Below, in pieces: positions 1 through 64,000 of a DNA stretch of 64,000 nucleotides. The number at the start of each line of letters is the position of its first letter. The first letter of the stretch is position 1. The notes under the pieces were generated by a model. It searched no databases. It had not been told where the DNA came from and saw only the letters and a list, made by a program, of their open reading frames with translations. This DNA comes from Thuidium tamariscinum. Lineage: Eukaryota > Streptophyta > Bryopsida > Hypnales > Thuidiaceae. The translations under genes were made by a program, and so were the position numbers. Location of the stretch: NCBI GenBank assembly GCA_947034885.2, contig OX344750.2:33218821-33282820 (forward strand), given 5' to 3'.

Positions 1-3000
1 AGTATAGTATTTTCAAAAAATCTCTTTGCAGTCTTGTGTAACTTTAGGTGAGGTCCTTGTATGCCAATTTTCAGCTCAAAATTTGCATTTCTGGGTCAAA
101 AATAGGACTAAAACCCCCCAAAATGGCCAAAGTAGACACCCAATCAGGGGCAGTTTAAAAAGAGTAAACTCATTTTGAAAAAATTGAAAAAATTACAAAA
201 AATGTAAAACTTTTTTAGGCACCTTAATTTCAAGTTTCAAGTCAAATGAACAAAAGATGCAAAAGTTATGAGCAAAAAACTACCTCCTGAAGGTCAAGGG
301 GACAAAAAAAAAGGACAAGTGTTTCTTGCAATCACCCAATAGGAAGATCATTTTGGGACAAAGGTAGTACAAATCTAATGCAAGATTATACAACTACTTT
401 TGCAAAAAAGAAAAAAGAGAAATCATTATTGTTCTTTGCATTAAAAATTTGAATTTGAGAATGAATTTTAGATAAACATAGTCATAAAACTTTAGGAACT
501 AAAATGATTGTTGAGACTTCATTAGTGTGTAGAGGGGGATTTTGTAGAAAATGAAAAGATTTCAACTAAACATAGTCAATAATATTACAATCAAATTACT
601 TTGAACAAAAAAATAAGTATATTTTAATCCAATTAAACCTATAAATTATAAAATAGAGATCATAAGGCTTAATACCTCCTAATAATACTAAAAAACACAT
701 AATATGAGAACCATAAAGACATAATATATTGATATAATGGTGTCATTGATGGTGCTATATATAAAATTGTGTTTTTTCATTTAATCTCTAAGGGGCTACA
801 ATGTTTTGAAGCCCAAAACTTCATCAAAATTATTAGACCAAAATCAAGGCTAAAAGATGTTCATTTTCTTTAATTTTCTAGCAAATCCAATAGTCTAACC
901 ATAGGGTCTTGCAGTTATCTTATTCTAGTACATCTTCTCAAAGATTTAGAATGCATATCCCCACTTATTGCAAGTTCAATGTGCAAAAACTTCCAAAAAT
1001 AGTTTTTTTTAGCCTTCTTCAAGTAGGATTGTTAGTATTGCATTATGTTTAGACAAATGCTAAATGGACAAAATATTGGGATTCAATCCCAATGTCCATT
1101 AAGATCTTGAAATTTTTTTTAGACAATCCATCAATTAGGTTGGACGGTTGTCAATAGACAAGTTGTGTAGGTTGTCTAACTTAATAGATGGACCACCTCC
1201 GATTTTTTTTTCAAGATTCCAATAAATGGTAGGGTTGAATCCCAAGGTTTTGTTTGTTTAGCTTTTGTCAAGACATGACGCAATATTGACAAGTTTGGCT
1301 CATCCTACCTTCAATCCTATCAAAAGACGTGCAACCTAAAGCAAATGTTAAGCGTTTTATTCTCTTGTTTCTCTTTTCAAATAATTGGAATAGGTAGGTC
1401 CTCAAACTATATGTGAAAGCTTCATACAACTCAAGTTGCTTCTGAGAGGTCTTATCAATGGGCCTTTATGGGCACACTCTAGGCATTATAGTTCATCTAC
1501 AAATCTAATATAGTATTACTTTGTACAATTTGGTGATGGCAAGTAGTATGCAAAGGTTCTATATTAAATGCATCCAAACTATGACTTTGATATGGTTTTT
1601 TCTAATGTCCTCTTCTTTCAAATAGTCAATCTTAAATTGACTTCTTTACTTCTTTACTTTCAAATAATACTTATGGGCGATTTGTGTGTAAAAGAATCAA
1701 AACATCACAAAAAATAATAAGAAAAAATGAATTTTTTTGTGAAAAGGCTAATCCTAAAATTACTATCATTCCAATGCAATGTAACTAATCCAACAATTTT
1801 TCATACTTAAGCTAACAACTCCCATCACAATTTGAATACTAGTAGTGTCAATATCCTTCATTGGCTTCATATTTAACACTGTAATATCTCTTGCTAGTTG
1901 CATAGTTTTCAATAATATTTAATGTCAACTAAAAACCATGGTTAGAATCAAAACAAATGTATATGTGAAGAGTATAGATATCATTTACAATTAGGAACTA
2001 TAAAAAAATTGAACACTTGATTGATTGTAGAACATAGTAGCCTATAAATGAAGATAGGATTGCTTGAGGCATTCTTAAAATTTTTTTTGATGAAGATTCT
2101 TATAAAAATCATGTTATTTTTTATCAAAAAAGAACTAGTCTAATTGATGCTACTCTGTCTATTGAACTAAATGGTTGTCCAAATTGATGTCCAAGCTATT
2201 AAAGCCATCCAAATTCATGGATAGGCCATCCAAAAAAATTGGCTATTGTGAATATTGATGCATCAAGACACGTCTTAATAGACATCTTAACACAAAAGCT
2301 AGCATAACATCAAGATGAATAACCTTGTCCTCAAGTTCAAGTTTTGTCTTTCACCATTTTTAGGGGAAAAACATGTATTCTATTACTTGTGCCTTCTAAT
2401 CAATATGTTGAAAAATGGGTTGAAATACATGGGAAAAAAAACTCAATTATTGAAACTTAATAAAAACATTATAGGTTTTGTAATATTAATTATTAGAATA
2501 ACTTGGAATAAAGCTTTATATTTAGGATGATTAGTATCCATCCTCATATTTTATGGAAATATCCTAGATTATAAAGTTAATAGAATTTGCTTGAGTCCTT
2601 TAAAAGAAGCAAAGTATGTTCTTCAATTTTTGAACGGTTAATATATTGGTTCAATGAAATATTGAAAGTATCTACCATTTATGACTATAGTGTGAAATGT
2701 CATCTAAAATTATTCAAAATAGCATGGAAGAATCTAATTAATAATGCATAAACAATGCATATATTAATTTCAATAGGTACATTACAAGCTATGGATACTT
2801 TACAATGGGGATCAAAACCTATATACACTAGCATCCATATTTTGGAATGTAGGTGATGAACAAAGTATTTTTAGTCAATTTTTTGTCCAAATTCAATCCC
2901 ATTTGTCTAAACATAAGAAATTCTTATACATTTAGAATACAACCCATTTATGACCTATATGATGAAATTGTGATTAATAACATATCCATGGCAAATAAAT

Positions 3001-5380
3001 CTAATAAAAGATTCAAGCATTGAAAGGTCAATCATTCAAGAATTTTCTTAAAAATTCAACAATCTCATTGGTCAGTAGCCCATTTTTTGTCTTTTGACTT
3101 TTAGAAGTATTCAAGTTTTCAAAATTTTCTTGGCTTTATAAGAATCTTAACTTTGTGTTGGAATTCTTTTGCTTTTCTAATAAGCAAGAATCCCTAGGTT
3201 ATAAATTAATCACAATATAGTACTCTTTATTTGGAAAAACTAAAAATCTTAAATGATTTGGAATTTAATTTGAATCCTTAGTAGTTATAATTGAAAAAGA
3301 TATCTCTTATTTTTTTGGATCTAGGACATTATATTGTTAATATCCTTTGTAATGGCTCTTTTGTCTTATTTGGCATATAGAACAATCCCTTGGTAATTAA
3401 TAGTTGTTCACGTGACTTCGTAAGTCATTTGGATATTGCAATTTAAACAAAAGTCATCCCTAGATGCTTGTAGGGAGGATGTATCTCCCACCTTAGAATA
3501 CAGAGAGTATACAACCCATCAATTATATAATGTTATAGGGTAGTGAAATTACTCTCATAAAGAATGTCATAACATTTGTTCTAATTAAGTTTCATGTGCC
3601 TTTGAGTGCAATAATAGGATCATAGTTAGTTGTAAACAAGTTAATAGTGATTCTTCAAGTTTGTTGAAGCATTGCTTGTCCATCCAACCCAGTAAGAAAC
3701 CTTCATTGAATCTAGGGAAGGAATGCCACCGAGTTAGTAGTAGGCATAATTTCATCAAGTTATTTAGAGTGAAAACATGTTTTTGCACTCTTTAACCTCT
3801 AATGATCCATAATGATGTACTTTGAAAATAGGCCAAAAGTGCCAAGAATTAAAGCAATTTGTTTACTTATTTTTTCTTCAAACGGGATAGAATGTAGCTA
3901 GAGGATCTTGAAGTTCAAATTGAAAGTGAGCACTTAAAAAAAAATTCAGATTATTTGACCACACAATTTAGTAGTTATTTAAATTTGAAGTGTTATTTAG
4001 GTCAATAGAAAAACACCGTATCACATTTTGAAGGAGTATATCTCAATGTAAATATTTCAAAATGATGACCTTTATGTATTCAATAAAAGACAAAGAGAGT
4101 TGACAATGCTCACCTAAAATTGCACAACATTCCAAATGTTTTTTAATTCATGGTAGAGCTTGCAATCCATAGTGATCATTGGAATGAAAACAGTGTCTCT
4201 AAAAAAACAAGAATGGGACACTTGTCTACTCCTTGAGCTCCTTGGATTTGCTCTTTTCGAGGTGGACAACACTAACATTGGCTTGCTGACTTCTCAGTCC
4301 ATGCCCAAACCAACCCCCCCAAAATGAGCTGTGAACTACAGTACACAACTTAAAAAATTCCAAAAAGTAGAGTTTAACTCAAAATTTGATGAAACCACCA
4401 CCATTGGATTAATAATACAGTCTATTTTCTAGAAATCATTTTCATTGTTTCAGAAACCCAAAATTTGAAACCAAGCAGCTCCAAAAAAAAGAGGGGCAGC
4501 AACCAAAAAATGGTACTCATCAGAGAGTCCTCCGACAAAATCTGGGTCAGTCTACCCCCCGGCAAGGCAAGACTTTGAGATAATCCAAGATTTGGCGGAC
4601 CCCACGAGTGGCTCTCCTGGAAGGAAGGCCAAAACCTAACGCCCCGAATCGCAACCTTCCACATACAGGTTTTACGCAAGTTCGGAGTGCTTCACAGCTC
4701 TGACTCCCGTACCTTAACGTATTGTGCGTGACTTAAACTTCAGATGGAGGATAGATTTGCAGCCCAGGTGGCATTAAGGTGACACTACGGTGGCATGCAA
4801 CAACAGTGCTGATTAGTCAAAGAGATCAATACTCGTCGCAGCTTCTGGAACCTCACCCTTTAAGGGTTAATTCAACGCTGCAAATTGTCCTGCACACACG
4901 GTTTGGTGCGAAATATCGTATAATTTGACATCATTCAACCACTTGGGTTGTCCTAGTGGTGGATACTCAAGTACTAATCGGTAGGAGTAGAAACTCTTTG
5001 GTCGATGGCTGATCAAACATAAACTGATGGCCCACAAAAACAAACCCAAAGTTGATGTGCAATTCAAATGAAAGGGCTATGACACCTTCAGGAATGACAC
5101 AGCCAAAGACGAGTAACCGGTGAGTAGGTTCAGTGCCAGCTCACATGCATGGAATCGATGAGCCTCCCTGAAATAGAAGATCAATTCTCCTCCAGATATG
5201 TTACAACTGACATTTGCCATCCAATGTACAAATTTAAATACTTTGAAAACCTGACCACAGTTGAGAAACACATACCACTTATCCATCATTGCCTTGAGTG
5301 CCAGACTCTGTTTCCCTGCTCACTCTTAACCTGAAAAAACCTTGAGGACTGCAGGACCCTTCCCTGCTTTCTGGAGGATC
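1..5380. other. AT-rich intergenic DNA, no supported gene
   Basis: This stretch is mostly AT-rich sequence with short chance ORFs that show no domain, no splice-consistent continuation and no codon pattern I recognise. The segment from about 4250 to 5380 is less AT-rich and lies downstream of the NPR-family gene's stop. Its short minus-strand ORFs (4422-4679, 4867-5067, 5077-5289) resemble no family I know. I see no tRNA, rRNA or clear terminal repeats. Confidence 0.5.
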
Positions 5381-5509
5381 CTTGGAGATCAGTATCGTGA
5401 TCTTCGAGATACTTCACATCTTTCATTCCTTCAGTTGTTTCCTAGTAAAGAAAAAGGCATTCTGGTGTTCGCAAAAGACTGCTAAAAGAGATGTTATATC
5501 CGTAAATGA

Positions 5510-8500
5510 CTACGTCGTCCTCGTCCCCATACTGCCGCTCGTACCTCTAGAAGATGATGTGGATGAAGACGACGAAGGAGCTTCCTGCGTACGAGGTCGC
5601 TTATGCCTTTCCATCTTCTTATGTTCGTCAACCTTGGCTTTTGGAAAAGAATCTTGCAATATACCCTTGAGCTCCGCAAAATGCCTTTTTTTCAGCAGCT
5701 GCTCCTCAATGTTACCCTCATCGTTAGGCTCAACGTAGTCGTCATCAAGCACATACTTATCGATGACTGCTGCGTAGCATGGGAAATATTTGCGTCCCGT
5801 TTCAACTGTACAGTTAACACAGTATAGAATAAGTGACGGGAAGATGAGCAAGAAAAACGAGGTATAATCATAAACGCGGAACCCAGATCAAAACTAATTA
5901 TTCCGTTGCTGAAGTCCCCTTTTAGTGACACTTTCCGTTACATCTGATAGAATGAACCCGAAAGCAAAAGAACAGAACTGAGAGGAGATATTCCATGAAG
6001 ACCCCGTTTGAAGTACTACCAATTTTAAAGAGGAAATTTAAATGAGCCAACAAACCTTTGTAAGTTCACAGAAAAAGAGGGCTATATTACTAAAGGAAAG
6101 TAACTTACCAGCTTTCCGCAAAGCATCACACCTTTGTCGTAATGATTCCAACCGACCTTTAGAATGATCTCCTACAGCAACACCAACCAAGCCTGCCATT
6201 CTCTTCGCTGGATCTTCGTTTAGGTCAACGGACGGTTTCCTTCTTCTACTTGCAATTCCTGATCCGGAAGGCTTCATATGAACCCCGGTGAACGCAGCGT
6301 ATGAATCTAGATGGGAGATGCCCATCACGATGTCCGCTTCCCGTGGATACAGCAACCTCGCTAACGCCACTGCAGGAAATGAAGGGTATTGTGCCCAAGT
6401 TAACAAATATGGCTAACATTTCCCGTTTACTTGATTTGAACCCTATTGTACTCTCACATTCTGCCGGTCACCGGTGAAAAATGCATTTGAAAAACATCTG
6501 AGCAGAAAGTACCTCGATTCTCGAGATAAAGCAATTGTGACATAAGTTCCTTCTCGGTAGACGGCAGAGATAGCATGGCTGTAGCAGACTTCGGAACAAT
6601 TATAGTGTGTTTCTTCTCAGCCTGTTCCAGGATAGTGATACAGATGCGTTCCTTTTCTTCCTCGTCCCCATCCGAATTTGTTTTCTTAGCCAGACGTCGC
6701 GAGAGATCAAGAGCTGTTTGGTTCTTCGACGTGAGAGCCTTCAGCTGTGCACCCTTGTCTAGAAGATTTGCAATCGCCTGTGGCTCCCTCCTCCAAGCAG
6801 CCACGTGAAGAACTGTCATACGCCTCTCATTGCGTGCATTTGTATCTGCAGAAAGCTGAGATTATGAATCCACTTCGACGATTTAAAAAAATTTAAGGTG
6901 CTATTTTGATATCAAACATGGAAACACTACAGAACTCTCGACATTTTTTAACAAAAGATCATCAAAATGCCAATCACATTTTTGCAGAATACTTTACCTG
7001 CAATGTTCAGCTCCAGCAAGTGAGACAAAGTCCTAGGATGGCAATATGCGGCAGCATAATGGAGCCCATGCGCTCCATCTAAATCTAGCTTTTTCTCGTC
7101 TACCAACATCCGCACCAATTCAACATCGTCCGAGTCTAGTGCCCTGATCAAAAATGCTCTTTCTCAATAAAAAGCTCCAGGAAGTGCAAAGGACATATGA
7201 AAGAAAAAAAATTAAATGCAGCTGTTCATTAGAGACAAAGACAATGCTGCAAAATTTGGATTTAGACTTCGGCTCTCGTCTTCTTGAGGGATTATGACAG
7301 CATTGCGTAAATAAATACCTAAAGGAACCAAAAATCTACCATGCCAACTATCAGATCAAGTGCTTACGGACGGTTACCAAACGATCAAGCGTTGATGTGC
7401 TCTACTGCAATTTAAACTGTGATCACTTAACACATACCATACCGCATGAAAAGTCCAGAAAAGGGTGCGACTATTGCTGAAGTTCTAACAGGGGTATATA
7501 TAAATTGTGCGCCAAAGAAAATGACCTGTGTATTCTTTTGCATTGCATCTCTTGTAACGGCGCCAGATGAGATACGTTAAGTCCCAACTCCACTCGCAAC
7601 TTTCTCACTTCCTCCAGAGATGCTCCAGCGAACTCCTTGTCTAGTGTTACATTATCAAGTTCTGAAGAGGCTAATGCCGCTAAGCATACCGATTGCAACT
7701 GAGAGCACTCGCCGGTAGAAGCTGATCGATGAACACGCAGCATATCTTCCACTTCCAAATTTCTCATATTATCTATAAGGTATTGCTGCAAAACATTAAA
7801 TACGCATCAATACTCTTTTCACTACAGTAATGCACAAAGAGCATTCAAATTCCATCTCTGTACATTTGCAAAGGCCCTTCGCAATTAGTATTTCAATCTA
7901 AATATTAGATTAAGCTAGATTCCCTTTCCGAGCTCAAATTATCATGAATGTCTTCTGAAACTCTAACATGTGATGATATCGAACTAGCATTGCTACTCAA
8001 GCTCATTCGAATACGCATGGGCCCAGACCTAGGATTCAGGATTTACCATTAAGTCTCAGTTCTCAATCAAACTTCTTCCAAAATACACTGAATTCAAGAA
8101 AAACTGCACAAGCGAGAATATGTGGTCCGCCAAAGCTCTACCTCCGCAACAGTCGTCACCTCTGGTAAACGCAACAGCAAAGAAGCGCACAAAATCTCCA
8201 AAACATAGTCAATAGCAGGACGACAAGTCAAGTGCGCGCACTCGGCGTCGTAACACGCAATTTTCGCCGGCCAGGGTTCCAATTTCCCACCATAAACATA
8301 CCGCATCACCGCCATAAAAGCATCATACCCTATTTTCCCACGGTCCACAAAACTGCTAAGCTCCAGCTCCAACTTCGCGTTTCCACTTTGTTCCAATTCC
8401 CTAACTGCCTGACGCAACCCCGGGCAGCGAGCTCCCAGAATACACCGATGCACCGCCACTCGTTTCCCCTCCACAATAACACTAAGATCACTATACTCCT

Positions 8501-8714
8501 CGTCCGACGTTTCAATGAGAGATTCAAGATCAGCGCCTAGTTTCTTCAAGAAGCCTTCTTCGCCAACTATCTCTCCACTGCGGCCACTTCCACTTCCACC
8601 ACCGCCGTCCTCCTCCGGGAGGGAAAGCCTGAGATCCGCCATGTCCGAAAAACACTCCACGACTTCCCCTGACTCAATTACCACTCCATAGGGTTCAAGA
8701 AACGCTCTCCACAA
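5510..8714 (-). CDS. NPR: NPR-family (NPR1/NPR3/4-like) BTB-ankyrin salicylic acid co-regulator
   Basis: Six exons on the minus strand: 8714-8142, 7785-7526, 7143-6998, 6845-6513, 6369-6109 and 5805-5510. All junctions are GT-AG, and the summed CDS is 1869 nt (622 codons plus stop), close to Arabidopsis NPR1. Exon 1 holds the BTB/POZ domain (YSDLSVIVEGKRVAVHRC) and a C2HC zinc motif (CYDAECAHLTC) followed by RPAIDYVLE. Exons 3-4 hold ankyrin repeats (ALDSDDVELVRML, GLHYAAAY, MTVLHVAAWRREP). The exon 4/5 junction gives LENR-VALARLLYP, the conserved Arg context that in NPR1 is needed for salicylate perception. Exon 5 contains VDLNEDP, like the EAR-type VDLNE motif of NPR3/NPR4. The C-terminus is basic and Ser-rich. 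Family role: nuclear co-activator or co-repressor with TGA bZIP factors in salicylate immunity. An alternative start at Met 8640 is possible. BOP-type paralogues lack this C-terminal region, so NPR1/3/4 type is preferred. Confidence 0.93.
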
Positions 8715-9130
8715 GAAAATGACGAGAAAAGCTTTGAAAAACTCTCCAATGGAAGCAAATCACAATCGCGAACCGAAGTCGAACACATTGTCGCGAAGAG
8801 CGGCAGTAGTGCGGATCTCATAAGCTTGATGAGTGGAAAGACCTGCCAAGGAATTTGGTGAACGAAGGGAAGTGAAATGCGTGGACTTGCTTTCTGCAGC
8901 AGCAAAGACGACGCTGCGAGGGCATGAATTGAGATGGGGGAAACAGGGCAATCTAAAGAGGCTTCGAAAGTAAACTGGCAGGGTGCAGAGCACCTGTGCT
9001 TCGAGGCAGGGACGCCGATGTTGCGGATTTCCACCGACCTGGTCCGCAACGAACGACCGGATCAGTGAAAAAAATTCTCTACTGAGTCCTGACCTAAATC
9101 GCTTCCAGTCGGGATTTCATGAAAGCCTGT
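8715..9130 (-). promoter_or_regulatory. Presumed 5' flank and leader of the NPR-family gene
   Basis: This is the sequence directly upstream of the NPR start codon. It is less AT-rich than the DNA beyond it (9130 onward), as expected for a transcribed leader. Overlapping minus-strand ORFs here (8678-9049, 8760-8993) have no recognisable domain and are probably leader shadows. I did not find a convincing TATA box or a TGACG cluster. Confidence 0.3.
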
Positions 9131-10590
9131 TAGGGCCAGATGCCGTGGACGTTTAGTGTCCTATGAATGCCAAGGCATTTTTCCATGTAGGACAGAATTA
9201 CAACTATTCATTCTCAGAATTAGGGGTGATAAGCAGAAATTTTCTACAATAGTTTGACTTTGAATGAGTTCTTTTGGGTTTTTTCATTCCAAAGATTCCA
9301 ATGGTTTCAAAAAGGATGATTTCCAAGGTTACCGCCCATGTTGTCCCATAGCACTAGTAGCCAATCATTTAACCCCTAAATGTTTAAGGCAACAGAATCT
9401 AGTGACTGCAAAACTTTGAAGTTAAATAAAGCCTAACCAAGTTGCTATTATTAGTTGTTTATATTTTTGGAAAGTTCTTTTGGAAGTTTAATTTTGGTGT
9501 CAATAATCTGATTTGGAAAATGAATGATGGTGATTTTTCTATTCAAGATTTTGTGCAAGGATACCCATTTGCAATCTTGACTTTCCTTAAATTCATAGAC
9601 TTGAGAGGTCTTGAAAATGAGCCTCAAATATACTAGATTTTGGAGAGAAAATGACATTCAAAATTCATTTACAAAAATCATAGAGTAGATTTTAGAAAGT
9701 TGTAAATTAATTGGAGTTATGCATGTTAGGCCTTTAACCTTGTATTTTTTTGGTCACCAAAGTTTTGGATCTGACTTGCAAAAAGAGGATAGAAAGACAT
9801 TACATCACTTTTGTAGTTGTAACACCCTCATATTCAAACATTATAATCTTTCACTCCATAAGTAATATTGTTGTGTTTTTTTTCCTATGCAATCTCTAAG
9901 GCATGTCTAATTTGAATTTGTACAATTACAATTAAGAAAAAAATTATCAAAATGTTGGCATTTTTGTTCAATTTAGAACAAATTTCAAGAAGCTCAAAAC
10001 AAATACAATATAAGGATGAGAAGATATTCGAAATTGTGCACCACACTTGCGCTTAATTCCTAATGATCTAAGCAACCATTTTCTAGTCATTGCCTTTCTT
10101 TATTGAGCTTTTTATTTTCAAATTTTGAGTTGTTTATTTGTTTGTTTTTAAATGATTTTTAAATAATAATTAATTTTAGAAAATAGATTGTGTTATAATT
10201 CCAACAGCAATAGTTTCATCAAATTCTAAGTTATACTATGCCTTGTGGAAGTTTTCAAAGTCAAATGGTACAGTGTAAGTTCATAGCTCATTAGGAGAGG
10301 GTCCTTTGGGCATGGACTTAAAAGTCAGCCAACCAATGGACTTGTTGTTCACCTCAAAAAGAACACATTTGAAGACCTCAAGGACAAGACACGTGTTTCA
10401 TTCTTGTAAAATTTTAGATGACCATTTCCAACCTTCTTCTCTTCCACCAAGCACAAAAGGCCATCATTTCAAAATATTCACCAGGATATGCTCTATGAAG
10501 CCCACTGCCTTGTTTTTTCATCTACTAAAGCAAAACTTCAAAGTTCAATATCTTCTAAACTATCTAGTCAAACAATCCCAATTTTTTTGG
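9130..10590. other. AT-rich intergenic DNA
   Basis: No supported gene. Short ORFs on both strands (for example 9442-9636) have no recognisable motif. The region separates the NPR-family gene from the inverted-repeat element beginning at 10595. Confidence 0.4.
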
Positions 10591-10594
10591 AGGT

Positions 10595-10702
10595 GCCATA
10601 ACATTCAGTAGCATGCCATGGCTCTACAGTGATGGTGTGGCATATTCCACACCATCACTGTAGAGCCAAGGCAATGCCAGCCTTGCTACTGAATGTTATG
10701 GC
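10595..10702. repeat. Long hairpin (nested inverted repeat) with perfect 21-bp inner stem
   Basis: The outer arms 10595-10613 and 10684-10702 are perfect reverse complements over 19 nt (GCCATAACATTCAGTAGCA). Inside them, 10620-10640 and 10647-10667 form a perfect 21-bp stem around a 6-nt loop (CATATT). A plus-strand transcript would fold into a long, almost continuous hairpin. It could be a MITE-like fold-back element or a small-RNA precursor. The arm core ATAACATTCAGTAGC and the loop-proximal GGTGTGG...CCACACC recur near 17.98-18.11 kb, so it belongs to a dispersed family. Confidence 0.8.
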
Positions 10703-11275
10703 TCCCTCTCAACATAAATTTCAAGATCCTACAGTTACATTCTACACTTATCCAATCTCAAGAAAAAATAGAAAACAAATTGCTGACAGGGCTTCAGAGT
10801 TTGTTAATGAATATCAACATGAAAGTTTCATTTTTTTCCTTAAAATTTTGAAATTACTTAACTTAATTTTATTATTATTATTCTGACACAAATGAAACAC
10901 TTGATGTAATTTTTGAGTGAGTAACTGACGGACACTGGCAAATTTATTGACGTTACTTAATTCTAGGTTAGCCCGTAGGGGTCAGTCCCTGCACCTTACT
11001 GCAGACCTGACCTGAGTGGCTGGGAGCACTGGCCGGGGCACTTCAGTTGTGCTGCAGGTGAAAAGCTGGAAAAGGTATTCTTGCAGAATCACGGCAGCTC
11101 TGACTTTCACTGCCAGTTCGGTCATGAGCAGGTGGTACCGTTGGTCGGGGGGTTCATAAAGAAACCACTTTAATTAGGGGAGCCAGCCTATGTGACAGGC
11201 AGAATGATCTGCTTGCCGGGTAGCCCTCTTGGCATGATTGTTTGAAATTCTGGAGTCCTTTTTCCACGGAAAGAC

Positions 11276-12005
11276 TAAGGTAGAACCACCTGTAACCAAT
11301 CAGACCCCAATAGCCAACCTATTGATGGACATAATTCCAATCGTGGCTAGAGTAAAGAGAAATGTGGGAAATTGGGGAGATGTATGAAAATCAGTAGGTT
11401 TTTTGGTCCGAGATGACCCTAAACTAAGGTAGAACCACCCATAACCGATCATTTAAGGTATTTTAGCACTAGTAGAAAACCGTGCGGATTTCAACACAAT
11501 CAACCCAACATTCTTGTTTCCTGCAACGCAAAAACATGAAGTTCAACGCAAATTTTGTGTTGAGCTTGATGTTTTTGTGTTATAGGAAACAAGAATGTTG
11601 AGTTGCTTGTGTTGAAATCCACACAGTTTTCTATTAGTGTAGGCATGATCTAGTGTAGTGGAAAGCAAAACAAATATTTTCAAAGGTGTAAAGATAAAAA
11701 AGATGGGGATTCCAAAAACTTTGGTAATTTTATCATATGAATTGAAATTACTATAAATTTTAGAAGGCATAAAGTGTGCTTGACCAAATACCAATCTGTG
11801 GAGTCTTCTAATTTCGATCACGCAAAAAACTACATTTTTACGCACTCTTTTCTACTTTCTTGCACACTACATTGGAACATGTACCATGAACTTTTAGTCC
11901 CAATTTTAAAAATGAGAAAAAAAACTCATTCTAGCCTTGGTTGGAAATACGTCCATGAAAAGGTTGACTATGGGGAGCCTATTGGTTATAGGTGGTTCTA
12001 CCTTA
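11276..12005. mobile_element. Probable non-autonomous TIR element, itself carrying a CACTA MITE
   Basis: The left end TAAGGTAGAACCACC (from 11276) is repeated in inverted orientation at 11991-12005, and similarity continues inward for about 44 bp (left ...TGTAACCAATCAG...CCCAATAGCCAACC; right, inverted, ...TATAACCAATAGG...CCCATAGTCAACC). A further partial copy of the motif lies at about 11413-11440. No coding capacity is visible. I could not define a clean target duplication, so the exact ends are uncertain. Confidence 0.5.
11467..11639. mobile_element. CACTA-type MITE, 173 bp, TSD TAG
   Basis: The element starts CACTAGTAGAAAAC and ends with the inverse of CACTAATAGAAAAC. The two halves are near-perfect inverted copies for over 70 nt, so it folds into one hairpin. 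It is flanked by a 3-bp direct duplication TAG (11464-11466 and 11640-11642). CACTA-class termini with a 3-bp duplication are hallmarks of CACTA (En/Spm) elements. There is no transposase, so it is non-autonomous. It lies inside the larger TIR element at 11276-12005 and must be the younger insertion. Confidence 0.85.
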
Positions 12006-12170
12006 CCAGATGAAGGCGGAAAGGTACCCAAACCGAATGGAGAGGTTGCGGGTTCGATGCCTGGCTGTGACATGTGGTTTATCTAGTGTGAAAGCAGCCT
12101 TTTATCTTGATGGAAATCCTTGCAGTGTGTTCTTCAACATGCTTGTGTCAAAAAAATAAATAAATAAATC
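12006..12170 (+). mobile_element. Possible tRNA-derived SINE fragment
   Basis: GGTTCGATGCC at about 12051-12061 matches an RNA polymerase III B box. It is followed about 100 bp later by an A/T-rich tail of AAATAAATAAAT type near 12153-12168. A convincing A box at the expected spacing was not found, and no target duplication was defined, so this is a weak call. Confidence 0.3.
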
Positions 12171-13470
12171 AGCGGGTTTTTAAAAATCGAAATAGAAGGA
12201 TTTTCATAGGATTTTTTTGTAGGTGTGCTATCCAATCTCGGGGAGATTACTCGCGATTTTTAGAAAACTACGTGAGTTAAAAGATAGGGTCTATTTAATT
12301 CAAAGGGGATAAATTTTATATATATGTAGAACTACTATAGGGTTCTTGAAATGTCACATATCCTATTATATATAAATTAGGCTATGTATAAACATCATTT
12401 AGTAGGAATTTTTATTAATAAATTAGCCTTTACAAATAGGGTTCATATAAAAAGTTTGTAGTACAATGAGTATAGATGTAAACAAACTTTTTTAATTGAA
12501 TGATAAAACTTACACAATTTAGTTAATCTAAAGATGTTTTTCAGGAGATTTGTTGTTATCATCAAATAATTTTAGCCTATATATACAAATCTTTCCTTAA
12601 GTATACCAATTATGTAATAACATGTAAAAAACTACTGTTCCAAGACAAAAAAAATTGAGCTGTAAATTTACAATGAGGTTGTACTATGGAGATTTGTATT
12701 CACACAAAGTATCCATTAAGAAATTGGTGTAGAGTGTGCAACATTTGCATGGAATCTTTTCTATACTTTGACACTACAAACTCTAGATTTGCCTCAACTA
12801 CTTGAACATATACTTGTAAATGTTTAGAATCATCTTCTTTTTACTAGTGTTTAATAAACACTCTTTTATTTTTTGATTCTAAATTCAAAACCATTGTAAA
12901 TACATATGTAAAAATAAAATATATAGTCTCTATATTATAGTAGAGGTCATATTTTTGGGGTAATCTACAATGTTTTTAGAGTGTCAATTTCTCATATTGT
13001 TCATGTTATATTGCTAGTATTGGCGTTTTTCTTAGTTTACGTATCATAACTATATTTAATGTTTCTATGATGTTTATTATTCACCATATTAGGTTGTTTA
13101 GAATACATGGCATAGAATTTAGAATATTTAAAACTATTGTTGCATTTTACATTTTTATTTGTCATTTGAAATTATACTACAATACAAGTAGTGCATATAT
13201 TAAAAAAATAGTGTATATGTAAGATACTACTTTTATAGTGTGTTGTAAATGGATATGAAAAAATTAGACATATAAATTTTGTATATAAGATAGCCTAACT
13301 ATAAAAACCAAATGATTGAATTTATATGTAAAAATATGGTCATTTTAATTACTAAAATGAAGGTAAATAGCCCTATGTTAAATACCCTTTTAACTCAGGT
13401 GTATGCTTAAAATTACAAGGAGTGATCTCCCCGGGTGTCCAATTGGTTCAAAAGAGTGTTTAGATTACCC
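12171..13470. other. AT-rich intergenic DNA
   Basis: No gene, RNA or clear repeat structure was recognised between the SINE-like fragment and the fold-back element that begins at 13471. Confidence 0.4.
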
Positions 13471-14084
13471 TTAACCCGTAATCCCCTAAGCTGTGTTTTT
13501 CGGCAACATAGTGATTTTAGGCAGCTCACTACAAATAGAGTTTTTATTTACTTTTCACTGAAATTTGACACGAGATGTATCCGAGGAGTAGCTTTAAGGC
13601 CCAACAATTTTATAACTCTTGACTTTCTGGTTAAAGAGTTATGGCATGATATGTCATTTTGTTTGCTCAGCGGGCAGCCCAAGCAGCTAAAAAAACTTCT
13701 TTAAAATTTATTTATTTTGAAACCATATCTACCCACAAACTAAAATTCCTCATAACTTTTGACTCATGAATCCAAATGGAATGATTCAAAGCTTTCCATG
13801 TATGTATAAACCTAAAGAATCAATTTGAAATTTCACTTTTCAAAAAAAATAAAATTTTAAAGAAGTTGCCCGGGCTGCTCGCCAAGCAAACAAAATGACA
13901 TATCATACCATAACTTTTTAATCCACAAAGTCAAAAGTTATGAAAATTGTTGGATTTTAAAGCTACTCCTAGGACACATCTTATGTCAAAATTTTAATGA
14001 AAAAAAATAAAAACTCCATTTGTAGTGAGCTTCTTGAAATTGCTATGTTGCCAAAAAAACGCAGCCTAGGGGATTAGGGGTTAA
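13471..14084. mobile_element. Fold-back TIR element with arms of about 240 bp
   Basis: The left end TTAACCCGTAATCCCCTAAG and the inverted right end TTAACCCCTAATCCCCTAGG match, and similarity between the inverted arms extends for roughly 240 bp (left 13471-13710, right 13850-14084). Each arm contains GGCAACATAG near the tip and a CATTTTGTTTGCT-type segment near the centre. No ORF of note. The right arm is clearly related to the right end of the element at 30353-31288, so both belong to one TTAACCCC-ended family. Confidence 0.8.
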
Positions 14085-14127
14085 CCAATAAAAAGTGTAT
14101 CCATAATGGTTATCATAGTCACCCATA

Positions 14128-14354
14128 GTAAAGTAGCCAAATCCAATATCAACCATTGAACTAATACCACTTAAATGTGGAACCATCATTGATTTTCAAA
14201 TAAGAATCTATAACAAATATAGATGTTTAACTTTACAAGGAGTGAAATTAAGGCATGCACTATTGTCATAGATTCTCATTTGAAAATCAATGATAGTTTC
14301 ACATTTGAGTGGTGTTAGGTCAATAGTTGGTATTGAGTTTGCTTACCTTAGTTT
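14128..14354. repeat. Second inverted-repeat (MITE-like) element
   Basis: The arm beginning about 14128 (...CCAATATCAACCATTGAACTAATACCAC...) is inverted at about 14270-14354. The arms share blocks such as TGATTTTCAAAT and AGAATCTAT, giving arms of roughly 80-90 bp around a short spacer. No coding content. Ends are approximate. Confidence 0.6.
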
Positions 14355-14359
14355 AAATA

Positions 14360-16900
14360 TATAATTCCTAACATGGCAATAACATGGCAACAACATGAGG
14401 GCTTGAAAAAGGTTACTTCTTGTGATGAATTTACATTAATCCATACATGACACCACAAATGTTTTTTGTCTAATGAAATACTAGGAATTATTTTGTATAG
14501 GATAGAAGTACAATTATTCATCATCAAAATTAAAAGTAGAAAGGAAAAATATTCTACAATAGTCAGTTTGACTTCGAATGCATCGGATGTTTTGGATGCC
14601 TTTAAAAAGATTTTTGTTTTTAAGAATGTGAAAATGCATTGGAAATGTTAGGAATTGTGCGATATAAGAAATTTGATATGACCAATCGATTGCCATGTCG
14701 AATATTATTAATTAATTAATTAATTTGAAGAAAAATTTATAAGATTTTTTTTTTAAAATTAAAAAGAATTTAGATCCTTTATACTTTTTTAGATTTTTAG
14801 ATTTTTAGATTTTTTAAATTTGAAATTCAAGAAATTAGACCAGTAGTAGTTGGTTTAATACACCGGAAGTAGTTTTGGGGAACTGAACCCTAAAACGCTC
14901 TTCTAGAATCTTGAAAAAACATCTAATGGCTCTTGAATTTTTGTTTTATACCAATGATTCCTGAGGTATCAAAATGGATGATTTCAATGATCACTAGTCC
15001 ATCCTTTAAGGATTGAAAAGATGAAAATTCTTATTACAACTACTAATGACTTCATCACCATCATCCAAAAATGACATTCACTGAGACTACTAGCTCAACC
15101 TATTGTAGCCCAAATCTCATTTGTTGAAAAGAGTTTGTCATATCTTGATGCAAGATTGTAAATAATGGGTCATTTCTTAGTATTGGTGTTTGCTTGTTAA
15201 AGGCAAATTTACCTTAGTTGTTTTGAAGTACTAGTGGGTGAAATCATTCACTTTAAAGATTTGATTTTAATTGTTGATTTTAGAAAATATGTTCTCATCA
15301 TTTTATTTACATCCTTTTAAAGATTATATCAAGTCATTCATCAAATCATTTTCTTAAGTGATTTTCCCAATGATTGCACTATATAGATGGTGTTTTTGAG
15401 TGCATATACAATTAATTAATGTCCAAAAGCCTCAATTAATTTGAAACCAAACATCCTTGTCTAATTTTTAGTTTTGAAATGTTATTTGAATGACAATACA
15501 AATAAAGGTGATGATATGATTCATCCTACTATACAAGGTGGTTCATGTATTTAGGTAGATGTTTTGTATATAACATGATGCATGGGATTATAAAAAAAAT
15601 GGAAGGCATTTAGTATATAAATTTTATTTTAACAACAATGGAGAGTGCATAAAATGAATGAGTGACTAAAGAATTGATTATTGATTCATGAATTTCATGG
15701 AAATTAATTGAAGTAAATCTTATATTGAACATTGTTTAACTTAAAAAGAACTTAAAATGTTATTTTTTCACTTCAAATTTCAAGCGTCAATTTTATGAAA
15801 TTTGAAAAATACAAGAATTGAATTCTATTTTTCAATAGTTTATTTTGTCATTGGAATTTACTAACACTTATAATTATGTCTTTATAGCCCGTACTTGTTT
15901 GATCAATTTGGGCTCATTTGTATAGCATTACTTGAATTTTTTTAACTTTTAGTTTTTAAGAAAAAAACTTGGAAATGATTTGAAGTGTTTAATTTTTCAA
16001 TAAATTATTCTTAAAAACTCAAATAACAAATTCATTTTAGAAAAAAATTGATTCTATTTTCATCTATGGTTAAAAAAATTTTAAGCCTAGTATAATCAAC
16101 TCAAATACTTCAAATTTCATTGTTTACTATTGGTTGTGTATTCAAAGTTCAAACAAAAGATGAAAGAATAGATATAAATGACTTTATGATATAGATTTTT
16201 TTAATTCAATAGTTTTAAGAGCTGCAAAGTGATTACAACTTCTTCAAATTAGGTTCATAACCATTTCTATAAAAATTGTATTTTTGAAAAAAATTGTTTT
16301 ATATGTGCTCAAAGTTGATAATATAAGCTAACTAAAACTACATGGTAAGACCTTTGCTCATTAGAGAATCATGTGGTAATAATCTAAATATTGTAAATTA
16401 TAGATTAAAGATTTGTAGAAAAATAAAATCTAAATTTAAAATATATTAAATTGTAATTATAAGAAAAATATCAAGATAACAAAATTTTGAAATCTAAAAA
16501 AACCCAATGATAATCAACTTTTGAATTGCAATAATTTAACCTATAAATAACCATACAAATTTGGTGTCTTTTTATTTTATTTTCAAAAACTAGTGAAATA
16601 AGGAATCATTCTAAAGTCAATCATGTTGTTTTCAACTTTGTAATTTATAAAACATCACTCATAAGTTGAAAAATATTGTTTTCAAGTACTTTTAATTTAG
16701 TAAACATGGGTGCCTTGAGAGAAAGACAAATGAGGAGGATTGACTTCCTTATTACTCCATAAATTATTTGTAGGAAAAACACTAGAATTTTTTTATTTTT
16801 TACTCGTGATGGAATTTGGAGACTTTGAATTTACATAAGGAATGAGATGCTCCTAATTAGCTTATAAAATGTAGAAATACAAATTATGCAACACCAATTA
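14360..16900. other. AT-rich intergenic DNA
   Basis: No supported gene. A short run of TTAA repeats occurs near 14705-14724, and a run of ATTTTTAGATTTTTAG units near 14790-14815. Nothing else structured was seen. Confidence 0.4.
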
Positions 16901-16939
16901 GGGGGCGGTTTTTCTATATCCTCTTGGCTGGGACAATTA

Positions 16940-17690
16940 AGGTAGAAGCACCCAAGTGTAATACAAGTTGTTCTTAGACACCTAAAAAACAACCAAAATC
17001 CAAAGACAAAGTTGATCCAAAGCACACATGTAGGGTTCCAAGAAGTTGTCACTTTTCTAAAAAAGTAACCAATCATCTATGTTGGATCCAAGGTTAGAGT
17101 GTATTGTTTTTGAATGTTTCTATGCCTACTTTGAATGTTATTATAGTGTTTATAGTAGGTGCATTGTTTTCAAAAATTTGTATTATATTCATATAAGCTT
17201 AAAAAATTACAAAACAACTTCAGTTGATTTCTTGAACCACTTCCTAACAAACATACATCATTTTATTTTGTAACTACAATTAAGATTTGTAAATCTAAAG
17301 CAAATGTTATTTTGAGGTATTTCTACCTTAGGGGATCAATTGTCCTTGGTTGTTAAGATAGTTAGAGTGAACTGCCCCCCTTGCTTGGCCCCTAAAAAAA
17401 TGCTGAGTTTTTCAAATTTACAAGCATGATAAAATTTCCAAATTTTGAATTGTTATTTGTAATTAGGATAGAAGGACCCAAATAGAACACTAGTTGTTTA
17501 CGAACATCTAGAAAAGAACGTAAATCCAAGTGCAATTGACCTCAAAGAAGACATGTGAGGTTTTAAAGTAGACAAGTGAGGTTCCAAGAAGTTATCATTC
17601 TTTCAAAAAGTGACCAATCATCCACATAAGATCCAAGGTTAGACTGTGTCACTTTTTGGTGTTTTCATGACTACTTTGGTGTTAGCCTAA
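16940..17690 (+). repeat. Degenerate direct duplication of about 190 bp
   Basis: Segments at about 16951-17120 and 17470-17690 share in the same order: AGGTAGAAGCACCCAA / AGGATAGAAGGACCCAA, an AAATCCAAG-type stretch, ACATGT-AGGTTCCAAGAAGTT, a (G/A)ACCAATCATC block and ATCCAAGGTTAGA. This is one dispersed repeat present twice in direct orientation. No ORF is conserved between the copies. Confidence 0.6.
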
Positions 17691-17975
17691 CGTACATAGT
17701 ACATCAAAAAAGTTGAACCAGACTATTTTGGTGCTATTTTGACACCAAAGGCCGCATTTTGACAATATAGGTGCCATTTTCTCTATACTCGGTTGGTATG
17801 GGAGTTGGCACCAAATTTACTTGATTGCATTACAATGCATCATCATGGGACCATATTCACATGCCTTGAAGTTCCTAATCTACACAATTGTTTTCAAATT
17901 TTTTTCTCTCTATGCCTCTTAGAGATCAAGAGATCCAGTTAGTGCCCATTTTAAATGCTTTTATTTTAGAGGCTC

Positions 17976-18112
17976 CAAATTTTTTTGGAGCATAACATTC
18001 AGTAGCCCATAGAAGGACTGCCTTTCCCTTTATGAAGTCCCCTTCACCTAATTTCATTTGACATTCCTTGAAGACTTTAGATACTGAATGGTGTGGAATA
18101 TTCCACACCATT
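17976..18112. repeat. Inverted-repeat element with perfect 26-bp palindrome
   Basis: GCATAACATTCAGTAGC near 17990 echoes the outer arm of the hairpin at 10595-10702. Positions 18087-18112 form a perfect 26-bp palindrome centred on GGAATATTCC, an extended version of the loop-proximal part of that hairpin. The two loci are diverged members of one inverted-repeat family. Confidence 0.65.
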
Positions 18113-19345
18113 TCATCCGCTGGGAGACAGTGTCACAAGATGTTATGAGGTGCGTTCAAGCACAAAATAGGGAGCTTTTTCTTTTACTTGCACCCCTGGA
18201 ATGACTTCGAGGGGCCGAGCGACGGCCAGTTCACCTCTTGTGAGACAAGCTTCCGCTTGACGTCGCGTAGATACGGAAGCCCTAGTTGTCATGGCGGGAA
18301 ATCCTCGTCACCACAACCTCCCGCGATAATCTTGCATACGTGTCCGACACTTCAAGTCTTGCCGCAACAAACACAAGCGCCCTTGGCTTGTTCTGTGAAG
18401 AGGGATCGAAGTTGACTTAATAACTTATGCTTACCTCGGCGTCTAGACTCCAAATCCGAGTCTATACTAGTTTGGTGGATTTCAACCTCTGCGGCATCCA
18501 TGGCGATCTCCACGAGTTCCATGCAATGCGCTCTCTTCCAGTCTGCTAAATATTTTTGAAAGTTCGGTGAAATTTTTTTCAGTTGATCCCGACATTAACG
18601 GAGATTACTGGTTGATTATTGACGAGGTTCTCTTTTCGGAAGTACCTGAAGGTGCAGAGGGATTTGTGCGGAGAATCGGATGTGCTCTCAATCAAGTTAT
18701 TGAATACCGGCATTGATTGAGCTCCTCCTGCTGCTCCAGGATTTGAAGTTGATTTGGAAGAGGGACATTGCGTATTATGCTATTGCGGTGAGTTTAAGGG
18801 GGGAAAATTTATATTTTAGATTGTCGTTTGTGTGATAGAGGATGAGATTTTGATGTTGCGATTGGCGACCTTCCCTGGCAACAGAATGCGACTGAGATTG
18901 TTTTTGAAGAAATTTTCGTTTGATTCTTGATAACGATGGAGAATTGGTCGCAAGGAGTGGTGTGGGGAATTAATCAGACGTGCTCTTGATCAAGTTTGTT
19001 TACTATTGGTTGAGCTGCGTTTTATGCCACGGCTATGAATTTGTGTGGAACATTCGCATTGCACATTGCATTTTATGCATTGCAGTAAGGGAGGAATTGA
19101 GGAAGTAGCCAATGTATTACTGGATTAGATTTGATTTTGCGGTTGGTATCGTTAGCTGGTGACAACATGTGGACGAGATTCTTTGTTTGTGAGATTGTGC
19201 TGGATCCGAAGTGGCGATTGGCAGAGAATTACATCCGAGTTCAGGGAAATGGGGGACCAGTTGAAATAGTTTGCTCTTCTCTTGGTAATTGGAACCCTAA
19301 CTGGCAACCGCATCGCCTGTCTGTGAGATAGGAAGTCGCGCGGAT
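18113..19345 (+). promoter_or_regulatory. Upstream region of REV1, probable leader in its 3' part
   Basis: The sequence becomes less AT-rich from about 18180. The ORFs 18188-18415 and 19131-19331 show no recognisable domain. The region immediately 5' of the REV1 ATG at 19346 is the presumed promoter and leader. No core promoter motif was assigned with confidence. Confidence 0.35.
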
Positions 19346-22300
19346 ATGGCTGGTGAAGAGAGGGTGAAGAACACGAATGAGAAGGAAGACGGATCACTCA
19401 AAAGGAGGAAAGTAGACAATGTCCCGCGGGGCATGGGATGGGGGGCGCAATCCGTCGCTGCTGCAAGAATCAACAGCATTCGAGAGAAAGATCCCGAGAG
19501 CGTCAGCGACTTTGGCAGGTCTATACAATTTTCTCCTTCATTTTGATCGTCAGGTGTGGAATCTTTTGTATGATGGATTTGCTATTTGAACTTCGACTTC
19601 CTTCTGCTTTGGCAACTGTCAAGAACAAATGCAAGGGCTAAATATTACCTCGACGAGTAGTTAGAGTTTTGACTGATTTGTTATTAATTTTGAATATTTA
19701 GAGGTAACCAAATCCAGTAGTTTAATGTCATCTGAGAACACTGTTTCGATGACTTTTCTTCGACTTATATTGATGATAATCAGGTACATGGCTGAGAAGC
19801 GCCGTAAGCTAAACGTGCAGTATATTGGAGACTCTTCTAATAAGTTCCTCAGGTATTTAGGTTGCCCCTGCCTTACTTCTATTGTTTCAATGAGTTTAAG
19901 ATTCAGTGTATGTTTGTGGGTCTTTTTCTTCCACGGTAATTGTTTCCAGTTCTGAAGAAAAAAGAATCTTGCTAAGAAGTTTACCAAGGCAAAAGTAATA
20001 CTATGTCTGCGGATTTAGGTTGAGTCGTTTTATAGCGTCAAAATCTTGTCAACAAAACTTTTGCTGTATGGTAACTAAAGAATTCATATCTTTGGCTTAC
20101 TCCAATTAAAACTTTTGTTTGCTGTTTTCCTTCTGGTATGCCAATTTTCAGTGGGGCAACAGCTGCAGTTGCAGCGCTGCATTCAAAGGAAGGGCAAATC
20201 GTAGTTAGTGATATCTCAACCAAGTCACGCTTGTTCAACGGAATCTCTATCTGGGTGGATGGTTTTACTATACCTTCCCATCAGGTTTGAAATCTGGAAG
20301 CTTCTGCACCCTCTGCCACAATTCTGCCATGCTTGTACATATTATTTCCTGAGTGCATATGTCTGGCCACCAGTTTTTTCTCAAGATTTGTCTGTGTGGT
20401 AGGTGAAGATGAAATAATGCTATAATGAATTTTACTCTGCGTCATATGACTTCCTCCGAACCACTTTACCCGAATATTATCATTGCGGCCCACTAATGTT
20501 TGACAAAGTCGTCAAGTTCAGTAACACGTGATTATTTCTTCTGATTGTTTCGATTTCTGGAGGTTATGTGCCATACTGAAGTTTTACTGTGTATTCTTTG
20601 CAGGAGCTACGACATTTGATGCTCCAGTATGGGGGTGTTTTTGAAAATTACTTTAGAAGGGACCTCGTTACTCACATAATATGCAGCACTCTACCTGATA
20701 GTAAAATAAAAAATCCAAGGTGTGTTATATTTTATAAGGCTTTGCCTCGTCGAATTCCTCTGATTTGTCCTCGATCTGCACCTGTGATGTCTTCTGACTG
20801 TTTTGTAAGTATGTAAGAGGATTCACTTGTTTAATGTTGAGTCACGGCGCTGATATGCTGTATTGAAGTTCGCTTTATTTTCCTACCTTCAACAAACGGA
20901 GCAAGTGTGACGCCTGATCCGCAGGTCTCTAAGTCGAGGATTGCCGATAGTACAACCAGAATGGGTTGTGGATAGCATAACTGCGGGCCGAGTTCTATCT
21001 TGTAAGGGAGCCCTTAATAGTGTTTTCGAGATCGTTTGATTAGTGCTTTTCATCTATATTTTTGAGCACGAGCAGAGTTCTAACCGTAAATGACAAATAG
21101 AAGCTATGTAGTTGCCATTTACGTTTCATAATTGCCTTATCTTGTGGGAATAGTGAGAGATCAGACTTGTCACGATTTTGACTTCCATAATTGTGCGAAA
21201 TGCAGGGGCACCGTATCAACTTCAAAGAATTGCATTAGAAAATCCAAATCAGCGTACATTACAATCATCATATTCGAATCCTAAATACGTTCATAATCCT
21301 CTTCCTCTTGATTGGAGGGAGGGTAGTCAAATGCAAGAGAACGCCATGGAAGGGGATACAAAACCTCGACTGGAGCTACTGCCTCTCGAAAATGTGTATA
21401 CAACGGAGAAACCAGGGCCATTTTCTTCAGAAGGTTAGTATCAGATCCTTAAAGGCGTCGCCTGAGTGAAACATTTTGAATTACACCACTCAATTTTAGT
21501 TTGAAAATACTCAGGAATTTCGCCTGTTTTATATTTTACCTTTGATTACTTAGACCATTGTTTTAGGTATTATATCTGGCACACCCAATTTGGCAATGAT
21601 TTGCAGGAATCTTAGCATTGGTTCCCTGTAATTTTCGCAAATGTACACTCAGAAGTACTGTTAGTCTTGCCCTAGGCCGCCAATGGACATCACTTCATAT
21701 CATGACAGGTGGAGATTCTCCAATCACATATAGACACAATGTCTAATATTCCAGCCTGTTTCAAGAAACAGTGCAACTAAAAAGATTTCAAAATGTCTTT
21801 CGCTTTATTGAATTATGCTGTTTAGATTGTTCTCAAAATACCTAGAGAGTACTTGATCGTATCGGTTAACTGAAATTGTGTGTAATTTGTAAAAGAAATG
21901 TGAGGGCGGTTGTTAGTTGATTTTAATGGTAGTTAAGCGTATCTTAGATCTCAATTGAAGAATTGATTTGTCTGACATACTGGTATGTGGATGTGGATGT
22001 GGCTCTTTTTGCTAACGAAACGCTTAGTAGCATAGTGTTAAGGTTGATGTACCAGGTTTGTACGTTTGCATGATAGTTGTGAATGAAACTCGACAGGTAC
22101 AGCGGTGGTCGAAGCGACGCCTATCACAGAGGGAATGAAAATAAACAAAGAGGAGAGTTCTCAAAAATGCCTTGAAACTTTAAAACGAACGGTGCTCGAC
22201 TCTCGTGTTGAGGAAGTCGGCATGAGTGTTGCAGGGAGAAACAATAGAAAAATCAGTAGTGGATACTCAGATGCTAATATAACTCATTCAACGCTTGGAG

Positions 22301-25300
22301 ACAAGAATTTTGTGCAAAATTATTACAAGGTGAGTGGTTGACAAATTTTCGTGCAATATTGGAGTCACATGCATCTCTATTTCAGATCAAGGAATGAGTT
22401 CTCTTTGTTTTTTAGAATTTCTTTGGTAATGGATGGTTAACTGTATGATATTGTGTGATATTTGCGAGTTTTTCTAGGAATTCTTTCAAAATTGACAAGC
22501 TTGGTTGTAATTGACGTTTATCTGCAGTCGTCCAGACTACATTTTATAGGAACGTGGCGAAACCGATATCAAAGCCGGTATGGATCCGCATGCAAGTATG
22601 AGAAAAGTGAAGGGCAGGAGCATCAAGGTTTTAGAGCCAATTCGGGAGGAGATCCTTCTATCATCCACATTGATATGGTGCTTACTCGAGCAGTCATCTC
22701 TATCATTCTGGATCATAGCTTGTCTCAGGAAATCGCTTGATTCAACGTGACTCGGTTTTTTTGTTATGCGCAGGATTGTTTCTTTGTGGCTGTGGTAGTC
22801 AGGGAGCGGCCTGAACTAATTGGCAAGCCAGTGGCTGTGTGCCATTCTGATAGTGCACGTGGCACTGGAGAGATATCATCTGCAAATTATCCAGCAAGAG
22901 CTTTTGGTCAGCAGTTGCAATGCAATACAAATTAAATGTCATAGCATCAACTCATGGGCATCTATTTTCGATTTTGCACTCGGGAGATATTTGCGCACTA
23001 TGAGATTTTCTGCTTGATGAATGCATAGATCTTGCCTTGTACTATTCATGCCTTTATCCCTCCTTAAGTCGCGTAAATGTTTGTCTTGAAAATTGCAGGG
23101 GTGCGAGCAGGCATGTTCGTGCGTAACGCGAAGGCTAAATGTCCAGATCTAGAGATAGTTCCTTATAACTTTCAGGCTTATGAGCAGGTTCGCATCTCTG
23201 TACTGCAAAATGGGTCGAATAATGGCGTTTTAACCTTAAGTTTTAGGCTTTGGTAATTACTATCTCAGTATCAAGTTTTTGTTTGTCTGAATCTTTTCTA
23301 TCTCCTGCAGAGTTTAATGACGGTGGAAGCGTCGCATAATTGATGGTGTGGTTTTCCTAAATGAATGGTATGCTGACCTAATCAGAGACTTCATTATGTA
23401 TTGGATGATCAGGTTGCCGACAAGGTCTATGATATCTTGCACCACCACTGTGGTAGAGTACAGGCAAGTTTCACTAATTGGATCTTAGTTCTATGTGTTT
23501 GACATGTGCATGACATCCGCTAAGTCTTTCCATTTTTTATATTTTATTGATGATTGTGGATGAATCAACACGATGTGTTGATACTGTATCCTGTTGGGCT
23601 TGAAATTTATTTGTTTCAACTTTTACTTTTCACTTCGGAATATCAATCTCATTAATGGAGCGGAATAGAGCTTAGCCATGATGTGGCACGAGTAGTGTGG
23701 ACATATCACTGCATACTATATCATTCTTCCTGGGTTGGTGTTTACCCTGGCTCTGGTGTGTTGCCAGGAATTTCTTTGAGATCTTAGGTGGACGAGCATT
23801 TAGTTCTTGAATTTTTAGTTTGGGGTTATATTGTCCCAGTGTGCAGGCTGTAAGCTGTGATGAGGCTTTCTTGGACGTTACAAATCAAGGAGACCCATGC
23901 AAAATTGCATCAATAATAAGGAGCCAGATTTTCGAAACAACGCGGTGCACAGCTAGTGCAGGTGTCTCTGGAAACATGTTGTTAGCACGTCTGGCCACAC
24001 GGAAAGCTAAGCCGAACGGTCAATACTATCTTGCACCTACAAAGGTAGGCTGAGTGGCGTCATATTGTGCCATCAACCTGGCTGTCGCGTGCGTACCACA
24101 TGCTCCTCTTCAATGGAAGACATTCTTAGGATAATGAGCATTGATGAGCATTCTGGGTTGGGGGGCACTGTCTTCAATTAAGATAGTCTATGTCGTGTAG
24201 TTCTGATGAAGTCATGTATCAACTGCTCTCTTGGTGGAATTTAGGTGGAGGAATTCTTGTCTGAGCTCGCTGTGGAGGACCTTCCCGGTGTTGGATGGAT
24301 GTTGAAGGAGAAATTACATTCTCACAACCTCCGCAAGTGCCCGGATCTGCGAAGGGTATCGAAGGTACCTGACCTGGTTGATCTCTGCTGACCCTGGTGT
24401 AAGCATTGAATATTTTAGCATTGCAGATTACGGGTGATTGAAATGGTGGTCTTGGGCCAGGACTTTTTGCAAAGGGAGTTTGGTGTGAAAACAGGGGACA
24501 TGCTGTGGTCTTATGCACGAGGAATTGATGTCCGTGAGGTCCAACCAGCTCAGGTTCATGTGCACTTTTGCCCTTACCTCTCTTGCAAGAAATAAAATCC
24601 GAAGGCTTCGTAGTTGCAAGCAGGGCCATTGTATATGCGATCTGATTCTTTACTGGATTCTCTTCCACGAAAATGTTGGATATGAAATGTGAAGCATAGT
24701 AGTCAAACCCACAGATGCAGCATTATATTTACGTAGTACATTCTTACTTAATGTTTTTCTGTTTATGCTTTGACATTGGAATAAGGTAATCACATGGAGA
24801 TTTTCGTAGCTAGTGCACTAGCTAAATGTTCGCAATCTACATCCTTGCAGGAACGTAAGTCAATTGGTGCGGAAGTTAACTGGGGTGTCCGGTTTCTAGT
24901 GCCTGATGACGTAAGTATTTTGCATATTTATATCTGTTCTCACAGGATTTTATTCTACTTACATGGCTCACGCATCAGTTTTTGTAACATCCAACTTCGT
25001 GGACGTTTCTTTTTCTCTTGATGAGAAAAACTACGTCAGAATGTTGATGCATACGTACTTCACGTATTCCTTGATCGTTGGAGGCTGTATCATTAATCTA
25101 GTCATGGAAGGGTATATTTCACTTACGAGGATGTGGAACTGTAATGGTCAGGCTCAACGTTTTCTCGTGACATTGAGCACAGAGGTGGCAGCTCGCTTAC
25201 AAACTGCTGTTGCTAAAGGTCGTACGATTACCTTGAAGGTACTGCACTCATCTTGCGCGTGGAAGACTTTTCAGCGATCCTGCGGTTCTCACTTTGCTGG

Positions 25301-27974
25301 GTCAAATATCATGCACTATTATGCTCATTTGAAGACTGTATCATTATGATTGTATTTGTGTTCAGGTGAAGAGGCGGAAAGAAGGCTCTGGGGAACCCTA
25401 CAAGTTCATGGGTTGTGGAATCTGTGACAATTTTAGTCGTTCAGAAACGGTACCACAGTTAAACCTCATACACATTGTGAAATATCGTCCTTCAAGATCC
25501 TTGGAATTTAATTTCTGACTTGTGCTATGTAGGTTGCATATGCTACAGATTCTCAGGAGGTTCTGTTTCGCGTGGCAAAACAACTATTCAACTCTTTTGG
25601 ATTCGGTACGTCTGAACTTTAACTATCAGTATGGGCCACTCCCAAGAACTCTATTTCTATTTTTTTGGAATGCTTTACGTGTTTGTTGCCTGGCAGACGT
25701 TCGTGAGGTCCGCGGAGTGGGCTTGCAAGTCACAAGGCTTGAAGCAGTTAGTCCTGGCCAGTCTCTGAAAGGTGCGCTTAAATTATTTTGACCCTCGAAT
25801 TGTCCGTCAGTTCATATCGCTCCTCAAGCTTGAAGAAAATCCACTGATAATTCTTTCACTGTCCCGGAACGTCACATTCACTCCGACCATGGTGTTCTTG
25901 CTGCAGGTGGGCAAGGCCAACAGCGTGCAATAGAGTCATGGTTGGCTCCTGAGCCCACGAAGGTAATGCTAAATGAAGGCGTCACTCCTGATCACAACTC
26001 TGGTCATAACACAACCCTGAACAGCATCAGGCCTCCTCAAGTAGAACCTGCAGAAGCTGTCCCTATTGAAACCCCGGCTCTGGGAGCTTCAAAAGTGTTC
26101 CCAGCTGCATCAGCTCAAGGCAATGTTGCTCTGCAAGCAGGTATGTTTTTTGTTTTTGTTTTTGTTATTGTTTTTTCCCCACTTATCCAACCTAGGGAGA
26201 ATGGAACACTTCGGGAAGAACTTGTTCAGAAATCTACGGTTATATCTTGTATATTTTGTCTGCAATGTCTTAAGTGACTTGGAATGAGTTTATATACCCA
26301 ATCAGTGGAATTCTGTCTTAAGTGTAAGATTGTTGTAACCTATTCTTGATCCCCTTCAATTGCTCTGAAATCGATATGCAGTAGCACTCCCGCAACCGCC
26401 TCGCACAGGACCGTCGGCATCCGCATCTGCAGAAATAAAAAAGACAACCACTTCTAGAGAATCCAGTGCTTTGAGTATAAAGAGTTCGTTGAGGGTCGGA
26501 CAAAAAATGAAAAAACGTGCGCCAATACCAACAACAAACTTACCAGCACTCTCTGAGTTAGACCCCTCTGTTTTGGCTTCACTTCCACCAGAAATCCTGT
26601 TGGAAATCCAAGAGATGTACGGAGAGCTCCCACCCCATCCTGTAGTCTCAAGCAAGTCTACAGAGGAGCACTCTTCCGTAGGGTTCCTCCCCAAAACTGC
26701 ACACATAACCAAGTCATCAGAGCCACTTCTGGGTGAGGAAATACTAAAAGACGGTTGTAGGACTGGTGGAAGTGGACGAGTAACGCTTGTTGAGACTCGG
26801 ACTGAGCGAGGTGAATCATCAAGGCCGCCTTCAGTCAACCCCGAAATTGTGGCATTGCCACCAGCATCACAGGTATTGAAATGACGAGGGAGTTTAGTTA
26901 GAATGTTATGACGAGGGAATGCCGACAGATCTTCTATCACATTTGGTAGCAAATATTAATAATGGTCTGGTTCATGTGGCTGCAGTTAGATCCATCGGTG
27001 ATGGCTGCGCTACCACTTTCGATGCGAAGGGAGCTTGAACGAGAATACAAACTACAAGTGAAGAAGGCCGATGGGCTACCAGCCCCGAAACCTAAATCAG
27101 AACTGAAGCCTAAATTCCCTAAAGTTTCGGTGTCTGAACCCCAAATACAAAGCAACGGACATCCAATATCGCTTAAAGATCTTTGGATTGGCTCGCCACC
27201 CAAGTGGATAAACTTGTTCCAGGACTACAATGGTGCAGGTGAGGCCTTCATTTCCCTTCTTGCGAGCCCCAATGCTGATAAAAATATAACTTTCTTGTGA
27301 CTGACTGCATTGCTTTTGTGCAGTACATCTTTGCTTCTATTTACCTTGTTCTCCTTTCAAGGCTAATTCCTAATTTTTTTCTGCAGAGTTTAGCAACTTA
27401 TCTGTGCTAGCAGAGCACATGGCATGTGGACTCAAGCCATTCTCTGCTGTAATGCTTTCACTTCTCCCTCAGCTATCAAGTATTTGTTCAGTACCAGCAA
27501 ATCAGAATGTTGTGCGAAGTTGTGTAGAATTATTTAATCAATATGCTCAACAAATGATAGCGTGTGACTTGGAAGAAGTGTGTGTGGTAATGCGTTTGCT
27601 GAAAAGAGCTGCTGCCAAATCGCAACTGTGGAGGATTGTTGAAACTCTTACTACACCTTTTGTTCAGGTACATCCAGTGGCCTTGTGATGCCCTTTGTAA
27701 TGTATGAGCTAGAACTGAAAGAAGCATTTGGTGTATTGTGCATCTTTTAACCCTTAGGCAATGCTGCCGTGTATACAACCTGCTGATTAGAGTTATATCA
27801 TGTTACTGACCAAACCTTTTTTTGAATCTACCGCGTGATGGTTTATTGTTGGTTTTTGTCTTTTGAGCTGTCGAATTGTTTACTGTTTCAGGTTTACTAA
27901 AATGTGGAAGTCCTTTGTCTATTGCCTTGCAGGGTTTGGTTGGGGAATGTTATGGAGGTCACCTCAAAATCTAG
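19346..27974 (+). CDS. REV1: REV1, Y-family translesion DNA polymerase (dCMP transferase)
   Basis: I trace 24 exons: 19346-19518, 19784-19852, 20152-20284, 20604-20719, 20925-21001, 21206-21433, 22097-22329, 22528-22677, 22774-22906, 23099-23187, 23413-23463, 23847-24044, 24245-24364, 24461-24553, 24851-24910, 25152-25238, 25366-25449, 25533-25605, 25697-25771, 25907-26140, 26382-26872, 26986-27238, 27387-27667 and 27933-27974. They total 3543 nt (1180 codons plus stop) with no frame break. Exons 3-6 encode the BRCT domain (GISIWVDGFTIPSHQ, VTHIICSTLPDSKIKN, VQPEWVVDSI). SRLHFIGTWRNRY precedes the catalytic core: DMDCFFVAVV, NYPARAFGVRAGM, AVSCDEAFLD (catalytic acidic residues) and EDLPGVGWMLKEKL. 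Two ubiquitin-binding motifs follow (LDPSVLASLPPEIL, LDPSVMAALPLSM), then the C-terminal polymerase-binding domain ending YGGHLKI. It inserts dCMP opposite abasic and bulky lesions with polymerase zeta, in the nucleus. The intron after 23463 has a GC donor. Confidence 0.96.
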
Positions 27975-28984
27975 TATTTTTACAATAAGAGAAAAAAACG
28001 GCAGCACTTTGGTGGTGGTCATTTGGTATTTCTTATTTAGGAGACAACCTTGTGTGATATTTTCGCCTGGTTCTGAGGATATGGACAATTTATTTGTATA
28101 ATCAAATTTCGATTTATGTGCAAGTTATAATTTGACCAGTAATGTATACAGGTGGTAATCCTTATTAGGCGTGTATTTCTTTGTAGTTTACTCTATTGGG
28201 TTATGAGATTTGTATGGGTTAAGCAAATGTTTCAGGGTTCAGATAAATGAGGGAGGTGTTGGTTATTATTTATTTCTCATCTGCTGATGAGAAGGTAATA
28301 TTGTAGTGTAGTGCAGAAAAGGAATATTTGGATTTCTTGAACCTTTGTATTTCGTCTTTGGATATGGAGATTTTGGTTATATTATTGACATGTGAAATTT
28401 ATTGTATGTAACAATTACAAGCTCTCCATCTAGGGTTGGCCCAAAAGAGTCAAAATGTCCTAAGACTAAAAAATTGTGAGGTAGTATGATGCTTTTGAGT
28501 CTTGTCTTTGTAACAATTTGTGTTAGCAACTTTTTGAGGCAATTTATTATAAAGATGATTGTATAGGAATTTTAGTGATTGACTAGTGGTTGGCGCTTGC
28601 TTTGCATTAATCCAACCATTTTGATACAATTTTTATAAATTTTTATAAATTGTAATAGATTGCAATGGAGAATGATAAATTTTATCAATTAATTGCATCT
28701 AAAGATGCATGAATTAAAAAAATATCCATCCATCAAATAGCAATAATGTCTCATGTACAATCCTTCTATATGTTAATATGATAAATTGTTTCAATTGAGA
28801 CAATATAATTGCACACTCTAAGGAATGCAAGCTGAATGGAAGGGGACGTCACAAAAGCGTGCATGAACCCTAAATATGCAAAGTTTGAAACAAACTCTTA
28901 ATTTTTCCATCCACTTGATTCAGGTGTAAATATTTAGAGGACATTGCATGACAAAGTCATGAAAAAACCTCATGATAAACCTCA
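27975..28984. other. Intergenic: REV1 3' end and AT-rich spacer
   Basis: This holds the presumed REV1 3' untranslated region, then AT-rich DNA up to the C-terminal end of the Helitron helicase remnant. No further gene was recognised. Confidence 0.4.
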
Positions 28985-31770
28985 TTTTTTTACCGTTCTC
29001 ATAGCTTCATCGTTGTCATTAGCAACTTTAATGTTTGCAGGATGTTTACCAAAAGACAAAGTCACATATAATTGACCATGGCTAAATACTTCATTTCAAG
29101 GATAAATGCCAACTTGATCATATAATTGACCCTGCGATTTGTTAATTGGCATGGCAAAAGCACCAGTGACAGAAAATTGTTTCTAACAAAATGTCAATGA
29201 CAAATGGCTATCATTGCAATGATGTATGATCCTAGGAATCAATACTTCTTGGCCACGATAGCGTCCTTCTACTATTTCACATAATAACACATTTGATGAT
29301 ACTTGCAAAAGACGCAAACAACTTCCATTGCACAAACTTTTTGCTGGATTCAAATTCCTTAGCAACATCAAATATTGATCACATTTAAAATTTAATTGGT
29401 GAGAAAGCAAACCGTTAAACTGTAAAGAATTTAAAAATTCTATTGGATAATGATGAGTATGCTCATAGCTCTCATGTACAAAATCTACATTAAAACTTTG
29501 ACGCACATCACTAGGCATGCGATCACTAATTTTTCGATTGATTTCTTGAGCATCATCATTTTAGACAGCTAAAATGACCCGCTCAGAGAAATCAATCAGA
29601 TCATCAAAAATGGCATCAATAAGACCATCTAAAGAGTTTCTAAATGCAACTAATTCTAGCAGTAAATCTACTTCTGAACGAGTTTTACCTTCACCAACAT
29701 CTTATAAAAATTTTTGAAAATCTGGTTGACTTTACAAAATTATATTAGTAGTCAAATGAAAATGTTGCATTAATAGAAATAAATATGAAAGTCCCAAGCA
29801 AGCTCCAACAGTTTGTCTGCGACCTCCAAATAACAACTAGTAAAGTTTGACGAAAATCACCACCATACAAAACTACAAGACCACCACTAGGACTATTGAT
29901 TAGACGAATATCTCGCAATGATCTATCTATAGCTTCAAACATAAATCTATGTTCAGCACAAGCTTCATCAAGTGCAATTAATTGTACTTCACATAAGCTT
30001 TGACCCAATGCAGATTGGACACTAATGTTACAAGTCGATGTATCATGTCATTGTAAATGAATAGTTAAAGAAGAATGTGTTGTTCATCCTTCATCTAAAA
30101 TGCATGCGGCAATCTCATTTATAGCCATTGCCATACACTTGATGCTTGGAGCATGAAGATAACTTAATACAATATTATACAAAAAGTCTTACATGTATCA
30201 TCTGGACCATCTAGGAAAAAAAACTTATTTGGAAAATTAGGTTCTAAAATTGTTGTGATAATTGCATTGAAAACAATTCTCTGCTCTTTGTTGAATCTAT
30301 AGACATCTTCTACAAAAATAATGTTAATATTATTCAAATTATTATTGTCATTGACATTAACCCCTAAAGGTCAGAGACTATGTCTCCATCAAAAACACAC
30401 TAAAACTACCATTTCTAATACAAGCACCAATTTTTTTCTTAAAACATTTTTTGACACATGTAACCTAGGATCTTTTATTACACTAGTGTCAAAAGATGTG
30501 GAAAAAATTTCAGAAATTTCCACTGTTAGATTGCAAGATATTAGCATTTGAATTGACAAAAATCCTTTTTTGTCCCTACAAAAAATCAGGCAATTGCACT
30601 TCACAAGGTCACATTTCTATAAAAAAGTGCCCAAAATTGTGGTACTTCTTTGGATTCATTCTTCATGGCAAGTTGGCTACATGCACAAAAAAATTTGCAT
30701 CATTTGGAATTGTACAACATATAGGAAAAAGTTAATGAGTAGAAAGAAATAAAGAGTGATACAAAGTACTAAATTGTTAAAATTTTATTATAGAATAAAA
30801 AAAAGTCCAATCCCAATGGTTGTAATATTGTGACAAAAAATCAACATCCAAAATTTTAATTTTTTTTCAAAAATATTTAAAATTGAGAAAAGTAAAGGCT
30901 CCAAAGTTTATTTTAGAGTAGAGAATCCATAACTGCCCGCAAACTAAACCTCTTCATAACTTTCATCTCATAAATCAAAATGGAGTGATTTGAATCTTTT
31001 TATATATATATATACACCTAGAAAACAAATTTCAAATTTTTAATTTAAAAAAATGTTTTTATAAGAAATTTTTGGGCTGCCCGCCAACCAATGAAAACTG
31101 CATATCATGCAATAAATTTTTGACCATGTAGTCAAAAGTTATGAAATTTTTTGGGCCTTGAAGATACTCCTTGGACACATGTTATGTGAAAATTTCAAAG
31201 AAAAAAAATAAAAACTCCACTTGTAGTGAGCTGCCCAAAATCGCTATGTTACCAAAAAATGCAGTTTGGTCCTTTAGGGGTTAATGTCTACATCAACATT
31301 GTTTGGATAACCAAACTCATGCAAATCATCAATGTTAAGAAAATCTACAAAGTGTTTATTGGATGATGACAAATATTCTTTAATGCACAAAATTGTTTTG
31401 CAATAGCGATTTTGATCATTACGCCAATCGTTAGACATTACATGAAAATGTCTCCTAAGCAAACCAACAGGATCTTGCGGTTGTCTAAACACAAGAAGTG
31501 TTGCAAACAATTGCCGAATTTGTTTAGGCAATACAATAATAGTTGCCTCTTGAAGACAATTCTCCCACTCAGCATCATCTTGTAAAAGTCTTCTCGCAAT
31601 GTAAACAACTTTATACGTCGGATATACTATATCGTCAAAATGAAATAAATCTTCAAATGAAGTTGGTGCCTCAACATGAGTTAATAATAAACATAAATAA
31701 AATACTTCGGTGCCTACAGGAACCATATTTATTCTACCAAATACTTTTACATTGCGTTGTTTTTTAACTC
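28985..31770 (-). pseudogene. Decayed Helitron helicase (PIF1-like), split by a TIR element
   Basis: Read on the minus strand. 31770-31289 encodes the replicase-helicase linker typical of Helitrons (VGTEVFYLCLLLTHVEAPTSFEDL, then DDAEWENCLQEA). The reading resumes at 30352 with EDVYRFNKEQRIVFNAII and a degenerate Walker A (FLDGPDDTCKTF instead of GPGGTGKTF). It continues through Walker B-like LIALDEACAEHRFMFEAIDR, then YGGDFRQTL, and ends with FAMPINKSQGQLYDQVGIYP and SHGQLYVTLSFGKHP, the PIF1 C-terminal signature. Several in-frame stops and frame changes are present. The Rep domain upstream is missing, and no Helitron 3' hairpin was identified. Family role: rolling-circle transposition. This copy is clearly dead. 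Confidence 0.85.
30353..31288. mobile_element. TTAACCCC-ended TIR element inserted in the Helitron helicase
   Basis: Both ends carry a perfect 18-bp terminal inverted repeat GACATTAACCCCTAAAGG (30353-30370; inverted at 31271-31288). The right part (about 30930-31288) is related to the arms of the element at 13471-14084 (GCTATGTT-CCAAAAAA-GCAG near the end, CCCGCCAACCAATGA-type block in the centre). The Helitron coding sequence stops at one end and resumes at the other. The left part (30390-30780) has short ORFs of no recognised family. The target duplication is unclear because the sequence next to the repeats is partly palindromic. Confidence 0.75.
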
Positions 31771-32750
31771 ACATATTGTTTTTTACATCCCATTTGTAAT
31801 GAAGTGAAAGACAACGATGCTAGAGTGTAAGCGGGGAGTGATGAGCGTTGAGCAACTACATTTGAGCACTCACTGCAAGGATTAATACTAAAAATAAACA
31901 TGTCAGAGTAATAAATATTGATGTCAGACCCTCATAATAGCAATTTCAAATCTCTAATATAAAAATTATTAAAAACTAAATTATTTAAAATATTATTTAA
32001 AATGTTTCATTTAGTTAATACTCAGAGTATAAATGAGAGAAATGAAGGATAATTGCTTCTTTCAAGAAGAATGTTACCACCAGACTTGATGGATGAATGC
32101 ACTTCATCTATGTCATCCATTCAACATTCATCCAAAGAAGTTCTTTTTTTACCATTACAATGTACATGCCCCCAAAATTGAATGACATATAGATATTTTG
32201 TAGAAGAAAAAAATAATTTTCAAAAAACTATTTAAATATTCGTTATTGAAATAAAGCATTGTCAATTATTTTGAAGATGCTTTCATGCTGCTCGAAATCG
32301 AGGAGCACCTTCAAGCTTCATTTATACAATTGAAGCAATTAATCATATACTATTCTCTGGTTGTGTTTTATTGTTCTTTAAAACCAAGAAGCACATTTGA
32401 AGGTCACCAAGACACATATAATAATGAATTGTATAATATTAAATGGCCATGTTTTAGTCCTCCTCGAAACCGAGGAGCACAATTTAGGGTCATTTAGAAA
32501 ACTATAATATACAATCAAACACTGTTAATTGGCTCTTGTTTAGTGCTCCGAGGTTGGAATTGAGGAACAAATTCAAGGTTAATTTGTATAGTTGTAAAAT
32601 TCATCACACAATAGTTTTGGCTAAATTTAGCCTTTTCTAATATATTTTTTTTTATGTTTAGGATTTTACAAATGATTTGAATGGTCCTTGGAGTGCCAAG
32701 AACTATTTCTACTTTGAACTGAATAGCCTACGAGATACATAACTACTACT
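31771..32750. other. AT-rich spacer with small internal repeats
   Basis: No gene. A short motif of the form GAAA(C/T)CGAGGAGCAC with flanking similarity occurs twice (about 32294-32310 and 32465-32480), with a diverged third copy in GGAATTGAGGAACA near 32557. This suggests a degenerate repeat of roughly 120-170 bp spacing. The end of the MULE-like transposase remnant follows at 32751. Confidence 0.4.
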
Positions 32751-33416
32751 CTATAGGTTGCTACTTGCTAGTAGTAGCTTCACTTCATCAAAATTGAAAC
32801 TTGGAGCATGTATATATTTGTCATCCTCTAAGTTAGCTTTGCAAAGAAACCCAAAAACATAGTACAAATGCTTGCAGTTCACCCATGATTTCCTACTACC
32901 AAGTGCAGCCGTACTCATTGTTATAAAGTCTTCACAGGTACAAGCAGGAAAGTCCGAAATAGTGATTCGATAGACTTTGTAGACTGGAAATATACCAGAC
33001 TTCAAAGTTATCGCTCTACCATAGCCAGGGTATGGAATAACAATAACGGATTCAACGACAACTTTCAAGTTTCGTGTTGTCTCTCATTTGTTGCGGTGGT
33101 CAACAATAGGCACAGTAGGGTTACGTCGAATGGTCCTCCCTAGCCGCTTTGTGGGATGCATGTCAGCATTCGATGGCTGCAGAACTGCTTTCGATGAAGT
33201 AAATGCACACCTTTCAATCTACTCTCTTCGTTGAAGAGGTGGAACACTCTGTCACTAATCTCTTCAGTTTGCAATTGAAACCCTGCTTCTTCTAAAGAAA
33301 GTATCTCTGATTTTGTAAGATGCGTCCCACATGCTACAGGCCAAATATTTGGGAGAGATGGCCAATCATGAACCCACTTCACTTTAGAGCCTCCAGTACA
33401 ACGAAGAAGATCATCT

Positions 33417-33744
33417 CACTAGAAGAAAACTATGTTGTATTTGACAAAAACTATGTTGAAACTGTGTTGCATTCAACGTAACCCGTGGAGTGGATTGTGT
33501 TGAAGTCTTACTTTGTCATGCGGAATTTTTCATTCTAACATAGAATTCTGTGTTTTCCTTGTTCAATTTTGTATTGACACGTTGAAACTCATAATTTTGT
33601 GTTATGAAGGGAGAACTCAACACAATCCACTCCACACGTTACATTGAACGCAACGCAGTCCCAATACAGTCTTTGTTAAGTAAAACGCAGGTTTGGCAAA
33701 TTTAACGTAGTTTTTGGCATGAATAGTGTAGTTTTCTTCTAGTG
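33417..33744. mobile_element. CACTA-type MITE, 328 bp, TSD TCT, inside the transposase gene
   Basis: It begins CACTAGAAGAAAACTA and ends with the exact inverse. Longer sub-terminal similarity continues inward: the AACACAATCCACTCCAC block near 33612 is the inverse of GTGGAGTGGATTGTGTT near 33485. It is flanked by the 3-bp duplication TCT (33414-33416 and 33745-33747). Removing the element plus one TCT joins TTTTGGTTTTGTGCA to GATGATCTTCTTCG in frame in the surrounding transposase. No coding capacity. It is the third member here of a CACTAnnAGAAA-ended family (also 11467-11639 and 56931-58185). Confidence 0.93.
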
Positions 33745-35033
33745 TCTGCACAAAACCAAAAATCAAAATTAATGATGGCCTTCGTTCCATACTCTATCAT
33801 GCGACCATTGTAGGTAGGTGCTGCTATTCCATTCTTCTTCAACTTGTTTATCTTAGCTCCACATTTCTTCTTCATTCCGACTTGAACTCCATGACAAGTC
33901 TTCCCTTCCTTCTTACACCTAGCAATGTGCCATAAAGAAGGGTTGCAGTCAGTTTCCACTATTTGGATAGCATGAGGACGTAGTGTACTTGGTCCTCCTT
34001 CTATTGGCGTTGGTGTTGATGCGCCTCCTTCAGTGCGTGCTCTAGTTGAGCGAGTCTCAACTCTAGGTGCTGAAAAATTCACAGTATCATGGCGGTGAGA
34101 GTCGCCATCTAATCCAGGTGGTAGATCCAATTTGTGCTTTGTAGAGCCAAATACTTCTTCACCTTCCAAGTGGGGGACCCTTGTTGTCAATAGGTCAGCT
34201 CCTGGTAGTTTTGCAATGGCCTCTGCAAACTTTGCTGGATCTTTTACACGTTTGGTAGCTCGAAGGCGAAGTTCATCCAAATGGGGACCAGTGCCAGATG
34301 CATACCCTTGGAGGTATGCCCAATAATTAGTCGATTGTTGAATTGCCCACATCATGTCATCTGTAGTGGCAACATACAAACAAGTTCCTCTCTTTCCAGA
34401 CATTTGTAGCCACTTGTTGTGAACTGTCTCTGCTAAGTTGCATGATGGCATTTCAGTTAGTTCTTCTAAGTTGAGTTTTTGCACAAATAACAACAATTTC
34501 AATTGCTAAGGTAAGGGCTCTTTGGTTCTGAAATGCCTCTTTCAAAAATTAAAAATAGAATACCAATTATTGATATAAGAGCAAATTCTATAAATGAAAA
34601 TTTAAAGAAACTAAATGAATGAAAACTTCATATCCATAATACTTGTCTATAAACAAAGAAGTTAAGCATTCATATATAGAAAATCAAAATGAAAGTGAAA
34701 AATCACTTACTAACTGCAAAAAGCCACCCCATTGTCGATAACAAAAGTGCCAGAAACCAAGCCAATCGTCTAGTTGCCGAATGGAGTCCTTTGATGCAGC
34801 CCTTGAAGATAGCCACCAACCCTTGATTCCCAGGTATCTCTCTTCTGCTTCTGCCATTGAGTTTGTATCCTTGTATTGTTTACAAAGCTTCTTGTGAGTT
34901 TCTTGGAGCTTTGGTCGAATGTGCTTCTCTGTATGTCTGTTCAGTGATGTCGTCCAATGAAGTAGACAAGAGCGCTCTTGATCTTGCATTGGCTCATGTT
35001 TGTTGCCACTTCCATATACCACACGAACAGCAT

Positions 35034-35037
35034 GCTA
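35034..35037. other. Target-site duplication GCTA, left copy
   Basis: GCTA directly abuts the left terminal repeat at 35038 and is repeated at 51887-51890 directly after the right terminal repeat. This fixes both ends of the 16.8-kb element and indicates 4-bp staggered integration. On the transposase strand the duplication reads TAGC and supplies a TAG stop in the host gene frame. Confidence 0.85.
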
Positions 35038-35055
35038 GGGTAGTTGCAAGAAAGG
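35038..35055 (+). repeat. Left terminal inverted repeat of the 16.85-kb element
   Basis: GGGTAGTTGCAAGAAAGG, identical to the inverse of 51869-51886. After the 18th base the two ends diverge (GTTTGGCG... versus CCTCACGT...). Confidence 0.9.
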
Positions 35056-35929
35056 GTTTGGCGTCACAATTGAAGTGACGGAGTTGGTATTGGTCATATG
35101 TTTTGGGGCGTGCAGCCTATACATTTGAAATTTTTATTGAAGATGAACAACTTTATAGTTATGAGATTCCTCATTTTTTTGTAATATACAAAATTCATTT
35201 TCTAATTAAAATTCAATTTAGCTAATTTGTCACACTTTGTGGTTTAGGGGTTTTTAGTACTGTGGGGTATGCAAAATGAATCATCTAAAGTTCAATTTCT
35301 TGTGGTCTATTCCCATGGTGGAGAGGCATGCACCGACCAAAAATCACTCAAAAAAAGTTTATATTTTGGCCCACACATGCGTGCAAATAGGGGTGCCTTG
35401 CGCGCGACATTATGAACATTGAAAATGGGTATTGTTTAATCACCCTAGCAATATGTCACAACACTTTGATGAACAGTAATTGCCAATTTTTAGTTTATTT
35501 TTATTCACTTTATTTGATTTATTAAAAATAAAAACGTAGAATGAAGCCTTTTCTGTGAAAAACTCAGACCCTGGCCGCTCTTAGTAGTGCGTGGTACTAC
35601 CGAGTACTACCTAGTACTGACACATGGGCCCACCTCTGGGGATTTCTGCCAATGCGTGCCAGGTGGACGCATTCTCAATCCTAACTTTGACAAGTCACCT
35701 AATTAAATCTCCATGTAGTGACGGCTCTTCATGGTAATTGAATGGGGAGGATAGACGTCAGACTTCATTTTTTTTGAATCCTTGATCCAATGTTGTGGCG
35801 GCTTAGGGTACGAAGTGCGATGCTTGCACTCTGGAGAGAACACAGATCAACCTGTGTGAAGTCCTTGCGAATGATTTCCAGAAACATGTACATGGTAGAT
35901 CGTAGTAAGCTTGATTGAAGTAACAGATT
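35056..35929. promoter_or_regulatory. Left sub-terminal region and presumed promoter of the transposase gene
   Basis: Non-coding sequence between the left terminal repeat and the transposase start. It contains a cluster of GTACTACC/AGTACTACC/TAGTACTGAC motifs at about 35588-35622 that match motifs near the right end and in internal spacers. These are candidate transposase-binding sub-terminal repeats. No TATA box was assigned. Confidence 0.4.
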
Positions 35930-38900
35930 ATGGAGAATGAGGGGGGCCGACGCCGCCGTGAACGTCCAAGGCCAGAGGTTCCTCTGGGTCCACGCACACG
36001 ATCGATGGAAACTGAAGCACGGTTGGCGGAACGTCGTCACAGAGTTGTGGAACGTCAACGAACAAGTCGAGCCAGGCGTGATCAATTAGTTGCTCTCGAT
36101 GACAGAGGGGAGACGGAGGCAGATCCTGTCGAAGGTAGGGAGGACAGCCCTGAGCGAGCTATACATTGAACAACAGTTGATCGGCATGCGGACCGCATTT
36201 CCCGCACATTGATTCAACAACTCCTTCGTCTAGACAATGCAGACCTTCGTGCTGCCGTTTTGCAAAGGGTTTTCAGTAATGTGTACATCCGGCTGCTACT
36301 TCCGGCGTATTATCCAAGGGCAGAGGATGCAAGATCCGAGCGTCAACTTCTGATGAACATCCGTGCAGAGTTGCAGCGAACCAAAAATCCACATTCTAGT
36401 GGTTTGTTGGCTAGGAAACGTTCTATCTTGGAAGTAGCTGTTTTAGAGATTGAGGCTGACTTCAGTAAATTCCATCGAATTCTTGGTACAAACAAGGTCA
36501 ACATTATTGGGGCCATTGATCGTGTACGCAATGCTTCTCCAACACAGTCCACCAGATTCGTCGTGCCATGTAGAAGAAAACGAGAAGGAGGCATTTCCGA
36601 TGCTGTCAAAATCGTGGTCACGACTTGGTGGACCACTGAGACCCGAGTCAACCCCAATAGGAAGGACATTCGGCGAAAGCGTTTAGGTCACAGTTTGTAC
36701 GACACACATCCTGCACATCTTCTTATGGAGACTCAGGTATTTTAAAAAACATGCTCTTTTGATCAATTTATGTATGCTTGTTTTCTTATATTCTAACATT
36801 TGCTACTATTCGCTATAGGGTGACTATACAAAAAACTGTATATCTTCTACTGTACCGTTACTATGGTCATTGCATACTAAATCACTTTTGCTTAAAGACT
36901 CAATCTTAGCTACTTTGGAGTGTGGTTTAGTGTATTGCCAATCACTACATGTCTTTTGCGGTGATTGTAACTTGAAGTGCTTTCCTTCTATTATTTGTTG
37001 TTCTGAACATTTTTCCTCCAGGCCTTGGTATTTTGAGTAACTAACTGCTACACTCTCTATTTGACTCTACAAGATGTACCATGTTATGTTCTTCAATTTT
37101 TGCACTAGTATTTTCTAATACATCTAAATGGACATATCAAGCACTATATCATTTCACTTAGTCCTCTCTATATTTCTAAATGATGTTTTCAGTACTACAG
37201 TGTACTATGCATCTTTGCAACCGAGTACTCGTAATATGGTAAAATAATTTATTGGAGTGCAATGCTTTTTTGATGCGTTTGTAGTACTTCATTTACCAGT
37301 ACTGATGGTGGTAAATTTTACAGTGTACTCCCCTTTTACCTTAACCATTACAACTAGTATGTGAAAGGACTACACATGTAGGTTTCAGTGGTAGATATGT
37401 TGCGATGCTATATTTAATAGTCTTACTTTTAGTGTTTATTACTGCTACTCAGTGAGTCAGTGTCTTAGGCGTGGTTCATAGTACTGAGGGCATAGTATTC
37501 CATTGGTATTTGTCTTACCCACAGTACACTAGAAAATGTTAGCTATATTTAGTGTACTATAGAGGACACTTGATGCCAGAAGAATTGCATATGCACATGT
37601 GTTCACCCTTAGTAAGTACTTCACTTGTCTTTTACAGTGCTAGAGGTCTTCTGCGGTACTAATTAGTACTACTTTGTACTATTAATTAGTATGAAGTTGT
37701 GGTACTAATGAAGTACTGCTTTGTAATACTAATTAGTACTAAGTTGTGGTACTAATGAAGTACTGGAACTACCTCAGAGCACTTTGTTTGTGCTCTTTGT
37801 AGTAGTATGTACAGTTCATAATTTTGTGGACGCCTCCAATTTTGGATAGGATCTACAGTGTCCTTTGTCACCATTGCTGGGTACCTTGACCATTAGTTTC
37901 AAGGAGTGCCACATGATTTAGTTTCTTCTGATGGTACATGTCAATGCCTACTGTTTTGCATGCTTCTTACGACAATGCGTGTTTTCTTGTGCAGAAACAA
38001 CTATATGACCGCTTCATACTAGCTCATCCAGAAAGCATCCTCATGCACCGATCTTTTGACAGTTTGCGCCCTTTTTTTGTAATCAGATGCAAAGAACGCA
38101 ACGTTTGTTGTTGTCAGTATCATGTGGAGGTTCTTTTCTTGCTGGAGGCCTTAAATGCCTTTCGAGATCCACTAACTGGTGCACACTTCATTTTCCAATG
38201 CGATTGTGAATGTGTGGTTTGTGGAGTAGACAATGCTGGTGTATGCCAGGCTGGAGAGAGTCGTTTCGGTGGAGTTACTGCAATGTGGGAGTCTCTGCTG
38301 TGTCCAAAATTGGACGGTGCAGAATTCCATACACCACAATGTCTGCTGGGAGAATGTAGCAGTTGTGGTGTTAATAACTTGAAGCTGTGTCCACTTGAAA
38401 GGATGGATGTTTTTGGGTTGAACATCAAGTGGAAGCAATTCCAGTATGAGGTTATTGGAACCACACCAGAGGGTAGGCCAAAGAAGCGGATTACAGAGAT
38501 CTCCCGGTCAACTCCATTCTCAGAGTTCCTCAATTTCTTTAAACCTACTGTGCAATGCTTCATACGACACAATTTTGAAGCGCGTTGGCAAGCAAATCAA
38601 GCCAAGCTACTTCAGTAATGTCTCCAACAGGGTACCATTCTTTCCCACATTGACTTTGCAGAGAACTACACTTTCCAAGTCCAAAATGAGATCCAAACCA
38701 TGTACTTCAGCTCTACACAAATCACTATTTTGGTTCAAGTTACTTACTACATCGCTTCAGTACCTGGGGATGATGCTGAGGCAATCGAACTTGTTCGGGA
38801 GACACATTACTACATCTCAGATGACCGGAGTCATGACACATTGTTTGTACAACATTGCCTCATGTTGCACTGGCGTTGGTTTACATCCAATCATTTCACA

Positions 38901-40493
38901 CCAAGCACACACTATGTCTTCAGCGACGGTTGTGCGGGTCAATTCAAAGGGGTTCGAGCATTGTTTTTTGCTGCAAGGTCAGACCATCTGAACTCAGTTT
39001 CTTTATACTTATATTGCTGTAACATTAACAAAGGATAGTACTTTTCATACAGTACTACTAAGTATTATCTACATACAACTTCTTCTAAACTAGTACTGAC
39101 AAGTGCTTCTATGATGCTTACTATTGTGTAGTACTGAATATTATTTTCGATGTATTATCTTACTATTATTTCTTACCGAGTATTATTTCCATAGTATTAC
39201 CTTAGTATTATTGATCACCAAGTATAATTTCCACAGTATTATCTTAATACTATAGCTCTCAAAAATATTTCAATAATAATTACTCTATACTATTGGTAAC
39301 TATAATTCTGTGGTGGCAAGCAATGACATAACACTTCAAATGTCCTGACTACTCTTGTTCTTAATGTTTTTCCCCCTCTTCAGATATCCATCATTGACTG
39401 GCGGGTGTAAAATGCTATGGAGTTTCTATGGGTCGGGACATGGAAAAGGCGAATGGGATGGTACTGGTGTTGTGGTGAAGAGGACATTGCGTGCTGAGCA
39501 ACTACTGAATCCTCAAAGGACTCTACAAAATGCCCGTCATTGTGTAACGTTCTTGGATGAAGCATTGGCTGGACAAGTTCCCAACACAGGAGATCGGATC
39601 AGGTGATATGCCCTCATTCATGGAATCATACTGTTTCACATTCTACTTTCACTATTGGAAATGTACTAAAATCAATTGGACAAACTGTTTGTTCTTATAT
39701 TTTCACCATCAAACCACATGCTTATAAAATCACAAGCACACAATCCTTATCTAACTGAACCTTTTGTGTTTCCACTCTCTTCTTATACAGGTCATACCGT
39801 CACTTCCACTATATTGGGATTGCTGATGTTGACCGCACAAACCTCCATTCTTGTGATGGACTACCTGGATCATCTAAACTACATTCTGTGTTTGCTCCTG
39901 ATAGAAATGATCCAACAAAGCTTCTTATCAGAGAACTTTCTTGCTTCTGTGGTCCCTGCTTAGAAGAAGATTTCAACCAGTGTGAAAATAAGTTGTACGT
40001 GAAACCATGGTCAGTTATAAAGCTTCAACCTCATGCTGCGGACTTTGCTCTTCCTACAGTAGATGTTGAGGAAGGAAAAGACATCTGGGATTGGGAATAC
40101 AATGAAAACAACATGGCTGACTTGGTCCAAGTAGGGGATAACTTTGCCGTCCCTACAGCTCTTGAAAATGATGAAGGTGTTTCTTTTTATGTACTGCAAT
40201 GCCAGTCTCCAAAACGAATTGTCACAGAAGCTTTCACTTGCCCTTGGGGAGGCGAATTTGAAGTTGGAGACTATGTTATAGCTGCAACGTATTATCAGAA
40301 GTGGGGTCGCAGAGAACTCCAGAACTATGTGTACTTGGCAAATTCTCAGATTGCACACGTTGATGCCACAATAGTCCTTGCCTGCAAATTCCAAATGCTT
40401 CCTCAACAGCATCGGGTGAAAGGTGGTCATCGTGTGTACTCACTACCTGATGAGACAGTTGATGTTGTGAACAGTGCCCTCGATTCCTTGTAA
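35930..40493 (+). pseudogene. DDE-type transposase-like gene with two nonsense codons
   Basis: Four exons: 35930-36736, 37995-38977, 39384-39602 and 39791-40493. All are GT-AG and phase-consistent, summing to 904 codons with the stop. The N-terminus is Arg-rich (MENEGGRRRRERPRPE). The middle has cysteine-rich, probably zinc-binding stretches (CKERNVCCCQYH; FQCDCECVVCG; LLGECSSCG). The catalytic-type core reads SHIDFAENYTFQVQ, then YVFSDGCAGQFKG, then GSGHGKGEWDGTGVVVKR. I recognise this as the widespread family with DF(A/S)ENY, SDG..(G/S)Q(F/Y)K and HGKG..DG motifs found in animals and plants, whose superfamily name I cannot give. Codon 80 is TGA (36167-36169) and codon 477 is TAA (38616-38618). 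Everything else is open, so the copy is recently or mildly disabled unless the stops are bypassed. It probably mobilised the surrounding element. Confidence 0.82.
37670..37765 (+). repeat. Tandem AGTACT-rich repeat in transposase intron 1
   Basis: The block ACTAATTAGTACTA...TTGTGGTACTAATGAAGTACTG occurs in tandem: TTGTGGTACTAATGAAGTACTG starts near 37698 and again near 37745. The 1.26-kb intron around it (36737-37994) holds many further AGTACT and TACTAAT motifs. No coding potential. Confidence 0.65.
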
Positions 40494-40509
40494 TTTCATC
40501 TAATTTGAT

Positions 40510-40587
40510 TTTACTCAGATATTTGATTGTCTTCCATCCTTTATAATTTTACTCAGATATTTGATTGTCTTCCATCCTTTATAATTT
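40510..40587 (+). repeat. 38-bp perfect tandem duplication just after the transposase stop
   Basis: The unit running from ACTCAGATATTTGATTG to CCATCCTTTATAATTTT is repeated immediately with a period of 38 bp (ACTCAG at 40513 and 40551). It lies in the presumed 3' untranslated region and looks recent because the copies are identical. Confidence 0.85.
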
Positions 40588-41432
40588 TGTTTCACTTTGA
40601 ACTTACTTCTGACTCACCTTGTATTTGTTCAAACTTCTTTGCATTTTCAAGTTATTTCATCAGTAGACATTGCAAAGACATGCCTCAATTAAAGGAATTT
40701 ATACCGTCATTTAGGAATCTATGAACCAGAACAAAAGAAAGCCTAAATGGAAAATTATACTTACATTGAGTCCCACAGAGACGCAGCTTAATCAAGACGA
40801 TGTATTGCCTTCAGGTGTAGTACTATGCGAGTACATGTAGTACTACTTAGTACTGATATAGTACTATGTTGACCACTATATCAACGACTTTCTACGAGAC
40901 TGTCACTAGTACTATGAAAGTTGCCAGAGTACTGGTCGATTGACAACACGATGGTCCAAGAAGATTGCAAACAAATGACCATCAGTAAAAAAGACTCTAG
41001 AAGAGTACCGTGAAGTACACATATAGTATAGCATATAAAATTCTCACAGAAATAGTACTGTGTAGAGGACTATTACCTTATATGAACATGGAGTTTATCT
41101 CAATTTTTTGCACAAAGTCCGAAAACTAATTGCGACACACTTGTTGAACACCAAGTATTGCATAAACTCTATGAATGCATTACTATGAGCACATTATATA
41201 TGTGCTAAAAAGACTACGAGGAGCAATTGCCTGAATTGTACAAGACTAAACAATATAGAATCAGTACTCTGTAGTAGTAGTCATTCACTAAAAAATAGAG
41301 ATCACTATTCAAGAAGAAAAGTGAGCATACAGAGGAACTTGATAATCATAGCAAAGTGTGCCAAGCTCACTAGAGATAGGCAACTCATTTTTTCAAATGG
41401 ATGCCTACACCCTTGAAAAGCTCTGTCACACT
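40588..41432. other. Internal spacer of the 16.85-kb element
   Basis: Non-coding and rich in AGTACT, TAGTACTAC and GTACTATG words (for example 40815-40930 and 41263-41285). No ORF of note. It separates the transposase 3' end from the small minus-strand ORF. Confidence 0.4.
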
Positions 41433-41798
41433 TTACTTGTTCCTGGCTCCTGCAACACAGCCTTCTATTGGGGATACAAGGGATATTTGTTTTGCCACAT
41501 CAGTACATTCTACCTCTGTTTTGTGTGAATCATCACTAAGACTTTTAGAGCACTCAGCATTGCTCCTCTCCACCTGGTCCCTCGAGGTAGTCCTTTGTGT
41601 CTCCAAAAACGGAGCACGTGGTTGTAGATCCACTGCACTCACAAATTCTTGGCCAATGCCAAAAGGAAGGTCCTCAAAGCCTCTCGAATTCTGCAAATGG
41701 CGCTTCTCACAGGATTCGTCCTCTTCGTCACTCCACATGACTCTTTTTTTTTGTCTTCTATGAAAAGGGGCTGCTCTCAATCTTTTGTGTTTTTCCAT
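41433..41798 (-). CDS. Small charged ORF of unknown function within the transposon
   Basis: A 121-codon minus-strand ORF starting MEKHKRLRAAPFHRRQKKRV and containing the acidic patch WSDEEDESCEK. It is basic at the N-terminus, hydrophilic throughout, and has no transmembrane segment or recognised domain. It sits downstream of the methyltransferase gene in the same orientation. It may be a separate short accessory gene, an unrecognised exon or chance. I do not recognise it. Confidence 0.35.
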   Translation of the reverse strand: MEKHKRLRAAPFHRRQKKRVMWSDEEDESCEKRHLQNSRGFEDLPFGIGQEFVSAVDLQPRAPFLETQRTTSRDQVERSNAECSKSLSDDSHKTEVECTDVAKQISLVSPIEGCVAGARNK

Positions 41799-42765
41799 GC
41801 GGGCACTATTTTATTTTATTGAACAGATGTCTGATCTTGGAAGCAACAATTAATAGACAAGTTAGGAAATTATAACGCATTTGAATGGGTCTATATGCAA
41901 ACTAACAAGCCCATGCCCCCCCCTAGAGAAGGCAGTTCCTTAGTTGAAGAAGAGGAAAGTATCAGAAGCAGGAATTTGTATGGGAAAACGAAAATAAAAT
42001 TTATGGCAAGCGATTATAGTAGGCATCGTTCTATTTTAAAGTGCATTGAACTACACAAAGTTCCTTCAAGCCTGTCATGCAATCCAAAAATGAAGGTATG
42101 CTAAGATTATAAGAAAGTATCACCCTACAATATGCAAAGATTACAAAACTTCTCACAGAAAGAGAAGTGCAAGAAATGAATACAAACCTGAGAATGAATC
42201 AAACTTTGTTGTTCCACGCCAATTGGGCTTATACGCCAAACGCACAACTACAAGATTCCCTTTGCAATTGTACGTCCAAGCCACGGTCATGTCCTTTGCC
42301 GTAAACCGGATGCCGCATCAACTGTTGCAATACAAAGACTAATTGCGCTGAACAAGAAGACTACTCTCTTTACTGAAGTCGCACAGGAAATTGCAAACTC
42401 CAGCCTAATTCATGAACCACTCGGAAAAATTCAGCACTAAAAAAAAGTCATGAATCTTAGAGCTCAAGGTACTTTGTCTAGCAGTAATGACAATGCCACC
42501 CTAAACCCATATCACAACCACATGCTGGCCAATATCTTGCTGTGATTCCTGCAAAAAACAAAGACTGTAGGCTGATACACATCTTAGGATGGCGAAATCT
42601 AGTAAAGGACCTGACAGCCAAGTGGTTTAGGGTCACGCTCCAAGTGTAACTGTACCACTGCATGCACTAGTCACCCATGTGTGACAGTCTCTTCAATACG
42701 ACCACATGTCATTTCAGCAGAACATCTTCATTTTGATCAATGGCCCAAGATTCATCTTGAGAACG

Positions 42766-43012
42766 TTCTATAGTACTTTCTGTACTTGTAATACAAGTAG
42801 TATTCACCCTGCCAAAATAAAAAATGAAACAAATACAACAAGAGAAAATTCTATAGTACTTCCTGTACTTGTAATACAAGTAGTATTCACCCTGCCAAAA
42901 TAAAAAATGAAACAAATACAACAAGAGAAGGTTCTATAGTACTTCCTGTACTTGTAATACAAGTAGCCAAAACCCTGCGAAAATAAAAAATGAAACAAAT
43001 ACAACAAGTGTT
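42766..43012 (+). repeat. 83-bp tandem repeat, three units, each with a 17-bp palindrome
   Basis: TTCTATAGTACTT begins at 42766, 42849 and 42932, giving a period of 83 bp. Each unit contains TACTTGTAATACAAGTA, a perfect odd-centred palindrome, then an AAATAAAAAATGAAACAAAT stretch. The first two units are almost identical and the third diverges in its centre (AGTAGCCAAAACC instead of AGTAGTATTCACC). The repeat lies between the methyltransferase stop and the small ORF. The short ORFs here only reflect the repeat. Confidence 0.92.
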
Positions 43013-43556
43013 GCTTGTAATGACCCTGTATTCTCTATTCTAGCATCCATTCAGAAGTGGTTTTGCTTCTTGATACTAGTACAAAAGCATTCAACAGACA
43101 CTGTTCAGGACTCAATGGTCAAGACTGCTATGTATGGTAATCCAAATAAAATTTGATTCTTCATATTAGCTTTTGAGAATAGTACCAAATGTTAATATTA
43201 TCTACTGAAATACTATTTTTGCAAGCTCTAAACTGAATTTTCAAGTTTTATTTGTATAGTAGTGGGAACATGCTATATCTGTCTAGTATATTGAACTCTT
43301 TCACTAATTTGAAACTCTACATTATATCCAACTGTAAATGAACTGGGTCTACCTCTACATGTTGTAGTTCTATGTTCATAATATTTACAAATACACATAC
43401 AATACATTGTTGTAATAGGTATCAGTTTTTAGGGCTATTACCAAGTAGATAGCAATGCCTTATTCAAAGTACTGCAAAGTACTAGAACCAATATCTCCTT
43501 GGAAGGAATTGTAATTCCTTCTCTGTATTGAGTATACACTCGTAAGCTTGTACTTG

Positions 43557-46500
43557 TCAGTTTCCTCTACATTGCCTGCTCCCACAGTCGCACCTGAATG
43601 GAATTGGATGTTCATCAAAGTCTACGCTATAGTCCCATGTCAGCTCCTCCCCTGCTTTTATTAAACGATTTGCAAAAAACGCCACCTAAACAAGATCAGT
43701 AGAACACTGTTATTATAGTTAGCCATAACAGTGTTCAGCCAAGTAATGCATACAAATTAACCCTAAACCCTCCATTCCAAATGGTCTATCATAAATATTA
43801 CTGTATACAAGGTTAATCAAGACATTTATCCAAAGCATGTGACCATTTCATGCAAGGTTTTAGTACTTGCATGATACAAAGTTGGATGCCTGTGGGTAAT
43901 CCAAACTGGCATCTCTATAAGATTCGCATCTCCACATCTGCATAAATAGTCATTGCAAATTCAATATTGTACCACCTATATAACAATTGCTACAAATGCG
44001 GTAACATTGACATGAAGGGTATTTGGAATTGCAAAAATACCTATGATTCAACCAGCGGCCTACGTTGGCTATCATTGTCGCATCAATGCAGAGTAGTGAA
44101 TTGTCATCTTTATGTGCCTCTGACTCCCAGTCAGCATCCAGAGCGACGGAATACTTTGACCGATCACCTCTTTGGAGCAGCTCAGCATTTGTAACCACTT
44201 CCCTAACATATTCAAAAACAAAAGTGCCACGTGGTACTACCTCTAGGGTGCGAATGCCCCAACCTTTATACTTACTTACGTGAAACACCTGAAAACCAAT
44301 GCAATATGATAATTTTAAATAATTTCCAACCATAGCAATAGATAGAAACGGGGAGGACAAGTTCAGGTTCATGGTCCTCTCACCTCCAACTTCACCGTGA
44401 TTCCTCTTTGGACTACCCTGTTCGGACAATCAAGAGGACATTGACAGTTTCTGTTGCACTCCCTTATATACTGCAAGGGAACATGTCCATCACACCGTCC
44501 GCTCTTTCTTTCCGTGTAGTTGGAAATGTCATTACAATACACAAACCGTGTTGTACAGCCCGTTTGTCGTTTCAAAAACTGCATACTTGCAAACCTTCCA
44601 TCCAATTAGTACTGCTCCACGGTACTAACGCAGTACTAAGTACTACAGGAGTAATACTGAGGGTGTTAGTGGACAATACTTCAACAAGTATTATGAATAC
44701 TACAATAATTGAAATTAGGATTTTAGTTTTGACTCACTGTTGTGGAGATGCAAAGTTGCAGAGCTACTTACCATGAAGCAATGAAATTGGCAGAATTTAT
44801 GCTTGTTGTTTCAATTGAAAAAGGGATCACGAGAATGAAGTAGTCTTATGAGATACCTGACTTATGTAACGAGGGTGGAGAAGACCATTTGATACGTAAT
44901 GCCTTTTTTCATCACCAAGGTGACAACAGCATGCATTGCCAAAGTCTGTGCATGTGCCCTGACTTTTGCAATTGTTTGCCGTGCTCCCCAGATGAGTTGA
45001 ACAAAAACCTTCAACATTAACTGAAGCGTGGATTCCAGAAGACCGCACATATGTGTATGATTTCTCAAGAACATGGTCAGCGTTTGAGGCATCACCCTCA
45101 TTAACGCGAATGGGGACAGTTTCTAGACCTCTAGACACGTCTATGTCATTGGAATGTAGAAGTCCCTGTTCAAAGCAACGCATCATATACAGGCACTAAA
45201 CCGCCATAGAGAAGCCAAAATTTGATTACAAAATGGGTAGCACTAGTGGATTCAGTACATGCACTTTGCTTTCCAAGAAGCATAGTCTAGTTCTGTCTAA
45301 AAAACTAAAAGGATAAATACATATCGTTTGTCAAAACACCGCACAAAAAGTTGGGGACTCTAGCATCTGATTTAGAGAACCGGGCCCTTCTGTGGTGACG
45401 CATGACCAATGCTAATTTTGTGGGCCGGAATGGCTAGCTCAAGACAGCTGTCCTAGTTGGTTCCCACGAGTTGCCCGTGAGAAATCAAGCACTCCATTGG
45501 CCCACAGTCATGTCCACAGAAATGTCATTGCCCTCCTCCGTGGCTTAAATTATAAATAGACGATCCAATTCAAGAAGCATAAACTAGCCTAAGGTGACTG
45601 TCCTCCATGGGACTATAGTGGACTGTCATTATAACCACAAGATCCAAGTCATATTCAAACACATGGAGGAGGGCAATCCTGATTGCAAGTACAAGACTGT
45701 GTCCACATTGAAGAACTCACAGGAATGCGGATGTCACTTGTTTCTATGACCCACCTTTGTTTTTTTGGATATGGAACTGACAACAGGACTCGATGAAGCA
45801 TTCTCTGCAACTGTGATTCCTGTACTATGTCGACCTCGCAGTACCCTTCCAGATCTATCTATAGTAGAGGCCTCTTGAACAATTGTGTCTTTCTTTGGTC
45901 CCTTACCTGAAACAAATGAAATTGGGTGAACTACAGTATTGCATTCTAGTCTTTTGAACGCAAGACTGAATAAAAGGAAAATATCGTCCAAAAATACTAA
46001 AGAGGTCATCTTATATACTAACTAAGTAGACAATACATTAGCTAACTTGGAGAATGATATAAATCATCATGCTTTTACATGCCAAACAAGAATGGAACAT
46101 ACATGAAGTTAGATGCATCCAAAGGAAGCGCAATTGATTCCGGTAGTACCTTTTCCGGGGATGGACACTTGGGGCAACTCAATTCCACAGCTTCTGTCAT
46201 CCTGATTTTGCTCTTCAATTGGTGTAGGTGGAAGCACTATGGTGTCTGGAGCTTTCTTCAAACATTTTGATGACCGCTGAAAATTTATGGAATAAGGATC
46301 CTCTGCAATGCCACCGACACTCTCCTTTGGAGGAGATTCATTTTGTGGTGATGCAGGAGACACCTCCACTATCGTACTTGGGCTCTCCGTAGTCTGAAAC
46401 AGCTTGTGTATGAGAGAGTGATGAAAACGAAGGCACAGTATAAGCCATCGCATAGAATTCTAGGAGTTGCATGCGAAAGAGAAGAAGACATTACAACTGG

Positions 46501-49500
46501 GAGACATACAAAACCCCCTAAACTGCCACTAATTTATGAAAAAGGATAAATAGTAATTGGAACTTACCGTTCTAGTTGTTATCATTGAAGTACGATTGAG
46601 ATCAAGGATGTCTAATGCTTGGCTCACTGATTTCTGAAGTTTAGAGCTGTTTGATTCGCTTAGGAGAAGAGGATCATCAGGGTGCATTGCAAAAAAGTCC
46701 TTCTCAAGAAGAAGTGGATCCACCTCCTCCATTTGCACTTGGCCCACTCCTGCATTGTCCACTTCCCCAGCAACGGGGGCTTCATGTTGCTCTTGAACTT
46801 CGGTTAGGACTCCTTCCATTGGGTGCACTTCTTCTAACGGTGCTTTGTTCAGAGGAGAAGAGAATTGGACAGTGCTATGGTCGTCATGTTCAGCAACTTC
46901 TGCACTTGTAAGAAGACTCTGTAACAAAGGGGGTGTCTCCAGTGTACATGTGACAGAGCACAGTTTCTTCATGTTGCTAGATGGAGTGGAAACTTCAGAG
47001 TTCAGACCCAAATGCAGTGCATGAAATGTCAACCTCAACGGCTGCAGTCGTTGGAGTGAAATCAGAGCCATCAGTGCATCTAATTTGATCCTTTGGGAGG
47101 CCTAATGCTCTTCCTTCGCCTAGACATTTTGATAAGGTACTATCACATGCAGACATACTGGGAGCCCCTTCATGTCCTAGAAGAGAACCTGCACAATAGA
47201 CGATCAATGGAGTATTAAAATGTAGTAGTAGACACAGTCACTCATAGAACTAACTTTGTACTCCTACAAATCAAATCAGTTGACATCTTACAAAGACAAC
47301 AGCAAAGCTTGAAATAAGTTCTAGTACTACAAAGTATTTTCACTAAAAATTATGAAGAGGAAGTCATTAGACTAAATATATAAGGTACTACAACAGAACT
47401 TTACTAACTGAAATGGGGGCTCACAAATGACTACCTAGTAGTACTGTATAGAGTACTATAAGTTATGTCTGTAGTATTGGACAACAACATGCAATTGTTT
47501 TCATTCAATACACTACAAGGCTGCAAATATTGAGTACTACCAAGTCCTGCTCTAGCACCAATCCAGTATTTAAAGTATGATAATCAATGAAGACAATACT
47601 ATATTTTAATATGTATGAAGAAAACTTTGTGTGAGAAGGAAAACACTGATGCAATATGAAATAACAATTTCATAACAAGAAATTACAAATTCAAGGATGA
47701 CTTCTTAGTTAAAATGCTGCATTACCTGAAGTTGTCTTAAGCTGTCCTGACATCGTTTCCGCAGCAGCTGCAGTAGGTACAGTACTCGTGTGCATGTCAC
47801 CACTAAGTCCTTCCAAAATTTTGTCATATTGGCCGAATCCCCAACTGTTGTACCAATGTGGGGCCACCAATCCACACTCAAGAACTGCACACTTGACACT
47901 TGTTTTGAACCATTGCACTGCACACCAAGGATGATAAACGTGCTGGCAGAGGCAGAGAATGAAGTCCCAAAACGGAAATCCACCGAAACAAATAGAACAA
48001 CACAAGGTAGGGAGAAGAACTGGTTGCGCTGTGTTGAGCACCAATAACTCTTCATTGTAGTATACAGGTAGTGGCCGCATCACCACTGTATCCTTCCCTG
48101 ATGCTAGCTCCAGCAAATATATTCGTAGCGCAGCAAGACGATGAAAGATTGCTTTGATGGTCGTTGATGTTTCTTGGACTTCAGTTTCCAATGCATTCTT
48201 TCTAGTAGAGAATTCAGTAAGTCTCTTGACGTTGGAGTAGTACATTTTCAGTATAGGCCCTATTCCAATTTGCTGAGTGGAAACCGCAATTTCTTCTTCA
48301 CTTGCAAATTCATTACAATCGTGGCCTGCCTCAACAAGAGAAGCCTTGAATTGCTCAACCAGATGGAAGCAAGCTTCCCATTGGACAACAGCTTGGGCTA
48401 CCTTAGCCTTCTTCTCGTTCAATTCGTCCTCATTGTGATGAAGCTGGGTCTCCAACTTCTGCAGTAGATCAGTGACTTCCGTTTTCCTACAACACAAGCC
48501 CAGAAGAGCCCATCAGCAACTTCGGTCTAGTGGGGTACATAGCTGAATAGTAACTAGTACCACAAACAATTCGTAGAAGCAAAGAAATGAAGGACTATAA
48601 AGAAATTAATAATACTGCAAGACTTCTATACTACTGCACCAAACTACATGTAGTACTCCACAGTACTCCATAAGTGCAAAGCCACCCCACAGTTGTATTA
48701 GTAAACAGTACTATACATGTTATGGAGTATAAATAGTACAACAAAGTGCTTAAGTGCTAAATCTATGAAATGAAGTCTCTAGTACATGACAACATGCAAT
48801 ATCTAGTACTATTAATATTGGTAGATTGATCACATAGGACAACATAATAGTACAAATATGATAGGCAAGGTTCCATCACAGTATTAAGTGCATGTGTGAA
48901 AACTTCAAGTACAAACAAAGTCCTAAACCAATGCATAACATTTAAACATTAGTAGAGGAAGAGTCTCCACATGATAAGTTTGACCACTACAAAAGAGTAC
49001 TAGAAGTTGAACATACTACAGTTGCAGCAACACAGTATACTATGAATGCCCCAAAACTCAGGAATTGCTTAGTTGTAATACTAAAGATTGTTAGTAGTAT
49101 AGATTTGAAGCACATATAGTACAATACATGATGCTTGCTTACAAACATAGTGAATGGGATTAATTTTTTTTCCAAATTCATTGATAATCTCAATAATGTA
49201 GATGGCATTTACAAACAAGACATCTACAAATGAAAAACGTCCATGCTACAAGCAATTCCAATAGATGGAAAATAATACCTGGCAGCCATGAGTTCAGGGA
49301 CGTCACTACTTTGATTTCCTTGACCTCTAGTGAATGAAGGCATTTCTTTCTTGAATCTGCTTTGCAGTTGTTTTAGAGAGTCGGCATTCCCTACGGAGAA
49401 CCTCTCAAGTCGTGTGTCTGCATGCATGTCGAAGCCTTCCTTCTCATAGACGTCAGCCACTGGAATATTCAACAGTGCAGCCAAGCGTTGGATCCATACC

Positions 49501-50382
49501 CTCACGCGTTGACGGTAGGAATTCCACTGTGCAATATTAGTTCGGCTGCGAATTCCACCCAGTTGACTTTCTCGTGACGGACAGCATGCAAGACAAACCC
49601 AATAGCAAATTCCTTTGCTACATGTGTAGCTGGATAAGGTTTTTGGTAGCATCGGCAATACAACTTTTCCGCTTCTTCTCGAAGTGTGGAAGTAAGCTTT
49701 TCCCCCAAAGAGAAGCCATTCCTAGCTTTTTCTTCTCCAAAAACCCGTTCCACTTCCTCTAGAGTAATGTGTTTTCCAATCTTCATTTTGTGGCTGTTGG
49801 TTCCCTCATTTGGAAGATTGAACACTTCAGCAAAATGCAAGGCAGTCATCACCGGGGGGGGGGCTGCTTATCCTCCGATTTCAAAGCAGCCAATTGCTTT
49901 CGGCAGTCGGACTCGATGTGTGGTCGTCGTTTCTTTCTGGTGAGTGAGCCCTTCTTCGAGGGGGTTCCGCTTGTGTCGAGGTTATCCTCACTGTCAGCAT
50001 CACCATCAGAATTGCCGTCACCAGCAATAGCGTCCTTGGCAGTACCTTCAGTCCCCGAGGATGAGCTCTTTGTCCTTGCAATAGAGGTTGAATCCTTCTT
50101 TCGTGCACTATCACCCTTCTCCTTTCCAGATCTACTAGGCCCGGTCAAAGCAGAGGAACTGGAGTGCAGAACTTTGCGTTTCTTCTTCTCCGTTGGCAGC
50201 GTTGAGGTTGGTGGAGGCGGCATCGTTGATGTAGGCTTAGTTGTACTGGTCTTCTTGGCAGAAGTAATTGGAGTAGCTTGACGGTTGCCAGCACTGTCAT
50301 TTGATCCTTCCTGATGAGGTGCAGCATTTTCTAACCCACCTCGTCGATTCACAGGAGTTTTCTTCATTTTTCCCATTGCCAA
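43557..50382 (-). CDS. Transposon-borne SUVR-like histone H3K9 methyltransferase with N-terminal coiled coil and RING-like region
   Basis: Ten exons on the minus strand: 50382-49279, 48486-47726, 47188-46568, 46393-46150, 45906-45755, 45165-44857, 44578-44384, 44288-44041, 43937-43871 and 43685-43557; phases agree at every junction. Exon 1 encodes a basic, Ser/Thr-rich tail with KKKRK and RKKRR signals, then an unrecognised helical domain. Exon 2 encodes a coiled coil (about 110 residues) and a RING-like cluster (CCSICFGG...LCQHVYHPWC). Exon 6 has the SUVR-type lead NDIDVSRGLETVPI and pre-SET cysteines (CCCHLGDE). Exon 7 has RECNRNCQCPLDCPNRVVQR. Exons 8-10 form the SET domain (KGWGIRTLE, GRWLNHR-CGDANLIEMPV, GEELTWDYSVDFDEHP) and post-SET CDCGSRQC. 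AdoMet-binding and catalytic motifs are all present. Exons 4-10 give 448 intact codons. Three apparent frameshifts affect exon 1 (C-run near 49851; near 49540) and exon 3 (near 47000). The exon 9 donor is GC. The WIYLD domain of typical SUVRs is absent. Confidence 0.85.
47727..48485 (-). other. Coiled coil plus RING-like zinc cluster (exon 2 of the methyltransferase gene)
   Basis: The exon begins KTEVTDLLQKLETQLHHNED and continues as a heptad-like, charged helix to about residue 120. It is followed by a cysteine/histidine cluster: CxxC (CSIC), then CxHxxHxxC (CQHVYHPWC), then a C(x5)C pair (CAVLEC). The spacing of the first two ligand pairs matches RING-H2, but the last pair is not the usual CPxC, so E3 ligase activity is uncertain. 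It is spliced in frame to the rest of the gene (phase 2 in, phase 1 out). Confidence 0.6.
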
Positions 50383-51868
50383 AACTTGAAGGCAGCCGTC
50401 CTATCTGTGTACAAAAACAATGGCATTAGTTGATCATGCCAAATAGTGTTAACACTATAGTGAAAATGAGCAAGAGCACATAAAGGTTTGTCATTCTAGA
50501 CAATTGAAGGTAATCCATATCTAAAAGCACATTGTCTCGTTTTTAAATGAATTTTATTTAGTACTATAAAAAACTTCCTAACCCACAAGAATAATGTAAA
50601 AAGAGTCTAAGATAGTTAGTAAGACATAAATCTCCATCCATCTCACCTATATTATTACTAGTACAGCAAGTAAAATTCAAGGTATTCCATCTACAAATGT
50701 GTTGCAACAGCACATTAATTCTGAACAAAATCAAAAAAAGGACAAATGATGGCTAAACCTGTCTAGTACCTAAAGCGGATACAACAGAAAGGCTTATTGT
50801 GCCCCAAATTGTTGTAAAAGGAAAAAGCATGCATTCATGGAAGAAACTTCAACAACATATACACACTCATATTTACAGTGCGCCATTGTAGTAATTAGAA
50901 TTGCTAATGGACAACAAGACAGCAAACCATGTGCAACAAGTGCGGCGAATGCCACAGCGATAGAGACTTCGTGCAGGTTTGAACTGAACCCTAAATTGCT
51001 AATCTTTACTGTTGTTCACAGTTTGTTGGCACTAACTAGACCCTAAAACCTAAACCGCTTAGAGTTGTAAATCGCACAAAAGAACATGACAAGAGGACAT
51101 GAGAACTTACCGAATTGGAGCTGCCTTTGTTCCCAATTGGACAATTATATCAGCTGGTGATATCCGTAGCCCCCCTGCAACATCGCCACTGCCACAGCTC
51201 GTCGCCTCTCCGATCTGACCACCCATTCATGGGTCAATCTTGGTCATGTTTGAATGTGCAGCTCAATCTCAACCAATGCTAAAAACTCCCAGCAGCAAGT
51301 ATATGAACCCTAAATCGTAATCTGTTGTTTACAATTAGTACACTCGTCTCCCTGTAGCAACACCAACACTGTGAAAGTAGTCCATACACTCCGACGCCCT
51401 TGACATTGAACACCCTCTCCACCTCTCCCGCGGAAATTTCAAAACCAGAAACTCACAAAAAAAACGGAGGACAAGCAAATCGGGAGAGACGACATTCAAC
51501 GTCTGTCATCCACCAGTTTCCATCTAAAACATCTTTGTCAACTCTTCATCCAATCCAATCTAGATGAATGAAAAATCAATGAATGGAGCCGGCATGAGCT
51601 TGATATGATAAATCACCAACGACATTACTTCCCCTGCATTCCACGTGTCAACATTAGCATCGAAGGTCAAGAATTAAATTGAAGCAATTGGGCGACCGCA
51701 TTCATAGCCGGGACTGCATTTCCAAGACACTTGGCAGCATCAGAAAGAATCCACAGTATGATCAACGGCCCACAGTGAATTCAAATTCCCCTTTGTAGTA
51801 CTCATAATACTCAAAGTACTGAACACCAAAAACCCTGTTTTTTCCAAAACGAGACAAAAAACGTGAGG
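50383..51868 (-). promoter_or_regulatory. 5' region of the methyltransferase gene and right sub-terminal region
   Basis: Non-coding. It contains three telo-box-like motifs: AACCCTAAA at 50987-50995, ACCCTAAAACCTAAACC at about 51040-51056 and AACCCTAAA at 51306-51314. In plants AAACCCTAA boxes occur in promoters and bind Myb-type telomere repeat factors that can recruit Polycomb. AGTACT-type words recur near the right end (51796-51825). No TATA box was assigned. The ORF at 50837-51046 has no support. Confidence 0.35.
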
Positions 51869-51886
51869 CCTTTCTTGCAACTACCC
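51869..51886 (-). repeat. Right terminal inverted repeat of the 16.85-kb element
   Basis: CCTTTCTTGCAACTACCC, the exact inverse of 35038-35055. It is directly followed by the GCTA duplication at 51887-51890. Confidence 0.9.
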
Positions 51887-52592
51887 GCTAGTTGGCCATT
51901 GCATTGTCAGCCATGAAACCTTTGAAATTTGGTGATGAAATTCCATGGCGCGCCATTACAGAGTTAAAGGATCGCCACATTTGCTCTTGTGATTGAGCGT
52001 CCTCGCTCATCATGTCACAAACACATATAGTTTGGACTCGACAAAACTCAGAGTCATAGACATGGGTAGCCATAGACGTCCATCCTTTTACCCTTTTCAC
52101 ATGATCAAACATACACCAAGAATTCTGTAAGTCTCCACCAAGTTGCGTATGCCTAACCAAATCCACCCCGCTTCCTAGACCTTCCTCAGACATTTTGAAA
52201 AGATAAACCTTATCCTTCCTTTGGCCTAGGAATACACTATCTTGAATAAAAGAATATGTGCTTCTCATTTTTAATGACATAATGTTGTCAATGGGTCCCC
52301 CACTTGTATTGTGATGAAAAGTAGAAATGGTATTTCTTATACTTGGTGAGTTGAGTATCCGAAACTTCTCCATGACTGCTTCTAAAGCCTCTCCGCGAAG
52401 GGGCTTCAAATCTCTTTGCAACCCATCCTCACAAAATAACTCAGATGCTAGAAACTCTTTACTAGCAGCAAGACTAATGGCCGAATTGATTGCAGATGGT
52501 GTTTTAAAAACCTGCTGACCAATCAGAGATGTTGTTCGCTCAACAGAATCATGACAAATGCCCCTACCTACAGGATGGTTGTGATGGCCAAT

Positions 52593-53184
52593 TGTTGCGG
52601 ACGGCAACTCTTGGATGGAACCAAGATCAGAATTGAGGGGAAGCCTCAAACAAGGACAAGATTGAACTAAAAGTGAGGGGATTCCTCACAAGTGCCTCAA
52701 ACTACAACTCAAAGTGAGAGAATTAGAAGATGTATTGATAACAAAAAGTTAATACAAGACTAGGGTACAACTGGTGTTGAAGAGAGTGAGGAGCAACGGC
52801 CCTCAACTCTCTACTTATACTAGATTTATGGAAACTTCCGGAGTAAGGTCCTAGAGACCTTAGGAAGCACCTATGGAACCTTCCGGAAGCTTATGGAGGC
52901 TTCCTGAATCTAAAAAGGTCAAGCGGAACCTTCCGGAAGCTTATGGAGGCATCTAGACTTGGATGGAAGCTTCCGGAAGTTTGTTGAAGCTTCCGAAAAC
53001 TACAAGAACTATACGGAAGCTTGTGGAAGCTTCCGGAAACTATAAGAATTATCTAGATACTAGTTGAAGGTTCTAGAACCTTCAAGAAGTTACTATAAAC
53101 TACTAACCACTAATACTATACCATTATAGGTCTCACGGGAATCCGTAGAGTGTGGATGAAGTCCGATATGGTACATCCGTGACA
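52593..53184 (-). mobile_element. Solo LTR, 592 bp, with heat-shock-element array, TSD ATTGG/GTTGG
   Basis: On the minus strand it starts TGTCACGGA and ends TCCGCAACA, the usual TG...CA short inverted ends. The flanking 5-mers are CCAAT (52588-52592) and CCAAC (53185-53189), a 5-bp duplication with one transition. Removing the LTR and one duplication restores ACIHVG-HHNHPVG in the surrounding transposase. A TATA motif (TATAAGTAGAGAG on the minus strand, plus coordinates about 52808-52820) lies downstream of a 260-bp U3-like segment packed with heat-shock elements, and R/U5-like sequence follows. No internal retroelement genes remain, so this is a solo LTR formed by LTR-LTR recombination. Copia or Gypsy class cannot be decided. 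Confidence 0.88.
52826..53090 (-). promoter_or_regulatory. Array of heat-shock elements (nGAAnnTTCn) in the LTR U3
   Basis: Perfect alternating pentamers are visible: GAAGGTTCTAGAACCTTC followed by AAGAA at 53066-53088 (five units: GAA, TTC, GAA, TTC, GAA at exact 5-bp steps). GAAnnTTCnnGAA occurs at 52876-52888, 52926-52938, 52966-52978 and 53026-53038, and GAAnnTTC at 52986-52993. Trimeric or longer inverted pentamers are the binding site of heat-shock transcription factors. All lie upstream of the LTR TATA motif on the minus strand, as promoter elements should. Confidence 0.88.
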
Positions 53185-54314
53185 CCAACATGGATACAAG
53201 CTCTTGGAAAACCATTAGAGTTCAAGACTCTATACATGCGACAGGGACATATAGACTTGCAAGAAGGAGAAACCTTATAAATCCGACATACAAGATTAGA
53301 CTTCGCTGGAGATTGGTTCCCCACAACAAAGATAGTAGGTGACGACCCCTCCCACTCAATCTTGTTTTGACTTCCGCCTCTCCGAACTCTAGGGCAATCT
53401 GGATTCTCACAAACTAAATGGCCAACACACAAAGAGTAGCGGAACTTAAGTCCAAAGTCATTAGCAATGTTTGTAGTGTGTGTATGGGTCCAATTATGGC
53501 CATCAAAATTTCAGTCCATGCCCTCTAGTTGTCGACCTATAGACAAAGAAGATGTTGATCTTGTCAGACCAGTAGAAGAAGATGCTGGAGAAGAAATAGG
53601 AGGCAACTCAAAAAGAACATCTCCATTAAATGACTGAGGAAGATGAGGTACACATTCACATCGAAGTGTATTCAAGTCTAAGAACTTCAACTCATTTCGT
53701 GCACGTGGTCGACTCTACAAACTTTTAAGGCACTCAAAAACACTTTGAAACTTAGATGCATTCTTGGGACTTATAGGAGGTACTTTGCTACCATGAGCGC
53801 TCTCATTCAATACCAAATAAGTGTCATCATCCATCTCAAGTATAGGAGACAACCGAGGAGACAACTCTCTAATCGCTTCACTAACAAGAATAGTATCATC
53901 ATCTGAAGACTCAATAAGAGTAATGTGACTATGATCTTGGGGCTCTACTTTAATACGAGTTTCCCATGGAATTCGTATAGAAGAGGTTGCAGACCCAAGT
54001 GTGAGAACATCTGTTGACACCAATCTAATGACATTTGAAGTACCAAATACATGGTATTTTCCTGGGGTGAGTCTCCAAACATCTCCTTCCTCATTCTTAA
54101 ACTTTAGTTGCATGATAGTTGATACAATTTCTACTCCCTTGGAATCGAATACCTCCTCCTCTACCCACATAGATGTCAACTTTAGATTGAATCTCACACT
54201 AAGAATTAGAAAAGATACCCATGCCATACCATCATCTCCGCAAGGAAATGAAATAGGAACACTCAAACTATCACCGCGCACCACAACCATGTCTATTCTT
54301 GGATTACCATACAA

Positions 54315-56614
54315 ACTACAGACTTGTGCTCAAACAATTGCGCATTGGTGCTAGTGCTAATTCTAAAATTCTAAGATGTTGAGGTTTATGATATGAACAC
54401 AAGCCAAATTCCATACTAGTATTCTCGTCGTTTAAACTTGATATTCAATGGCTTAGGCACCATAGTTGTGAGCGCCGCCAAGAATTGCGTAATTATATAT
54501 TGCAACCGTTTGCATTCATATGACAATATAGTGCTACATTAAGAGATTATGGCGTGTCAGAAGCCACCCAAATTAATTATTTTGGGTGATTGTAAGAAAC
54601 ACTTGTATTATTTGTTGTATTTTCAACAATACTCATGATTTTTTTTGAGGAGTACTTTAAAATTAAAACACTATTAAATTTTTTTTTAAATGATTAATGT
54701 ATACACCTCTAAGACAAAGGTTTTCACCAAAAAAGATGGATAGAAAATTTCTCAAAGTAGGAGAACTTGGAGAGTGCCAAATTTGAAGTAAATAGGTACT
54801 TTGATTCAAAAATTAGTTTAAATAGTATAAATAAGTTACACAAGAAATAAAAATCGGCTATTTGTAACAACTTTATGGAAATGGTCAATCATCAAAAAAC
54901 CCATGAAAAGAACATTTTATATATTCAAAATGCAAGTAGAAAGAAGCTCACTTTGTAGACTTCTACACCACATAGAATTAACTATTTTTGAAATTCCTTG
55001 GTGAAAATTTGAATTTCTATAGTAGAAAGCACTCCACAAAATTTCACAATATAACTTGTCAAAAAAGGTTTTCAATAGTACTAAAAACCTCCAAATTATC
55101 AAGTGTGACATACATTCTGGGCTTATTTTTGGATTGTAAATTATTTTTGAAAATTATAAAAAAATTAGGGAAGTTGCATGATAGTCATCAGTACCTTCAC
55201 AATAAATCTTAAGTCATTCGGAGTTAAAACTCAAAATTTATGGCCAAAAAATTGATCAGGAGGCAACATGTGACACAAAATAGTACGAGTGTTTTTTGCA
55301 ATCACCCTTCTACAATATAGATTTGATCATTTGAAATCCAAAAATTTATGAGAGGTGGTTCAACAAAAAAAATTAGATTTTGAATGACCGTTTCAATGTT
55401 ATTGATTTGAATTTTATTTTGCCTTCATCTTACTTCATTGCATGGATGAAAATACATTCATTATTTTTGAGTGATGGTATATAATGGAGAGTTTCTAGAG
55501 TAAGAAGTTCATTTACTGTTCTCATACTAGTGAGTTTGTCTGTGAGGATGCCAGAGGGTTCTTGTAGAAAGAGACGCAAGCGTGGTTTGCTTTTTTCTAG
55601 CAAAAAACAATTAGAGAAATCAAAGATGGTAAGACACTTATGTAGGATTAGTGGAGCTGAGATAAATAGCACTATTTGAACCTTGTCCTATGGAGATCAT
55701 AGAGTTGAATTTGGAGATTTAGGATCTAGGGTGAGTTCAATAGAGAATAGTGATGGAATGAACACCACCAAGCTTGATAGTGTGGACGAGAATGAAGAGA
55801 ACTTACGCCGGTCAAATGCAAGAAAGAATGCCATGTTGCTAACAAGTGTAAATTCTGTAAGTTGATCCATTTGTTGCTTTAGCTAGAGTCCAAGTCAAGT
55901 AGTTTGTACAAAAGCAGTTGCCTGTCTATTTGTGTAACATCTATTTGCATTCTAATGATTACACCAAATGTTATTCTTGTGTAGAATGATGTAATTGTGC
56001 CTATTTGTTCTAGATAGCACATGTAGGATTAAATGCTTTGAAAGATTTGAAGACCTGTAAAAAAATGGATTATCTCAATAAGTTACAAAAAATATGATAG
56101 TTATTATGATAATGTGATTGATACTGATTAGGATATGAAATAATAGACATGTACTAATTTATGTTTGAAATAATACATAATATGACATACTCCGTTGGCA
56201 TGATTTTGAATACATGTTCTGAAGTAGGCTACATTGGATAGGATAGAGTTGATTTTAGAAGTAGTAACTCAAAGCCTCCAAAACAACTATATCAATGGAT
56301 TTCTTATAAAATAGTATAGCTCCAGCAATATAGCAAATAAACTAAATCTAAATTTATTACTATCACCTCCATCTTTTAGACAAATTTTTATATTGATCTT
56401 AAAAATATCTTCAATTATTGAGACCTTTAGATAAGGAATAGATTCAAAAACAAATTAATCCTTTAAAAAACGAACTAAAATTCAATCGTTCCTTCGATTT
56501 TTGACATTCGTCTTTCTGTGGAGGACACTTTTTTTATTTGAACACAATGCCAACACGGTGAATTAGTAATTGTACTTGCTATAATAGATTGATTATATAG
56601 GGTAAATTGCCTTC
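54315..56614. other. AT-rich spacer upstream of the dead transposase
   Basis: No supported gene. The plus-strand ORF 55683-55865 is hydrophilic and ends at a plausible GT, but has no recognised domain or partner exon. The terminal repeats of the MULE-like element, which should lie near 54.4 kb and near 32.6 kb, were not identified by eye. Confidence 0.35.
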
Positions 56615-56745
56615 AAACCCTAATCAAAGATTTCCTCCAATCCCTAATCAGAGATTACCTCCAAGCCCTAATTAGGGATTACCTTTAAACCCTAATCAGG
56701 GATTACCTTCAAACCCTAATTAGGGATTACCTCGAAACCCTAGTG
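56615..56745 (+). repeat. 24-bp minisatellite, about 5.5 copies
   Basis: Units of the form AAACCCTAATTAGGGATTACCTTC begin at 56615, 56639, 56663, 56687, 56711 and 56735 with an exact 24-bp period. Each contains CCCTAATTAGGG or CCCTAATCAGGG, which is nearly palindromic and resembles a head-to-head pair of telomere-like hexamers. The first and last units are more diverged. Confidence 0.93.
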
Positions 56746-56930
56746 GAGGCTCACTGGCGCTTGTTCTAAAACGTTTACTCCTTCCTGGAGTCATCCTACT
56801 CATGCGGATCTGAAGCTTTGTTTATTCTTGATTTTAGAATATGGATGATTGTGTTCGTGTGGCCCCACAAGAGCTGGAGTATGAGGACGGCACAGCAACT
56901 GCGCCACTTGACAAGCCAACTGCGCTACTT

Positions 56931-58185
56931 CACTATAAGAAAACAACGAATTCTGGGATGTAAAAAAAAATGCAATTTCGTGTCAAACACGATGTCTCCT
57001 AAAATCCGTCAAAATGGACAAGCAAAAAACATGGTGGAAAAAATGGAAAACACGTTCTTTTTTTTTTAACATCCTTCAAGACAGGGTAATTTGAGGGATC
57101 CAAATAGTGCCATTTGGCAGTGCGAAAAGGTCCACATCAGCAACTTTTCGGCGGGCAGTGCCACCTATGATTTTTTTTCATCCATTGCCTCATCCATATT
57201 TTTTGTGACGTAGACCCCCGAATTATGCTGACATAGGCTTCTAAATTATGTTGACGTGGACCCCAAAATATGTTGACGTGGACTCCTAATTATGCTGATG
57301 TGGCATGCTTTGTCAGCACACTTTTGGATCACTTGAAAATTGTAATGGTGTTTTTTAAGACGTCAAAATAAACGTCAGTTAGTACACTATATCTACAATT
57401 CCAAGTCACAAAATAAATAATATTAAAATAAAAAATATAACAAAACAAATAAATTAAATTAAAAAATTAAAAAAATTAAAAAAATTACCACTTACCTTTT
57501 TGAGAATTTTTGATGGTGAAATGAAAAGATTACTTCATTTAAAGTTAATGAAAATGAAGGAAGAAAAGCCTATACTTATATCCTTTCTCAGCCTTAGGTG
57601 AGACAAAAGATATGGGATTTGAGAAATGGCAACTTGACAATTGAATATGTTGATGTCATTTGAGACATGTCATGTCATTTCAGACATGTCACATCATTTC
57701 AAACATCAAGGTGTTTTCTTAAACATCTCAACGTTATTTTTGCATATCCCATATCGATTGTCTCTCCTCCTACCACTGGACTAGTATAAAGGCCACTTGT
57801 TTTCATCCATATTATGCATCCAAATCATCCATCCATTCCCCTTTTTTTTGCAAAACATGCCACGTGGTTGCCCTTTCTCTAAATTTTTCACTTGTGGTCA
57901 ATTTTTTACTACAGATTATAAATTTTTTAATTAATTAAAAAAAATTAGAATGAACTCTTTGTTGACGTGGCCATCTATGTTTTTTTGGATGTTTGAAAAA
58001 ATCTTACCATGTTCTATGTGACGTCCAAAAAAATATCCCTGTCTCAATGGACATATCCACGTTGCACGAAAAACACGCAATGTTTCCAGTGACATCTAAT
58101 AAAATCCTGCGAGCGCTGTCGCGTTTTTTAAAAACATGACGTGTTTTTGTTTTGATGACACAAAAAACGCGAGTTTCTTATAGTG
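56931..58185. mobile_element. CACTA-type non-autonomous element, 1255 bp, TSD CTT
   Basis: It begins CACTATAAGAAA and ends with the exact inverse TTTCTTATAGTG. It is flanked by the 3-bp duplication CTT (56928-56930 and 58186-58188). The next bases keep partial inverted similarity (ACAAC-GAATT versus CTCGCGTTTTTTGTGTC). Internally it contains short repeats of the form GCTGACGTGG/TTGACGTGGAC with TATGCTGA near 57220-57305, and a CATTTCAGACATGTCA repeat near 57655-57695. No transposase ORF is present. Confidence 0.88.
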
Positions 58186-58188
58186 CTT

Positions 58189-60625
58189 GACGAGCAAACT
58201 ACTTGTACAATTTTGGTACGCTTTCAAATTGCTTGCTTGTTTTTTTGGAGGTCTTATTGTATGATTATAAGGATTGAGTACAAGGTTGTGGTTCAAATTT
58301 TTGAAGAGCTGATTAACCAATTTCTACTTTAGGATTGTAGATCGTAAATCAATCCTACTGCAATTGAAAGTTAATCACTGGGAAAACTTTCTTTTTGTTC
58401 AAAAATCTGCAACTCAATTTAGAGAGAAATAAATTCCTATGCTTAGAAAAACATTATTGGTGATTAGATTCTTTGTCTAGCTTGAGTACTATTCTTCTGT
58501 CTTGCCATATCCAGGGTTGGGTTGCTTGTAACTTAGATCTGGTAGTCTATTACAAAACTACAAAGAAGGAAATATGAACTGGAAACCTTGAGGAGCCAAC
58601 GGAATCAGAATTGCATCTTGAGGTTGCTCCATTTCGAAATTGTTGTCGCATGCAGTGCATTTACAGCTTAGGGTTTCAGTTCTTTTGCACCTCCTCGGGA
58701 CCCGAGTAGCCTGAGGTGTGTTCTGAAAAGCTAATGGGACCTCCTTGAGCTTTGGCATCCTACAACAGCCCTACTTTCTGGGCGCCTGAGCTTCTGGCCA
58801 GCAAAGCCTTACTTTGTTCTGTGTTGTGTCTTGGTGTCCTTTGCTTGTGTTGTCTGTTCTGTAGCTAGCCTTGTTTGCTTCCTTTGTTTTGTTCTCCAAG
58901 CCATATGTCGCTGGGGTTTCTTATTTTACTTCTGCAATGAAATTCTGTTTCATTTGTGCAGAAAATTTGTAAAATAGCTAATGGTCTGTCCCAAGGAGCC
59001 CCATGATTGTCCTAGAACTTTTGGGACGTGAACATGTTAGCTCTGACCTACTGAGATTAAGGATAAGAATGAGATTCCCAAAGCTAGCTATAAGCTTACA
59101 ATGCTTTTTAATTTGTTTAATTTATAAATTTTTGGGGCTTGATGAACCCCACTTGGGTTCGGAGGAGTGTTCTGAGGTGAGTCAGGTCCATACCAAGATT
59201 TGTAGTTTTCTTAATTATTATCTTGTCTTTCTCATCCTTTTCCATTCTTTCAGGCCTGCTAATTTGTTGTATTTAATTTAGGATTAATCAGTTCTCATTT
59301 CTCAAGTATTCTTAATTTAAGTCTTTGGCACCAGTTTAGTTTTGTGTAGCATTGCCTCAGTGAATATTGTTTTAGCCAAAATATTAGTAGCTTTGATTGT
59401 ACACAGGTTTAGTGAGCAACTGAGCATGAGATTCCTTACGCATAAATCAATAGATTTTGAAGCAAAAACTACAAACTATAGCTAGCTTCATCAACTCTGA
59501 TTAGCTTTTGATTAATCAAAGTTCTTTATCATGAGTTCTAGAACATTTAATTGATAATGTTGATAAGTTTAAAGTAACTTCTAATGCATTTTTAATGGAA
59601 GTAAGGTAGTTGGCTCTAAAATGGAACGGGCATTAAGAATGGACCCTATAAAAGGTTGTAAAATGGACAATTGGTGGTTCTTAAATGGACCTCCACATTC
59701 ATTGAATGAATCAAGAAAAGATGCATTGGAAATAGTGAGAGCCAATCATGCTCTTTGCTTTTCCATCTTTTTTTAGAAATTGCAAGTGAACCATTCATGG
59801 AAGACCTAGAGACATAAAATAGGGACCTACGGCACATCTCCTTTGAAAATTCATAACTAATTCAAAAATGTGTCAAAAATTATGAAACCACTTGTGTTAG
59901 ATTCCTCTTCAATTTTTCTTTCTCTGAAAAAAGGACTAAAAATATTTCCATTCAAGTAAATACATGAAAAAAGGGGACCAGCCCTTAGATGCTCCATTAC
60001 AGAGCCGACTACCTTAGTACTGTAATGTTGCCCCCAAAACTATCAGTATTGCTCTCTAACTTCATTGCAGAACCTAACCTTGAAATGAATTTGTTTCTAT
60101 TACCAAATTAAATAGCATTAATTCAGCCCATCCACACATGCTGAAATTTGATCAATCAAATTGATCAACATAAAGTTAATTGAAGCCATCAGTAGTTCAG
60201 CACATTAGATGAATTCAAGCATGAATTCCTATTTGTTAATTCTCAAGTATACTTGTTGACCTTCTTGCAACCATTACAAGAAACACATCTGATTCTATAT
60301 TCATGAATATGTGCATGAATACCAAGAGTCTCAAAACTAGAGTGCTGGATTGTTAAGGCTTGCAATTTCAATTCAAGCTTTGAACTTTTTGTTTTCTAAT
60401 TGTTCTTTATTGTGGCTTGTCTTTATTTATCCCTCATATGCTCGTAAATTAAACATCTCAAGTAGGGTACCTAATAGATTTTTTGATTTGAAATTCAGAT
60501 CCCTGCTTTATGTGGAAAAGCAAAGGAGATTTCGATGGAGGATAACAGTCTTCAGGTTTGAAGCTCATCAAATGGTTTGAATTAGATATGGATTGTTTTG
60601 TTTTGGTTAGGAAACATATATGGTA
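58189..60625. other. Intergenic, no supported gene
   Basis: ORFs at 58558-58758 (minus) and 59003-59281 (plus) have no recognised domain. The segment 58500-59000 is less AT-rich and may be an untranslated or decayed gene fragment, but I cannot support a call. Confidence 0.35.
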
Positions 60626-60715
60626 CTCCCTTTGTCCCACTAAAAGCTTCCCAAATTCTTCTTGTAAAGCCTGTAAATCAACCTAATTAGTAAGCTTTTA
60701 GTGGGACACAGGGAA
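60626..60715. mobile_element. Stowaway-like (Tc1/mariner) MITE, about 90 bp
   Basis: It begins CTCCCTTTGTCCCACTAAAAGCTT and ends with the inverse of TTCCCTGTGTCCCACTAAAAGCTT, making a short hairpin with a spacer of about 40 bp. The CTCCCT(C/T)(T/C)GTCCCA terminus is the Stowaway signature. TA precedes the left end. The right TA duplication appears altered. Confidence 0.8.
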
Positions 60716-61730
60716 TTCTAATAATTTTAGAATCATTTATAACTTGTGGTATTTCGCTTGTAACTTTGGCAATTTATAAATGGGAGCATCATTGCTAAGC
60801 ATTGGTCTTCCTCATATCTTATAGAAGAATATTTTGGCTTCATTATGTTTTTTTTTAATTGCATCACAAGGTTTAGTGGAGAACTGTAATATGCTCCTCG
60901 AAACCCAATGAGGGATTTGGGGTGCAAAGAAAGGTTCATAGGGTTTTAAAGTATTGACCAAATAGAGTCAAATTTTTTATTACAATATAATTGGAATGTT
61001 TTGGTAGGATTACTTTGATAGTTTTGATAATGTGAGAGTTTTGGTGAGATTACTATACACCCAAACTCCATCTTCCACTTAAATATGTTCACTTCTAATT
61101 CTACAAGAAGACAACAATGACTGTTGTGAATATAGGTTTCTTATATGAAACTCAATAGGGTTTGAAATTATGAACTATGCTAGTCCTAGTCTCGGATCCG
61201 AAGAGCATTTATTTGCTTTCAAACCATAGTGTTTGCATCTTCATTTGTACTCTAATGCATTCTCCTTGGATGAAGATTGGTCATAGTCAAAGTGCTTGAT
61301 TCTCCTTCTCGATTCCGAGCCACTTGTTTTGAATCCACAAAATGCAATCATTGAAGATCTTAGATATTCTCTTTATGTTTTGAAGAGTACTTTGTAATCA
61401 ATAATTAGATCTAATATATCCATTTTTTGTCTTTTAGGATTCTCTTTTTTAAAATTAGGTGATTTTGTAATTGAAAGCATGTAACTTCTCAAATCCATGT
61501 CCAATATGGAATTGATTTGAGCCTCTTTGGTTCCGAGGAGGCTTTTACAAGAAGGATGTGTTGTTGAGGTTTAGCTATTTTAGATGTATGACATTTATTG
61601 TATTGATGTAATGTGAAGTGTTAGATTTTGAATTATGAAATTGGGGTCATTTGCTGAGATGCCAATTTCATTGCAATGAAGTCATGTGGCTATGTTTGAT
61701 GTTCTAAATTTGATTTGGTATTCTTGTTAG
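60716..61730. other. Intergenic, AT-rich
   Basis: No supported gene. Immediately downstream an acceptor-like TTCTTGTTAG at 61721-61730 opens the first candidate exon of the transposon-associated gene. Confidence 0.35.
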
Positions 61731-63630
61731 CCACATGATGGTGCCGGGTCACAGACTACAGAAGATGTTGCAACTACAGTTGCAGAATTGCTAGAAACAA
61801 CAAAAGGCAATCTTCATCAAACCTTTATAGAGGATCCATCATTCCATGGTGGCCAAATTCAATAGGTAATCTGAAAGCCTTGGTTAAAAGCCTTCAATAC
61901 ATTCTATTCATTAGTACTTTCATGGTAGTTGTTTGAATTTAATATTGTCATAAGCAACTTGATTAATGTTTATATTGGATCTTGAATTAGAATTAGACAA
62001 GCCTCTTAAGATGCCAAATACCCTTGTTGGTATTCCGAAGAGGCAGCCTTGGGTTTTGGGAGGGATGTGTTGATTTCTTATATCTTTGCTCTTCGGAATC
62101 CGAAGACCCCAACTAGGATTCCGAATAGGCCTTCTTTGGTTTTGAGGAGGGTGTGATTGCCTCACTATACCAAATTGCTTTAAATCCAAACATCTTTACT
62201 TGGGCTCAAAAGAGGCCACCTAGGGTTTTGAGGAGACTTCTTGAGTTGTTTGAAAATGCAAGTTTATGAGTTTTTTAAGTTACACTTAGTGTAGTATGGG
62301 TGATATTTTTAGTTGGACTTTTCCAAGCTACTTTGTATCAATGAAGGCCTAGTTTATTTAATGCCTACTTGTGGTAAATGGTTGTGACTTTAAATCTCAT
62401 TCAATATCAAATAACACAGGATCTATAAAATTAGGAATGAAATTGAAATACTATGTGATTTGCATTTGTAGAATTTGACATTTAATTTTGAGGAATAACT
62501 GAATAAGGTAGTGTCCAAGAATGGGGGATCACAATTCTTGGGAATGTGCTCTAATAGAATAATAGTTTTCAATAGGATGTTTAAATATGTAATTTAAATT
62601 GTCTAAGATGTCTATTGTATGTGCTTAGACTTTATTAGAATTTAGTCTCAAAGTATTTGTATTGTTATATATTATAACAAATTTGAAATTGAAATTTTTA
62701 TGATATATCAGGAACCTCTTGTAACCGATGCCCCTATTGAACTAGAATTGATACATGATGAGACTGTGAATGCATTTCGAGCAAAAGAAAAACTTGATTT
62801 CAACACCATCATCCGCAAGTATCGATTGCAACCAGCAAGGTCTTCTCGCTTCAAAATCCCACTCTGTCGATTGATATCATTGCCACTTATAAGGCCAATT
62901 CTACAGACTGATGTAGTTCGCCTTGAACCTGACTTTGTTCACGGGTATAGAGAGGGTGATCGAGTTTTTTATGTTTCACTTCACAATGATAAAGGTATAA
63001 GTCAAAAGGTGACAGATGAGATTTCTTATTCTTGGGATGCTATCTGGTTGGCCAAGAATGCAAAATTTGAGAACAAACTACAAGGCCATGAGGATCGTTC
63101 TAGACTATCAGGCTTCATGTTTTTTTGTGTGGGATGGAAACCACCGCTTCAAGGCTTGGACAAATTACATCAACAGAATGAAAGTCGAAGATGATGACAT
63201 GCATTGCAAAGTGGATTCTATTCTATTGGAGACTAAGGGATCCATGGGTCTCTTGATGCATGCAATGAATGACGTCAATAGGTAATAGTTTTTCATTTGT
63301 AAATTTGTGATGGTACAATTGATCTAGTGATTATTGGGCTCATGGTTTTTTTCAAATGAAAGATATATATTGTGCAATTTGAGTGAAATGAAGGACCATT
63401 TGTATTCCTAATTTTGATTTTTGAACTTCTTAGGTCTACAGAAAATGCACATGTGAAGACAAATGTTGTGCACCGTCTTCATAGAATCAACACATATGGA
63501 TCCCTCAAACTTCAAGACTTCAAAGAGTTACTTTCAGAAGATGAATACAAAGCTTGCGAGACTCGAATAAAACCGTATCCTTGGTACCCTCTAACTTCCG
63601 ATATCTTTATATGGTTTCTTCATCGGGTAT
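61731..63630 (+). pseudogene. Transposon-associated gene of unknown function, probably broken, at the window edge
   Basis: Candidate exons: 61731-61863 (PHDGAGSQTTEDVATTVAEL...), 62710-63282 and about 63433-63628. The main exon reads EPLVTDAPIELELIHDE, DFVHGYREGDRVFYVS, then changes frame in a T7 run at about 63119-63125 to continue FVWDGNHRFKAWTNYI and VDSILLETKGSMGLLMHAMN. The last exon reads STENAHVKTNVVHRLHRINTYG. The DGNHR and HVKTN motifs match a family I have seen associated with plant transposons, but I cannot give its function. The first exon ends in an in-frame TAG directly at the donor. With the frameshift, the copy is probably broken unless T7 is a sequencing error. The gene may continue past the window. 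Confidence 0.6.
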
Positions 63631-63633
63631 GAG

Positions 63634-64000
63634 TCTATCAATTTATCTTGTCTTTGAAATTGTAAGCTATTAGCTAAGGTTGAGTTCTCTAACTATATTT
63701 TTCTATTGCTTTTGTGATTGTGCAATTTGTTTGTAGGGAGAGTGTGGGCGCTTTATTCCCACCCTTGGAATAAAGTGTACACAACCAGGTTCTACTATTC
63801 TGTGAGTGATTCCTAGTGGGTGTCTAACCTACATGCAATCCAATTACGCCTTCCAAGCAATGGATCTTCCTAACTTCCTACTCCTAATCAACCCGCTTGC
63901 ACTTGCTAGATGGGAATAACTTTCACTCTAAGGTTTTGGAATTTGAGATAAGTCTTTTAGTCGGTTCCTACTTTGTAATATTGGTGGGAGTCTAAGGTTT
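63634..64000. other. Window edge, no feature supported
   Basis: Sequence downstream of the donor-like GTATGAG at about 63628. It is either intron of the preceding gene or intergenic DNA. An acceptor-like TTTGTTTGTAG at about 63726-63736 is followed by GGAGAGTGTGGGCGCTTTAT, which could open a further exon. Confidence 0.3.

Follow-up and report, generated by a model that had tools for sequence, protein, structure and literature searches.

A moss DNA transposon that pairs a DDD transposase with a convergent RING-SET gene of SUVR type

The window, a stretch of 64,000 nucleotides from Thuidium tamariscinum, contains a DNA transposon with two convergent genes. One encodes a transposase. The product of the other combines a RING-like finger with a SUVR-type SET module. 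On balance, we favour a cut-and-paste, Sola-like DDD transposon that carries its own RING-SET chromatin writer, perhaps aimed at its own DNA. Transposons are generally regarded as targets of H3K9 methylation. A lineage with its own SUVR-type writer, kept through deep divergence, would make the chromatin conflict between host and transposon directly testable.

The element spans 35038..51886 (16.85 kb, as sized in an earlier, sequence-only reading). Its boundaries and flanks are as follows.

35034..35037, target-site duplication (TSD) GCTA, left copy
35038..35055, plus strand, left terminal inverted repeat (TIR), 18 bp
51869..51886, minus strand, right TIR, 18 bp
51887..51890, TSD GCTA, right copy
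34684..35034, minus strand, interrupted flanking reading frame, downstream half
51888..52685, minus strand, interrupted flanking reading frame, upstream half

The TIRs match without mismatch and their inverted identity stops after 18 bp. The TIR sequence occurs twice in the window; shuffled sequences gave a mean of 0.05 matches, and two matches in 0 of 100 shuffles. Hence, the perfect repeats described by the sequence-only reading were confirmed, as was the GCTA duplication, with one copy on each side. That reading also had a host gene resuming on both sides. With one GCTA retained, the flanks do join in a single minus-strand frame, except for a TAG within GCTA itself. Since the TAG lies there, the target reading frame was already broken before the element inserted.

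The transposase gene has four exons in one frame.

35930..36736, plus strand, exon 1, with an in-frame TGA at 36167-36169
37995..38977, plus strand, exon 2, with the first two conserved Asp and an in-frame TAA at 38616-38618
39384..39602, plus strand, exon 3, with the third conserved Asp (GHGKGxxDG)
39791..40493, plus strand, exon 4

Both stops belong to the window copy. The TGA position is an Arg codon in two other copies, C7 and C5. The TAA position is CAA in C7, and C5 likewise lacks the TAA. Structure prediction gives the protein an RNase H-like core, in which the three Asp fall on strand 1, behind strand 4 and in the final helix. These residues are conserved in 63/63, 61/62 and 62/63 aligned rows. 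The third is Asp in those 62 rows, while a Glu two residues before it is kept in only 24/63. Hence, a transposase is present, but it is DDD rather than DDE-like as first described, and its window copy is interrupted by two stops. No Pfam family matched the window exons at E up to 1 or P0001 at E up to 0.1. Relatives of the transposase occur in other bryophytes, in conifers and in Klebsormidium. Scans of viral and genome contigs with the transposase alignment gave no lead, nor did a scan of viral contigs with the TIR.

The second gene has ten exons and converges on the first, as the sequence-only reading had it.

49279..50376, minus strand, exon 1, KKKRKV-containing N-terminus, with frame breaks at a C10 run (49854-49863) and near 49550
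47726..48486, minus strand, exon 2, with a coiled-coil-like part and a RING-H2-like finger
46568..47098, minus strand, exon 3, linker, with the acceptor placed by reading frame
46150..46393, minus strand, exon 4, linker
45755..45906, minus strand, exon 5, linker
44857..45165, minus strand, exon 6, pre-SET
44384..44578, minus strand, exon 7, second half of pre-SET
44041..44288, minus strand, exon 8, SET, with Arg in place of a conserved Gly (44202-44204)
43871..43937, minus strand, exon 9, SET, followed by a GC-AG intron
43557..43685, minus strand, exon 10, ELTWDY and post-SET

In the D2 copy, exon 1 reads through in a single frame. An apparent frameshift in exon 3 was explained instead by an alternative acceptor site. 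The encoded protein matches Pfam SET (1.4e-17); Pfam's Pre-SET family was not called. Its SET module aligns with plant SUVR proteins, and the tree joins element rows with three plant SUVR rows in a single group (100/100). Like plant SUVR1/2/4, it has pre-SET, SET and post-SET regions with NHRC and ELTWDY. Those proteins have an N-terminal WIYLD domain, whereas the N-terminal half of the element protein is RING-like. WIYLD had no match in exons 1a, 1b, 2 and 3 (E up to 1) or in exons 3-10 (E up to 0.1). The sole relative of the RING half reported was P0126 (E up to 0.001, with the best 7,987 candidates by shared words scored). P0126 ends about 75 residues past its RING, near the window gene's intron, and so gives no verdict on a subsequent SET exon. 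Scanning viral contigs with P0126 yielded no lead.

The three SET-related domains had been called intact, which is too strong. Exons 6-10 are open in the window copy, but the YxG motif reads EYVRE, with Arg at codon 44202-44204 where 62/62 homologues have Gly. One pre-SET Cys is also replaced by Ala, against Cys in 59/59 aligned homologues.

We searched the 363-Mb source genome for further copies. Five long copies from three diverged lineages were bounded (the window copy, C7, C5, D1 and D2). All five carry a transposase and a convergent SET gene, so the search for long copies lacking the SET gene, proposed earlier as a refutation test, produced no refutation. These copies, and the AGTACT signature that is common to both halves of the element, rule out an independent insertion of the SET gene or an assembly join. 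TSDs flank four of the five (GCTA, AGTT, ATCA and TGTG); D2 has AGCC/AACC, with one mismatch. No copy has both genes undamaged. In C7, the transposase has an insert in exon 1 and a stop in exon 2, and the SET gene has an out-of-frame C-run and a stop in exon 3. In C5, stops interrupt both genes, and a gap of 4 bases lies in exon 7 of the SET gene. D1 and D2 have stops in the RING exon. The YxG Gly is kept in three of the four other long copies (C7, C5 and D2). Besides the window copy, D1 (L064) and the locus C1:2576308 (L050) have Arg instead.

The pairing extends through the genome. Among the best 55 of 640 transposase candidates scored, which give lower bounds, 54 have a SET match within 25 kb, and the two genes are convergent in 54/54. 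With random placement, 1.25 loci had such a match on average, and at most 6 did in 1,000 trials. The remaining locus, C1:53491146, has no listed SET match; a convergent RING exon lies 4.8 kb off. Listed SET loci came from the best 150 of 186 matches and RING loci from the best 150 of 253; these counts are also lower bounds, and all three sets lean to better matches. An element-type RING exon lies upstream on the same strand at 99 of 115 listed SET loci (random mean 0.75, maximum 5 in 500). The element family accounts for a large SUVR-like SET expansion in the genome (at least 115 loci, 99 of them with the RING exon), and gene annotation could mistake these sequences for host silencing genes. 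For 61 listed SET loci there is no listed transposase. An upstream RING exon is found at 50 of them; 11 have neither and may include host genes. Outside the window itself, transposase identity to the window ranges from 34 to 98% by match. TIR-like places with up to 3 mismatches number 5,289, compared with 341 for the reversed pattern. The family is very successful, and transposase and RING-SET gene stay together almost without exception in the diverged lineages of the source genome.

Both genes are under purifying selection. Between C7 and C5, dN/dS is 0.147 for transposase exons 2-4, 0.122 for SET exons 8-10 and 0.348 for the RING exon; linker exons 4 and 5 are relaxed (0.56). For SET exon 8, sampled at 14 loci, seven pairs with dS of 0.3-1.5, amounting to about two independent comparisons, gave a median of 0.10 and a maximum of 0.12. 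Hence, SET-core dN/dS is about 0.1 between lineages. Such values mean that the sequence matters; they are silent on what the protein methylates. The RING-SET gene is almost certainly an integral, selected component of the element. The sequence-only reading suggested that the element may have captured a host silencing enzyme. A SUVR-type SET gene is indeed part of the transposon, but as an old, selected component of the whole lineage rather than a recent capture.

The element is rich in AGTACT. There are 46 sites in 10,408 bp of non-coding DNA and 1 in 6,441 bp of exons, compared with 14 outside the element in the window. Density is ninefold higher inside than outside. Sites lie in introns of both genes, in intergenic DNA and near both ends; some are in tandem repeats.

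42759..43008, three 83-bp tandem repeats, AGTACT in each

AGTACT and GTACTA are the top two hexamers in all five long copies. Between two diverged copies, AGTACT is kept at 24/39 aligned places (background 0.195). In a test of 124 hexamers, AGTACT and GTACTA exceed the remaining 122 by a wide margin. The comparison with D2 has one aligned site only and is uninformative. Among 3-kb pieces, the motif is absent from 8/9 compact-group loci (L068 has one) and from two of long type, L047 and L057. Hence, the superfamily as a whole does not share it. The sites could be kept for some cause other than addressing, such as splicing, promoter use, a host factor or local mutation bias. The tandem-repeat sites and the two long-type pieces without the motif fit this explanation. 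However, same-composition hexamers are kept in only 96/510 places, and the motif is spread over introns in the two genes, intergenic DNA and the two ends. We consider such a cause possible but doubtful.

Our preferred reading is that AGTACT sites in introns and intergenic DNA are kept by selection as an address. Briefly, a protein that reads AGTACT (the transposase, the RING-SET protein or a host factor) would bring the RING-SET protein to copies of the element. There, as a presumed active lysine methyltransferase, it would set chromatin on the element's own copies. Methyltransferase activity is likely needed, a view weakened slightly by the Arg that occurs in the D1 copy too. Targeting of own copies through AGTACT is put forward tentatively. 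The effect could be escape from silencing or self-restraint, and we lean slightly to escape. For example, H3K9me1 might be converted to H3K9me3 in place of CMT3-linked H3K9me2. A bolder, rather speculative extension is an obligately bipartite plant transposon lineage that evolved apart from VANDAL/VANC. Each family would bring a histone methyltransferase and a cis address of its own, the latter AGTACT here and other motifs elsewhere. The RING would replace WIYLD, the SUVR ubiquitin sensor, and may supply ubiquitin itself.

Under self-restraint, a repressive H3K9 mark placed on the element's own copies via AGTACT sites would limit damage. The preserved SET core agrees with this, as does SUVR4, which is described as using H3K9me1 as its substrate and acting on the chromatin of transposons (excerpt of PMC7218100). 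However, competition among copies does not readily select self-silencing, and the excess of TIR-like places marks a very successful family. We regard self-restraint as unlikely. Alternatively, the RING-SET protein could act in the transposition reaction or on a non-histone target, for instance by methylating or ubiquitinating the transposase, with AGTACT as the transposase-binding site. In favour, the two genes occur together and have each diverged between lineages, and AGTACT lies near both ends as well. Against this, the SET module groups with SUVR proteins, and the studied member, SUVR4, acts on H3K9 according to the excerpt consulted; a role in transposition seems quite unlikely. Finally, a neutral, recent (Pack-MULE-like) capture, with the SET gene a passenger of no function for the element, is highly improbable: frame breaks and the Arg in the window gene, stops in other copies and the relaxed linker point that way, but it is largely refuted by convergent association at 54/55 listed transposase loci and by selection on the SET core, unless the loci are segmental duplications of one locus, which the 34-98% spread of transposase identity argues against.

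The writer-carrying transposon that we favour would follow the logic of VANDAL/VANC, with an enzyme as the effector. VANC is not known to have a SET domain, and VANDAL is a MULE. By its 4-bp TSD and a DDD transposase without a Pfam match, the Thuidium element differs from VANDAL; MULE TSDs are 7-12 bp in the excerpt of PMC10741241. VANC of Arabidopsis is a transposon-encoded anti-silencing protein for which motif binding and loss of DNA methylation are demonstrated (excerpts of PMC5735166 and PMC10398659). Both systems have a transposon-encoded protein that acts, or here would act, on chromatin, and a short motif dense in non-coding DNA. According to the same excerpts, VANDAL motifs lie in tandem repeats, as the Thuidium sites partly do, and the VANC21 motif YAGTATTAY resembles AGTACTA. 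Binding is demonstrated there, whereas AGTACT is a candidate site identified from sequence.

By description, the element resembles Sola, for which the excerpt of PMC10741241 gives a DDD transposase, a 4-bp TSD, lengths to over 15 kb, TIRs of 11-1124 bp and an occurrence in moss. The Thuidium element has both the DDD transposase and the 4-bp TSD; neither SET nor RING cargo is mentioned in that excerpt. Transposons with SET cargo are already recorded from oomycetes. In Phytophthora, HarbingerS and MuDR families include a gene for a SET histone methyltransferase (Kojima and Jurka 2014, Repbase Reports, cited in the excerpt of PMC12730594). These are likewise DNA transposons with a SET methyltransferase gene, but their transposases are probably of other superfamilies and their host is an oomycete, and the excerpt mentions no AGTACT-like motif or RING fusion in them. 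Hence, the Thuidium element is a variant of a known theme, not the first SET-carrying transposon. The sequence-only reading knew of no plant transposon family with SUVR cargo; none was found in the literature searched, but its novelty is qualified by the oomycete cases. Fungal DNA transposons of several superfamilies also carry a chromatin-modifying enzyme, TET/JBP, beside the transposase; as the PMC12730594 excerpt has it, theirs is a DNA dioxygenase, not a histone methyltransferase. SETMAR also brings a SET domain and a transposase together. It is a host fusion gene with one transposase and differs from the mobile two-gene unit described here.

In the tree, two rows of the compact group lie with plant SUVRs (82/81), and a single clade for compact and long SET sequences was not rejected (p-AU 0.162). 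The compact group has ELTGE-like motifs in place of EYxGE.

The element at 35038-51886 has perfect 18-bp terminal inverted repeats (TIRs), with identity ending at base 18, and is flanked by GCTA on both sides. None of 100 shuffles gave two such repeats. Hence, the transposon ends and GCTA duplication proposed in the sequence-only reading are confirmed. That reading also had a host gene resuming on both sides. A frame does rejoin across the empty site (minus strand, approximately 215 codons) but its single TAG is located within the GCTA itself. Hence, the target was already non-functional. The interrupted flanking frame (34684-35034 and 51888-52685) has no convincing Pfam match and resembles a gene that was dead beforehand and that may have been mobile. 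The target of insertion was perhaps another mobile element. Both genes proposed for the element are present, convergent to one another, but neither is wholly intact. The four transposase exons share a single frame, which is interrupted by two stops. The ten-exon RING-SET gene (SET gene), encoding a RING-like N-terminal half and a SUVR4-like SET module, has frame breaks in exon 1 while exons 6-10 are open. Elsewhere in the window, a BTB/POZ-domain reading frame occupies 8097-8759 (PF00651, 4e-7).

We searched the genome (363 Mb in 19 contigs, window included) for further copies. Transposase relatives and the SUVR-type SET gene suggest that the source is a bryophyte or other land plant. TIR-like 18-mers with up to three mismatches numbered 5,289, compared to 341 for a reversed control. 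Thirty exact-TIR loci (L001-L030) were cut out and classified. Seventeen were short derivatives resembling the window element at its two ends, and one (L023) resembled it at the left end only. Ten (L016 in part) belonged to a palindromic MITE type of approximately 1,088 bp, two of whose elements were counted once at each end. The other two (L015, L030) led to long elements. Two short non-autonomous types are abundant in the TIR family: derivatives of approximately 0.7 kb that retain the two element ends, and the near-palindromic MITEs. Both types were found nested in long elements D1 and D2. The C7 and C5 copies were selected as facing exact-TIR pairs spaced 10-30 kb. The long copies, other than that in the window, are:

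C7:26278128-26295385, C7 copy; 17,258 bp, TSD AGTT; 98.5% identical to the window element over 16,795 aligned bases
C5:9485714-9511179, C5 copy; 25,466 bp, perfect TIRs, TSD ATCA; identity by match to the window 84-91% (transposase) and 42-80% (SET gene)
C1:32828486-32854592, D1 copy; TSD TGTG; TIRs with 4 mismatches
C2:29863455-29885151, D2 copy; flanks AGCC/AACC; TIRs with 4 and 3 mismatches

D1 and D2 are approximately 97% alike over shared stretches. Compared to the window, their transposase is 64-67% identical and their SET gene 34-69%. The sequence-only reading had asked if all long copies contain the SET gene. All five bounded copies, window included, do so, and in each it is convergent to the transposase.

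Linkage was assessed genome-wide. The SET-module search gave 186 matches; the 150 listed formed 115 loci when same-strand matches within 20 kb were joined. The transposase search gave 91 matches at no fewer than 55 loci, and the RING-exon search at least 150 matches. A SET match lay within 25 kb of 54 of the 55 listed transposase loci, and all 54 pairs were convergent. When the transposase loci were instead placed at random on the same contigs (n=1,000), 1.25 of them on average, and at most 6, had any SET match. Of the 115 listed SET loci, 99 had a same-strand RING match no more than 25 kb upstream; at random, the mean was 0.75 and the maximum 5 (n=500). Convergent RING matches lay within 35 kb of 50 of the 55 listed transposase loci; the remaining five are compact or divergent elements. 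We conclude from these neighbour counts that the transposase, RING and SET sequences have stayed linked in lineages that are very diverged, compact elements included. In compact elements of the linked set, the transposase match is unbroken over approximately 630 residues.

All five long copies are damaged. The C7 copy keeps the YxG-motif Gly of the SET domain, lacks the two transposase stops of the window and reads in frame where the window has its 49550 break. Its damage consists of a 272-bp insert in exon 1 and a stop in exon 2 of the transposase and, in the SET gene, an out-of-frame C-run and a stop in exon 3. The C5 copy keeps the Gly; both of its genes contain stops, and exon 7 of its SET gene has a 4-base gap. 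D2 also keeps the Gly, has SET-gene exon 1 in one frame and is stop-free in aligned transposase stretches; its RING and SET exons contain stops. In D1, as in the window, Arg takes the place of the Gly, and there are stops in transposase and RING exons. Of 28 rows, in which some loci appear as many as three times, 23 have the Gly; the window (three rows), L050 and L064 (D1) do not. Arg occupies the position at three SET loci: window 44202-44204, C1:2576308 (L050) and C1:32843335 (L064, inside D1). Some copies have therefore lost a conserved residue, either by a recurrent G-to-A change or as relaxed copies. ELTWDY is present in 25 of 26 rows. The C-run of SET-gene exon 1 (window 49854-49863) has 10 C in the window and C5, and 9 in C7, none being in frame; D2 reads through the site. 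This could be a slippage hot spot or a frameshifting site.

We compared C7 with C5 using Nei-Gojobori dN/dS, excluding codons with stops or gaps. Values were 0.147 for transposase exons 2-4, 0.219 for the SET module, 0.122 for SET exons 8-10, 0.348 for the RING exon and 0.56 for linker exons 4+5. Window and C7 are too near-identical to be read in this way; a RING exon dN/dS of 2.3 derives from one synonymous change. For SET exon 8, 14 loci gave 91 pairs, of which 17 had >60 codons and dS 0.05-1.5. The seven pairs with dS 0.3-1.5 had a median dN/dS of 0.10 (maximum 0.12) and represent about two independent comparisons: window/C7 with C5/C6, and three loci with C2:5.31M. Close pairs reached 0.44 and 0.50.

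The non-coding DNA carries a recurrent motif, AGTACT. We counted 46 sites in the non-coding DNA of the element (10,408 bp), compared to one in its exons (6,441 bp) and 14 in the rest of the window (47,151 bp). When the non-coding element DNA was shuffled by dinucleotides (n=300), there were 4.25 sites on average and never more than 12. The sites are in introns of both genes, in the intergenic stretch and near both element ends. AGTACT and GTACTA, which overlap, are the top two enriched non-coding hexamers versus the rest of the window in each of the five long copies. Aligned non-coding DNA of window and C5 is 74.6% identical. AGTACT was kept in place at 24 of 39 sites, compared to 1,694 of 8,680 for other hexamers and 96 of 510 for those of the same composition. 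Of the 124 hexamers that had 12 or more aligned sites, GTACTA (30/55, 1.1e-8) and AGTACT (1.3e-8) ranked far ahead of the next best (2.3e-3), these p-values being optimistic as tandem-repeat sites are not independent. We conclude that the element is a transposon with two genes, in which selection has acted on the SET core and on sites in the non-coding DNA. AGTACT was absent from eight of nine compact-group 3-kb loci, and from two long-type pieces (L047, L057). Likewise, VANDAL families are described as differing from one another in motif (PMC5735166).

In the best tree, two compact rows were placed with plant SUVRs (82/81). A single clade of all element rows was not rejected (p-AU 0.162). The SET domain may have been captured once or several times, the common RING association favouring one capture.

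The RING-SET protein is predicted to be a lysine methyltransferase, and may act on the element's own chromatin by way of the AGTACT sites. The conserved core argues against its being a mere decoy, although the recurrent Arg marks the loss of a conserved residue in some copies. According to one review, SUVR4 methylates H3K9me1 further, and its WIYLD domain binds ubiquitin, though the role of ubiquitin is given there in two conflicting ways (PMC7218100). In contrast, WIYLD was not found in the RING-SET protein, which has a RING-like finger in front instead; so, at a guess, the protein might provide ubiquitin itself. The outcome could be escape from silencing or self-restraint. H3K9me3 is termed a permissive mark in Arabidopsis seed germination by the title of a 2026 paper (PMC13017857), which would fit escape.

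The sequence-only reading knew of no plant transposon with SET cargo. Consistent with this, none was found described in the titles and abstract openings searched, a scope outside which subscription journals and Repbase Reports lie. An oomycete precedent exists; one paper records SET genes in Phytophthora transposons (HarbingerS and MuDR) and describes many transposons of fungi as containing TET/JBP genes (PMC12730594). Compared to the former, the host kingdom and transposase lineage are new here, as are the SUVR-type RING-SET protein, the near-obligate linkage and the conserved address-like motif.

Contig C11 holds 11 of the 55 listed transposase loci, each of them paired with SET, along with 17 of the 115 listed SET loci, the last listed match being near 17.3 Mb. 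This contig may represent a sex chromosome or some other chromosome rich in repeats.
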